Virus record (IMG/VR): IMGVR_UViG_3300045978_000396
Location: 1-42,292 of that record
Source: a virus
Length of the DNA: 42,292 bases
Reading direction: 5' to 3' (one strand)
Made by a program: the position numbers and the translations under genes. Numbering within the stretch: the stretch's first letter is position 1; each line of letters opens with the position of its first letter. A model generated the notes under the pieces. The model saw only the letters and a list, made by a program, of their open reading frames with translations. It was not told where the DNA came from and ran no database searches. Positions 1-42,292 of the stretch are shown here, piece after piece.

Positions 1-1636
1 CGCAATTCAGAACGTTGCGGCCCGGGCAACCGCGATCGCCGGCCAGATCAAGGCCTGGGTCGAGGCGAACAAACAGGCCCTCGTCACTGCGGCGCAGTTG
101 GCTGTGGGCCTGGTAGGTGCCGGCGGCGCCTTGATCGGCGTCGGCATGGCGTTGCAGCTGGTGGCCGCGGCGATCGGCGGCTTTGTCGGCTTGGCCTCCG
201 CGCTGGGTACCGTGCTGGCGGCGATCGCCAGTCCGATCGGGTTGATTGTCGCGGGTGCGGCCGCCCTGGCGGCTGGATTCGTCGCTGTCAGCGGCGCCGG
301 ATCCTACCTTTCCGCGCAACTCGGCACGCTGTGGCAGGCGATAAAAGGCATCTCGCAATTGCTGCTGGGTGGAGAATTCGGCAAAGCCTGGGAGGCGGCG
401 AAGCTGGCCATGCTGGCCATGGGATCCGCTGTGTTGGACCTGGCCAGCCAGGCCCCGGCATTCGTGGGCTACGCGCTGGGTCGCACCACGCGGGCGATCG
501 TCGACGGACTCGGGAGCCTGATCAGCTGGATCGGCTCGACGATGGGCAAGCTGTTCACCGCGCTGGTGAGCGAAGCCGCAGCGTTTGGGCCGCAGCTGCT
601 GCGGGCGATGGTGACGGGCGATGTCAGCGGCCTCGCCTCGGGAATCGGCGAGGCGCTCACGCTCGCGCTCGGATCCAGCCTCAACGCCTTCGGCGAGGGC
701 TGGGGCAAGCAGGGGGCACCACAGTTTCAGGCCAGTGAGCGCACGCGGCAGCTCCGCCAACAGATGGCAGCGGCCATGCGCAGCGGCGCGTCGCCAGCAG
801 CGGCGGCGGCGGCTGCAGCCGGCACGGCAGCCGCGGGCGGACCGAGTGGCGGATCTGCAGGGGGCGGTGGATCCGCGTCCCAGGCAAGACCGACCATCGA
901 CACCACGTACCTGGAAAAGTATCGGGAGCGGCTGACCGAGCTGGTCGCGGCGCGCCGGCAGAACGTGATTAGCGAGGCCGAATTCCGGAGCGGCTTCGCC
1001 CAGCTGAAGAACCAGCTGTTGGGCGTGCGCAGCCCGCTGCAGGAATTTGCGGACCGGGCTCAGCTGCTGCAGGCGGCGCTGCGCGATGGGACGCTCTCGT
1101 TCGCCGAGTTCCGCCGCGAAATCGACGCTGCCAAGAGCGGCCTGGTCGACGCCACGCCGCTCGAAAAATACACGGCGCGCATCCGCGAGCTGCAGGAACT
1201 GCTGGCGGCCGGCGTGATCACGAAAGAGCAGTTCGGGCTGGAGGCTGCGGAGGCTCTCCCAGACAAGGTCAAGGCGATTATCGAGAACGCTAAGACGCCG
1301 CTGGAAAAGTTCAACGCGCAGATCGCCGAGGCCCGCGACTTCTTCCGGCAGGGACTGATCACGCGCGAGCAATTCGCCGCAGAACAGGAGCGATTGCAGA
1401 AAGAGTTGCGGGAGACCCAACCACAAACTGCTGAACGGTCCGTCAGCGTCTCGTTCTCGGCCGCCGGCCTGTTGGCCTTGGGGTCCGGGGGCGGCCCGCA
1501 AGATCGGATGGCTGAAGACGTGCGGAAGAGCGCGCAGGCGGCCGAGCAGCAGCAGCAGCTAGCGGCCCTGCAGCTCGCGGAGACGCAGGGCCTGCGGCAG
1601 GACCTCAGCCAGATCATGCCGTTCCGCTGGAGGTAA
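1..1636 (+). CDS. Tail tape measure protein, C-terminal part (continues from 41108-42292)
   Basis: This is the 3' part of one gene split by linearisation of a circular genome. The frame is open from base 2 and joins in frame to the CDS beginning at 41108, giving about 897 residues. The protein sets tail length and is threaded inside the tail tube. The left part is hydrophobic and Ala/Gly-rich with several possible membrane segments. It is followed by an Ala/Gly/Ser-rich linker (about 790-890) and a helical, charged C-terminus. That C-terminus holds three copies of a repeat beginning LEKY or LEKF (near 909, 1159 and 1300), each followed by a helix and an ISEAEF, ITKEQF or ITREQF element. The identification rests on the TP901-like N-terminus at 41108, the length and the position between tail chaperone and distal tail genes. 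Confidence 0.9.
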   Translation, partial: AIQNVAARATAIAGQIKAWVEANKQALVTAAQLAVGLVGAGGALIGVGMALQLVAAAIGGFVGLASALGTVLAAIASPIGLIVAGAAALAAGFVAVSGAGSYLSAQLGTLWQAIKGISQLLLGGEFGKAWEAAKLAMLAMGSAVLDLASQAPAFVGYALGRTTRAIVDGLGSLISWIGSTMGKLFTALVSEAAAFGPQLLRAMVTGDVSGLASGIGEALTLALGSSLNAFGEGWGKQGAPQFQASERTRQLRQQMAAAMRSGASPAAAAAAAAGTAAAGGPSGGSAGGGGSASQARPTIDTTYLEKYRERLTELVAARRQNVISEAEFRSGFAQLKNQLLGVRSPLQEFADRAQLLQAALRDGTLSFAEFRREIDAAKSGLVDATPLEKYTARIRELQELLAAGVITKEQFGLEAAEALPDKVKAIIENAKTPLEKFNAQIAEARDFFRQGLITREQFAAEQERLQKELRETQPQTAERSVSVSFSAAGLLALGSGGGPQDRMAEDVRKSAQAAEQQQQLAALQLAETQGLRQDLSQIMPFRWR

Positions 1637-1637
1637 C

Positions 1638-2432
1638 ATGAGCATCGCGTTCGAAGAACTGCCGGAGAGCCGCTCGCTCACGTTCGATCCGCCCTCGCTG
1701 ACCACACAATGGGTTTGCGACGGGGTATTCTCCAGCGACACCGTCGCGCAACTGGCGCTGTCCGGAACGCCGGCGATCGCCGCCCACCCGCTGGGCATCC
1801 TGTATCGGCAGGACATCGCGATCAAGGAGATCGGCCACAAGCTCTACAACCTGACGGTGCCCTACAACGCCCGCAAACGCGAGTCGGGATCGTACCGCTT
1901 CGAATTCGACACTCTGGGCGGCACTATGCATGTGAAGGCTGGCCAGTTCATCGCCGTGTTCCCGGCCGGTGCGGAGCATGACGACGGCCTGATCGGCGTC
2001 AAGGGCGACGACGTGGAAGGCTGCGACATCACGATCCCGGTGATGAAGGTGACCGTGCACTTCACACACCCCGCCGGCGTGACGGTGCCGATCCGGATCC
2101 GCAACTTGTCGCGGCTGGCCGGCACGGTGGACACCGGCGGCTTCTTTGACTGGGCGCCGTACGAAACGCTCTTTTTGGGTGCGCAGGGCAGCGAGGGCAG
2201 CGACGTCGAGACGACCATCGCCTACCACTTCGCCATGAGCGAGAACATCACCAATGCCACGATCGGCGGCATCACCGGCGTCGATAAGGCCGGCTGGGAC
2301 GTGGCCAGCGTGACGTGGCAGCCGACCGTCGCCGGCGGCAAGCCCGTCCAGCGCGCCGAAAAAGTCCAGATCGTGCGGCCGTACCTCAAGCTGCGGAACC
2401 TGGCGGCCGTGCTCGGCTTCGGAGCCCCCTGA
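1638..2432 (+). CDS. Distal tail protein, unassigned family
   Basis: This 264-residue protein starts one base after the tape measure stop, so it belongs to the same late transcript. It is rich in beta-forming stretches and lacks a signal peptide or membrane segment. I recognise no enzyme motif. Its position directly after the tape measure gene is where distal tail, baseplate hub or tail-tip proteins are normally encoded, so a structural tail role is inferred from place. The following gene starts one base after its stop codon, again indicating coupled translation. Confidence 0.7.
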   Translation: MSIAFEELPESRSLTFDPPSLTTQWVCDGVFSSDTVAQLALSGTPAIAAHPLGILYRQDIAIKEIGHKLYNLTVPYNARKRESGSYRFEFDTLGGTMHVKAGQFIAVFPAGAEHDDGLIGVKGDDVEGCDITIPVMKVTVHFTHPAGVTVPIRIRNLSRLAGTVDTGGFFDWAPYETLFLGAQGSEGSDVETTIAYHFAMSENITNATIGGITGVDKAGWDVASVTWQPTVAGGKPVQRAEKVQIVRPYLKLRNLAAVLGFGAP

Positions 2433-2433
2433 G

Positions 2434-3330
2434 ATGGTCGAGCGCGCACAACCCGGAGGATCGTGGCACGTCCCACTGGCAGCCGATTGGAATGCCATCG
2501 GCGAAGCCACCGAATGGACGCAGCAGCAGCGACTCGGGCAGGGCGGCGGATCGCCGCGCACCGTGCCGCTGACCGATGTCGTCAAGCTCAAGAACTCGTC
2601 CGGTGCGAACCGCCGCGAAGGGGAGGTCCTCGAGATCTTCGGCTTCCTGCTGACCACCGTCGCCCAGCGGCAGCTCTGGTTTGACGGGGCCACTCCCAAC
2701 GCGACGCGCCCGTTCGGGCTGCTGCGCCAGGCCACTCCGACCAACGCGCTCGCCGATGCTCAGATCAGCGGCGCGTGCCTCGCCCTGGTCAACGTGACCG
2801 ACGCCGGCCACGGCTATGCCACCGTGGCCAGTGGCAATGTGGTCTTGCAGTCCGCAGTCGCCGGCCCGGTCCGGATCCTTTACAAGCCCAGCGGCACGGG
2901 CGAAAAGACGTGCGGCGTCGTCATCGGGGCGGGAGCGAGTGCGGCGGGCTCGAGCGGCCTCGCCATTGCGACCTTGCAGAGCGCGCTAGCTCCGACCGAT
3001 GCGACCGCGAGCGTGACCAGCGTCGAGGCCTTGGGCGGCGGCACCGCGCCCAGTGTCGGCTCGCCGGTCAACAGCCTCTTCAAACTGGCCGGCAAGGCCG
3101 GCGACTACGTGCTCTTAGCCGAGCGCGCCAGCAACGGCACCTGGCTGGTCGCGCAAATCACCCACCAGGCGGCAACCCTCGTCCTCAAACACGCCGGGGA
3201 CGGGGTATTCCTGAAGTTCAACGCCGGTACGTCGGACGTCGACGGTTACGTCATCGGCTCTTCTGCGATCGTCTCCTCCGGCACCGCGGCGTACGAAATG
3301 CAGTTCGATCCCATTATCTGCACAGGCTAA
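2434..3330 (+). CDS. Tail-tip or minor structural protein
   Basis: This 298-residue protein follows the previous gene with a one-base gap. The N-terminal third is mixed. The rest is Ala/Gly/Ser/Thr/Val-rich with alternating hydrophobic residues, as in beta-rich virion appendage proteins (for example the stretch around AGASAAGSSGLAIATLQSAL). No catalytic motif is visible. Position in the tail operon suggests a minor tail or tip component. The next gene begins two bases after its stop. Confidence 0.65.
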   Translation: MVERAQPGGSWHVPLAADWNAIGEATEWTQQQRLGQGGGSPRTVPLTDVVKLKNSSGANRREGEVLEIFGFLLTTVAQRQLWFDGATPNATRPFGLLRQATPTNALADAQISGACLALVNVTDAGHGYATVASGNVVLQSAVAGPVRILYKPSGTGEKTCGVVIGAGASAAGSSGLAIATLQSALAPTDATASVTSVEALGGGTAPSVGSPVNSLFKLAGKAGDYVLLAERASNGTWLVAQITHQAATLVLKHAGDGVFLKFNAGTSDVDGYVIGSSAIVSSGTAAYEMQFDPIICTG

Positions 3331-3332
3331 CC

Positions 3333-3932
3333 GTGAAGTGGGCATTCCGAGACGGCCGACCGATGTTCCGCGATGCTAGGCCGATGTTCGGCGTCGCGGC
3401 GGGGAACTGCTGCCCCTGCCCCTTATGTAATCCGGGCTGCGAAACGCCCGCACAACTGGAAGTGCTCGCGGCCGGATTCGTGAACGCTTTCTGCAGCCGC
3501 TGCACAGATCTGAACACCTCGCATTTCGTGGACTGGCTCCTCGCCTACGACCATGCCGGTACGCCGGCCTGCTCTTGGTATGACAATTGGTCCTGGAACC
3601 GCTGCCCCGGATCCTTCTACACACTGCTCACGGCCGCGGCGAAAGTGTGGTTGTTCGACTTGGACACGGAGCTCGAGGTGGAAGCGGCCATCCACGTGGG
3701 CAGCCTCTCGGAACTACACCCCGCGCGCGATAACCACAGCGGCGGCTCCAATCCTTGGATCACCTACCATTTTCTGACGACGGTTGCAAAATCGACTTTC
3801 AGCTGCAGTAGCCTCGATGGGCTCGAGCTGCCCTTCTACCGCTGCGATGCCGGCACGTCCGTCGGCGAGGCGCGCTGCAATCTGTACTGCGACCCGATTT
3901 ACGCGTCCGCCACGCTCTACCTGCCACCATGA
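3333..3932 (+). CDS. Cysteine-rich protein, first gene of the modification cassette
   Basis: Translation from a GTG two bases after the previous stop gives 199 residues. The protein is unusually rich in Cys for a phage tail-region protein: about 17 residues, with clusters CCPCPLC and CETPAQ near residues 27-39, CSRC near 53-56 and CNLYC near the C-terminus. It also has many Trp, Tyr and Phe residues. I do not recognise the family. The stop overlaps the ATG of the next gene (ATGA at 3929-3932), so it is translationally coupled to the phosphoribosyltransferase fusion. It could be a metal-binding or disulfide-rich tail-tip protein, or a substrate of the enzymes downstream. The second idea is inference only. 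An in-frame ORF extending upstream overlaps the previous gene and is not used. Confidence 0.7.
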   Translation: MKWAFRDGRPMFRDARPMFGVAAGNCCPCPLCNPGCETPAQLEVLAAGFVNAFCSRCTDLNTSHFVDWLLAYDHAGTPACSWYDNWSWNRCPGSFYTLLTAAAKVWLFDLDTELEVEAAIHVGSLSELHPARDNHSGGSNPWITYHFLTTVAKSTFSCSSLDGLELPFYRCDAGTSVGEARCNLYCDPIYASATLYLPP

Positions 3933-4903
3933 TCATCCGCTGTCCGAGCTGCCACCGTTTCCGCAACTGCCACGACTGGCCCTACCAATGCAGCTGTGGC
4001 TGTGAGATCCCGCGTTCCGAGGCCGTCGACGCGAGCGACGAATTGCGCTCGACGCGGGCCGGCGCGACATCCACCGGGCTGCGTTTTATTTCCAATCGTC
4101 AGCGGCTGCGGGACATCGAATCATTGGCCTCGCAGATTCCACCTGACGTCACCGGCGTCGCCGGTGTGCCTCGTTCCGGACTGACGCCGGCACTCCTCAT
4201 CGCCGAACGCCTGCATCTGTGGCCACATCTCATCCACCGCGATACCGGGCTGCAGCGATTGCCTGTCGGCTGGCGCATGCAGCATGCGCGTCCCGACAAC
4301 GGGACCCTGCTAATCGTGGACGACACCATCGGCAGCGGCCGCGCGATGGGAGAGATCGCGGACGCTATTCCTCGCCGCAGAAAAACGCTCAAGGCGGCGG
4401 TCTACTGCAATCCGCTGAAGCGCGACCTAGTGGATCTGTGCGCGCGGGAACTGCCTCTGCCGCATTACCTGGAATGGTGCATCGCCAACTCCGTGTATAC
4501 CCAAACCCTTGCCTTCGATCTCGACGGGGTCATCTGCGAGCAGAACTATTTTGATGATGATGACCCGCGTTATCAGACTTGGCTGCGCGAAGCCAAGCCA
4601 CTGCACCTGCCGCGGCAGTTTGCTACGCCCCTGATCGTGACGTATCGCTGCGAGTGCCACCGCAGCGTCACGGAGGACTGGCTTAGTCGTTGGGGTGTCC
4701 GCTATGACCGGCTCGTCATGGCTCCGTTCGACGACTGGCGCCGACGCGATGCGGAATTGGGTCAGGGCGAGCACAAGGCCAAGTATTTGACGGAATCCAC
4801 GTGCACCGGCTTGGTCGAGTCTCACGACTGCGTGGCGGGGCGCGTCCATCAGCTGTCCAAGAAGCTGGTCATTTGCTTGGAAACCGGGAAGGTGTATGCA
4901 TGA
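3929..4903 (+). CDS. Zinc ribbon - phosphoribosyltransferase - HAD-like fusion
   Basis: The 324-residue protein has three parts. Residues 1-25 hold a Cys cluster (CPSC at 5-8, C14, CSCGC at 21-25), probably a zinc ribbon. Residues about 50-190 form a type I phosphoribosyltransferase-like domain with GVPRSGLTPA (79-88) and the PRPP-binding loop LLIVDDTIGSG (127-137). Residues about 192-324 look like a HAD-family domain: motif I AFDLDGVICE with D197 and D199, Thr in LIVTYR, Lys in HKAKYL and a late acidic motif ESHD. Such domains transfer or use phosphoribosyl groups and hydrolyse phosphate esters; the substrate is unknown. Both neighbours overlap it by ATGA (3929 and 4900). Related two-domain proteins occur, to my memory, in surface-polysaccharide loci, which fits a sulfotransferase two genes later. 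Confidence 0.8.
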   Translation: MIIRCPSCHRFRNCHDWPYQCSCGCEIPRSEAVDASDELRSTRAGATSTGLRFISNRQRLRDIESLASQIPPDVTGVAGVPRSGLTPALLIAERLHLWPHLIHRDTGLQRLPVGWRMQHARPDNGTLLIVDDTIGSGRAMGEIADAIPRRRKTLKAAVYCNPLKRDLVDLCARELPLPHYLEWCIANSVYTQTLAFDLDGVICEQNYFDDDDPRYQTWLREAKPLHLPRQFATPLIVTYRCECHRSVTEDWLSRWGVRYDRLVMAPFDDWRRRDAELGQGEHKAKYLTESTCTGLVESHDCVAGRVHQLSKKLVICLETGKVYA

Positions 4904-5895
4904 GCTTTTTCTGTCAGCAGCCGTTCGAAACGCTCAACGTATCGCCCAACTGGCGCAATACCTGCTGTCCGAACTGGCACCATCCGAGCCGTTTTGTCTT
5001 TGGCCCGATCACGGACCTGGCGGCCGACTGGAACGATCCGATCCTGCAGGAGTTCCGCCGAGCGCTGCTCGCCGGCGACGATCGGTACTGCCGGCTCTGT
5101 CCCTTTCGGGCATCCGCCATGCGGCGCACGGCACGGGGTCCAGATGATCAGCCGGTCGTGGAGAAGCCGCCCGTCACGCTGGCGATGCTCACCGATCGTA
5201 CCTGCAACCTGACGTGTCCTTCGTGTCGGCGCGAGCATCAAACCGACAAGCCGGCCATGAGCGTGCAGGCAATGGTCGACCGCCTGCCCGGCCTGCGCGT
5301 GATCACGCTGCTCCTATCCGGCGATCCGTTTGCCAGCCGACACGCGATGGATTTTCTGACGAGCGGCGATCATGCATTGCCCCATGTGATCATCTGGACT
5401 AACGGCCTGTTGCTGCCGAAAAGCTGGCCCCGGATCAAGCGGAAAGTCACCGTGGTCGTCATGTCGATCGACGCGGCGACGCAAGCGACGTACGAACAGG
5501 TCCGACGCGGCGGCCGCTGGGGGGAGCTGCTGACCGCGCTGGCGTTCTGCCGCGACCTGAAGGACTCCGGCGAAATCGTCGAGTGGCAAATCAATTTCGT
5601 CTGTCAGGCTGCTAATTACCGGGAGATGCCGGCGTTCGTGGAGCTGGGCCTCGAGTACCACTGCACTCGCGTGCAGTTCGCCGCGATCGCGTCCTGGCCG
5701 CATCTGACGCCGGCGGAGTGGGAGCGCATGAACATCGCCAACCCGACCCATCCCGAGTTCCCGCAGCTCTGTCAGACGCTCGCGGATTCGCGGCTGCGAT
5801 TGCCGATCGCCGATACGTCGGCATTATCGCCGGAAGCCCTGGCGAGCGTGGCCCGCAAACGAGCCGGCGACGATTGCTTCGCGTTCCGCCAATGA
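4900..5895 (+). CDS. Radical SAM enzyme with N-terminal SPASM-like cysteines
   Basis: The 331-residue protein carries the radical SAM 4Fe-4S motif CNLTCPSC at residues 102-109 (C102, C106, C109), followed by barrel-like strands such as ITLLLSGDP and HVIIWTNGLLL. The region before the barrel has additional cysteines (C5, C22, C23, C64, C67) in an order that resembles a SPASM or twitch auxiliary-cluster domain, but placed at the N-terminus instead of the C-terminus. The chosen ATG overlaps the stop of the previous gene (ATGA). Radical SAM/SPASM enzymes modify peptides, proteins or sugars; which applies here cannot be told. The stop overlaps the start of the sulfotransferase-like gene, so the two are co-translated. 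Confidence 0.85.
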   Translation: MSFFCQQPFETLNVSPNWRNTCCPNWHHPSRFVFGPITDLAADWNDPILQEFRRALLAGDDRYCRLCPFRASAMRRTARGPDDQPVVEKPPVTLAMLTDRTCNLTCPSCRREHQTDKPAMSVQAMVDRLPGLRVITLLLSGDPFASRHAMDFLTSGDHALPHVIIWTNGLLLPKSWPRIKRKVTVVVMSIDAATQATYEQVRRGGRWGELLTALAFCRDLKDSGEIVEWQINFVCQAANYREMPAFVELGLEYHCTRVQFAAIASWPHLTPAEWERMNIANPTHPEFPQLCQTLADSRLRLPIADTSALSPEALASVARKRAGDDCFAFRQ

Positions 5896-6479
5896 TCGTC
5901 TTCCACGAGCAGCAGATCGTCTACTTGCACGTCCCACGCACGGGCGGCACGTCGCTAAGTACAGTCGTCGAAGCCCAGGTGCCTGGTGCGCAGTGGATCG
6001 GCGGACCGGCGCCGCTGGAGCACATGCCCGCCCACGTGGCCAGGAAGCTATTCCCGCAGCACCGGTTCGTCGCCGTAATCCGGAATCCCTGGGACGTGGT
6101 GCGGAGCGCGTTTTGCGGGCTCTGTGCGCTGGCAGCCACGGAGCCCGACTGGCGGGGCATGTGGCACGATCGGGCCGAGTTTGACCGAATGGTGCGCTAC
6201 TATAGGTTGGGCTTCGGGGGCTTCACACGGCAACTGGTGACGGACGACTTCTTCTCGCTATACGGCTGCGGTGGCTTTTCCCGAATGTTCGCCGACGAAC
6301 GGACCATACTTCTGCGATACGAACAGGATCCGTACCGGCAGCTCGGCACTCTCGTGGGTGTGCACCTGGATCTTCCGTACGAGCTGCCCTCGCGCACTGA
6401 CATCAAAGTGCACTGGACGGATAACGAGCGGAGTGTGATCGCCGCCTACTTCCACGCCGACGCACTGCTCTATCTGTGA
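5892..6479 (+). CDS. Sulfotransferase-family protein
   Basis: The 195-residue protein begins with a strand and the 5'-phosphosulfate loop HVPRTGGTS (residues 13-21), followed by the 3'-phosphate motif FVAVIRNPWDVVRSAF (residues about 59-74). Both are hallmarks of PAPS-dependent sulfotransferases of the sulfotransfer family. It is short for the family but appears complete, ending in a helical region. It would transfer sulfate to a sugar or protein hydroxyl, including tyrosine. The ATG overlaps the radical SAM stop (ATGA at 5892-5895). It is the last gene of the four-gene chain. No signal peptide is present, so action is expected in the host cytoplasm. Confidence 0.8.
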   Translation: MIVFHEQQIVYLHVPRTGGTSLSTVVEAQVPGAQWIGGPAPLEHMPAHVARKLFPQHRFVAVIRNPWDVVRSAFCGLCALAATEPDWRGMWHDRAEFDRMVRYYRLGFGGFTRQLVTDDFFSLYGCGGFSRMFADERTILLRYEQDPYRQLGTLVGVHLDLPYELPSRTDIKVHWTDNERSVIAAYFHADALLYL

Positions 6480-6506
6480 TCGTGGCCCGAACCAGCGAGG
6501 CCTCCG

Positions 6507-6707
6507 ATGGCTCTCGACAGCATGGATAAGCGTACGGGGCTGAGTCACATCGCACCTCTGTTGGCGCTCGTGCTGCGCCGCTACGGGATCGACGCCGCGC
6601 CGGCCGAACCGCCCGCCGCGACCCATTCCCGGCCGATCGAGCAACGGACGCTGCCCTTTCTCGCGGAGACGGACGGCCACGGCCGCTGCGGTGCGCAATC
6701 GCGGTAG
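6507..6707 (+). CDS. Small hypothetical protein
   Basis: A 66-residue reading frame begins 27 bases after the sulfotransferase gene. A GAGG-like site lies about 8 bases before the ATG. The product starts with a helical stretch and ends in a Pro/Arg-rich tail. I see no motif. It may be the last gene of the late transcript or a chance frame. Confidence 0.3.
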   Translation: MALDSMDKRTGLSHIAPLLALVLRRYGIDAAPAEPPAATHSRPIEQRTLPFLAETDGHGRCGAQSR

Positions 6708-6714
6708 GGCTGCG

Positions 6715-6730
6715 TGTTTCCCCGGAAACA
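6715..6730. promoter_or_regulatory. parS-like palindrome, copy 1
   Basis: TGTTTCCCCGGAAACA is an inverted repeat of TGTTTCC half-sites round a 2-bp centre. It matches the bacterial parS consensus TGTTTCACGTGAAACA at 13 of 16 positions. It lies between the end of the late operon and the convergent integrase gene. Identical or nearly identical copies occur at 20248 and 35320, and the phage encodes a ParB-domain protein. Confidence 0.5.
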
Positions 6731-6781
6731 CGACGGCGGCCGCGACGCGCTTGGCAAGCAGTGGGCCTGTCGGAGTTTTCC

Positions 6782-7804
6782 CTACGCGCTCGCGCTGCTG
6801 ACCGTCTGTCCGTACAGGGTTCCCAGCCACAGCACGGCGTCATCGAACCGGTCCTGTGACGGCACCACGTAGTGCCGCGCGGCGATCGACCGGGGCGCAT
6901 GGCCGAGAAACAGCGGAGCGTACCGTCCGTATTCGCCGTGCGATTCCAATAGGCTGGCCGAGGTCTTGCGGATCAACTTCAGCGGAACATTCCGCAGCCC
7001 AATCCGACGCAGCAACCGCTGATAGTTGCGGCCGATGGCGTCGACCTTGGAGAGTTTACCCTGGTCGTTGATCCACGTGCGCTTCAGCGGCTGCCCTCCG
7101 CGGCAACACAGCACGGTCGGTCCGTCGCGCCGCCCCCGTTCCTCGAGTAACGCCGCGGTCGCGGGCCAGAGCGGATAGGTAACTTTGGGCACGCCGTCCC
7201 AGCGGCGCGTCTTAGAACGTTTTCGCGAGATCCGCCAGCAGCTCCAATCCACCTCGTCCGGAGCGAGATCCGCGACGTCCTGTTGCGTGAAGCCGCAGTT
7301 GGCCATCAGTAGGATCGGCAGCCGGAGAGCGGGAGTGGCGGCCTCCACGATCGCGGTGAACTCCGCGACGCTCAGGATCCGCAGCTCCGGCGCAAACGCG
7401 GTGATGCGCACGTCTTCGAGGTTGCGCGGCAAGGTGTGCAGGATTTCCTGGCGATAGCACCAACGCACGAACTGCCGCACGGTGGCCAGACAGCAGCTCG
7501 CCGAACAGGAGGCCAATTCGGCCGCGGCCACCCGCCGACTCAGATGCTGGACGAATCCGGCCAGCGACGCGCCATCTAGTCCAGCGCCGCCGTACTCGCG
7601 GAACCACCTTAAATCGCGAGCCACATTATCGAACCGGCCGGCGCTCACCGAGCCGATTTGGGCCTCGCTGAGTTTGGCGGACAGAAACTGGTTCACGGCC
7701 GCCTCCACAGAGACGGCACTTTCAGCAGTACCAACCACAGCCGTCAAAGCCTCACAAAGCCTACGAGCCTCACTCAAAGCCCAAGCAGAATCGACCGTTT
7801 GCAT
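6782..7804 (-). CDS. int: Tyrosine integrase, noncanonical active site
   Basis: The 340-residue protein has an N-terminal core-binding-like region (about 30-130) and a catalytic domain (about 145-320). The second conserved Arg (R279 in KLIRKTS), the LGH His (H302) and the nucleophile Y312 in RHYV are present. The first catalytic Arg, normally in TGLRxxE, is replaced in NCGFTQQDVADL (Thr at 173), and the usual HxLR His is Lys (K276). I recall this CGxTQxD and LKLxRKTSA pattern from planctomycete integrases, so it is probably a functional lineage-specific variant. The gene is divergent from the attP region next to its start. It would integrate and excise the phage at a tRNA gene. Confidence 0.85.
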   Translation of the reverse strand: MQTVDSAWALSEARRLCEALTAVVGTAESAVSVEAAVNQFLSAKLSEAQIGSVSAGRFDNVARDLRWFREYGGAGLDGASLAGFVQHLSRRVAAAELASCSASCCLATVRQFVRWCYRQEILHTLPRNLEDVRITAFAPELRILSVAEFTAIVEAATPALRLPILLMANCGFTQQDVADLAPDEVDWSCWRISRKRSKTRRWDGVPKVTYPLWPATAALLEERGRRDGPTVLCCRGGQPLKRTWINDQGKLSKVDAIGRNYQRLLRRIGLRNVPLKLIRKTSASLLESHGEYGRYAPLFLGHAPRSIAARHYVVPSQDRFDDAVLWLGTLYGQTVSSASA

Positions 7805-7920
7805 GACATAACCGCCCCTCGTCTCGTGTGCGACAAGGGTAGCTCACATTTGCGCGCCGCGCCGCCCTGCCAGCCACATCCTCCCTGCGGTCCTTAGTCC
7901 GTGGTCGTGTGTGCGTCAGG

Positions 7921-7966
7921 TTTTGACATCGTGGAGGTCGTTGGTTCGACTCCAATACCGCCCACT
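7921..7966 (+). other. attP core: 3' half of a valine tRNA (GAC)
   Basis: From TTGACAT at 7923 the sequence reads as the 3' half of a tRNA. It has an anticodon loop TTGACAT with anticodon GAC, the 3' anticodon-stem strand CGTGG, a five-base variable loop AGGTC, a T arm GTTGG-TTCGACT-CCAAT, the acceptor 3' strand ACCGCCC, discriminator A, then CT in place of CCA. No matching 5' half (acceptor strand GGGCGGT, D arm) is present upstream and the base-paired 5' anticodon strand is missing. A partial tRNA next to an integrase is the classic phage attachment site; the host target is inferred to be tRNA-Val(GAC). Confidence 0.75.
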
Positions 7967-7983
7967 GTAGGAGATTTCCCGAC

Positions 7984-8184
7984 GTCAAAGCCACAAGAAG
8001 CTTACGATGCAAAACTGCCGAGTAGCGAGGATCCGGTGACGGCCTCGGCGGGCACAACGTGACCCGCACAACCTACTCGGTTTTTTCGTGCGCAGCCGTG
8101 CGCGAATCCTTCAATCCGGTCAAAGGGTCAACCGGTCGGCCGAGCGTCGGCCAAGCAGTCAACATGATTTCACAACGCCGTCAA
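7984..8184. promoter_or_regulatory. Candidate integrase arm-type sites (GTCAA repeats)
   Basis: GTCAA occurs five times on the plus strand in about 200 bases beside attP: 7984, 8119, 8127, 8158 and 8180. Three of them extend to GTCAAC. A further inverted copy (TTGAC) lies at the left edge of the tRNA-like core. Short repeats flanking attP are typical arm-binding sites for tyrosine integrases. This is inferred from density and place only. Confidence 0.35.
8018..8086 (+). terminator. Structured terminator or small RNA 3' end
   Basis: CCGAGTAG (8018-8025) can pair with CTACTCGG (8073-8080), which is followed by six T residues (8081-8086). The long loop holds an inner hairpin GCGGG (8048-8052) with CCCGC (8063-8067). 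It could end transcripts coming from the attP side, including the host tRNA after integration, or be the 3' end of a structured RNA. Confidence 0.5.
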
Positions 8185-8280
8185 CAGTAATGCCCGCGGC
8201 GGTGAAAAGCAAATGTTTCAGAGCGGTCGGCCAAACTCTGGCGAGGGAGGCTCGGGCTTGGGGCGTGATGGATCGACGGA
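8087..8280. other. Gene-free stretch between terminator and exclusion gene
   Basis: Together with the attP region this completes a 476-base stretch (7805-8280) without a convincing gene. It holds four of the GTCAA repeats and two copies of GTCGGCCAA (near 8146 and 8226). I see no clear sigma70-type promoter for the following gene. Confidence 0.4.
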
Positions 8281-8820
8281 ATGTTTAGCGTGCAACACGC
8301 GCTCGAGGCGCTCAAGCTCGGGCCACGACAGTTGATAGCAGTTGGAGTCGTCTGCGGCAGCTTGCTGCTGCTCCCGGAGAAAGTCGCGGATTTCCTGGGT
8401 ATTCATGACTTTGCACAGAAATACGGCCAGTGGCTCGGCGTCGCATTGATCGTGTCGGTAACTTTGCTCGCTGTAAATGGGAGCGAAAAAGTCCTGTATG
8501 CCGTACGGGATCGATCGCTCAGACGCAAAGCGCATCAGCGCATGCTGAAGCGACTTCACGGTCTCACCGAAGAAGAAAAACAGATTCTGCGGTTTTACGT
8601 GGCCAAGGAAACAAAGACCAATGTGCTGCGACTCGACGATGGCGTCGTGAATGGATTGGTAGCCGCTGGCATCATCCATCGAGCTTCGCCATTCGGGAGG
8701 CGGGATGAGTTTCCCCACAACATCGCCGAGCTCGCGTGGGAGTGTCTCAACCAACACCCAGAAGTGCTTGTGGGAACGACGAGAACATATCGTTCGGACA
8801 AACGACAGGAATCGTTGTAA
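8281..8820 (+). CDS. sieB: SieB-like superinfection exclusion membrane protein
   Basis: The 179-residue protein has two predicted membrane segments (about residues 16-34 and 50-68) separated by a short loop. A cytoplasmic domain with a basic start and the motif LTEEEKQILRFYV follows, then a region (GVVNGLVAAGIIHRAS) typical of winged-helix-like SieB C-termini. SieB proteins of Rac and lambda-type prophages abort infection by related phages. The gene sits in the lysogeny region between attP and the XRE regulator, where prophage-expressed exclusion genes are common. The ribosome binding site is weak. Confidence 0.7.
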   Translation: MFSVQHALEALKLGPRQLIAVGVVCGSLLLLPEKVADFLGIHDFAQKYGQWLGVALIVSVTLLAVNGSEKVLYAVRDRSLRRKAHQRMLKRLHGLTEEEKQILRFYVAKETKTNVLRLDDGVVNGLVAAGIIHRASPFGRRDEFPHNIAELAWECLNQHPEVLVGTTRTYRSDKRQESL

Positions 8821-8959
8821 CCAGACTCCCCAACTTTTCATGGCTGCGGCCTGGATCCTGAGCGGAGTGGCATGTCCGAGGTTGTGCTGCCCGGCGATTG
8901 TACGGAGTGAGGCGCTCAGAAACTACAGCGGTTTGGGGCCAGGGAACAGTGAAAGCGAT

Positions 8960-8988
8960 TTGCCGCGCCAAATGCGTGGTGCTATGAT
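8960..8988 (+). promoter_or_regulatory. Promoter of the XRE regulator
   Basis: TTGCCG (8960-8965) and TATGAT (8983-8988) are separated by 17 bases, a good sigma70-type arrangement. Transcription would start about at the ATG at 8995, giving a leaderless or nearly leaderless message. Confidence 0.55.
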
Positions 8989-8994
8989 GGAGCC

Positions 8995-9246
8995 ATGATC
9001 ACGATGCCAACTCTCGATGAAATTCGTGAGCACTTCCGCCAGAACGTTAAATCCCGCAGACGTGAACTATCGCTCAGCCAGGAACAATTGGCCGCCGTAA
9101 CTGGCATTCCGCAGCCAAGTATTGCGAATTTCGAGCGAGGCACCCGCGTCCCCTCATTCGAGACCCTCGTCAAGCTCGCAGAGGGACTCCGTACCTCTCC
9201 GGACGTTCTCCTCCGTCCGCATGTTTTTTCTGAAATCTCTGGTTGA
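8995..9246 (+). CDS. XRE-family helix-turn-helix regulator
   Basis: The 83-residue protein is a single Cro/CI-type HTH domain: LSLSQEQLAAVTGIPQPSIANFERGTRVPSFETLVKLAEGL spans the helices (residues about 26-66 in the version starting at 8995), with the recognition helix at PQPSIANFE. It lacks the C-terminal cleavage domain of CI-type repressors. It is likely a repressor or Cro-like switch controlling the promoter that overlaps its own stop codon (9243-9272). An alternative ATG at 9004 would have GGAG 11 bases upstream. The promoter position favours a leaderless start at 8995. Confidence 0.85.
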   Translation: MITMPTLDEIREHFRQNVKSRRRELSLSQEQLAAVTGIPQPSIANFERGTRVPSFETLVKLAEGLRTSPDVLLRPHVFSEISG

Positions 9247-9272
9247 CTCATACCATAGCGCGTTGCTATATT
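9243..9272 (+). promoter_or_regulatory. Rightward early promoter with 5' hairpin
   Basis: TTGACT (9243-9248) overlaps the stop codon of the XRE gene. TATATT follows after 18 bases (9267-9272). The predicted transcript begins near GCCTCCC (9273-9279), which pairs with GGGAGGC (9294-9300). It would drive the early genes from 9422 rightward and is a natural target for the XRE regulator. Confidence 0.55.
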
Positions 9273-9421
9273 GCCTCCCGTCGTTACGTCGGTGGGAGGC
9301 CGGCGCGGGATTGGCCAAGGAATAGGCCGCTTTCCGACGCGTTATCTTGGCCCGGCGGCTCGCGGCACAGCAGGTATCTGACCCCCTGTGTGCGTCGATC
9401 CGCTGGGCACTTCTATCTGCC

Positions 9422-9709
9422 GTGGCACCCAACCCCGCAACACACTGCGCCCAGTGCGGCTGTACCGACGCGCGGGCCTGTCTAGTCGATGGCTGGCTCC
9501 CGTGCTGTTGGATCCAGCCGGAGCTGTGTTCTCGCTGCGCTACGGTGGCCCAGTTGCTCGAATCCACTGCCGGTCGGCAGTGGTTGCTGGCTCTCGCGTT
9601 GGGCGAGATGCGGGCGCTCTGCGACCAGATCGATGAACTGCCGCTCTTCGTTATTCCACACGAAGGGGACGAGCTACTCAACGCATTCAACACGCGCCCC
9701 GGGGCGTGA
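9422..9709 (+). CDS. Small zinc-finger-like protein with CxxCGC motif
   Basis: I choose the GTG at 9422, giving 95 residues; an upstream start at 9347 is possible. The N-terminus reads CAQCGCTDARAC, then a Trp-rich piece with CC and CSRC, so it probably binds a metal ion through four or more Cys. The rest is helical and acidic. It shares the C-x-CGC-x4-C and later C-S-x-C arrangement with the protein at 11930, suggesting paralogues. Such small Cys proteins are common in phage early regions but the role is unknown. Confidence 0.6.
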   Translation: MAPNPATHCAQCGCTDARACLVDGWLPCCWIQPELCSRCATVAQLLESTAGRQWLLALALGEMRALCDQIDELPLFVIPHEGDELLNAFNTRPGA

Positions 9710-9743
9710 ACTGATAGGGAAGCTCTTTGCAAGGAGGTCAACC

Positions 9744-9926
9744 ATGTTGGTGCTGTCCAGGAAACGCCATCAGAAGATCGTGATCAAAGTCGGTGGCAAG
9801 GTGCTGTGCCGAGTTGGTGTCTGTGAACTGCGGCACGACAAGGTCCGACTGGGATTCGAGGCAGAGGAGGACGTCGAAATCGTCCGCGAGGAAATCGACC
9901 AGGACGAAGAATGTGCGGTTGCGTGA
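9744..9926 (+). CDS. csrA: CsrA-family translational regulator
   Basis: This 60-residue protein matches CsrA closely: MLVLSRKRHQKIVI at the N-terminus, then strands around KVLCRVGVCEL, and KVRLGFEAEEDVEIVREEI at the C-terminus. The conserved L4, R6 and the RLGF(E/D)A core are present, and V-REEI matches the end of the family domain. A strong ribosome binding site AAGGAGG (9731-9737) sits 6 bases before the ATG. CsrA dimers bind GGA motifs in mRNA leaders and repress or stabilise messages. On a phage it may reprogram host metabolism or time phage translation. An in-frame upstream extension is rejected. The next gene starts 9 bases downstream. Confidence 0.93.
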   Translation: MLVLSRKRHQKIVIKVGGKVLCRVGVCELRHDKVRLGFEAEEDVEIVREEIDQDEECAVA

Positions 9927-9934
9927 GGGAAGTT

Positions 9935-10252
9935 ATGGCCGGGCGTCGTCGCCACACGGACAGACCGATCGACTGGCTCCGCGAGGGCCAACGCTTGGTG
10001 TTCCCGCTGCCGCAGGGCACGGCCGCGGTGTACGTGTTTCGGGTGATTCCGGGCAGCTACCGGGTGGCATTCGAGACGGCCGCCACCGCGCACGGGGTCC
10101 TCGCGCGGGAGCTTCCCGCGGATGCCGTGTACCCGAACGAGTATAGCGCCGTCATGCAGGGTCTGGCCGCCGTACGCAGCATCTGGGCCCGCCGCGGAGT
10201 GCCGGCCATGGTCTCGAACGTGACAGCGGCCATGGAGGGCTACTGGGGTTGA
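9935..10252 (+). CDS. Small hypothetical early protein
   Basis: The ATG at 9935 has GAGGGA at 9925-9930, so I prefer it to the upstream start overlapping csrA. The product is 105 residues: a basic N-terminus, a beta-rich middle (VYVFRVIPGSYRVAFETA) and a helical C-terminus. I do not recognise the family. It is probably in one transcript with csrA. Confidence 0.6.
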   Translation: MAGRRRHTDRPIDWLREGQRLVFPLPQGTAAVYVFRVIPGSYRVAFETAATAHGVLARELPADAVYPNEYSAVMQGLAAVRSIWARRGVPAMVSNVTAAMEGYWG

Positions 10253-10253
10253 G

Positions 10254-10270
10254 AGGCGATCGGATCGCCT
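10254..10270. promoter_or_regulatory. 17-bp perfect palindrome
   Basis: AGGCGATC-G-GATCGCCT is a perfect dyad immediately after the stop of the preceding gene. It could be an operator for a dimeric regulator or a transcript hairpin. It is followed 13 bases later by a larger inverted repeat. Confidence 0.5.
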
Positions 10271-10282
10271 GTTCGCGGGTTC

Positions 10283-10318
10283 GATTCCACGTGAGCAAAG
10301 GATTGCCCACGTGGAATC
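10283..10318 (+). promoter_or_regulatory. 11-bp inverted repeat before gene 10334
   Basis: GATTCCACGTG (10283-10293) and CACGTGGAATC (10308-10318) are perfect inverted repeats with a 14-base loop. They end just before the GGGAGGG ribosome binding site of the gene at 10334. In RNA this is a strong stem-loop; in DNA it is a dyad with CACGTG cores. There is no T tract, so it is not a standard terminator. Confidence 0.55.
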
Positions 10319-10333
10319 CTGGGAGGGTGCGAA

Positions 10334-10729
10334 GTGGCAGATACCAAGCGCTTGCCCGTAGACGTCGCCCGGCAGATCGGCGAGTCCCACGCCAAAGACA
10401 TCGTGTTGGTCGTGACCTGGGACGCCGCCACGGAGAAGACCAGCATCGTGACCTGGGGCCGCGAGCCGGGCCACAAGGCAGCGGCCGCCCAAGGCGGGGA
10501 CGCGATCGCCCAACACCTCGGATTGGACCTGGCGCAGGCCGAGGTGCATCAGGATTACCGGCGGGAGGGAGAGGCGGCCAGGGAGGTCGATCGGCTCCTT
10601 CGGGCCTGCCGTACGATTCGCCAGCTGCACGAGCAGATGCTGCAGATGCTGGCCATACGCGGCTGTGTCAGCGATGTGCTGCTGCGGAATATCCGTGTGG
10701 AGTTACATGACGCGCTGCGGTCCGCCTGA
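10334..10729 (+). CDS. Conserved small phage protein, unknown
   Basis: A GTG start with GGGAGGG 8-14 bases upstream gives 131 residues. The middle region (VLVVTWDAATEKTSIVTWG followed by a Gly/Ala stretch) resembles a small beta domain found in uncharacterised phage proteins. The C-terminal half is helical and contains LLRACRTIRQLHEQML. No catalytic motif is seen. The preceding inverted repeats suggest regulation of this gene in particular. Confidence 0.6.
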   Translation: MADTKRLPVDVARQIGESHAKDIVLVVTWDAATEKTSIVTWGREPGHKAAAAQGGDAIAQHLGLDLAQAEVHQDYRREGEAAREVDRLLRACRTIRQLHEQMLQMLAIRGCVSDVLLRNIRVELHDALRSA

Positions 10730-10743
10730 GGTGCACGATGACG

Positions 10744-11112
10744 TCACAGCCCGCTGCTCTGTTTGACCAGGTCGATCAGCACGGCCTTCCAGACGTCGAA
10801 GGGCGCTGCCGCGACCTGTTCAATGACGGCCTTGGCCTGCTGCCATCGTCCCGGCTCCCTGGCTGCGTCGAGGAACTCATGCCCCTCCCAGGTCAGCGAG
10901 CGGAGTCGGGCCGTGGGCGAGCTGCTGCCCCGGGTGGTCAACTCGGTGCCGCTGGCCAGTCCCGCCTGCAGGATCAGGTAGGCGTGGTAGCTGACCTCCT
11001 CCTGGCTGTACCCGTCGATCTGCAGCGTCGTTGTGGCGGAGCCGCTTTCCTGGGCTTCGACGGTCAGCAGGAGCTGCCGGACGAGGTCCATGTTGCGTCG
11101 CATGGGGGGCAT
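10744..11112 (-). CDS. DUF2513-family protein
   Basis: On the minus strand the product begins MPPMRRNMDLVRQLL (start at 11112, with AGGT about 5 bases before it; MRRNM at 11103 is the alternative). It contains IDGYSQEEVSYHAYLI and ALASG-like spacing and ends with LTWEGHEFLDAAR. This series is characteristic of DUF2513, a small family common in phages and mobile elements, perhaps with a winged-helix fold. Function is unknown. It is the only minus-strand gene besides the integrase and is divergent from the short recombinase at 11281, with repeated sequences between them. Confidence 0.8.
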   Translation of the reverse strand: MPPMRRNMDLVRQLLLTVEAQESGSATTTLQIDGYSQEEVSYHAYLILQAGLASGTELTTRGSSSPTARLRSLTWEGHEFLDAAREPGRWQQAKAVIEQVAAAPFDVWKAVLIDLVKQSSGL

Positions 11113-11135
11113 TCTACCTGATTGGGGGGGCGGCA

Positions 11136-11204
11136 AAAAACCGCCCTGATTTGTTCCAGATCCGGGCCAAAAACCGCCCTAGTTTGTCTGAAGTAGGGCA
11201 GTTT
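11136..11204. promoter_or_regulatory. Repeated operator-like sites between divergent genes
   Basis: AAAAACCGCCCT is repeated at 11136 and 11169, a 33-base period (about three helical turns). Each copy is followed by an AGTTTGT or GATTTGT end. A third, inverted and imperfect copy lies at 11194-11204 (TAGGGCAGTTT). The cluster sits between the start of the DUF2513 gene and the recombinase gene, so it is probably a binding region for a regulator of one or both. Confidence 0.5.
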
Positions 11205-11280
11205 CGACCAAAGGGGGGGTAAAAGCGGTGGGGTGCGGGTGAGGACGGGGGCTGGAGACAGCCCGTGAAGGTGGCCCACG

Positions 11281-11916
11281 ATGGAGGTGATCCGATGGTT
11301 TCCGCTGGACCGAGTCCACGAGCTGGAACGCGAAATCGCGCTCGAACTGCAGGCCCACCGGCGCGCCCGCCGGCGAGACGCCATCGGCGTCGCCCTCGGG
11401 CTGCACGGCCTGCGCGTGGGCGAGGTGCGGCGGGCCGAGTGCCGGCACTTTTTCGCCGCCGCCCGTTCGTTGGATGTGTTCACGATCAAGAAGGGGGACG
11501 CGCGCAAGATCCCGCTGCACGATTCGCTCGTGGCCGCCATGCAGCGGGAACTGGCGGATCGCGGTGTCCAGTCGCGGTACCTGTTGGCATCGCGTCTCGG
11601 GGGGCCGGTGGCCAAACGCCAGATGCAGGCGTTGGCCACGCGGCTCTTCGATCGCTTGCTGGGACCGCAGCACGGGCTGACCTTCCACAGTTTGCGGCAC
11701 ACCTTCGCCATGCGGCTGTACGCGGAGACGCGCGATCTGTTCCTGGTCAAACGCATGCTCGGCCACCGGTCGGTGAAGAACACGGAGGTCTATGCCCGGA
11801 GTCTGGCGGAGGTGCCGGCGGCCTGTTTGGTGAGAGTGGGTGATGCGGTCGTAGTCCGGTCGCCGGAGCATTGGCCCGGGGCGCAGCTCCGGCTATTCGA
11901 CGACGGCCACGATTGA
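11281..11916 (+). CDS. Minimal tyrosine recombinase, catalytic domain only
   Basis: The 211-residue protein contains a full set of tyrosine recombinase residues: R45 in GLHGLRVGEVRR, a Lys in the TIKKGDARKIPL hairpin, H136 and R139 in HSLRHTF, H162 in MLGHRS and Y171 in TEVYARS. It begins almost directly with the catalytic domain and lacks the usual core-binding domain of about 80-100 residues. It therefore differs from the phage integrase at 6782, which has the domain but a noncanonical active site. It may resolve dimers, invert or excise a segment, or cooperate with the other recombinase. Start chosen at the ATG at 11281; a longer coding start upstream is unlikely because of the repeats. 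Confidence 0.8.
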   Translation: MEVIRWFPLDRVHELEREIALELQAHRRARRRDAIGVALGLHGLRVGEVRRAECRHFFAAARSLDVFTIKKGDARKIPLHDSLVAAMQRELADRGVQSRYLLASRLGGPVAKRQMQALATRLFDRLLGPQHGLTFHSLRHTFAMRLYAETRDLFLVKRMLGHRSVKNTEVYARSLAEVPAACLVRVGDAVVVRSPEHWPGAQLRLFDDGHD

Positions 11917-11929
11917 GAGGAGGTGTCTG

Positions 11930-12235
11930 GTGATCGCACCGCGCTGTTGGTGTGGCTGCTCCGCGGATGATCCTTGCCGCGTGTTCGGTGTCCCGTGTAT
12001 CCCGCTGGCCACCGAGCACGGGCAGCTCTGCTCGGCCTGTGCGCCGATTGCAGAGGTTGCCGCGTCTCTAAAGGGGAGAGCGTGGGTCCGGGAAGTAGTC
12101 GCAGCCGCCCAGCGTAACGCCCATGACCGCTACGTCCCCTGTGAGGGGTCGCAGCGGTGGGAGCTGGCGTTGGAACCGGGAGAACCGCCGGACTGTGACG
12201 CTCACCTGCGGACGGCTCACTACGGAAGACAGTGA
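11930..12235 (+). CDS. Small zinc-finger-like protein, paralogue of 9422
   Basis: A GTG start with GAGAGGAGGT 7 bases upstream gives 101 residues. The N-terminus has CWCGCSADDPCRV, then C and CSAC, the same layout as in the product of 9422 (C-x-CGC-x4-C ... CSxC). The middle is helical and the end contains a CDAH motif. The role is unknown; metal binding is likely. It follows the short recombinase by 13 bases. Confidence 0.6.
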   Translation: MIAPRCWCGCSADDPCRVFGVPCIPLATEHGQLCSACAPIAEVAASLKGRAWVREVVAAAQRNAHDRYVPCEGSQRWELALEPGEPPDCDAHLRTAHYGRQ

Positions 12236-12271
12236 CGGCAATGGATGCCAATGGGCAGGGAGGACTGCGTC

Positions 12272-12631
12272 ATGGAGTGGGAGCAACGGGTGGCCGAGCT
12301 GCACCGCCAGGCGGCCGAGATGTTTGGCTATCGTCCATCGTGGGAGTCTTTCGTGGCCGTCGTGTGGATGCGATTGATCCCGGAGGCGTTCCCCGCGGAT
12401 CTCGATCGCCGCCGGCTGGAGTCTACCCCTGAATACGCGGCCATCGCCGCCTGGCGGGATGAGTTGCGGTCGGCCGGCGCGCGGAAGACAGGCCAGCGGC
12501 GGCCGAAACATGATCTATCCGTCATCACGGTGCGGCTGCCGCCCGTGATGCACGAGGTGTTGTCGCGTGAGGCCGCGGACCGCCGCGTGAGCCTCAATGA
12601 GCTGTGTCTGCAACGACTGCTGAAAACCTAG
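12272..12631 (+). CDS. Small protein with C-terminal ribbon-helix-helix
   Basis: The ATG at 12272 has GGGAGG about 8 bases upstream, giving 119 residues. The last 40 residues (SVITVRLPPVMHEVL ... SLNELCLQRLL) read as a ribbon-helix-helix: a strand with alternating Val/Arg, then two helices separated by a VSLNE turn. This is a typical DNA-binding dimer fold used by Arc, MetJ or HicB-type regulators. The N-terminal part is helical and unassigned. It is a candidate regulator of the early region, for example of the repeats at 11136. Confidence 0.65.
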   Translation: MEWEQRVAELHRQAAEMFGYRPSWESFVAVVWMRLIPEAFPADLDRRRLESTPEYAAIAAWRDELRSAGARKTGQRRPKHDLSVITVRLPPVMHEVLSREAADRRVSLNELCLQRLLKT

Positions 12632-12643
12632 AGGAGAGGCATC

Positions 12644-12925
12644 ATGAACCTGATGAAAGCGTTCCTGCTGCGCGTGCTGGCTGCCGACGTGCGACCAGCC
12701 GCACCGGCCCGGAGATCAGGCCCCCAGCCCAGCGTGGCCTGCGTCGCCTGCCTTCACGTGGCGCGTCGCGACCAACCCGCCCAGTGGGTCCGCATCATCT
12801 ACCGCCGCCGGGAGTACTTTTTCTGCGACCAGTGCGGTCCGACCCGCGGCTGCCGCGACTTTTGGAAGCGGCTCAAGCGGTGTCGGCGCTGGGCAGCGCG
12901 GAAGGCACAGGCGGCATGGAACTAG
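12644..12925 (+). CDS. Small basic zinc-finger protein
   Basis: The 93-residue product has CVACLHV and FFCDQCGP, which together make a four-Cys zinc site of the treble-clef or ribbon type. It is flanked by a basic C-terminus (KRLKRCRRWAARKAQ). Ribosome binding site GAGGAGAGG lies 5 bases before the ATG. It is probably nucleic-acid binding and lies just upstream of the replication initiator. Confidence 0.55.
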   Translation: MNLMKAFLLRVLAADVRPAAPARRSGPQPSVACVACLHVARRDQPAQWVRIIYRRREYFFCDQCGPTRGCRDFWKRLKRCRRWAARKAQAAWN

Positions 12926-12940
12926 ACACCCGAGGCCGCA

Positions 12941-13888
12941 ATGCAGGATCAGCGGACGATCGACTACGAGCGCGGCGAGCAGCTCGGCATCTTGCGGGAC
13001 GCGAGATTGCCGAGCGTGAATACCACCGATGGCGGGGCGGTGTCCGCCAACGTCCTCAAGTCGGTCCTGCGCGCGGTGGACGATCACGGCCGCGGTCGGA
13101 CCTGTTGGGTGACCCAGCAGACGATCGCGCACGAGGCATGCATCAGCGTCCGTCAGGCGCAACGGGCGACCTGGTGCCTCAGCGAAGCCCTGGGCGTGTT
13201 GGCGGTCGAGCGGCAAGCGATCGGTCGCGGACAGATGAAGACCTGTAACTTCTACACCATCGTGTGGACGGAGCTGGTCCTGTTGTGTCCGTCGCGACGA
13301 CTCCCGAGGCCGGTGAAGGCCCCACACCAAAGTGCCAGTACGACCGACCAAAGTGCCAGTACGACCGACCAAAGTGCCAGTACGACCGACCAAAGTGCCA
13401 GTACGACCGACCAAAGTGCCATAGTGGCGTACAGAAGCGCTTTCGAAGCGCAACAAGAAACGCCTCACCCTCCTACCTCCCCAGCTGCCGACCGGTCTAG
13501 TGGCCTAAGCGACTGGAGGAAGGTGGAGGAGGAACTTGTGAAAACGGGAATCGTGGACTGGCAAACTCCGATCGTCGTCGCCCGTAGCCGTGTGACCCCT
13601 GATCACGTGCTACGAGTGCTCCAGCACTACCGAGCGGCCGACGGTGTCTACGGTCCTGGTGCTTTGCATCGCCGGCTGATGCGGTGTCACCCGGCGATTG
13701 ATCCCGATAAAGGCTGGCCCAACTTGCCACACCATGCGAAAACTGACGCCCACCGTGAGCAATTCCAAGCTCGGCGTCTCCGCGAACTCGTCATCGAAGG
13801 GCGTCGTCAGCGAATGACGGACGAGGAGATCAAGCAGTTGCTCCGGCGAGAACTATCTGACGAGTTCTGCGTGTCGCGTGGGTGGTAA
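12941..13888 (+). CDS. Replication initiator-like protein with internal iterons
   Basis: The 315-residue protein has an N-terminal helix-turn-helix-like region (about 35-90: TQQTIAHEACISVRQAQRA), as in phage replication initiators that use winged helices. A Ser/Thr-rich linker of residues 130-157 is made of four exact copies of a seven-residue unit QSASTTD. The C-terminal half is helical and charged. The next gene encodes a DnaB-like helicase, the same initiator-helicase order as lambda O and P or DnaD/DnaB-type phages. The repeated linker is encoded by 21-bp direct repeats that probably form the origin. The role is inferred from position and layout, not from a recognised family signature. 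Confidence 0.65.
   Translation: MQDQRTIDYERGEQLGILRDARLPSVNTTDGGAVSANVLKSVLRAVDDHGRGRTCWVTQQTIAHEACISVRQAQRATWCLSEALGVLAVERQAIGRGQMKTCNFYTIVWTELVLLCPSRRLPRPVKAPHQSASTTDQSASTTDQSASTTDQSASTTDQSAIVAYRSAFEAQQETPHPPTSPAADRSSGLSDWRKVEEELVKTGIVDWQTPIVVARSRVTPDHVLRVLQHYRAADGVYGPGALHRRLMRCHPAIDPDKGWPNLPHHAKTDAHREQFQARRLRELVIEGRRQRMTDEEIKQLLRRELSDEFCVSRGW
13328..13421. repeat. Four 21-bp iterons inside the initiator gene, candidate origin
   Basis: Four exact tandem copies of a 21-base unit starting CAAAGTGCCAGTACG run from 13328 to 13411, followed by a 10-base partial copy to 13421. A hairpin GCGCTT-TCG-AAGCGC (13437-13451) follows. The length is a multiple of three, so the repeats stay in frame. Iterons in the middle of an initiator gene are a hallmark of the lambda-type origin. 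Confidence 0.65.
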
Positions 13889-13916
13889 CGAGGGTCCTTA
13901 GACGGGAGTGAATGCG

Positions 13917-15143
13917 ATGGAATGGCGTCAAATTGAGAATGAGCGTGAAAAGTACATGGCGTACCTGTGCTCGCGGGAATGGGCGGAAAAACGCGAGGCG
14001 GTTCGCGGCCGTGCTAACGGATTGTGCGAACGATGTCGGTCGTTTCCGATGGACGCCTGCCACCATTTGACGTACGCCCGGAAATACGCGGAGGAACTGA
14101 GCGACCTGCAAGCAATCTGTGAACCGTGCCATGACTACATTCACGGCAAGAGCGACTTTGATCCGCTGCATTTCGCTGCTGGACGGAAAGAAATTCGGAT
14201 CGAGGCCGAGGGCGTCGATACAGCCGTCGAAATAAGTGCCGCCGTCCACCAATTGGCGATGGCAAAGGACGTGCTTCGGCGCACCAAGGATGCGATCTCT
14301 ACAGACAATCCGCTCATGCTCGGGCTGGAATCCGGACTGCCCGATTTGGACTTCTACTTGGGAGGGCTGCGGCCGGGAGCCGTGACCGTGATCGCCGGAC
14401 GGCCTTCCATGGGTAAGACGGCGTTGGCTCTGAACATCGTCGAGCATATCGCTGTGAAGGGACGGACACCGACTCTGTTGTTCAGTCTGGAAATGTCCTT
14501 GACTGAAATTGTCGTCAGGCTCGTCTCGTCTGCGTCTCGCGTAAGCGCTCATCGGATGATGCACAAAACGTGCAGCCGCGACGATGCAGACCGAATCGCC
14601 TCGCACGTCGGCGCGATTGACCAGGCGCCTCTGTGGATCGACGAGGGATCCTCCCGAACGATCAAAGAAATCGCTTCGCTTGTTCGACAGAAGAGGCGAG
14701 AGCATGAATTGGGACTCGCGGTGGTCGATTGCATCCAACTGATTCAATCGAGCAATCATCCGTTTTCGCGGCAGGATCAGCTCGCCGACATCAGCTTGCA
14801 CCTGAAAACGATGGCCCGGGAAAACGATATCCACGTGATCTGCCTTTCCCAGCTCAACCGACAACCTGAGACCGAGAAGGATAACCGCCCCAAGATTTCG
14901 CAGTTGCGCGGCTCAGGAGGGATTGAGGAAAACGCAGACGCGGTTCTCTTTGTGCACAGACCCGACTACTACCGCCGGGAGCCGGACGCGCGGGAGCCAT
15001 TTCCTGCCGAAATCATCGTCGGGAAGAACCGCAACGGACCTGTTGGATCCATTGATGTGCAATGGCTGCCGACTTTCATGAGGTTCGATCCGGCGCCGCC
15101 CGAACGACTTCAAGTGTTCGACGACTATCAGAGCAAGTTCTAG
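13917..15143 (+). CDS. DnaB-like helicase with N-terminal HNH-like domain
   Basis: The ATG at 13917 has GGGAG 8 bases upstream, giving 408 residues. Residues about 1-78 hold an HNH-type treble clef: CERC (37-40), DACHH (47-50), CEPC (68-71) and a final H76 in DYIHG. Residues about 125-400 are a RecA-like DnaB C-terminal domain with Walker A GRPSMGKT (161-168), LFSLEMS, Walker B VVDCIQLI, and the SQLNR and LRGSGGIEENAD motifs. The standard DnaB N-terminal domain is missing and the HNH module takes its place. The helicase would be loaded at the origin next door by the preceding initiator. Confidence 0.88.
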   Translation: MEWRQIENEREKYMAYLCSREWAEKREAVRGRANGLCERCRSFPMDACHHLTYARKYAEELSDLQAICEPCHDYIHGKSDFDPLHFAAGRKEIRIEAEGVDTAVEISAAVHQLAMAKDVLRRTKDAISTDNPLMLGLESGLPDLDFYLGGLRPGAVTVIAGRPSMGKTALALNIVEHIAVKGRTPTLLFSLEMSLTEIVVRLVSSASRVSAHRMMHKTCSRDDADRIASHVGAIDQAPLWIDEGSSRTIKEIASLVRQKRREHELGLAVVDCIQLIQSSNHPFSRQDQLADISLHLKTMARENDIHVICLSQLNRQPETEKDNRPKISQLRGSGGIEENADAVLFVHRPDYYRREPDAREPFPAEIIVGKNRNGPVGSIDVQWLPTFMRFDPAPPERLQVFDDYQSKF

Positions 15144-15155
15144 AAGGGACACTGT

Positions 15156-16991
15156 ATGTCATCCACCATCACGCAACCGCCGCGGCAGGCGAGACGCACA
15201 TCGCAGCGTACCAGTGCGGCCATGCCACCGTACGATGACCCGGAGCACGACCCCGTGGCGGTTCACCGGCGCGACGGCTATGTCGCAGCCGTCGACGAGA
15301 TCGTGCAACTGCCGCTGGAGAAGATCCACCGGCATCCGCACAACCGGCACCCGCGCGAGGAAGACATCCAGGAGCTGGCCGCGTCGCTGGATAAGGATGG
15401 CCAGAAGGAGCCGATCATCGTGCGCCCGCGGCCGGCGCCGTTCCCTGAAGACGAGGTTCTCGGGCACTACGAGCTGATCAGCGGCGAGACGCGCGTGCTG
15501 GCCGCCCGGCGGATCGGCTGGGACACGATCGCCGCCCGGATCCGCACCGACCTGGACGACGCGGCGGCCTTGCGGGAGCTGGCGATCGCCAACGCGTTCC
15601 GCCGGGATCTCGATCCGATACAGCGAGCACGGATGCTCCGCCAGCTGACGTCGCCCGTGGAAGAGGGCGGCGCCGGCTTGCCAGCGGCCGAGGCCGGGCA
15701 GATCTACGGGCTCGAGAGCGACTCCGGCGTCCGCAACGCGATCCAGCTGTTGAAGCTTCCGGAAGTGTGGCAGCAGCGCGTTGTTTCCCGGGAGCTGCCG
15801 GAGTCGTCGGCCAGGCAACTGGTACCCTACGTCGATTGCGAGCCGGTGTTGAAGGAGCTCGACATCGACTTCAAGAGCGAGGGGCACTGGATGCGGGAAC
15901 GCTTCAAGTCCCGCGACGGACTGAAGTGGCTGTTGGAGGAAAACGTCCGGAAAGTCACCCGGCCCGTCGAGAAGGGCGTCAAGCACGACTACGGCTACCA
16001 ACTCGGCGGTGAACACGCGCGGTACTTCAAGCTCGATCCGGACGTCGAGCAGAAGCTCCAAATCGTCGAGCTACCGCTAGGCAAGAACGGCAAGCTGGTC
16101 AAACGGGCGCTGAATCACAAGCTCTACGACGAGCTGCAGAAGCCGCTGATCCAGAGCAGACTCGCGGAGCGAAAGGCCGGCGGAAGGGCGAAGTCCGCCA
16201 AGCCTCAGACGGCCGCCGCGAACGCGGCCGACGAGAAGCGGAAGCGCGGCGAGCAGGCGGACCAGGTCACCAAGCGCGTGTTCGAGTGGCGGCAGCGGTT
16301 CCTCCGCCTGGCGATCGCCGAGACGATCCAGCCGGGCAATTACAAGACGGCCCTGCTGCTGCCGCTGCTCTGCCATGCGGCCGGGCAGAACACGACGAAC
16401 TACCAGCGCGCTCCGCTGGACGACTTTCTCGCCGCCGCAGTCAGCCACAACACCTGCGACGTCGCCCGCCGCCGAAAGCCGCCGCAGTTCGACCGGTTCA
16501 TGAACGACGCCGCGCTGCTCGCAGTACTTGGACCGCACCTGGACGCAAGTGACGACCCGGTGGACGAGATTGAGCACGTGCACTACGGAATGGTCCGCTA
16601 CCTGCTCTGGCCGCAGTGCGCCGGGGTCGGAGCCGAGGATCCGGATGAGGATGTGCTGTCGGCCGGTCCGCCGGATATGCTGCCACCGATCGGTCACCAC
16701 ACCGTCGAGGCGATCGCGGCGTACGTCGGCGCCGACCTGCGCGCTCATTGGCAGCGGGGAGCGATCCACGGTTCGTACGAGCGGCCGCTGATCGAGGAGT
16801 TCTTCGGGCTGCATTACCGCTGGCAGCTTGACGAGTTGAGCCGGGAGCTGCTCGGCAGCCCGCTCGAATCGAAACACGGCAAGACCGCCGCCATCCAGGT
16901 GCTGTTGGCACACCACTCCGGCAAGCACGTGCTCAAGCTGCCGAAGTCGATCGAGAACGGCGCGGCGAAATCCAGCCGGGGAAAGAAGTGA
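15156..16991 (+). CDS. ParB-domain protein with large C-terminal extension
   Basis: The 611-residue protein has a ParB/Srx-type N-terminal domain at about residues 48-165: LPLEKIHRHPHN, then EDIQELAASL, the SGETRVLAA nucleotide-binding motif and the ANAFRRDLDPIQRARM segment typical of ParB CTPase-fold proteins. Residues about 170-250 look like a helix-turn-helix spreading region. The rest (about 250-611) is helical and unassigned and contains basic linkers (residues 335-380). The length is about twice that of a chromosomal ParB. Possible roles are partition of a circular genome, replication or gene control. Three parS-like palindromes in this genome make a ParB-parS relation worth testing. 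RBS AGAAGGG lies 8 bases upstream. Confidence 0.75.
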   Translation: MSSTITQPPRQARRTSQRTSAAMPPYDDPEHDPVAVHRRDGYVAAVDEIVQLPLEKIHRHPHNRHPREEDIQELAASLDKDGQKEPIIVRPRPAPFPEDEVLGHYELISGETRVLAARRIGWDTIAARIRTDLDDAAALRELAIANAFRRDLDPIQRARMLRQLTSPVEEGGAGLPAAEAGQIYGLESDSGVRNAIQLLKLPEVWQQRVVSRELPESSARQLVPYVDCEPVLKELDIDFKSEGHWMRERFKSRDGLKWLLEENVRKVTRPVEKGVKHDYGYQLGGEHARYFKLDPDVEQKLQIVELPLGKNGKLVKRALNHKLYDELQKPLIQSRLAERKAGGRAKSAKPQTAAANAADEKRKRGEQADQVTKRVFEWRQRFLRLAIAETIQPGNYKTALLLPLLCHAAGQNTTNYQRAPLDDFLAAAVSHNTCDVARRRKPPQFDRFMNDAALLAVLGPHLDASDDPVDEIEHVHYGMVRYLLWPQCAGVGAEDPDEDVLSAGPPDMLPPIGHHTVEAIAAYVGADLRAHWQRGAIHGSYERPLIEEFFGLHYRWQLDELSRELLGSPLESKHGKTAAIQVLLAHHSGKHVLKLPKSIENGAAKSSRGKK

Positions 16992-17040
16992 TCGGGCAAG
17001 GATGACGTGACAGCCGGCAGTGGGAATGAGGGCCGACAGT

Positions 17041-17373
17041 ATGAGCGGACATGATTTCTGGGGCATCATCACCGACCCCGTGGCGGCCACCTGGTGGCGA
17101 GCGATCCTCGGTGTGTACGACGAACAGCCGCATGTGCCGCTCCTGTCTCCGGTAGTCCATCTCGGCGAACTGCCCGGGTTGGGGCGTACTCGAGTCTACC
17201 TGGTACGCCTCGACCTGCTGACAGCCGAACAGCGGTCGCGCCTGGTAACACACATCGCGACGCGGTTCGACGAGTCGATCCAGGACGTGTCTGACCATCT
17301 GGAGGCCGAGGGCCTGCCGATCCGGGCGAGTACTTGCAGCGTGGTCATCAACAACCCGCAACGGTGGTGTTGA
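17041..17373 (+). CDS. Hypothetical early protein
   Basis: The ATG at 17041 has GAGGG 8 bases upstream; ATG at 17026 and GTG at 17020 are possible longer starts. It gives 110 residues with a central beta-alpha pattern (TRVYLVRLDLLTAEQRSRL). No motif is recognised. The next gene starts one base after the stop codon (gap of one A), so the two are coupled. Confidence 0.55.
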   Translation: MSGHDFWGIITDPVAATWWRAILGVYDEQPHVPLLSPVVHLGELPGLGRTRVYLVRLDLLTAEQRSRLVTHIATRFDESIQDVSDHLEAEGLPIRASTCSVVINNPQRWC

Positions 17374-17374
17374 A

Positions 17375-18070
17375 ATGGATCGCGAGAAAGCCAGACAGTT
17401 GCTGGACAAGCTCCGCATGCGAACCGAAGCACGCGGCGCCACGCCGGCCGAGGCGGCCTCAGCGGCGGCGTTGGCCGCGAAGATTATCGAGCGCTACGGG
17501 CTCAACGAGTCAAACGCGGCCGAAGTGGAACACACGCACGCGCTGGACGAGAAGAGGTTTCCGCGTTGGGCGCACGTGCTGGGATGGGCGATCGAAGAGC
17601 GGTTCGGGTGCTCGGGCCGGTACCAGTGGCGAGTGGGGCAGCGCGCGGCGATCGTCTTCCGAGGTCCGGAGCACCTGGCCCGCGTCTCGTGCTGGCTATT
17701 TGCCGCGATCGCCAAGGATCTCGATCAACGCAGCCGCAGGGCGGGGGATACGCACGGCGTCAGCGGTACGCAGCTGCGGAAGTTCCGCAATGAATTTCGG
17801 AAAGCGGCGTGCTGGGAAGTGTGGAGGCGGATGCGTCCTCCACGGGAGCAGCTCAAGGGAGCACCCGTCGAGTCACCAAAGGCCAGCCCGCGGCGTACAC
17901 GGAAGAAGGTGTCTCGTATCAGCAGCGATGACTGGGTAGCGATCGAAGCCGGAATGCTGTGCGGACGCGAGATTTCCCTGGATACCGATGTGATCGGTGA
18001 GCGAGGAGTCCACGCCGTCGCGGCGATCGAAGGCCCGCGGCGCCCGACACGGCAGGCGACGTTGTTTTAG
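17375..18070 (+). CDS. DUF2786-family protein
   Basis: The 231-residue protein begins with MDREKARQLLDKL followed by ATPAEAASAAALAAKIIERYGL, the N-terminal signature of DUF2786. A middle domain (about residues 60-150, RWAHVLGWAIEERFGCS ... FRNEFRKAACWEVW) matches the region usually found behind it in phage and bacterial members. The C-terminus is basic. The molecular role is unknown; members are common in phage early regions. The start follows the previous stop by one base. Confidence 0.75.
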   Translation: MDREKARQLLDKLRMRTEARGATPAEAASAAALAAKIIERYGLNESNAAEVEHTHALDEKRFPRWAHVLGWAIEERFGCSGRYQWRVGQRAAIVFRGPEHLARVSCWLFAAIAKDLDQRSRRAGDTHGVSGTQLRKFRNEFRKAACWEVWRRMRPPREQLKGAPVESPKASPRRTRKKVSRISSDDWVAIEAGMLCGREISLDTDVIGERGVHAVAAIEGPRRPTRQATLF

Positions 18071-18080
18071 GTAAGCAACG

Positions 18081-18311
18081 ATGGTGACTCGGCGTGAAAG
18101 ATTTGCCAAGCCTCGTCCAGCAGGATGGAAGCCAAGGCCAGGCGATCACGTTTACATTGCGCGGATCGCGAAGACGCTGGGAATGCTTACCGGCCGTGGA
18201 ATGGTGATCGGGTCCACGATCGATCCGGACTACTGGCGAGTGCGGATATGGTACGGGCGACAGGTCAGCTCGGACCTGTGGCACATCGACGAACTGCGGC
18301 CAGTGAGGTGA
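18081..18311 (+). CDS. Small basic protein
   Basis: The 76-residue product is basic at the N-terminus and beta-rich in the middle (DYWRVRIWYGRQVSSDLW), perhaps an SH3-like barrel. No family is recognised. It lies ten bases after the DUF2786 gene and ten before the next gene, in a run of short early genes. Confidence 0.5.
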   Translation: MVTRRERFAKPRPAGWKPRPGDHVYIARIAKTLGMLTGRGMVIGSTIDPDYWRVRIWYGRQVSSDLWHIDELRPVR

Positions 18312-18321
18312 TCCGATAGGA

Positions 18322-18591
18322 ATGACCGCGCAAGAATACCGTGATGTGCTGATGCACCTGCAGGCCGATTACTCAGCATGGGCATCGGATGACTGCCCAG
18401 CGGATCTACGTGTCGAGTCCGCCAACTTTATCACCGGTCAATTCCCGGCCATGTGTGCGATTGTCTTAGCCGCTGTGGAGTGGAGAGAGGCTTACGGAGA
18501 GCGATCAATTACGCGGATGCGAGATGCAAATCTAGCGCTGCGAGCAGCAGTTGATCGGGTTGTGACTGAGACAGGTAGATCGGTTTCCTGA
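18322..18591 (+). CDS. Small helical protein
   Basis: The 89-residue product is almost entirely helical, with a hydrophobic central segment (FPAMCAIVLAAVEW) too short and polar-flanked for a sure membrane span. The stop codon lies in the loop of a weak stem ATCGG/CCGAT (18579-18597) that continues into the next gene. The role is unknown. Confidence 0.5.
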   Translation: MTAQEYRDVLMHLQADYSAWASDDCPADLRVESANFITGQFPAMCAIVLAAVEWREAYGERSITRMRDANLALRAAVDRVVTETGRSVS

Positions 18592-18597
18592 TCCGAT
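18579..18597 (+). repeat. Intergenic stem-loop, weak copy
   Basis: ATCGG (18579-18583) pairs with CCGAT (18593-18597) round a nine-base loop that contains the stop codon of the preceding gene. The right arm is followed by GAG as in the copies at 18788 and 19249, but the CTCGC loop is absent, so it may be a degenerate member. Confidence 0.35.
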
Positions 18598-18784
18598 GAG
18601 AGAAATCATGTCTGGACGATTAGCCTACGAAGCGTACCGATGCCACACAAAGCAACCACTCCCTGGGTGGCGTGATCTTCCGATTGCGATCCAGGAGGCA
18701 TGGGACGCGGCTGCGGCAGCCGTCCGCGACTCTGTGCTCAGCGACATTCGGGAGTACCTTGCGGACTGTGACGATGAGGATTGA
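18596..18784 (+). CDS. Small acidic protein
   Basis: Starting at 18596 the product has 62 residues; a start at the second Met (18608) is equally possible because GAGAGA precedes it. The sequence is helical with a Trp in the middle and an acidic end (DCDDED). No motif is recognised. A conserved stem-loop lies immediately after its stop. Confidence 0.5.
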   Translation: MREIMSGRLAYEAYRCHTKQPLPGWRDLPIAIQEAWDAAAAAVRDSVLSDIREYLADCDDED

Positions 18785-18787
18785 ATA

Positions 18788-18806
18788 ATCGGTTCTCGCA
18801 ACCGAT
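18788..18806 (+). repeat. Intergenic stem-loop with CTCGC loop, copy 1
   Basis: ATCGGT (18788-18793), loop TCTCGCA and ACCGAT (18801-18806) form a perfect 6-bp stem, three bases after a stop codon. A 12-codon leader reading frame starts in the right arm (ATG at 18805) and stops one base before the ATG of the Tad1-like gene at 18845. Confidence 0.6.
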
Positions 18807-18844
18807 GAGACGATCGACAGGTTTTGTGAGACGAAAGGGATGAA

Positions 18845-19246
18845 ATGAGAGAGTTAACGAGCCATAAAGTGAACGGGCTGAATGAGGCGTTGAAGATCGA
18901 AGTGTTTGATGAGCCGGGGCCGGGCAATGCCTGTCACGAGTACCAGATCGCACCGGTCGCCTACGAGCCGGCCGAGGGCGACGTGGCGAAGGCCATCCAA
19001 CTGTCACGCGCCTACTGCCGCATCCATTTTCAGACCGGGCCGATTGCGGAAGCGGGCGTCAACGGCGTCAGCAATGAGGCGCTGCTTGCGATCGTGGAGG
19101 ATCGCCTGCTGGGATTCCAGGCCGGGGCGTTTGCGTGTGAGTCCAACGCGCGGGCGCTGTATCACGTGCAGGCCGCCATGGAAGCATTGCGGCTGCGGAC
19201 GCAAGAGCGCCTAGCCCGCGGAGTCGAAGGCACCAACGTGAAGTGA
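18845..19246 (+). CDS. tad1: Probable Tad1 anti-Thoeris / signal-nucleotide sponge
   Basis: The 133-residue protein has the features I recall for phage Tad1 proteins (NCBI Acb2/Tad1 hairpin domain). These are an N-terminal VNGLNEAL and DEPGPGNACHEYQI beta region, then FQTGPIAEAGVNGVSNEALLAIV and a helical hairpin ending RTQERLARGVEGT. F91, N101, R118 and R122 have the spacing F-x9-N-x16-R-x3-R that I associate with ligand-binding residues of the characterised Tad1. Tad1 binds gcADPR made by Thoeris ThsB, and relatives bind CBASS cyclic trinucleotides, so effectors are not activated. It would act in the cytoplasm early in infection. RBS AAGGGA lies before the ATG. The family match is from memory. 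Confidence 0.75.
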   Translation: MRELTSHKVNGLNEALKIEVFDEPGPGNACHEYQIAPVAYEPAEGDVAKAIQLSRAYCRIHFQTGPIAEAGVNGVSNEALLAIVEDRLLGFQAGAFACESNARALYHVQAAMEALRLRTQERLARGVEGTNVK

Positions 19247-19248
19247 CA

Positions 19249-19267
19249 ATCGGTCTCGCACACCGAT
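19249..19267 (+). repeat. Intergenic stem-loop with CTCGC loop, copy 2
   Basis: ATCGGT (19249-19254), loop CTCGCAC and ACCGAT (19262-19267) form a perfect 6-bp stem two bases after the Tad1 stop codon. GAGGAAAG follows and serves as ribosome binding site of the next gene, so the stem could mask or present it. Confidence 0.6.
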
Positions 19268-19278
19268 GAGGAAAGACT

Positions 19279-19551
19279 ATGGCTGTGGTCGACCTGCAGG
19301 CAGAGCTGATTCTCGTGATGGATCAGTTGTCCGCGATTTGCCGGCGTCATGGATACGACGCGAAGCCCATGGTATTGCTGGTCCACCACAATGGCCCGGC
19401 TTCCTCCATGCTTGTTGGCAACGTGAATCCACACTTTGCGTGCGAGGTCATTCGCGTGCTCGGCAATCAGGGAAGTAAATCGGATATGTCCGTTTCTGAA
19501 GCGGCTATCCGTTCTGTGCTTGGCGAGCAACGAGCAGAAGAGCCGAGCTAA
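19279..19551 (+). CDS. Small hypothetical protein
   Basis: The 90-residue product has a helical start (DLQAELILVMDQLSAICRR) and a beta-like middle with HHNGPASSMLVG. GAGGAAAG before the ATG is the ribosome binding site. I do not recognise a family. A stem-loop of the CTCGC type begins at its stop codon. Confidence 0.55.
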   Translation: MAVVDLQAELILVMDQLSAICRRHGYDAKPMVLLVHHNGPASSMLVGNVNPHFACEVIRVLGNQGSKSDMSVSEAAIRSVLGEQRAEEPS

Positions 19552-19568
19552 TCGGCGCTCGCGGCCGA
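19552..19568 (+). repeat. Intergenic stem-loop with CTCGC loop, copy 3
   Basis: TCGGC (19552-19556), loop GCTCGCG and GCCGA (19564-19568) form a perfect 5-bp stem directly after the stop TAA at 19549-19551. The stem base changed compatibly on both sides relative to the other copies (GGT/ACC to GGC/GCC), which supports selection on pairing. Confidence 0.6.
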
Positions 19569-19631
19569 AGGGAGACGAGGTAAGGAAGCCGTCACTGGTC
19601 AAAGTTGCGCCGGGTTGCCCACTTTTGTGCC

Positions 19632-19661
19632 TTGACCCAGTCAGTAGGGTATCTGTAACAT
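19632..19661 (+). promoter_or_regulatory. Possible promoter before the terminator
   Basis: TTGACC (19632-19637) and TAACAT (19656-19661) are 18 bases apart. Transcription would begin about 19668 and meet the terminator at once, giving a very short RNA. The match at the -10 site is only moderate. Confidence 0.3.
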
Positions 19662-19671
19662 CGGGGCATAC

Positions 19672-19717
19672 GGGCGGGTCAGCCTTAACGGATTGGGCTG
19701 ACCCGCCCATTTTCGTT
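19672..19717 (+). terminator. Strong intrinsic terminator
   Basis: GGGCGGGTCAGCC (19672-19684) and GGCTGACCCGCCC (19696-19708) form a perfect 13-bp stem with an 11-base loop, followed by ATTTTCGTT. It closes the early transcript with the small genes. Confidence 0.85.
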
Positions 19718-19834
19718 GGGGCGCCGCCTAGTCACGGCGGCGGGTTCGTCCAGGAGGGATCACACAGAGTAGGATGCTCTGGCCCGCCATCTGTCTGCGC
19801 CATCACAACGCCCGGCAGCGACACGGAGGTCGGC

Positions 19835-20278
19835 ATGAAAAGCAGCACGATGGATGCTCCGCGGCCGCGAATGGTACCCGGTACTGCGCGGAGGTCGGCC
19901 AAGAATCAGGCCAACCAAAACCATTGGAAGGCCCGGCAAGGCGGCGTGCAAGGGCCGCGACGCCGGAAACGTCCCATCATCACCTGGCTCTGGTGCGAAC
20001 CCGGTGATCAGGACGTCCGCACGGTGCTCGCCTACACTCGCAGCGAAGCCCGCTCCCTGGTCAAGAAAGCGCTCGGCCTGGGATCTCACCATCGGATGCC
20101 CTCGCAGATCCGTCTGTGGCGGGGCGAGACGACGGTGGGCCAAGAATGTGTCAGGCGGCTCGGCAACTTGGCCGTCGGCCCGTCACCGCTGTCACGCGTC
20201 GCCGGCCACATTAGGCGGTCGGCCGCAGTGCTCCGCCATCTCTTCGCTGTTTCCCCGGAAACACGGCGGGCCGCATGA
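19835..20278 (+). CDS. Basic hypothetical protein
   Basis: The ATG at 19835 has ACGGAGGT 5 bases upstream, giving 147 residues; a longer frame upstream runs through the terminator and is not used. The N-terminal 50 residues are very basic and probably disordered. The middle has a small folded part with ITWLWCEPGDQDVRTVLAYTRSEARSLVKKALG. The role is unknown. The parS-like site at 20248 lies within the codons of VSPETR near the end. The stop overlaps the next ATG (ATGA). Confidence 0.55.
   Translation: MKSSTMDAPRPRMVPGTARRSAKNQANQNHWKARQGGVQGPRRRKRPIITWLWCEPGDQDVRTVLAYTRSEARSLVKKALGLGSHHRMPSQIRLWRGETTVGQECVRRLGNLAVGPSPLSRVAGHIRRSAAVLRHLFAVSPETRRAA
20248..20263. promoter_or_regulatory. parS-like palindrome, copy 2
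   Basis: TGTTTCCCCGGAAACA is identical to the copy at 6715. It lies inside the C-terminal coding region of the gene at 19835, about 13.5 kb from copy 1. Confidence 0.5.
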
Positions 20279-20562
20279 CCGAGAACATACGCGCAGGGCG
20301 GGCCTCGGTCCAGCTGCACGGCGACGAGGCGGCCGTGTGTGGCCTCCTCGAACAGCGGCTCGGCTGGGACTGCGCCAAGGCCGCTGCGCTGGTCGGCGAG
20401 TTAACGGACGAGGAACTCGACGCCCTGCTCCATTACCGGCGCGAGGCCAGAGAGACGGCCATCATCGGCGTCGCCGCCATCGTCTATCGCGCCCGGCTGC
20501 GATTGGCCCGCGTCGAGGCCGACCACCACGGTCGCCTCGTGCGTCGGCTGCAGAATCTGTAA
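20275..20562 (+). CDS. Small helical protein
   Basis: The 95-residue product is helical throughout, with an Ala-rich start region and an Arg-rich C-terminus (YRARLRLARVEADHHGRLVRRL). It begins by ATGA overlap with the previous gene. No motif is recognised. Confidence 0.5.
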   Translation: MTENIRAGRASVQLHGDEAAVCGLLEQRLGWDCAKAAALVGELTDEELDALLHYRREARETAIIGVAAIVYRARLRLARVEADHHGRLVRRLQNL

Positions 20563-20637
20563 ACCCGCCGATGACGGGGGACGCACGTCTAGCGTATCGT
20601 ACCCGCCGCATTTGCGGGGGGTCGGCGAGGAGGCCGG

Positions 20638-20844
20638 ATGACACCCGCCGATTCGACGCACGAGCACGTCTACTTGCGGCAACGCAAGTGTGACCGGCCC
20701 GTGTGCCGTCGGTGTGGCCGACCGTACGTCGCGGGATCCACGCAGCACGTGGTCACCTACTACTATCCCACATGCCGCTGCGTGGTGCCCAACCGTAAGG
20801 TCTTACGACGTCCCTGGTCGCCTCACCCGGGGGGGCCCCCCTGA
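20638..20844 (+). CDS. Small zinc-ribbon-like protein
   Basis: The 68-residue product has CDRPVCRRCG and PTCRC, enough Cys for one zinc site, and a basic C-terminus. GGAGG lies 4 bases before the ATG. The role is unknown; nucleic-acid binding is plausible. Confidence 0.45.
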   Translation: MTPADSTHEHVYLRQRKCDRPVCRRCGRPYVAGSTQHVVTYYYPTCRCVVPNRKVLRRPWSPHPGGPP

Positions 20845-20993
20845 CGGGTCCTTCCGGGGGCACCCAGAGATGAAGGAACGTTCCCCCGCCGTGCGGCGTT
20901 TTCACATGCAAACGAGTTGTTTGGGGGTTACTACCCCTACCCTGCCGAACGGATCTCGGTGGCCGTGCTCAACGCCGGCAGATGGAGCTGCGA
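20845..20993. other. Gene-free gap with GC-rich hairpins
   Basis: The 149 bases between two genes hold a GGGGGGCCCCCC-type palindrome near its left edge, a second C/G-rich dyad near 20855, and TTTGGGGGTTACTACCCCT (around 20920-20938), which can fold. I see no convincing promoter. Confidence 0.35.
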
Positions 20994-21428
20994 ATGTTCG
21001 GGCCGACCAATGCGACGCTGCTTGCCACCATCAATCAACTCCGCGCTGAGGTGGCCTCGCAAGAGACCGACACACGCACCCAGATTCGCGGCACGAGCAA
21101 AGCGATTCTCAACGCCCTGGCCGGCGTGGCTGGGGCCATCGACCGATTGACCGAGGAGATCATTCACATGAGGACCGACTTCAGCGAAGAACGGCAAACC
21201 ATCCGCAGCGGAGTGGCCGGATTGGCTGAGCAAGTGCAGCGGTTGGCCGCGAGCTACGAGAAGATCGCCGAAGCCGTTAAGAGCTGCGATCACACGACGG
21301 ACGAGGCGGAATTCCAGCAGTTGGGGACACAGCTCGATGCGGGTGTGGCCGGCCTGAAAACCGTCGCCGATCAACTCGAAGCGCTGGTCATCGTACCCGA
21401 GCCGCCCGATGACACCGAGGTGGTGTAA
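20994..21428 (+). CDS. Coiled-coil protein, unknown
   Basis: The ATG at 20994 has GGAG 6 bases upstream (ATG at 20982 is the alternative), giving 144 residues. Almost the whole sequence forms heptad-like helices (LLATINQLRAEV, IDRLTEEIIHMRTDF, LAEQVQRLAASYEKI), followed by an acidic tail. It may oligomerise. The position before the lysis-type genes could mean a virion-associated or lysis-accessory role, but nothing in the sequence decides this. Confidence 0.55.
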   Translation: MFGPTNATLLATINQLRAEVASQETDTRTQIRGTSKAILNALAGVAGAIDRLTEEIIHMRTDFSEERQTIRSGVAGLAEQVQRLAASYEKIAEAVKSCDHTTDEAEFQQLGTQLDAGVAGLKTVADQLEALVIVPEPPDDTEVV

Positions 21429-21518
21429 GGAACCACGTGCAGGCCGATGCCTGAGGCGCGGGGACTCGCCGGCCGAACCGGGAAGCCGACCGGCGATCCC
21501 CGTTTTCACGAGAGTGCC

Positions 21519-21938
21519 ATGATCGACCGCGGCAAACAGACCGACAGCAACGGACTCCTGATTTCGGAGCTGGTCGTGGTGCCAACCTCCGAGCGTCAGG
21601 GAGGCCGACGCGTCTGGAGGCTGGCGGCTGACCTGTCGATGACGTTGGACTTCTCCGGGGGAGTGTTCGAGATCTGCGTACCCGCCGGCTTTCGCACGGA
21701 CTTCGCGTCGATCCCACGGCCGCTGTGGTGGCTGTACCCACACGACGAACTGGCAGAGATCGCGGTGATACACGATTGGCTGTACCGCGAGACAGACATG
21801 GATCGGTTTTTCTGCGATGCCGTCTTGCGACTACTGATGCGGATTACCGGGAAGCGATGGTCGATGCGGGTGGCGTATTTTTGGGCCGTCAGGATTGGCG
21901 GCTGGATGGGACGCACTCACAAGGGATTCAGTTTATGA
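21519..21938 (+). CDS. DUF1353-family protein
   Basis: Starting at the ATG at 21519 (GAGAG upstream) the product has 139 residues. It contains the DUF1353 series: VPAGFRTDFASIPRPLWWL, then EIAVIHDWLYRET, with D and H residues conserved in the family, and RFFCDAVLRLLM. DUF1353 proteins are widespread in tailed phages and often near lysis or late genes, function unknown. The stop overlaps the next start (ATGA at 21935-21938). Confidence 0.8.
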   Translation: MIDRGKQTDSNGLLISELVVVPTSERQGGRRVWRLAADLSMTLDFSGGVFEICVPAGFRTDFASIPRPLWWLYPHDELAEIAVIHDWLYRETDMDRFFCDAVLRLLMRITGKRWSMRVAYFWAVRIGGWMGRTHKGFSL

Positions 21939-22579
21939 AACGACTTATGGTTTTACTGATTTTGCTGTTATCGACAGCGACCGCATTTGCACAAGTAGCA
22001 ATTCTCGACACGACCGGCACGCCGCCGGGCAGGTACTACGCGCAGATCGATATTGCCGCCGATGGACACGTCACGGCGAAGTTAATCCCGGACGTTATCA
22101 GGCTCGACGGCAAACCGACACCTCCGCCGGACCCCAAGCCGGACGTGCTGACGGCTCGCGCGACCGCGATTAAGGCTGCAGCTCTCAAAGTCACCGGGGA
22201 CGCTAATCGCGACAAGACGGCCCTGGAACTGGCCGCACTCTACGAGGAGATCGGCAAGAAGGTAACTGCCGGCGAGATCAAAGGTCCGGACACGATTGCA
22301 GCCGTTGCGAAGGGGGCCGCGGATATTCTGTTGAGCCAGGGCAATCGCTCCGCTGCTTGGCAAGGCGTGCGTGACGCGATCAGTACCCAGTGGTCCGCAG
22401 TCGCACAGGAGGGCGGCAAGGACGCCGACTACGCCAAGTTACTCGGCGAGATATCAGACGGCCTGACGGCCAGCGTGCAGCAACCGCAAGCGATCGACAT
22501 CGCCATGATCATGAAAATCATCCAGCTCATCATGGGGATTCTGAAGCTGATCCCGCAGGCGGCGTTGTCGTTTCCCTGA
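21935..22579 (+). CDS. Secreted protein with signal peptide
   Basis: The 214-residue product begins MKRLMVLLILLLSTATAFA followed by Q, a clear Sec signal peptide with an A-x-A cleavage site. The mature part starts with a small beta domain and a Pro-rich linker, then helices, and ends in a hydrophobic helix (IAMIMKIIQLIMGILKLI) that could sit in a membrane. It would act in the periplasm or envelope, perhaps in lysis. An in-frame extension to 21725 is not used because it overlaps the DUF1353 gene. Confidence 0.7.
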   Translation: MKRLMVLLILLLSTATAFAQVAILDTTGTPPGRYYAQIDIAADGHVTAKLIPDVIRLDGKPTPPPDPKPDVLTARATAIKAAALKVTGDANRDKTALELAALYEEIGKKVTAGEIKGPDTIAAVAKGAADILLSQGNRSAAWQGVRDAISTQWSAVAQEGGKDADYAKLLGEISDGLTASVQQPQAIDIAMIMKIIQLIMGILKLIPQAALSFP

Positions 22580-22629
22580 TGTGGCCCCGGCGCCGCCTCC
22601 TGATGTGAAATCAACTACGGGGCCTGAAC

Positions 22630-24030
22630 ATGACAGACGCATATCTCGACAAGCTGATTCCCAAAAGCAACGTACTCAGCCAGCCGTTCGCTCGCGGGAT
22701 AGTTGCGTCCAATCTACTAGAGGCGAGTTACGCCGCCGCCTCTGGTTTCGTCGGCGTATTTATCGACCGTGACGATCAGCCGGAATGGGCACGCCGCGCA
22801 GCACGCTACCTCAGGGACGAGTTTCGGGAGTTCGCTCAAGAGGCCTGCAAACATATCGTCCGTTCGGTCTCGAAGGCGGATGGGCACGGCAAGTGTTTGG
22901 CCAGTTTTCGTCACGCCCTCGATGTGTGGTACAAGAACGGTCGCAAGGGTGTCGAGCCGTACAGCGCTCAGCAAGATTTTGGTTCGTGCGTTGACGCGTC
23001 CGGCAGCGAAGGGGATACCCAACTCGTCGGCTGGCGAGCGGCAAATCCGGAAGTGCTACAGTCCTGGGGCGAACAGCCCGAGGAATACATCGATCCGGTG
23101 GCGTGGTACGACTACGCGAACCGAGAGTACTGCTCGGATGGCTGGAACGGGTACGGACGGGCCAAGGTCGCGTTGCAGGTCGGTCTGGCGTTTCGCCGGG
23201 CGTACAAGATCGGCGAAAACTCTATCGATTTCACCGACGACGACAAAAACGAACAGATCGTCGCGCGTGGCTGGTGCCGGTCTGGCATTCCAGCCTGGCT
23301 GAAAGGATTCACGTTCGCCAATCATCCGTTCGCGCCGGATGCGATCATGGAGTTCGAGGGCGATCAGGCGGAAATGCTGGCCGTGTTCGACGAGGGCGGA
23401 TATATCCACACGTCCGGCACGCGGACCAGCGGCGGCTCCGATCCGTTCCTGATTGGCTCCGTCGGTCCGCACATGCAAACGGCGCACGGCGGCGACGACA
23501 GCGACCACTGTCGCAAGTGGTGCAAGGAGGTCTGGAAGGTCACGCCGCGCACGAATGACTTCCCTGTAGTCATGGGCCAGACGTGGGGGCCCTGGTCGAA
23601 AGCTCTCAATCCGCGCTTGTGGCCAGTGGGAACGGACGCCAGCGGCAGAGTCTGGACGATGGCGGAAATCATCGACCGGATGAAAGCGGGCACGCTCGCC
23701 CAAGCCTTCATGGACGAACTGGCGGCCGGCTGGGGCTGGGGGCTCCAACCGCAAGGCGCTTGGGTCTGGTGGGCTTCGGACGTTCTCAAGCGGCTCAGCT
23801 GCGACATGGCCTATCGGCCGCGGGTGCGTGGGTTCAAATCGACGCTTCCGCCGCCTCCGCCTCCCGTCCAGAAAGCCCCGCTGATTTCTGGTCTGCTCCA
23901 CGGCGAGCTTCTGACCAATGGCCGGATAGTGATCCGTGGCGACTTGGCGATGGATAAGTGGCGCTACATCGCCGTGCCGGACGGGACCGACCAGGAGAAT
24001 TTCAAGATCGTGGAGAAGCCGGCGCTATGA
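22630..24030 (+). CDS. Possible papain-like cysteine peptidase, virion or lysis protein
   Basis: The 466-residue protein contains QQDFGSCVDASGS around residues 114-126, which resembles the Q-x-GSC-x-x-S/A active-site start of papain-like peptidases with C120 as possible nucleophile. A later GGDDSDHC segment near residue 292 could supply the His. The middle region is rich in Trp and Tyr, and a Pro tract (PPPPPPP) near residue 402 separates a small C-terminal domain. No signal peptide is seen. It might be a lysin or a structural protein with peptidase activity. The assignment is a motif-level suggestion. The stop overlaps the next start (ATGA). Confidence 0.5.
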   Translation: MTDAYLDKLIPKSNVLSQPFARGIVASNLLEASYAAASGFVGVFIDRDDQPEWARRAARYLRDEFREFAQEACKHIVRSVSKADGHGKCLASFRHALDVWYKNGRKGVEPYSAQQDFGSCVDASGSEGDTQLVGWRAANPEVLQSWGEQPEEYIDPVAWYDYANREYCSDGWNGYGRAKVALQVGLAFRRAYKIGENSIDFTDDDKNEQIVARGWCRSGIPAWLKGFTFANHPFAPDAIMEFEGDQAEMLAVFDEGGYIHTSGTRTSGGSDPFLIGSVGPHMQTAHGGDDSDHCRKWCKEVWKVTPRTNDFPVVMGQTWGPWSKALNPRLWPVGTDASGRVWTMAEIIDRMKAGTLAQAFMDELAAGWGWGLQPQGAWVWWASDVLKRLSCDMAYRPRVRGFKSTLPPPPPPVQKAPLISGLLHGELLTNGRIVIRGDLAMDKWRYIAVPDGTDQENFKIVEKPAL

Positions 24031-24752
24031 CCACGGTAATGCTCCTACTCTTGTTCTCGAACTGCTCACTCGATATCGGCCGCAGTCGGACGATCGAGAC
24101 GCCACTCTCGATCGAGCGGACTTCGTTACGGCTCTGCGCGGGGCTCGTGGCATCGCTGGGTCGCGACGACGTTCTACCGCTCGCAGCCCGCATGCTCGAC
24201 GGGGGACCGTCTGACGCACACATCCACAACCTACGACTTTCCGTCGATGGCGTGCGTGACGGTTCCCCCTTGTCCCGCGTTCTGCGGTCGCTCTGGCGAC
24301 TCTGCCGCTTCGCGCTCGACTCGGGCGCAGCTGGTCAGTCTGTCGAGTTGCAGTACGTGCTTACCTATCGCGGCCTGGTCATTCACCGCCGGACCAGCGT
24401 GACCGACGGCGTGATCCTATCTCAGGCAGTCTGGCAGGGACAGGCCGGCCCCCAGGGGCGACTCAAGACCGTCTGGATCAGCATCCGCGCTCGTGAATCA
24501 CCGCGGGGTACAACGATTACGACCGCCGCCACGGTCCGGGTCAATAGCGGCATTTGCTCTCACCGCCGCACGTCACGGTGTGAGGCCGTGAACCGATTGG
24601 CGGGCCGGGCGATCAGCCGGGAACTGGACCAGACATTGGCGGAGGTGGAGACGCAAGCACGAGCTCTGGCACGGGCAGGGCATGCAGTCCTCGACCAACT
24701 CGCAACTGACACACTGACAGCCGTGATCCGCAACGTGAAGGGGCGACAATGA
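24027..24752 (+). CDS. Hypothetical protein with short N-terminal hydrophobic segment
   Basis: The start overlaps the previous stop and gives 241 residues. The first ten residues are hydrophobic (TTVMLLLLF) followed by SNCS, so a lipoprotein-like or uncleaved anchor is possible. The rest holds beta strands and a C-terminal amphipathic helix. No family is recognised. The stop overlaps the next ATG. Location in the presumed lysis block suggests an envelope role. Confidence 0.55.
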   Translation: MTTVMLLLLFSNCSLDIGRSRTIETPLSIERTSLRLCAGLVASLGRDDVLPLAARMLDGGPSDAHIHNLRLSVDGVRDGSPLSRVLRSLWRLCRFALDSGAAGQSVELQYVLTYRGLVIHRRTSVTDGVILSQAVWQGQAGPQGRLKTVWISIRARESPRGTTITTAATVRVNSGICSHRRTSRCEAVNRLAGRAISRELDQTLAEVETQARALARAGHAVLDQLATDTLTAVIRNVKGRQ

Positions 24753-25048
24753 CTGAAGACGAATTGCACGCCCGGCTGGAGCGGTTGGAACACACGCTGG
24801 AACGGCAGGAGATCACGCTCGACGAAGTTGTGCGGCTGCTTAAGGGGGAGGGTCCTGTGCACGGACTGATCGAGAGATTAGAGCGGCACGACAAGACGCT
24901 TTACGGAGCGGATGACGTGCCCGGCGTCGTCGGAAAAATGCAGATTCTGTGGCGGACTCATGTCTGGGCTTGGTGCACGCTGTCAGCCTGCGTGGGGTCG
25001 AGTTTGACATTGGTATTGGTCGCGATTCTGCAGCAGTTGACGCCGTGA
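24749..25048 (+). CDS. XhlA-like membrane protein, possible holin component
   Basis: The 99-residue product has an N-terminal coiled coil (LHARLERLEHTLERQ, then LIERLERHDKTLYG) and one C-terminal membrane segment (about residues 76-94). This matches the topology of haemolysin XhlA-type proteins used with phage holins. Overlap ATGA with the preceding stop shows coupling. The stop overlaps a GTG of a further tiny gene. Confidence 0.55.
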   Translation: MTEDELHARLERLEHTLERQEITLDEVVRLLKGEGPVHGLIERLERHDKTLYGADDVPGVVGKMQILWRTHVWAWCTLSACVGSSLTLVLVAILQQLTP

Positions 25049-25161
25049 TAAGCCTGTTGGAGCTGATCGTGTGGTGTTGGTCGCGCCGGTCCAGGGAGTT
25101 GCCGGCGTATGTTGAGTGGTGGCTCGCCGAAGCCAGGCAGCCACCTGGACCGCGGGGATAA
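25045..25161 (+). CDS. Tiny hydrophobic-start protein
   Basis: A GTG overlapping the previous stop (GTGA) opens a 38-residue frame beginning with a hydrophobic helix (ISLLELIVWCW) and ending in a Pro-rich basic tail. Its coupling to the XhlA-like gene is the main support. Confidence 0.35.
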   Translation: MISLLELIVWCWSRRSRELPAYVEWWLAEARQPPGPRG

Positions 25162-25214
25162 AGCGACACGCCACCTGATTCACAACCGGAGACGTCGCAG
25201 CCGAGAGGCAGAGC

Positions 25215-25337
25215 ATGGCTACGCAGTGTGAATGCCGGAAACTCCCGACGGGCTGGACTACCGAGATTGTGATCCGCGATGAATGCGGAGTCGTGCAGTT
25301 CCGGCGAAGCGGAACGCACAGCCGCCGCTCGAGCTGA
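25215..25337 (+). CDS. Tiny Cys-containing protein
   Basis: A 40-residue frame starts at 25215 with GAGAGG about 8 bases upstream. It has CEC near the N-terminus and a C-terminal Arg/Ser-rich end. It is too short to assign. Confidence 0.35.
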   Translation: MATQCECRKLPTGWTTEIVIRDECGVVQFRRSGTHSRRSS

Positions 25338-25356
25338 GCGCTGGAGGAAAGCTGCG

Positions 25357-25464
25357 ATGCGAGTCACTCTTGCCATCGAGCCGCCACTCAGGATCACTGG
25401 CAGTGCCCCGTCTCAGATCGCCGCAATCAAAGCCGCCGTTCTAGAGCGAGAGGGTAAACAGTGA
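25357..25464 (+). CDS. Tiny protein resembling the N-terminus of the next gene
   Basis: A 35-residue frame with GGAGG 9 bases upstream. The start MRVTLAIEPPLRITGS parallels MRITFAVEAASRLPTITG of the following product. The stop overlaps the GTG of that gene (GTGA at 25461-25464). It may be a partial duplication or a coupling leader. Confidence 0.35.
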   Translation: MRVTLAIEPPLRITGSAPSQIAAIKAAVLEREGKQ

Positions 25465-26006
25465 GAATCACCTTTGCAGTCGAGGCGGCGTCGCGGCTAC
25501 CGACGATCACCGGCCAGCAGTACGTGACTTTGGTCAAGCAAGCCTTGGATCATTTCCACTCCGTCTGTAACGTCGACAAGTGGATGGTCGGAGCCAACTG
25601 GATGTTGCTGTTCGGTACGCGGAACGACTCACGATATCGCGGGGCGACGTGGGTGCGTGGAACGTGGTTGGCGAACATCATGATTTCGAGTCACCCGAGC
25701 GCCTATTACGACTGGGCAGCGGGAGCGAATCGGCTAAAAGTCGGAGTCGGATTGCTCATCCATGAGATAGTACACGCGGCATTGTTCGGATGGGCGAATC
25801 ATCTGCGGCAAGATGGAGGCTATCCGCTGAACAAACCAATCACGGCGTTGCTCGTCAAAAAGTTTGGACCACCGAAAGTGAAGGCTATGGCGCGCCGCGA
25901 GCCTAAGGTCCAGCTCGTGCACACGCACGACGAGCGCCGGTTCCGCGGTCAGCGGATCATTACGGCGATTGACGAGCCGTTACCGTTCATGACTCTTCGC
26001 GTCTAA
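25461..26006 (+). CDS. Possible zinc metallopeptidase (HExxH)
   Basis: A GTG overlapping the preceding stop gives 181 residues. The motif HEIVHA with H101 and H105 is preceded by a hydrophobic stretch (KVGVGLLI), as in zincin active-site helices. A third ligand is not obvious but several His lie downstream (HTHDERRF). There is no signal peptide or membrane segment. It could be a virion-associated peptidase or lysin. The motif alone is moderate evidence. Confidence 0.5.
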   Translation: MRITFAVEAASRLPTITGQQYVTLVKQALDHFHSVCNVDKWMVGANWMLLFGTRNDSRYRGATWVRGTWLANIMISSHPSAYYDWAAGANRLKVGVGLLIHEIVHAALFGWANHLRQDGGYPLNKPITALLVKKFGPPKVKAMARREPKVQLVHTHDERRFRGQRIITAIDEPLPFMTLRV

Positions 26007-26048
26007 CCAGGGAGTTCAGAGGCGCTAGCCTGTCTAGGAGAACACAAC

Positions 26049-26510
26049 ATGGCAGTGGCAACCCGAATCAGTAACGTGGCGGCGCGCGCCGCATGCGACG
26101 CAATCGTCGATCTCTTGGACGCCGGCGATTCGCCGGCCGTGCTCCAGATTTGGAGCGGCACGCAACCGACTAATCCTGATGTCGCCGTGACGGATGGCGC
26201 AGGTGGATATGATCTGTTGGCGGAAATTACCCTCAACGATCCAGCCTTCGGTGCCGCGGCCGACGCCAACCCTGGTGGGCGAGCTACCGCCGACGTCGAT
26301 CCCGCACTGCAGGACGCCAGCGCCAATAAGTCGGGCACCGCCGCCTGGTTCCGTGCGTGCTCGGTCAATAGTGGTGTGAAGACGCCGGTGATCGACGGAT
26401 CCATCGGCACCTCTGCCGCCGACATGATCGTGCCGACGACGACCGTTACTGCGACTCAACCGTTTGCTATCTCGAGTTGGACAGTGACGATGCCCGAGAC
26501 GGAAGCCTGA
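26049..26510 (+). CDS. Small virion appendage protein
   Basis: The 153-residue protein begins MAVATRISNVAARAACDAIVDLLDAG followed by VLQIWSGTQPTNPD, a pattern I know from many phage tail-fibre-adjacent structural proteins. The rest is Ala/Thr/Val beta-rich. AGGAG lies before the ATG. It precedes the large fibre gene by 43 bases, a gap with an imperfect CCGTTC/GAACGG hairpin. Confidence 0.65.
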   Translation: MAVATRISNVAARAACDAIVDLLDAGDSPAVLQIWSGTQPTNPDVAVTDGAGGYDLLAEITLNDPAFGAAADANPGGRATADVDPALQDASANKSGTAAWFRACSVNSGVKTPVIDGSIGTSAADMIVPTTTVTATQPFAISSWTVTMPETEA

Positions 26511-26553
26511 TCCGTTCCTCCCGATCGCACGAACCAGAGAACGGGAATGTGGT

Positions 26554-29500
26554 ATGGCATCGTTTAGCGACGACTTCAACCGCGCCAACAGCACGAACAT
26601 CGGTGCGGACTGGACCGAGTTGCAGGGCGATTTGGACATCAATTCCAACGCCTTGCGGATGATTACCAACCCGGGCCGGGCTCGTTACGAGCACGATTTG
26701 GCCAGTGTCAACCACAAGGCGTCCGTCAAAATCGGGGCTTGGGCGTCCGGAAATTCGGTCGGCCTCTGGTTACGCGCCGACGGCGATGCGTGGGCAGCGC
26801 TGGACGCGTACATCATCATCGTCACGAACTCCGCGACGAGTACGTACCGCATCTTCCGGATCGTTAATGGGGCGTTGTCGGCGGCGCTCGCGACTCTCAA
26901 TACCACTGCACCGAGCGCCGGAACGGTCATTGAAGCCACCGTCGAAACGATCGGTGCGAATTACGTCGTGGCCGTATTTGCCGGGGGCGCAGCGAAGCTA
27001 CGGTACGTCGATACGATTGGTCCATCTTCGGGACTGCGTGCCGGACTTCAAATCAGTGCTTCCAGCGGTAACCCGACCGTTGATGATTTCGCTTGCTCGG
27101 ATTTCGCCATTGCGAACTATGGTGGCGTCGTGGCGGCGGACGGATATCCGGATACCGCCGTTGGTCATTCGACGCGCTGCGCTCAAGTTTACAATGGCTT
27201 TTTGTATGTCACCTATCGATCGACAACCACCTATCGAATAGCCAAGATCAATCTCAGCACCAATGCTGTCACAACGGCTTTGCTGGCGACGGTACCGGCA
27301 GGGTCCGAAAACGACCTTCATCATCGAAGTGCTTTGTGTGTTGACAGCAACGGCTATATCCATTGTTTCTACGATGGTTCCGGTAGCGTCAACCCGCTTC
27401 ATTATCGTCGATCTTCGTCCCCAGAAACCATTACGTCGTGGGGAGCCGAAAAGACCGTAGCCGCCAGCGGTAGTTCCTATCTGCAATGTGGCGTAGTGGA
27501 TAACGGCGGTAATGACAGGCTCTTTATCGTCTCTCGCTCCGGTTCGCCGGACAACGTGTCCAAGTTGAACATTCGCTACACCGACGACTTGGACGGAGAT
27601 CCGGCATCGTGGACCACTACTCAAATCTTCGGTCTCAAAGCGTCGGGCGGATATTACCTGGCAACGGAGGACGCTGTTTACCCGCTCGCCATGTTGGTCG
27701 ATGGCGCCAAGATTCATCTGGCAGTGAGTTACACGGACCAGAGTCTTACCAACATTCACCACCAGCGAGTCGGCTACTTCATGTCGGATGACGCCGGCGT
27801 GACTTGGAAGAAAGCCGACGGCACGACCCTTACGCTGCCAGCAGACGAACTCACCATCGACATGCTTGCCAATTACAAGCCGGCGTCCGCTCACTCCATT
27901 GCTGTCGATTCCAATGGTTATCCGATGGTGCTTTACAGCAAGCACCCGGTAGAAAATGCCGACGTCACCACTTATTGTTCGATCGTTATGTACGTCGCGA
28001 AGTGGAACGGTTCGGCGTGGTCGCATCAAGAGCTTAGTGCGACGCAATTTCACAACCAACACAACGGGGCGATTTCCATCAATGGCAGTACGTGGGAGGT
28101 TTTCGCGAGTGACTATGCTGGCGGTCTGACTGAGTTATGGCGATTGCGATCATTCGATACCGGAGCAACGTGGTCAGAATCGAAATTGACCGACTCCGTA
28201 CCTCTAACCACGTATGAAGCTATGTACATAGAACACGTGGACGAGGTAGACCAAAACTACGTGATCTATTCCAGCCGGACGGGCGTATTTTGGGCGGCGG
28301 CGGCGACGGCGGCGCCATCCGGTTCGGTCGCACAAACTTTGCCAAAATTGGGCCAAGCGGCGGCAGCGTCGCCGATCGTATCGGGTAGTGCAGCGCTCTC
28401 ATTGCCAAGATTGACACAGTCCGCCAGCGGCGCGTCGATTTCTGGTTCTGTAGTTGGTCAATCGCTGCCTCGACTTACGCAACTATCTGCGGCCTATCCG
28501 ATTGTCTCGGCCATTGCGGTTCAGACTTTGCCGAGATTGAGTCAGTCGGCGATTGCAGATAGCACCGATCCCAATCCGCCAGCGCTGGAGTACGTGTTGA
28601 TACCAGCGGCCGGCAATTTGATGATCGTGGCCTTTGACGAACCAGTCTTGGACGCTGGTGGGGGCGACGATGGTTTCAGTCTTTTGGTAGGAACAACGGA
28701 AGTATCTTTGTCGTACTATTCTGGCAACGGCAGTGCTTTGCTGTATTACACGCCGAGTCGGCCAATACTGTTCGGGGAGACGCTGACGGCCGATTATGCG
28801 GCTGGCATCCTGCGCGACAGCTCCAATAATCTGGTTGCCAGTTTTAGCGGTATCGCCGTCACGAACAACAGCCAGGTGTTTGCAGCTGGCGGCGGCATTA
28901 CGGATGAGGTTATTGACCAGATTGCCGAGCGGGTTGCGGTGCGCATGCTGGTGGCCCCCGGCAACAAGCTGTGGACCGGTCCCACAGGCGGCGTGGATCC
29001 AGGACTGACGGCTGCTGACGTCGCTGCCAACGTGGGCGCCGGTCTGGCGGCCGCACACGGCAGCGGTTCCTGGGAAGGCGGCGGCAGTGGTGCCGGGGCT
29101 CGCACGGTGACAGTCACCGTCGATGACGGCACAAATCCCCTGGAATCGGCACGTGTGCGGCTCTCTAAGGGTGCCGAGACGTACGTGCTGACGACCGACG
29201 TGAGCGGTCAGTGCACGTTTAATGTCGATGACGGTACCTGGACGGTGTCGATCTCTCTGGGAGGCTACCACTACGGTGGCACCACGCTGATCGTAGCTGG
29301 CAACCAGACGGCGACCTACTCGATGACTGCCATTGCGATCTTCGCGCCGGCCGCGCCGGATTGCACGACGGGGTGGGTGCTCTGCGTCGACCGGGATGGA
29401 CTGCCGGCGGCGGATGTGACGATGCACGCGCAGATGGTCACGGGCGTCGGTACGGACGGCCGGTTCCTCGATCGGCGGACCATTGCGTTCGTTAGCAACA

Positions 29501-29643
29501 GTGTCGGAATCGCGCAGCACAACGGGTTTTTGCGCGGGGGCAAGTACAAGTTCAAGGGCGCGGGCGACATCGATTGGGGGCCGCCGGAGGAAGCGCCGGA
29601 CGCGGATGAATGGCCGCTGCCCGAGCGGCTCGGGGTGCCTTAA
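26554..29643 (+). CDS. Large tail fibre with LamG-like and beta-propeller domains
   Basis: The 1029-residue protein has several parts. Residues 1-190 look like a concanavalin/LamG-type fold (SDDFNRANSTNIGADW start). Residues about 195-585 have BNR/sialidase-like repeats (SMALL motifs SNGYIHCFYDGS, SDDAGVTWKK, SNGYPMVLYSKH, FDTGATWSES) that suggest a beta-propeller for sugar binding or hydrolysis. Residues about 587-670 hold four repeats of about 20 residues with the core SLPRLTQ. An Ig-like SwmB region follows (about 675-760, FDEPV near its start), then a helical trimerisation-like part and two carboxypeptidase-regulatory-like beta domains. It is a likely receptor-binding fibre, placed directly upstream of the terminase genes. 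Confidence 0.75.
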   Translation: MASFSDDFNRANSTNIGADWTELQGDLDINSNALRMITNPGRARYEHDLASVNHKASVKIGAWASGNSVGLWLRADGDAWAALDAYIIIVTNSATSTYRIFRIVNGALSAALATLNTTAPSAGTVIEATVETIGANYVVAVFAGGAAKLRYVDTIGPSSGLRAGLQISASSGNPTVDDFACSDFAIANYGGVVAADGYPDTAVGHSTRCAQVYNGFLYVTYRSTTTYRIAKINLSTNAVTTALLATVPAGSENDLHHRSALCVDSNGYIHCFYDGSGSVNPLHYRRSSSPETITSWGAEKTVAASGSSYLQCGVVDNGGNDRLFIVSRSGSPDNVSKLNIRYTDDLDGDPASWTTTQIFGLKASGGYYLATEDAVYPLAMLVDGAKIHLAVSYTDQSLTNIHHQRVGYFMSDDAGVTWKKADGTTLTLPADELTIDMLANYKPASAHSIAVDSNGYPMVLYSKHPVENADVTTYCSIVMYVAKWNGSAWSHQELSATQFHNQHNGAISINGSTWEVFASDYAGGLTELWRLRSFDTGATWSESKLTDSVPLTTYEAMYIEHVDEVDQNYVIYSSRTGVFWAAAATAAPSGSVAQTLPKLGQAAAASPIVSGSAALSLPRLTQSASGASISGSVVGQSLPRLTQLSAAYPIVSAIAVQTLPRLSQSAIADSTDPNPPALEYVLIPAAGNLMIVAFDEPVLDAGGGDDGFSLLVGTTEVSLSYYSGNGSALLYYTPSRPILFGETLTADYAAGILRDSSNNLVASFSGIAVTNNSQVFAAGGGITDEVIDQIAERVAVRMLVAPGNKLWTGPTGGVDPGLTAADVAANVGAGLAAAHGSGSWEGGGSGAGARTVTVTVDDGTNPLESARVRLSKGAETYVLTTDVSGQCTFNVDDGTWTVSISLGGYHYGGTTLIVAGNQTATYSMTAIAIFAPAAPDCTTGWVLCVDRDGLPAADVTMHAQMVTGVGTDGRFLDRRTIAFVSNSVGIAQHNGFLRGGKYKFKGAGDIDWGPPEEAPDADEWPLPERLGVP

Positions 29644-29661
29644 TAGCAAGGATGGTCAAGG

Positions 29662-30162
29662 ATGGCCAAGCCCAAGCAGCCCAAGCAGGACCCTTGGTGC
29701 GCCAAGCGCCAGGCCGATGTAGCACGGTTCTTCGGCGTCTCGGTAGACACGGTCAAGAACTGGGCCAAGCAGGGCATGCCCGGCAAGTCGCCGGCGTATC
29801 CGCTCGACGACATCGCGCAGTGGCTGCGGCGCGATGGACCCTGGCAGCCGCATGCGCGTCACCGCGGCGTGGACGACGAACTGGAGGACGAGGCCGAAGT
29901 CTCGGAAGGACTCGAGCGGTACCGGCTGGCCAAGGCGGCACTGGCGGAGCTGGAGCTGGCGGAGCGGCAACACCAGCTCGTCAGCGTGGAGCGGATCCGC
30001 GAAGGACTGTTGCGCTGGTCCGTGATTCTGAAGCGCGCCGGGGAGCGGCTGCGAAAGCGGTTCGGCACCGATGCGCACCGCGTGGTGACCGAGGCGTTAG
30101 CCGAATGCGGACGGGTGATTGACGATGAGTTTGCCAAGCCTGCCGACCAGGCCGCTGCTTGA
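29662..30162 (+). CDS. terS: Terminase small subunit, Nu1-like
   Basis: The 166-residue protein has an N-terminal winged-helix DNA-binding region (VARFFGVSVDTVKNWAKQGMPG, residues about 19-41, then YPLDDIAQWLR), as in Nu1-type small subunits and MerR-like folds. A coiled-coil middle (LEDEAEVSEGLERYRLAKAAL) may mediate oligomerisation. It recognises the packaging site and recruits the large subunit. Its end overlaps the large subunit gene by 38 bases. A packaging site would be expected near its start, but the gap to the fibre gene is only 18 bases. Confidence 0.85.
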   Translation: MAKPKQPKQDPWCAKRQADVARFFGVSVDTVKNWAKQGMPGKSPAYPLDDIAQWLRRDGPWQPHARHRGVDDELEDEAEVSEGLERYRLAKAALAELELAERQHQLVSVERIREGLLRWSVILKRAGERLRKRFGTDAHRVVTEALAECGRVIDDEFAKPADQAAA

Positions 30163-32134
30163 GGCCTTCCGCTGGTGCCTTGCCGCGGCCCAAGCCCCCG
30201 TTCTCCGCACGATCACCGACTGGGCCGAAGCGGAAATCCTGCTGCCCAATGGCCCTTTCGCCGGGGAGCGCTACCGCCACGATCGGCATCCCGTCTCGCG
30301 GCTCTGGTTCCAGGCGATCGACTCCGGCCAATGGACGCGCTACGCCGCCGCGGGTCCCACACAGAACGGCAAGACGCTGCTCTGCTACGTGATGCCCGTC
30401 CTGTATCACCTGTTCGAGATTGGCGAAACCGTGATCATCGGGTTGCCCGACATGGCGATGGCGCAGGACAAGTGGAAAGAGGATTTCCTGCCGGTCATCG
30501 ACGCCAGCCGCTATCGGGAGCTGCTACCGACGACGGGCGAGGGATCCCGGGGCGGCGATGTGAAGCGGGCCATCAAGTTCAGAAACGGCGCGTCGCTGCG
30601 GTTCATGAGCGGCGGCGGAGGCGACAAAAAACGGGCCGGCTATACCGCCCGCGTGCTGGCCGTTACGGAGGTAGACGGCCTGGACGAGGCGGGTGAAGCC
30701 AGCCGCGAGGCGGACAAAATCGAGCAACTCGAAGGCCGCACGAGGGCTTTCGGCCGCACCGGCAAACGCATCTACCTGGAATGCACCGTCAGCGTCGAGA
30801 AAGGCCGCATCTGGCAAGAGATCAAGCAGGGCACGGATAGCCGGATCGCCCGGCCCTGCCCGCACTGCCAAGAGTTCGTGACGCCGGAGCGCGAGCACCT
30901 CCGCGGCTGGAAGGATGTTGAGTCGGAAGAGGAAGCCGCGGCCAAGAGTGCGTTTCACTGCCCGAGCTGCTCGGAGCCCTGGACCGAGGACCAGCGACGG
31001 GAGGCGGCGGCCCGGGCTGTCCTCGTGCACCGCGGTCAGGAGATCGACACGCAGGGCAGGATCACCGGCGATTCGCCGGCGACGCAGACGCTCGGGTTCC
31101 GCTGGTCCGCGATCGATAACCCATTCGTGTCCGCCGGAGATCTGGGGGCCGAGGAGTGGCTGGCAGCCAAAAGCCGGGACCGGGACAACGCGGAAAAGAA
31201 GATGCGGCAGTTCGTCTGGACGTTGCCCTACGAACCGCCGGAAATCGATCTCACGCGCCTCGAGGCTGACCACGTCGCCGGCCGCCGGGGCGAGTTGCGG
31301 CGCGGCGTGGTGCCCGCGGACTCCATTGGCATCGCGGTCGGGGTGGATACAGGCAAACGGGAACTGCATTGGCACGCGGTGGCCGTCCGGCCCACGGGCA
31401 ACTGGCCGGTGATCGAATATGGGACGCAGACCGTCGAGTGGGAATCGCTGGGCACGACGCGCGGCCTGCTGGCCGCGCTGCATCAGCTCCGCACGTACTT
31501 CGACAGCGGCTGGCCAGTCGCCGACGGCAGCCCGCGGCGCACGGCCTCCCAAGTCTGGATCGACAGCGGCTACCACGAGCACACCAACGCGGTCTATCAG
31601 TTCTGCGGGATCGCCAACAAGGAGCTGCCCGCCGGCAGCGAGCGGTACCGCCCCAGCAAGGGCTTCGGGGAGGGCCAGCATCGCACGGGCCGCTACGTCT
31701 CGCCCACGCGGCGCACGGGCGACGTGGTCTACGTGGGCAACGAGTACGACATCCGCCGAGTACGCCGCAACGGCCAGCTGCTGCCCGGCGTGCTGTTGGT
31801 CCACATCAGCGTCGACAGCTGGAAGAGCCAGGTCCATGACCGGCTCTCGATGCCCGCGGACGAGCCAGGCGCCCTCACCCTCTGGGCCGCGGCGGATCCG
31901 GGTGAGCACGACGAGTACTCTGCCCACATCACCGCTGAGCGGAAGGTGGAGAAGTTTCTCCCCGGCCGCGGCCGGGTGATCGTCTGGGAGCGGATCGACC
32001 GCAACAACCACTTCCTGGATGCGGCGACCAGCTCCGTGGCGGCTGCGGACTTCGTGCTGCAGCTGCGCGTCCAGGCCGAACAGAAGCCCGCGCCGCGCAG
32101 CTGGTTCGGACGTCAGAATCAGAAGCGGAGGTAA
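30125..32134 (+). CDS. terL: Terminase large subunit, GpA family
   Basis: The 669-residue protein has the GpA-type order: N-terminal region, ATPase with GPTQNGKT at residues 77-84 and a Walker B-like VLAVTEVDGLDE near 175-187. A zinc-ribbon insertion follows (CPHC near 243, CPSC near 281), then a nuclease domain beginning near residue 400 (IAVGVDTGKRELHW). It powers DNA packaging and cuts concatemers; lambda-type relatives cut at cos. The ATG at 30125 is preferred over a TTG two codons upstream. Confidence 0.95.
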   Translation: MSLPSLPTRPLLEAFRWCLAAAQAPVLRTITDWAEAEILLPNGPFAGERYRHDRHPVSRLWFQAIDSGQWTRYAAAGPTQNGKTLLCYVMPVLYHLFEIGETVIIGLPDMAMAQDKWKEDFLPVIDASRYRELLPTTGEGSRGGDVKRAIKFRNGASLRFMSGGGGDKKRAGYTARVLAVTEVDGLDEAGEASREADKIEQLEGRTRAFGRTGKRIYLECTVSVEKGRIWQEIKQGTDSRIARPCPHCQEFVTPEREHLRGWKDVESEEEAAAKSAFHCPSCSEPWTEDQRREAAARAVLVHRGQEIDTQGRITGDSPATQTLGFRWSAIDNPFVSAGDLGAEEWLAAKSRDRDNAEKKMRQFVWTLPYEPPEIDLTRLEADHVAGRRGELRRGVVPADSIGIAVGVDTGKRELHWHAVAVRPTGNWPVIEYGTQTVEWESLGTTRGLLAALHQLRTYFDSGWPVADGSPRRTASQVWIDSGYHEHTNAVYQFCGIANKELPAGSERYRPSKGFGEGQHRTGRYVSPTRRTGDVVYVGNEYDIRRVRRNGQLLPGVLLVHISVDSWKSQVHDRLSMPADEPGALTLWAAADPGEHDEYSAHITAERKVEKFLPGRGRVIVWERIDRNNHFLDAATSSVAAADFVLQLRVQAEQKPAPRSWFGRQNQKRR

Positions 32135-32136
32135 CG

Positions 32137-32355
32137 ATGTATCCCGTGTTGGAGCTATGCGACGGCCCCGAATGCCCGCGGTGCGGCTGCCAGGACAGCG
32201 AGATCCTCAAGCCACCCCCCCAGGCGCCCGAGCGAGAAATTCTGTGGTGGGCCTGGGGTCACGCGCGCTGCCGGCATTGCGGCCACCCGTTCACTTTCCA
32301 GGATGCCGACGCGCCGCCGCCCTTCTTCACCCCGCGCCGCCACAGTGATTTGTAA
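32137..32355 (+). CDS. Small zinc-ribbon protein
   Basis: The 72-residue product has CPRCGC near the N-terminus and CRHCG later, a four-Cys zinc ribbon. It starts two bases after the terminase stop with GGAGG before the ATG. The place between terminase and portal suggests a packaging or head-assembly role, but no such role is shown. An 80-base gap with nothing evident follows. Confidence 0.6.
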   Translation: MYPVLELCDGPECPRCGCQDSEILKPPPQAPEREILWWAWGHARCRHCGHPFTFQDADAPPPFFTPRRHSDL

Positions 32356-32435
32356 ACGTGCCTTTGACCCTTGGCCGATGGGGCGGTATTGCTCCGTCTG
32401 ATGTGTAACGCACCGGCGCAGGGACTCCGACGAGG

Positions 32436-32741
32436 ATGAGCAGCAATGTCGCCCAACTGAATGCCTACGCCGCCACGGCGGCTGCGGCTCTGGATGCACT
32501 GGATTTCGACGCCGCCATTCTGGCAGCCATGAAGGCCAAGATCCTGCTGGCCGTGCTGCCCAACGTGCAGCGCGCGGCAGCCGGCAACGCCCAGCAGATG
32601 GGGTGGTCCAACGTCCAAGCCATCGATTCCTTCATTGGCCAGTGCCGACAGATGAAGGCCGCCGCGACCTTTGCCGGGGGCGGCCCGCTGCAACAGAGCA
32701 AGATCGTCTACGCCCGGCCGGCGGCTGCCGGCGACTATTGA
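32436..32741 (+). CDS. Small head-region protein, possibly gpW-like
   Basis: The 101-residue product is helical and Ala-rich with a basic and hydrophobic centre. In lambda-type phages a short head-joining protein gene (W) sits exactly here, between terminase and portal. The sequence similarity is not clear to me, so the assignment is by place. Confidence 0.5.
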   Translation: MSSNVAQLNAYAATAAAALDALDFDAAILAAMKAKILLAVLPNVQRAAAGNAQQMGWSNVQAIDSFIGQCRQMKAAATFAGGGPLQQSKIVYARPAAAGDY

Positions 32742-32763
32742 CCTCCTTGGCGAGAGCGCGGGA

Positions 32764-34272
32764 ATGATCGAATGGATTCGATCGTGGTTCGGCGGGGGCA
32801 GCAAGGATGCTGCCGCATCCCGCTACCACTCCGCGCCAGCCTGGGGCCAGCGGGGATTCGATGTGGCCGAGACCGATCGCCTCAACGAGGCGCATTGGCA
32901 GGCGGCCGAGGACACCGACATCAACTCCTGGCTCCTCGCTCAAATGCCCACGCTGCGCGCCCGAGCCATCCATGAAACGCGCAACAACGGCATGCTGTGC
33001 GGCGTGGTGGGCACGCTGGTGGACGACGTGGTAGGACCCGATGGCCCCACGCTGCAGGTGCTGTCCGATGATGACGCCTACAGCGAGGCGTTCGAGCACG
33101 TCTGGGAAGACTGGTTTTCCGCCCCAACGTTCCGGCCCAACGTCTCCGGCACGGCGATGCTCAAGCTGTGGGTCCGGAATCTGCCCCGCTGCGGGGAGTT
33201 TCTGGCCCAGATCGATACCGATCCGCAGGCCGCAGGCCCGGTCGCGATGCGACTGCGGCTGCTGCATCCCCGCCGGCTCGCCTCGCCGTGGGACCAGGCC
33301 GGCAATCCGCACCTGATGATGGGCATCGAATTCGATCGGCCCTACGCCGACGGTCGCCCGGTGCGGTACTGGATCGCGCCGCCGAACCCCACGGGCGCCT
33401 CGCTGGTGCCCTACACGCCCGTCCCGCCCGACCTGATCATCCACGAGTTTGTGCTCGACGAAGAGGGCCAAGCCCGCGGCTTCCCCTGGGTCGTGCCCTC
33501 GCTGCAGGCCGTGGCCGATCTGCGCGACTATGACGCGCAGGTCCAGGACGCCGCCCGGCAAATGGCCGATGCCGCGGCCCTGCTCTACACCGAGCATCCC
33601 GACGCCCCGGTGTGGAACACGCCCGAACGGACCACGATGGAACGGCGGACGCTCAAGATGGCTCCCCCGGGTTGGAAGCCCTGGCAATATCAAGCCTCGC
33701 AGCCGCCCGCGCAGTATCCGGAGTTCCGCGCCGAGCGCCAACGCGACATCGGACGGCCCTTTGGGATGCCGCTGTTGATGGTCCGCCTGGACGCTACCAA
33801 GCACAATTATTCCTCCGCGCGGCTGGACACCCAGACCTATAACCGCACGGTGCAGGGCATCCAGGGCTGGCTGAGCGGCACGCCCACCAGTTACGGCACG
33901 CTCAACCGCCTGGCAGACCTGGTCGCGGCTGAAGCCCGGTTCAGTGTGCCGGCCCTGCGCCGCCGACCCAAATTCGTCCAATACATCTGGACGTGGACAC
34001 CGCGGCCGCACGTGGATCCCGTCAAAGAAGCCAATGCCGAGGAAACCGGCCTCCGCAATCGCACCGTGTCCTTTGCCGGCGCGCTGGCCGCGCGCGGCAG
34101 CAATCTCGACACGCACTTGCGCACCCTCCAGCGTGTGGAGCGCGCCTTTGCTGAAGCAGGGGTCCAACTGCCGGCGTGGTGGACCGCTCAACCCACACCA
34201 ACTGCGAGCGTCGCCGACATCGTCGACGACCGACTCGCCGAGCAGGACGAGGAGGCGGCCCATGCAGTCTGA
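32764..34272 (+). CDS. Portal protein, lambda family
   Basis: The ATG at 32764 gives 502 residues. Features of lambda-type portals are visible: ARAIHETRNNGMLCGVVGTLVDDVVGPD near the start, a VPSLQAVADLRDYDAQVQDAARQMAD helix in the stem region, and RQRDIGRPFGMPLLMVRLD toward the C-terminus. The dodecameric ring is the entry channel for DNA. Its last 11 bases overlap the start of the capsid fusion gene. Confidence 0.93.
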   Translation: MIEWIRSWFGGGSKDAAASRYHSAPAWGQRGFDVAETDRLNEAHWQAAEDTDINSWLLAQMPTLRARAIHETRNNGMLCGVVGTLVDDVVGPDGPTLQVLSDDDAYSEAFEHVWEDWFSAPTFRPNVSGTAMLKLWVRNLPRCGEFLAQIDTDPQAAGPVAMRLRLLHPRRLASPWDQAGNPHLMMGIEFDRPYADGRPVRYWIAPPNPTGASLVPYTPVPPDLIIHEFVLDEEGQARGFPWVVPSLQAVADLRDYDAQVQDAARQMADAAALLYTEHPDAPVWNTPERTTMERRTLKMAPPGWKPWQYQASQPPAQYPEFRAERQRDIGRPFGMPLLMVRLDATKHNYSSARLDTQTYNRTVQGIQGWLSGTPTSYGTLNRLADLVAAEARFSVPALRRRPKFVQYIWTWTPRPHVDPVKEANAEETGLRNRTVSFAGALAARGSNLDTHLRTLQRVERAFAEAGVQLPAWWTAQPTPTASVADIVDDRLAEQDEEAAHAV

Positions 34273-36664
34273 ACGCACCCAGTTTCCGGCCCTGTGGCGC
34301 GCGGAGCTAGAACGTCTCGGTCTTGCCCCGGAGGCGTCGCCCGGCGCGGCTCAAGAGTTCTACCAGCGGCTGCCGCTGGATCAGAAGGGACGTCTCGGTC
34401 TGGCCCTGGGCGAACAGGCGATCGCTGCGTCTGCGGCCCCGCGTCTCACCCTGCGCCAGGAGGTCACACGCGACCTGACCAGCCGCACGATGACCATCCG
34501 CGCCGCGACGGCCAACGAGGCGGATCGCAGCGTGGAGGCCGTCCTCGCGACCGAAAACGAGGTCGAGGTCCACGACTGGATGAGCGGCGAGATCCTCTCC
34601 GAGCGGCTGCTCATGTCCGGCGTTCAGCTGCCGCCGCAGCTGCCGCTGCTGGACAACCACTACAAGGGGTCACTCGATGCCGTGTTGGGATCGATTCGGA
34701 ACCTCCGCGTCGAACACAACCAGCTCGTGGGCCGACTCTTTTTCGCGGGCGACGATCCCAGCCTCCGCGCCTGGGCCAAGGTGCGCGACGGGCACCTGAC
34801 CGACATCAGTGTCGGCTACCGCGTCGGGGACGGTGCGGTCCGAATTCCGGCCGGGCAGACGGCCTCGGTCGCCGGCCGAACGTTCACCGCCGGCAAACGG
34901 TCGCTACGGGTCACCACGCTATGGACGCCGCGCGAGGGCAGTCTCCTCGCCATCGGCGCCGACCAGGCCGCGAAGATCCGCGGCGACGAAACCACTTTCT
35001 CTCAACGACAGGAGACTTCCGAGATGCCGCCGACACTTCGCGCTTACCTGGAGCAACACCACGGCTTGCGGGCCGACGCCACGGACGCCGAGGCGCAGAC
35101 GCTGTATGCCGGTCTGACGCTCGAACAGCGGGCGGCCGCCGACGGGCACCAAGGCCCGGGAGCGGGTGCTCCGCCCCCCGAGGGGCAGCGCACCGCGCCT
35201 CCCGTGCAGCCGCCGGCGCATCCGCCGGCTCCCGGCTTGACCGAGGACCAGGTCCGCCAGGCGGCGATCACCGCGGAACGCGAGCGCGTGCGGCAGATTA
35301 CGGAGCTGGCCGGAACTGATGTTTCCCCGGAAACGCGCCAGCGGGCGATCGCCGAAGGCTGGACGGCCGAACGGGCCGCCCCGGCGTTTTTAACCGAGGT
35401 GCGGGGACGCCGCGCTCCGCAGAACCCGGCGGTGCAAGGCCCCGCGATTCACAGCCGGAGCTTCGAGACCGACCTCAGCGTCCGCAGCCTCTCCGCCGCG
35501 CTGATCGCCCGCGCGGGGGACGATCCCACCCAGGCCCGCCTGTACGACGGCCGCCGAGGCCGCCGCGGCGAGCCGTTGACGGCGCAGGACGCGGACCGCG
35601 GCGAGCGGTTCTCGCGGCTGCCGGCCGTGGACCTCTGCCGGATGTGCGTGCAGCTCGACACGGGGCGGATCGAGATGGATCCCGAGGAAGCGGTCCGCAT
35701 GGCCGTTTCGGGCGCCAGTCTCAACCACGTGTTCTCCACCAACGTCTACGCCCGCATCGTCGCGGGCTGGAACGAGATCCCCGATTCGACCGGCTGGTGC
35801 GCCAGCGAGGCGGATATCCCCAACTTCCTGATCCAGGAAGACATCACGCTGCAAAAGGGCGGGGCGGCACTGGACAAGCTGCCGCGCGGCGGGACTGCGA
35901 ACGACGCCATCCTGTCCGACCAGCATGAGACCTACCGGTTGGGGCGGTACGCCAAGAAGTTCACGGTGGACGAACAGGACCTGCTCGACGATCGCTTGGG
36001 TGCGATCCTGGCGATGCCGTTCGAGATGGGTCAGGCGGCCCGTCGGTTGCGGCCCGACCTGGTCTACAGCACGCTGCTCGCCAACCCCGCGCTGGTGGCT
36101 GACGGCACGGCCCTCTTCCACACCGACCACAGCAACCTGGGGACGGGTGCGCTCTCGACGACAAGCTTCGCCGCCGCCATCCAGGCGATGTCCGAACAGC
36201 GCGAGGGCAGCGTGGTACTGGGCATCCGGCCACGCTATATGGTCGTGCCCGGCGCGCTGATGTTCACCGCAGGCACCATCCTCCACGGCGTGGCCCTGGC
36301 GAAGACGCACGGCACACGGAGCGATCCCGATTACATCCCGCTGAACGCAGTGTCCAACGCCATGCTGCAGATCCTGCAGCAGCAGCAGGTGGAGCTGGTG
36401 GTCGACGACCGAGTCGGCGCGGCGGGTGTCTATGACCCGCGTGACAAAGTCACCCGGACCGGCAGCGCGACCAACTGGTTCCTCTCCGCCGGCGGCCAAC
36501 GCACGATCCGCGTCGGCACGCGCCGCGGCACCAACGGCATGCCCGTCATGCGGCAGTACACGCTGGACCGCGGGCAGTGGGGTATCGGCTGGGACATCAA
36601 TTTCGACGTCTGCGTGATCGTGGCCGACTACCCCGGCCTCTACAAGAGCACCGGCGCGGCCTGA
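34262..36664 (+). CDS. Prohead protease - major capsid protein fusion
   Basis: The ATG at 34262, preceded by GAGGAGG, gives 800 residues. Residues about 60-250 form an HK97-type prohead protease: LLDNHYKGSLDAVLGSI with a catalytic-type His near 132, and HLTDISVGYRVG with a Ser near 182. A Pro/Ala/Gly-rich linker with a Glu/Gln-rich segment (about 260-400) could be scaffold. Residues about 400-800 are a capsid protein (Mu gpT-like or related HK97 fold): LVYSTLLANPALVADGTALFHTDHSNL and PRYMVVPGALMFTAG. The three functions are normally separate genes. The product probably cleaves itself. A parS-like site lies at 35320. Confidence 0.88.
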   Translation: MQSERTQFPALWRAELERLGLAPEASPGAAQEFYQRLPLDQKGRLGLALGEQAIAASAAPRLTLRQEVTRDLTSRTMTIRAATANEADRSVEAVLATENEVEVHDWMSGEILSERLLMSGVQLPPQLPLLDNHYKGSLDAVLGSIRNLRVEHNQLVGRLFFAGDDPSLRAWAKVRDGHLTDISVGYRVGDGAVRIPAGQTASVAGRTFTAGKRSLRVTTLWTPREGSLLAIGADQAAKIRGDETTFSQRQETSEMPPTLRAYLEQHHGLRADATDAEAQTLYAGLTLEQRAAADGHQGPGAGAPPPEGQRTAPPVQPPAHPPAPGLTEDQVRQAAITAERERVRQITELAGTDVSPETRQRAIAEGWTAERAAPAFLTEVRGRRAPQNPAVQGPAIHSRSFETDLSVRSLSAALIARAGDDPTQARLYDGRRGRRGEPLTAQDADRGERFSRLPAVDLCRMCVQLDTGRIEMDPEEAVRMAVSGASLNHVFSTNVYARIVAGWNEIPDSTGWCASEADIPNFLIQEDITLQKGGAALDKLPRGGTANDAILSDQHETYRLGRYAKKFTVDEQDLLDDRLGAILAMPFEMGQAARRLRPDLVYSTLLANPALVADGTALFHTDHSNLGTGALSTTSFAAAIQAMSEQREGSVVLGIRPRYMVVPGALMFTAGTILHGVALAKTHGTRSDPDYIPLNAVSNAMLQILQQQQVELVVDDRVGAAGVYDPRDKVTRTGSATNWFLSAGGQRTIRVGTRRGTNGMPVMRQYTLDRGQWGIGWDINFDVCVIVADYPGLYKSTGAA
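35320..35335. promoter_or_regulatory. parS-like palindrome, copy 3
   Basis: TGTTTCCCCGGAAACG differs from copies 1 and 2 only in the last base. It lies in the linker region of the protease-capsid gene, where it encodes VSPETR, the same residues as at copy 2. Confidence 0.45.
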
Positions 36665-36685
36665 CCTCGCCACCACACACCGGAG

Positions 36686-36708
36686 CCGGCCGCGATCGCC
36701 GCGGCCGG
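36686..36708 (+). terminator. Hairpin after the capsid gene
   Basis: CCGGCCGCG (36686-36694), loop ATCGC, CGCGGCCGG (36700-36708) is a perfect 9-bp stem 22 bases after the capsid stop. There is no T tract. It may protect or attenuate the late message between two abundant structural genes. Confidence 0.5.
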
Positions 36709-36755
36709 ATGTGACGCCTCAACCGTCCATCTGACCCACACTGGAGCCTGTAACG

Positions 36756-37715
36756 ATGTCCGAAGCACTTCTTTCCAACAGTTCCGACGTGGTCGCCCAG
36801 CCGACCCCGGCTGCCGGCTATGCGTCCGGCGAAGTGATCCAACTGGCCGACGGCCGCGCCGCGGTGGTCCAAGGCCTGCGCGCCCTGACCTCCGGCGAGG
36901 AGGCCGGCCTGAAGACGACCGGCCAGCACACGTTCGCCAAGACGGCCGGCGTCGTCATCCTCAAGGGTGACCGCGTCTATTGGGACCGCTCGGCCAACAC
37001 GGCCACGCCGCTGCAAGCGGTGGCCGGCGCTGATTTCGTGCTGGGCGTGGCCCTGGCGGATGCGGCGTCCGCCGACACGACGGTGAGCGTCGACCTGAAC
37101 GTGCAGCCGGTGTATGTCGTCGACCTCCTGCGGCAGCCGGCCGACACGGTCCTCGTCCTGACGGCGGGGACGCCGGCCCTGACCATGGGGCCCGGCTATG
37201 CCAAGCTGGCCTTCAGCGCGACGGCCGAGGTCCAGAAGGTCGACGCCTTGTCCCAGGCATCGGTACCCGTGGCGATTCCGTTCGTGGTGGAGGGCCGGAT
37301 GGCCGTCTACGACATCGGCGATGCCAACGTGGTGGACATCAACGTGGGCGTGGCCATCGCCACGCACGCCAGCGATGCCGATTCGATCACGGAGAGCCTG
37401 TTCCTCCACCTGGACGGCACGGCGCTCGACATCCTCGCCGAGTCGGACGACGGCACGACCGAAGTGGCGGCGACGGACACCACGGTCGATGCGGTGGACG
37501 ACACTTACTTCGACTTCCGCTTCGACTGCCGGGATCTGACCAACATCAAGATCTACATCAACGGCGTCCGCGTGTTGGCGGCGAGCACCTTCAAGCTCAA
37601 CGCGGCTACGGGACCGCTCAAGCTGTTGGCACACCTGGAAAAAACCTCCAACGACACGCCGGGCGAGATCCGGATTGCCCACCTGGCAATCCGCACCACG
37701 GACCTGGCGTCCTGA
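36756..37715 (+). CDS. Capsid decoration protein: DUF2190 plus LamG-like domain
   Basis: The 319-residue protein has an N-terminal DUF2190-type domain (about residues 20-115: GEVIQLADGRAAVVQG, HTFAKTAGVVILKGDRVYWD, ADFVLGVAL), known from capsid cement proteins. A second domain (about 170-319) has the strand pattern of a concanavalin/LamG fold (ESLFLHLDGTALDILAESDDG, YFDFRFDCRDLTNIKIYINGVRV). The C-terminal domain would be displayed outside the head and may bind carbohydrate. It lies directly after the capsid gene. Confidence 0.8.
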   Translation: MSEALLSNSSDVVAQPTPAAGYASGEVIQLADGRAAVVQGLRALTSGEEAGLKTTGQHTFAKTAGVVILKGDRVYWDRSANTATPLQAVAGADFVLGVALADAASADTTVSVDLNVQPVYVVDLLRQPADTVLVLTAGTPALTMGPGYAKLAFSATAEVQKVDALSQASVPVAIPFVVEGRMAVYDIGDANVVDINVGVAIATHASDADSITESLFLHLDGTALDILAESDDGTTEVAATDTTVDAVDDTYFDFRFDCRDLTNIKIYINGVRVLAASTFKLNAATGPLKLLAHLEKTSNDTPGEIRIAHLAIRTTDLAS

Positions 37716-37731
37716 CGCACATCATCCGAAG

Positions 37732-37763
37732 GGCCCGCGCGGGCCTCCGTGTCCGCGCGGGCC
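37732..37763 (+). terminator. GC-rich hairpin after the decoration gene
   Basis: GGCCCGCGCGG (37732-37742) pairs with CCGCGCGGGCC (37753-37763), an 11-bp stem with a 10-base loop, 17 bases after the stop of the decoration gene. No T tract follows, so pausing, partial termination or mRNA protection is more likely than full termination. Confidence 0.5.
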
Positions 37764-37798
37764 AATGTTACGTCACCCCGTGACGAGAGAGCAGCCCC

Positions 37799-38149
37799 AT
37801 GGGCTTCACCGAAGATTTTGCCGACGTCGCGGACCAGTTCGCCGAGAGCTTCGGCGAAGAGGCCACGATCGCGCGGGGTGACACGGCGTCCGCCACGGCC
37901 ACGGCGCAAGTCTGGGACCGAGACTATGAAATCGTCGACACCAACGGCGTCTTGACCGTCACCGCCGGTCGGGACTGGCTGATCCACATCAGCGAATACC
38001 TGGTCGACGGCGAACCGGTCGCACCGAAAGAAGGCGACTGGCTTACCGACAAGCTCGGGGACATGTTCGAGGTTTTGCCGCTGGGCGACCGCCCGGCGGC
38101 GGAGCTGCACTTTCAACACTGGTTGATCCACAGCAAGCGGCTGGGATAG
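37799..38149 (+). CDS. Head-tail connector (head closure-like)
   Basis: The 116-residue protein begins MGFTEDFADVADQFAESFGEEATI, then beta strands (VLTVTAGRDWLIHISEYLV) and a C-terminal HFQHWLIHSKRLG. This length and layout match small connector proteins between capsid and tail genes, such as FII-like head closure proteins. Assignment is mainly by order. Confidence 0.6.
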   Translation: MGFTEDFADVADQFAESFGEEATIARGDTASATATAQVWDRDYEIVDTNGVLTVTAGRDWLIHISEYLVDGEPVAPKEGDWLTDKLGDMFEVLPLGDRPAAELHFQHWLIHSKRLG

Positions 38150-38167
38150 AGGCAGGGAGGCCCGCCG

Positions 38168-38644
38168 ATGGCGGAAGCACTCATCGTGTCCGCCGGAGAC
38201 GCCATCGTCGAGGCGATCAACGAACACGAGTGGGGCATCGAGTTCTCGGCCGCGCGGTCCTACGCGGACTGGGCCGACGAACTCAAAGTCGAAAACGTGC
38301 TGCACGTCGATGTCGTGCCGCTGCAGACGGCCTACGCCAAGTCGGAACTGGCATCGCGCGGGAAAGTCAAGCATCGGCTGGGGTTCGACATCGCGGTCCG
38401 CAAGAAATTCGGCCGGCAGGACCAGAACGTGGAAAACCGTGTCGAACGGGCGAAGCTGGACTCGCTGGTGTACCTGACGGAGGCCTTGCATCACTTCTTC
38501 GTGGCCGGCCGGTTGTCCGGATTCGAAGCGGCGGTGTGGCAATCCAGTGACATCGTGTTGACCTACAGCCGCAAGCACTTGCGGGAGTATCGGCAGTTCT
38601 TGAGTATCGTCCGCCTCATGTTCGAGGGCAGCAGGACGCTCTGA
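38168..38644 (+). CDS. Tail terminator-like protein
   Basis: The 158-residue protein has alpha-beta character: an N-terminal helix (DAIVEAINEHEW), strands (VLHVDVVPLQTAYAK and HRLGFDIAVRKKF) and a helical C-terminus. Proteins of this size and pattern at this place cap the tail tube (gpU-like). The last base of its stop is the first base of the next ATG (TGATG). Confidence 0.6.
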   Translation: MAEALIVSAGDAIVEAINEHEWGIEFSAARSYADWADELKVENVLHVDVVPLQTAYAKSELASRGKVKHRLGFDIAVRKKFGRQDQNVENRVERAKLDSLVYLTEALHHFFVAGRLSGFEAAVWQSSDIVLTYSRKHLREYRQFLSIVRLMFEGSRTL

Positions 38645-39084
38645 TGTTCGGCATGGGAGTCAAGATCGAGGACAGCACCAAACGCGTCGAGGACGCGGCA
38701 GGCCGGGCTGCGCTCGCCACGCATCGGCAGGGTGCCCACGCGATTATGGAGGACGCGCGCAAGTCGATCGTCAAGCGTCCGACCAGCAGCGGCCGGGACA
38801 CCAAGGGACGGTTCAAAGCGGTGGGAGCCAAAACGGCCGCCCCGGCCGGCAAGCCACCGTATACCAAGCGGGGGCTCATCCGCCGCGCGATCCGCTACGC
38901 CGCCGATCGCGAAGGCGCCGTCATCGGCACGATCGCCTCCCAGATCGGCACGGCTGGCAGCCCGCATGAACTGGGCGGCGAGTACAAGGGCGCGACCTTC
39001 GAACAGCGGCCGTTCATGCTGCCGGCGCTCCAACAGAATCTGACACGCATCGCCGGCGACTGGGCCGGATCCATTGGCACATAG
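38644..39084 (+). CDS. Tail completion or neck protein, HK97 gp10-like
   Basis: The 146-residue basic protein contains PPYTKRGLIRRAIRY and ends with FEQRPFMLPALQQNLTRIA, the FxxRPFxxPA element typical of HK97 gp10 and minor tail or neck proteins. It is coupled to the preceding gene by one-base overlap. Confidence 0.75.
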   Translation: MFGMGVKIEDSTKRVEDAAGRAALATHRQGAHAIMEDARKSIVKRPTSSGRDTKGRFKAVGAKTAAPAGKPPYTKRGLIRRAIRYAADREGAVIGTIASQIGTAGSPHELGGEYKGATFEQRPFMLPALQQNLTRIAGDWAGSIGT

Positions 39085-39095
39085 GAGTCTGACCG

Positions 39096-39518
39096 ATGTC
39101 GGAAGAAATGGGCTTCGAACAGAAACTGTACATCGGCACCGCCGGCACGACGGCCGCGACGCAAGTGACGAACGCCACCGACGTCGATTACGACCTGCAG
39201 CCGGAGAAGGGATCGACCACCGGCCGCGGGACGGGCGCCACCGTGCCGATCAAGACGGAACGCGTGACCCAACTCGGCGCCACCGTGAACTGGAAAATGT
39301 TGAATGACCCGGCCGATGCGGTCTTGATCCTGATGATCGCCGCCGCCAAAACCGGCGCCCCGCTCGCCCTCAAGGTCACCACCAAAAGCGGCGCCGTCTT
39401 GTTCGACGGCGATTGCACGCTGTCCAAGAAGCACAGTGGGCCGCTCTCCGGCGAGAGCATGTACGACTTCACCGGCACCCCGACCAAGGAAGCCGGACGG
39501 CAGCCGATCCTCGGCTAA
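39096..39518 (+). CDS. Tail tube protein
   Basis: The 140-residue protein begins GFEQKLYIGTAGTTAATQVTN, typical of tail tube (Phi13-like) proteins, and has a beta-barrel strand pattern with WKMLNDPADAVLILMI in the centre and a final GTPTKEAGR. It would form the non-contractile tube. The 55-base gap after it has a small TGATCG/CGATCA hairpin. Confidence 0.75.
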   Translation: MSEEMGFEQKLYIGTAGTTAATQVTNATDVDYDLQPEKGSTTGRGTGATVPIKTERVTQLGATVNWKMLNDPADAVLILMIAAAKTGAPLALKVTTKSGAVLFDGDCTLSKKHSGPLSGESMYDFTGTPTKEAGRQPILG

Positions 39519-39573
39519 ACCCTTGATCGCCGTTTGCTGGCCGATCATCTCATCAGCATAAGGAAGTGCCACC

Positions 39574-40209
39574 ATGCCCCAGGGATCATTTGTTGGAACG
39601 TTTTCGCTGGGTGGAGTCAGTTTCTCCAACGGCGGAACGCCGGGATCGGTTACTGAGTTCGATCATCCCAATCCCTATGAGATTTCCCTGCCGGTGGGGA
39701 AAGCCGTCACGGACTGGGTCAAGACGGATGCCAACACGGCCGCCTGCAATCTAGCCGGCGGCCACGGTCAGACGAACGGCAAGTTTGACGTCTATTGGAG
39801 CGGCGGCGTGCGCTACGGCGTCGACGGCACGATCGTCACCAACGCGCTCGCGCTGGACGGCGGTGCGGGAGACGACTTCCCTGCCTCCGCCACAGCAGAC
39901 GTCGTGGTCTGCAAGCAGGTGCCGATCGTCTGCAACATCGACGGGGACAACATTCAAGTCATCGGCGTGTTCCTCAAGAACGACCTGGACAGCGACGGTG
40001 TGGCACACGTCGATTTCCAGGACAGCGGCAATGCGACCATTGCCCAGTTGGATCTGGTCGCCGGGTCCGTGGCGCATACGTACCAGATCGCCCTGGGTGC
40101 GACGAACCCATTCACCGGCAACCCGATTACTCAGGCTCACGCCAGTAACGGAAGCACGACGGGGCCGGCCACCCTGTACATCCTCAGCGGTGAAGACTCC
40201 ACGCCGTGA
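39574..40209 (+). CDS. Second tail structural protein
   Basis: The 211-residue protein is beta-rich without a recognised signature (SGGVRYGVDGTIVTNALALDGG; NIDGDNIQVIGVFL). Its place between the tube and chaperone genes suggests a virion protein, perhaps a tube-associated or decorating domain. Confidence 0.6.
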   Translation: MPQGSFVGTFSLGGVSFSNGGTPGSVTEFDHPNPYEISLPVGKAVTDWVKTDANTAACNLAGGHGQTNGKFDVYWSGGVRYGVDGTIVTNALALDGGAGDDFPASATADVVVCKQVPIVCNIDGDNIQVIGVFLKNDLDSDGVAHVDFQDSGNATIAQLDLVAGSVAHTYQIALGATNPFTGNPITQAHASNGSTTGPATLYILSGEDSTP

Positions 40210-40289
40210 GGCGTGTGTTGACCAAGCCTCGGCCGACTGCCGGGGGATCCCTCTGTAACTTTGCCATTGCGACGCCGGAGAGACTAGCG

Positions 40290-40862
40290 ATGACCACCTT
40301 CCGCGACGCCACCGATCGACCGTGGCGCGTCGAGATCGATGCCTTCGTGCTCGGCCAGCTGCGCGACGAGTGCCAGATCGACCTGGCGGACGTGAGCGCC
40401 GCTGGGTACGTGGCCCTGGAATTGGACGTCGTATCGCTCGTGCGGGCGCTGCAGGTCATTTGCCGCGAGCAGCTCGCAGCGGCCAAGGTCAGTCCGCGGG
40501 ACTTCGCCAAGGTCATCGCCGGCGAGGCGATCGACCGGGCTTGTGAGGCGGTCCGAGGTGCCGCGGCGGATTTTTTCCCACCCGCGCGATGGTCGAAGAT
40601 TCGCTCCCGCTGGACTCAGCGCCTCGAAGCCGCGGCCACCTGGGAAACCATTCAGCCGATGATGGCTCTGCTGAACCGGCCGGACGTGCCGGCTCAGTTC
40701 CGCGACGCGGTGATGGAGGTCGTCGGCGGGCAGCTCACGACGCTCGTAGCTACCGATTCGCCACCATCAACGGCCAGTCCGTCTGCGTCTGGCCCGGCCG
40801 AGATCCCGCCGAGTACTGCTTCTACCTCGCCGGCTTCCTCTGTCAGCGCCCCGGCGGCCTAA
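40290..40862 (+). CDS. Tail assembly chaperone, first part (G-like)
   Basis: The ATG at 40290 (GGAGAG upstream) gives 190 residues. The start MTTFRDATDRPWRVEIDAFVLGQLR and the helical remainder fit tail assembly chaperones that precede the tape measure. Codon use stays typical to about 40740. The final 40 residues in this frame turn into a Ser/Pro/Ala-rich string while the -1 frame becomes typical coding sequence, so a G/GT-type frame change is likely. Confidence 0.75.
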   Translation: MTTFRDATDRPWRVEIDAFVLGQLRDECQIDLADVSAAGYVALELDVVSLVRALQVICREQLAAAKVSPRDFAKVIAGEAIDRACEAVRGAAADFFPPARWSKIRSRWTQRLEAAATWETIQPMMALLNRPDVPAQFRDAVMEVVGGQLTTLVATDSPPSTASPSASGPAEIPPSTASTSPASSVSAPAA

Positions 40863-41107
40863 CGTTGCGGGTGCTGTGGCAGATGGCCGTGGGCCGCCGC
40901 GAAGAGTGGCGGATGCTACTGCTCAGCCAGGCCTGGGCGATCGGGCGGCTGTTCGATAAGTCGGCCAGCCGCGTGGACGTCGAACAGTTCATCCGCACGG
41001 GCAGTCACGGGGCCAGCGGCGGCGATCGCGAGCCGCCGAACCACCTGGTGGACGAGAAGGTGGCCGAGATCCTCGCCAACGGCGGCAAACTGATCGTGAG
41101 GCTCTAA
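40742..41107 (+). CDS. Tail assembly chaperone, second part (T-like) in the -1 frame
   Basis: From about 40742 the -1 frame reads as real protein (YRFATINGQSVCVWPGRDPAEY, LTLRVLWQMAVGRREEW, LVDEKVAEILANGG) with high GC at third positions. No ATG, GTG or TTG in this frame lies near; the only upstream start (40589) would give shadow sequence first. The product is therefore probably made by a -1 frameshift from the preceding gene, as for lambda gpGT, giving about 270 residues. The exact slip site is not clear. It ends directly before the tape measure ATG. Confidence 0.65.
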   Translation, partial: ARSYRFATINGQSVCVWPGRDPAEYCFYLAGFLCQRPGGLTLRVLWQMAVGRREEWRMLLLSQAWAIGRLFDKSASRVDVEQFIRTGSHGASGGDREPPNHLVDEKVAEILANGGKLIVRL

Positions 41108-42292
41108 ATGGCAAGCGGCGGAGACATTCGAGCCGGGCGCGCGTTTGTGGAGTTGTTCCTCAAGAACAACGCCTTCCTACGCGGCATGCGCGACATGCGG
41201 CGCCAACTCTCCGACGCCGGCAAGGACATCCAGGCGATCGGCCAGAAGCTGGCGGGGATGGGCGTGGCGATCGCCATGCCGTTGGCCATATCCGTCAAAC
41301 GCTTTGCGGACTTCGACGACGCCATGCGCATGGTCGGTGCCGTCAGCGAAGCGACGGGCGCGGACCTGGCGTTGATGACCGAGGAAGCCAAACGCCTCGG
41401 CGCCACCACGAGCTTTACGGCCGTGGAGGTCGCCAATCTGATGGGCGAGTTGGGAAAAGCCGGATTCTCGCCGAAACAGGTCAACGAGATGACGGCCGCG
41501 GTGCTCAATCTGGCGCGGGCCTCGGGGACCGATGCCACGCTCTCGGCTGGCATCATGGCCTCCACGCTGCGGCAGTTCGGCATGGGGGCCGAACACGCCA
41601 CGCGGGTCGCCGATGCCCTGACCGTGGCCGCTAACGCCAGCTTCAACTCCGTGGAGTCCCTCGGTGAATCCCTGAGTTACGCCGGCCCCGTGGCCGCCGA
41701 CTTCGGCATGTCGATCGAGGACACGCTCGCGATCCTGGGCGGACTGGGCAACGTCGGGATTCTCGGCAGCGAGGCCGGGACGGCCATGCGGCGCTTACTT
41801 ACGCTGACCGGTGCGGAAGCGGAAAAGCTGCAAGGCATTTTTGGCGTCTCCTTCCAGGATGCCAACAAGAACGCCCGTCCCCTGGTGGACGTACTGGAAG
41901 AGGTGAACCAGGCCACCAAGGACCTGGGAACAGGCGAACGGGCCGCCAAGTTCAGCGAGGCCTTCGGGCTCCTGGGCATCACCGCGGCCAGTGCCATCGG
42001 CCGGAGCGCCGTGTCGATCCGTGACCTGCAGGCAAAACTGCAGAACGCCGGTGGCACCGCCGACGCCACCGCCAAGAGCATGGACTCCGGCCTCGGTGGT
42101 TCGTTTCGCAAACTACTGTCGGCCGCGGAGGGCGTGGCGCTCGCCATCGGCACCGCACTCGCGCCCGCAATTCAGAACGTTGCGGCCCGGGCAACCGCGA
42201 TCGCCGGCCAGATCAAGGCCTGGGTCGAGGCGAACAAACAGGCCCTCGTCACTGCGGCGCAGTTGGCTGTGGGCCTGGTAGGTGCCGGCGGA
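41108..42292 (+). CDS. Tail tape measure protein, N-terminal part (continues at 1-1636)
   Basis: The ATG at 41108 follows the preceding stop TAA (41105-41107) directly. The frame stays open to the window end. The first 390 residues match TP901-type tape measure proteins: RAFVELFLKNNAFLRGMRDM, the FDDAMRMVGAVSEATGADL helix, and the AKRLGATTSFTAVEVANLMGELGKAGFS and LNLARASGTDATLSAGIMASTLRQFGM segments. The last 126 bases equal the first 126 of the window and the frame is the same. The final base differs (A for C), a synonymous change in a Gly codon. Confidence 0.93.
   Translation, partial: MASGGDIRAGRAFVELFLKNNAFLRGMRDMRRQLSDAGKDIQAIGQKLAGMGVAIAMPLAISVKRFADFDDAMRMVGAVSEATGADLALMTEEAKRLGATTSFTAVEVANLMGELGKAGFSPKQVNEMTAAVLNLARASGTDATLSAGIMASTLRQFGMGAEHATRVADALTVAANASFNSVESLGESLSYAGPVAADFGMSIEDTLAILGGLGNVGILGSEAGTAMRRLLTLTGAEAEKLQGIFGVSFQDANKNARPLVDVLEEVNQATKDLGTGERAAKFSEAFGLLGITAASAIGRSAVSIRDLQAKLQNAGGTADATAKSMDSGLGGSFRKLLSAAEGVALAIGTALAPAIQNVAARATAIAGQIKAWVEANKQALVTAAQLAVGLVGAGG
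42166..42291. repeat. Terminal overlap identical to 1-126
   Basis: Bases 42166-42291 equal bases 1-126 exactly; base 42292 (A) differs from 127 (C). The overlap falls inside a gene and keeps its frame, which indicates a circular assembly rather than a biological terminal repeat. Confidence 0.9.

Follow-up and report, generated by a model that had tools for sequence, protein, structure and literature searches.

A four-gene cassette behind phage tail genes, predicted to tailor a glycan from a recurring post-tail slot

From their sequences we propose, with moderate confidence, that the four overlapping genes behind the tail genes of the phage studied here form a cassette that is expressed late, tailors a glycan and occupies a post-tail decoration slot. 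In particular, the cassette would probably build a sulfated ribose-type sugar, carried by either the virus tail or the host surface. The window, i.e. the whole stretch of DNA that was analysed (42,292 nucleotides), is IMG/VR record IMGVR_UViG_3300045978_000396, and all genes, domains and motifs given below with coordinates lie on its plus strand. Four open reading frames fill positions 3333-6479, namely gene A (3333-3932), which starts with GTG and encodes a Cys-rich protein of 199 residues with 13 cysteines; gene B (3929-4903), whose 324-residue product joins an N-terminal Cys cluster to a PRTase and a HAD domain and is a predicted PRPP-dependent (ribo)glycosyltransferase; gene C (4900-5895), encoding a radical SAM enzyme of 331 residues with an N-terminal SPASM/twitch-like set of cysteines; and gene D (5892-6479), whose 195-residue product is a predicted PAPS-dependent sulfotransferase. 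The ATGA overlaps at 3929, 4900 and 5892, from which the preliminary description of this DNA had concluded that the four proteins are made in a fixed chain, were confirmed together with the reading frames, and so was the claimed late-operon position directly behind the tail genes. Namely, the cassette trails the C-terminal part of the tape measure gene (TMP, 98-1636; phrog tape measure matches, PhageMin_Tail at E 3e-48) and two conserved tail genes, tail1 (1638-2432; our slot marker, with 482 relatives among viral contigs) and tail2 (2434-3330, immediately 5' of gene A), with gaps of at most 2 nt throughout (stop and next start at 1636/1638, 2432/2434 and 3330/3333). The TMP gene itself starts at 41108 and crosses the circular junction, where the joined frame is open and the terminal repeat measures 126 nt. 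At its other side, the late strand ends with the cassette, which faces an integrase-like gene. GC3 is 0.75-0.80 in the cassette vs 0.82-0.88 in the tail genes, a slight difference that is not conclusive evidence of a foreign origin. A cassette of these four genes is not described in any paper found in our literature search.

The place that the cassette occupies behind tail1-tail2 is, judged by gene content, a recurring post-tail decoration slot with swappable enzymes. In relatives, the order in the slot is tail1, tail2, Cys-rich protein and decorating enzymes, which is also the order in the window, and the enzymes themselves vary, comprising glycosyltransferases, FkbM methyltransferases, other radical SAM enzymes and sulfotransferases. 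Among 89 ORFs downstream of tail1 (35 non-redundant loci), we counted GT2 7 times, FkbM and GT1 5 times each, radical SAM 3 times, GT9 twice and Sulfotransfer_2 once, these counts overlapping because some members fall in more than one family, while 89 upstream ORFs held no glycosyltransferase, methyltransferase or sulfotransferase and 1 SPASM match. A radical SAM enzyme accompanies or is fused to glycosyltransferases in loci L077, L079 and L106, sulfotransferase-like proteins come after glycosyltransferases in L034 and L087 (in L087 by motif only), and in L033, L036 and L082 the Cys-rich protein lies beside glycosyltransferases without a radical SAM enzyme. In other words, the earlier statement that no standard phage module has this set is true of the exact set, but the slot is of a recurring kind, with exchangeable decorating enzymes.

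The exact set was found a second time in the phage contig IMGVR_UViG_3300009702_000011 (L112), which has all four genes in unchanged order and with a 4-nt overlap at every junction (ATGA, GTGA and ATGA). Identity between the two cassettes is 43% for the radical SAM enzyme, 32% for the PRTase-HAD protein and 34% for the sulfotransferase, and their Cys-rich proteins are weakly related. The L112 record gave no terminase match, and its locus gave no match to the capsid or tail genes of the window. Since the order and the 4-nt overlaps at three junctions recur in this unrelated phage, the four-gene order is more than chance, and the identity of gene set, order and overlaps at 32-43% sequence identity implies that the genes have long been kept together, which bears out the earlier view of them as a real unit. 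The co-occurrence that was proposed as a check on that view was thus seen once, but the homologues are seldom all together, the complete cassettes found are two only, and the other close relatives have no homologue of B, C or D. Note that querying IMG/VR and phage genomes with one protein at a time yielded almost nothing; homologues came up only with profiles built from distant relatives. The single-sequence Pfam matches of B, C and D are below the gathering score, yet the enzyme identities proposed before (PRTase-HAD, radical SAM, sulfotransferase) hold up.

The product of gene A is probably a tail-tip or tail-associated protein. Its positional counterparts are the Cys-rich proteins behind tail2 in L033, L035, L036, L037, L047, L082 and L084. 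When tested by leave-one-out HMM, A matched its family weakly (E 0.013), and the Cys-rich members of L112, L035, L084 and L033 matched at E 4e-7 to 4e-5; L047 failed this test and was dropped from the family. The AlphaFold models of A and B (pLDDT 34 and 41, respectively) were too poor for use.

In gene B, the PRTase domain (4100-4414; PF00156 residues 58-162, E 6e-4) includes the acidic pair of the PRPP loop in VDDTIGSG, and the HAD domain (4508-4876; phrog_415 E 2.5e-7, with E 4e-6 for the HAD domain of the L112 homologue) has D197, D199, T238, K283 and E297, all invariant within the family. Upstream of both lies a zinc-ribbon-like Cys cluster (CPSC...CSCGC, 3941-4003), a phage-specific N-terminal extension. 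Namely, in the alignment the cluster CPSC...CHDWPYQCSCGC is present in the window and in L112 and missing from the bacterial homologues, which adds to the preliminary description that B, besides the Cys-rich A, bears such a cluster too. Comparable Cys clusters stand alone in L035 and are found on the glycosyltransferases of L033, L038 and L082. The PRTase half of B resembles ordinary purine PRTases: the B-family profile (A13) matched the purine PRTase 4z1o in the PDB at E 3.6e-8 and Pnkp1 (4xrp) at E 0.003, and a xanthine PRTase model matches B at E 1.5e-5. When this profile was compared with all PDB sequences, the best 60 of 62 matches (E<=1) were to PRTases or, in a few cases, to relatives with the PRTase fold, apart from Pnkp1, and included no solved ribofuranosyltransferase. 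L156 and L157 were tried as PRTase-HAD loci and rejected, their weak, HAD-only similarity being that of a stand-alone HAD gene.

Bacterial members of the B family lie in polysaccharide clusters of Paracoccus MC1862 and Bosea and, judged from sequence, of the chromosomes L211, L213 and L214; a search of 385 genomes of one class gave matches in 4 genomes only. At Rhizobium T6SS loci, B homologues adjoin a GT28-type glycosyltransferase, and in Paracoccus zhejiangensis a C-family gene is accompanied by homologous genes for a caspase and a glycosyltransferase, again within a T6SS locus. These loci combine a caspase and one and the same glycosyltransferase with a homologue of either B (PRTase-HAD) or C (radical SAM), next to a machine that resembles a tail; they are bacterial, however, and neither a sulfotransferase nor a Cys-rich protein was seen in them.

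Gene C matches radical SAM PF04055 (E 2e-5) and phrog_14086 (E 6e-11). Its motif CNLTCPSC (5203-5226) is, by sequence, the CxxxCxxC that binds the SAM 4Fe-4S cluster, and C102, C106 and C109 as well as G141-F144 (the GDPF of the SAM-binding loop) are invariant in 11 homologues, so that the radical SAM motifs are intact. Equally invariant in the alignment of 11 homologues are C5, C22, C23, C64 and C67 in the N-terminal auxiliary-cluster region (4912-5103; PF13186 SPASM residues 5-68, E 0.007). C is like the twitch/SPASM enzymes (BtrN, viral phrog_14086) in its CxxxCxxC, GDPF and auxiliary cysteines; it differs from them in that these last cysteines precede the core and that the window and L112 enzymes form their own clade (100/100), separate from the abundant viral types. 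With the twitch radical SAM model NF033640, C scores 42 bits, below the curated 170 bits. The top PDB matches of the C-family profile are BtrN (E 4e-9), viperins and the cytosylglucuronate decarboxylase BlsE, with the peptide-type 5wgg ranking far below. BtrN, an enzyme of butirosin synthesis, acts on a sugar-like alcohol. The viral relatives of C neighbour epimerases, dTDP-sugar isomerases, carbamoyltransferases and other radical SAM enzymes, and C was not matched in 16 terminase-related contigs, most of them fragments.

Gene D matches Sulfotransfer_3 at E 4e-5 (24.4 vs a Pfam gathering score of 27) and has both motifs of a PAPS-dependent sulfotransferase: the 5'-PSB motif PRTGGTSL (5934-5957), identical in the L112 protein, and the 3'-PB motif RNPWDVVRS (6081-6107), of which RNPWDV is kept there. 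The L112 protein has no Pfam match; its top match is phrog_3347, galactose-3-O-sulfotransferase, at E 0.008.

How might these enzymes act together? Judging by family, fusion and context, B would move 5-phosphoribose from PRPP onto an acceptor, and its HAD domain would strip the 5'-phosphate to give a ribofuranosyl unit. C may then oxidise, epimerise or otherwise change the sugar, and D, whose motifs are those described above, would sulfate it from PAPS. The likeliest acceptor would be the tail tip, notably either the Cys-rich A or the adjacent tail2 protein. Speculatively, the enzymes may be docked to this acceptor by way of B's Cys cluster, with a like role for the clusters on some unrelated glycosyltransferases of the slot. 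We favour a glycan because B homologues lie in polysaccharide clusters, because PRTase plus HAD is the ribofuranosyltransferase architecture, and because the C profile is nearest to BtrN. Namely, PRPP-dependent ribofuranosyltransferases combine a PRTase-type domain with a HAD phosphatase (PMC11127046, PMC11231755, PMC10299916), and in the dual-domain ones (gPRT plus HAD; Klebsiella O4/O7, H. influenzae b Bcs3) the two make one chain, as in B; the polysaccharide setting of the bacterial homologues is a further likeness. B differs from Bcs3 and the Thermobacillus composti enzyme in that no sequence match to them is detectable, its PRTase domain is canonical and purine-PRTase-like, and it bears an extra Cys cluster; we infer that it works like these enzymes and do not file it as a member. 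Phage glycan-decoration clusters, for example those for capsular polysaccharide modification in cyanophages (PMC7824862), are like the slot in that their complement of sugar and tailoring enzymes varies and is polymorphic between related phages, whereas the window has a tiny four-gene set that lacks a classical glycosyltransferase and that overlaps join to the tail genes and a Cys-rich protein. A more specific proposal is tentative: the Cys-rich tail-tip protein, or a neighbour, may itself receive ribofuranose from PRPP, a change by the radical SAM enzyme and a sulfate, while phage-specific Cys clusters keep the enzymes tethered; this would be a new virion modification mirrored at T6SS spike loci with the same enzyme families.

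That said, several findings count against this reading. The cassette has no glycosyltransferase, so B would need an existing glycan or a protein as its direct acceptor. B has no profile match to solved ribofuranosyltransferases, and its purine-PRTase-like half would also fit a nucleotide reaction. One could argue that B joins a base to PRPP and dephosphorylates the resulting nucleotide, with C and D as modifying enzymes, in a signalling or antimetabolite pathway like that of the metabolite proposed for Ter systems, which couple nucleobase PRTases with HAD phosphoesterases (PMC7824862) much as B does, and the nearness of B to purine and xanthine PRTases would agree. We consider this improbable, since no Ter gene (TerB/C/D/F, TelA) was seen among the window proteins scanned (some small ORFs were outside the scan), B homologues accompany polysaccharide genes, and the sulfotransferase and the tail position would be left unexplained. 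It also counts against our reading that A is only weakly related to other Cys-rich proteins and that complete cassettes number two. The highly variable content of the slot, along with the close relatives that have none of the three enzymes, might suggest unlinked cargo genes gathering by chance where the late operon ends; the same set, order and overlaps in the diverged and unrelated L112 make this very improbable.

The integrase-adjacent position, too, also fits lysogenic conversion, whereby B, C and D would ribosylate, oxidise and sulfate a host surface glycan so as to keep out superinfecting phages, as other temperate phages do with their gtr genes, and A would simply be the last tail gene. 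The phage does encode an integrase, an integrase-like gene faces the cassette, a SieB-like exclusion gene is found slightly further on, and bacterial B homologues lie in EPS/LPS clusters. We find this rather unlikely, however, in that the overlaps and the 1-2 nt gaps bind the cassette to the late tail genes, the cassette showed no flippase-like or polyprenyl enzyme, and A travels with the enzymes in L112. Of the two readings first offered, peptide maturation and a sulfated, phosphoribosyl-derived glycan, the latter is favoured, the sequence evidence making peptide maturation less likely and, in our estimate, of low probability. Here, C would cross-link or otherwise alter A, and B and D would add further groups, as might be suggested by the Cys-rich A immediately upstream in both cassettes, the SPASM-like auxiliary cysteines and weak matches of C to maturase models, among them StsB at E 0.006. 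However, no RiPP or sactipeptide maturase model reaches its cut-off with C (StsB gives 15.5 vs 625 bits), the C profile ranks BtrN, viperins and BlsE far above the peptide-type structure, three loci retain a Cys-rich protein and glycosyltransferases without a radical SAM enzyme, and A is a protein of 199 residues whose family is also found beside glycosyltransferases.

If the cassette does tailor a glycan, phages would have a path to a ribose-based sulfated decoration from PRPP, not from a nucleotide sugar, encoded by a four-gene unit in unrelated phages. What is more, our results suggest that in hundreds of uncultivated phages tail1-tail2 is followed by a slot whose decorating genes can be exchanged, which would make tail glycosylation systematically searchable. 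Finally, the enzyme families common to T6SS loci hint at a practice shared by phage tails and their bacterial relatives.

The four overlapping genes that the preliminary description had placed behind the tail genes were confirmed on the window sequence, with an ATGA overlap at all three junctions: on the plus strand, A (Cys-rich protein, 3333-3932), B (PRTase-HAD, 3929-4903), C (radical SAM, 4900-5895) and D (sulfotransferase, 5892-6479). They are preceded by the tape measure gene and two conserved tail genes, tail1 (1638..2432) and tail2 (2434..3330), with intergenic gaps of only 1-2 nt, so that in physical terms the tail operon ends with the cassette. The window, a complete IMG/VR virus record, carries a 126-nt direct terminal repeat, and the genome is therefore circular as assembled, its junction being crossed by the tape measure gene. 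Convergent to the cassette, 3' of D, lies an integrase-like gene (6782-7804, minus strand), identified by eye and without match in a Pfam search; with another (11281-11916, plus strand; PF00589, E 3e-21), this small phage has two.

That the four genes belong together, as first suggested, is borne out by a second phage. Namely, a search with a profile of C and a Paracoccus homologue recovered contig IMGVR_UViG_3300009702_000011 (L112), in which all four follow the tail genes in identical order: a Cys-rich gene (8605-9057) and then homologues of B (9054-9986, 32% identity), C (9983-10990, 43%) and D (10987-11586, 34%), overlapping by ATGA, GTGA and ATGA, respectively. The window terminase found no match in the L112 record, nor did the window capsid, tape measure, tail1 and tail2 in the L112 locus. 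Phylogenetically, the C proteins of both cassettes group in a single clade (support 100/100), separate from other viral types. Given this recurrence and the joint clade, the four genes constitute a genuine and old unit, known from two phages; a scan with an 11-sequence C profile gave 315 viral relatives (80 were kept), and full B or D homologues appeared at no further locus among those examined.

Since the single-protein scores of B (PRTase PF00156, E 6e-4; HAD phrog_415, E 2.5e-7), C (radical SAM, E 2e-5) and D (Sulfotransfer_3, E 4e-5) lie under Pfam gathering cut-offs, motifs were examined in alignments, and they are intact. In particular, B, with a Cys cluster ahead of both domains, retains the acidic PRPP pair and HAD residues D197, D199, T238, K283 and E297; C, with a SPASM-like stretch at its N-terminus, retains CxxxCxxC, GDPF and auxiliary cysteines that are invariant among 11 homologues; and D shares PRTGGTSL and RNPWDV with its L112 counterpart. 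Searches of Pfam, phrog and curated models assigned A to no family. In leave-one-out profile searches of 19,689 ORFs, the Cys-rich proteins of L112 and three other loci (L033, L035, L084) form a family (E 4e-7 to 4e-5) with a common N-terminal Cys block and C-x-W, which A joins weakly (E 0.013); a candidate from L047 fails the same search.

Tail1 is widespread (482 relatives detected), and the order tail1-tail2-Cys-rich protein-enzymes is seen repeatedly, relatives' ORFs being taken as longest open frames with some starts uncertain. The Cys-rich protein is followed by a glycosyltransferase with an N-terminal Cys cluster in L033, GT2 and a sulfotransferase in L034, a glycosyltransferase-like protein and a methyltransferase in L036, and GT4 in L082; L087 has GT9-like and GT9-FkbM-like proteins before a sulfotransferase-like one (L036 and L087 partly by sequence reading), and L077, L079 and L106 have glycosyltransferases plus radical SAM. 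In relatives this slot is occupied by decorating enzymes: among 89 ORFs lying downstream of tail1 in 35 non-redundant loci, many have matches to glycosyltransferases, FkbM and other methyltransferases, radical SAM or sulfotransferase; the 89 ORFs taken upstream yielded a single SPASM domain and otherwise nothing from these families. Cys clusters are present on slot enzymes of L033, L038 and L082, as on B, and absent from those of L054, L058 and the L079 GT4. Also 3' of tail genes, L095 (15943-17809) pairs a radical SAM/SPASM-like enzyme with a short protein of 24 cysteines and a twin-arginine-like leader, a pair that looks RiPP-like.

What might these enzymes do? The PRPP-dependent ribofuranosyltransferases of bacterial polysaccharides are likewise built from a PRTase and a HAD domain (PMC11127046, PMC11231755, PMC10299916), and we propose with moderate confidence that B works like one; because no solved member of that family stood among the listed PDB hits of the B-family profile, B is likened to these enzymes and not filed among them. 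The same fusion logic could also serve nucleoside synthesis, as proposed for such pairing in Ter systems (PMC7824862). As to the ribofuranosyltransferase-like reading, B homologues, all without the Cys cluster, occur in several bacteria, among them Rhizobium, Paracoccus, Bosea and Novosphingobium, and neighbours resembling polysaccharide genes were read from the sequence at three of four chromosomal loci inspected. The Paracoccus MC1862 homologue is surrounded by rfb genes, a polysaccharide flippase-type protein and glycosyltransferases, that of Bosea by LPS and EPS genes, and those of Rhizobium by a glycosyltransferase, VgrG and a caspase-like protein.

Against solved structures, the C profile scored best with BtrN, viperins and a cytosylglucuronate decarboxylase, and far lower with 5wgg, an enzyme of peptides; the substrate of BtrN is a sugar-like alcohol. 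Viral relatives of C sit amid sugar epimerases, dTDP-sugar isomerases, carbamoyltransferases and other radical SAMs. The T6SS locus of Paracoccus zhejiangensis (L018) that holds the C homologue also encodes a caspase (34%) and a glycosyltransferase (about 33%), both homologous to the ones adjoining Rhizobium B homologues; the B and C families thus have this glycosyltransferase as a common neighbour, next to a tail-like machine. L018 and three Rhizobium loci (L202, L207, L208) combine a caspase-like protein, PRTase-HAD or radical SAM, and a GT28-type glycosyltransferase with adjoining VgrG or sheath genes, and have the look of a so far undescribed modification locus linked to a spike or an effector.

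Elsewhere in the window, the palindrome TGTTTCCCCGGAAACA occurs three times (6715-6730, 20248-20263, 35320-35335; one copy with one mismatch) where chance predicts none, one copy just 3' of the cassette and one inside the capsid gene; among compared loci, its 14-base core is found only here and in a near-identical contig (L002). Four head-to-tail 21-nt repeats (13326-13430) within a replication-initiation-like gene (12941-13888) are candidate origin iterons. There are also a SieB-type superinfection exclusion protein (8281-8820; PF14163, E 1e-30), a CsrA-like ORF recognized by eye only (9744-9926) and, preceding the terminase genes, a 1029-aa BNR-repeat protein (26554-29643; PF15892, E 8e-23).

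Taking the cassette as a decorating unit, we infer that B would transfer a ribosyl group and then dephosphorylate the product, C would alter the sugar and D would add sulfate. The Cys clusters on slot enzymes might, speculatively, be docking modules, and the acceptor would, with less assurance, be the tail tip rather than the host surface.
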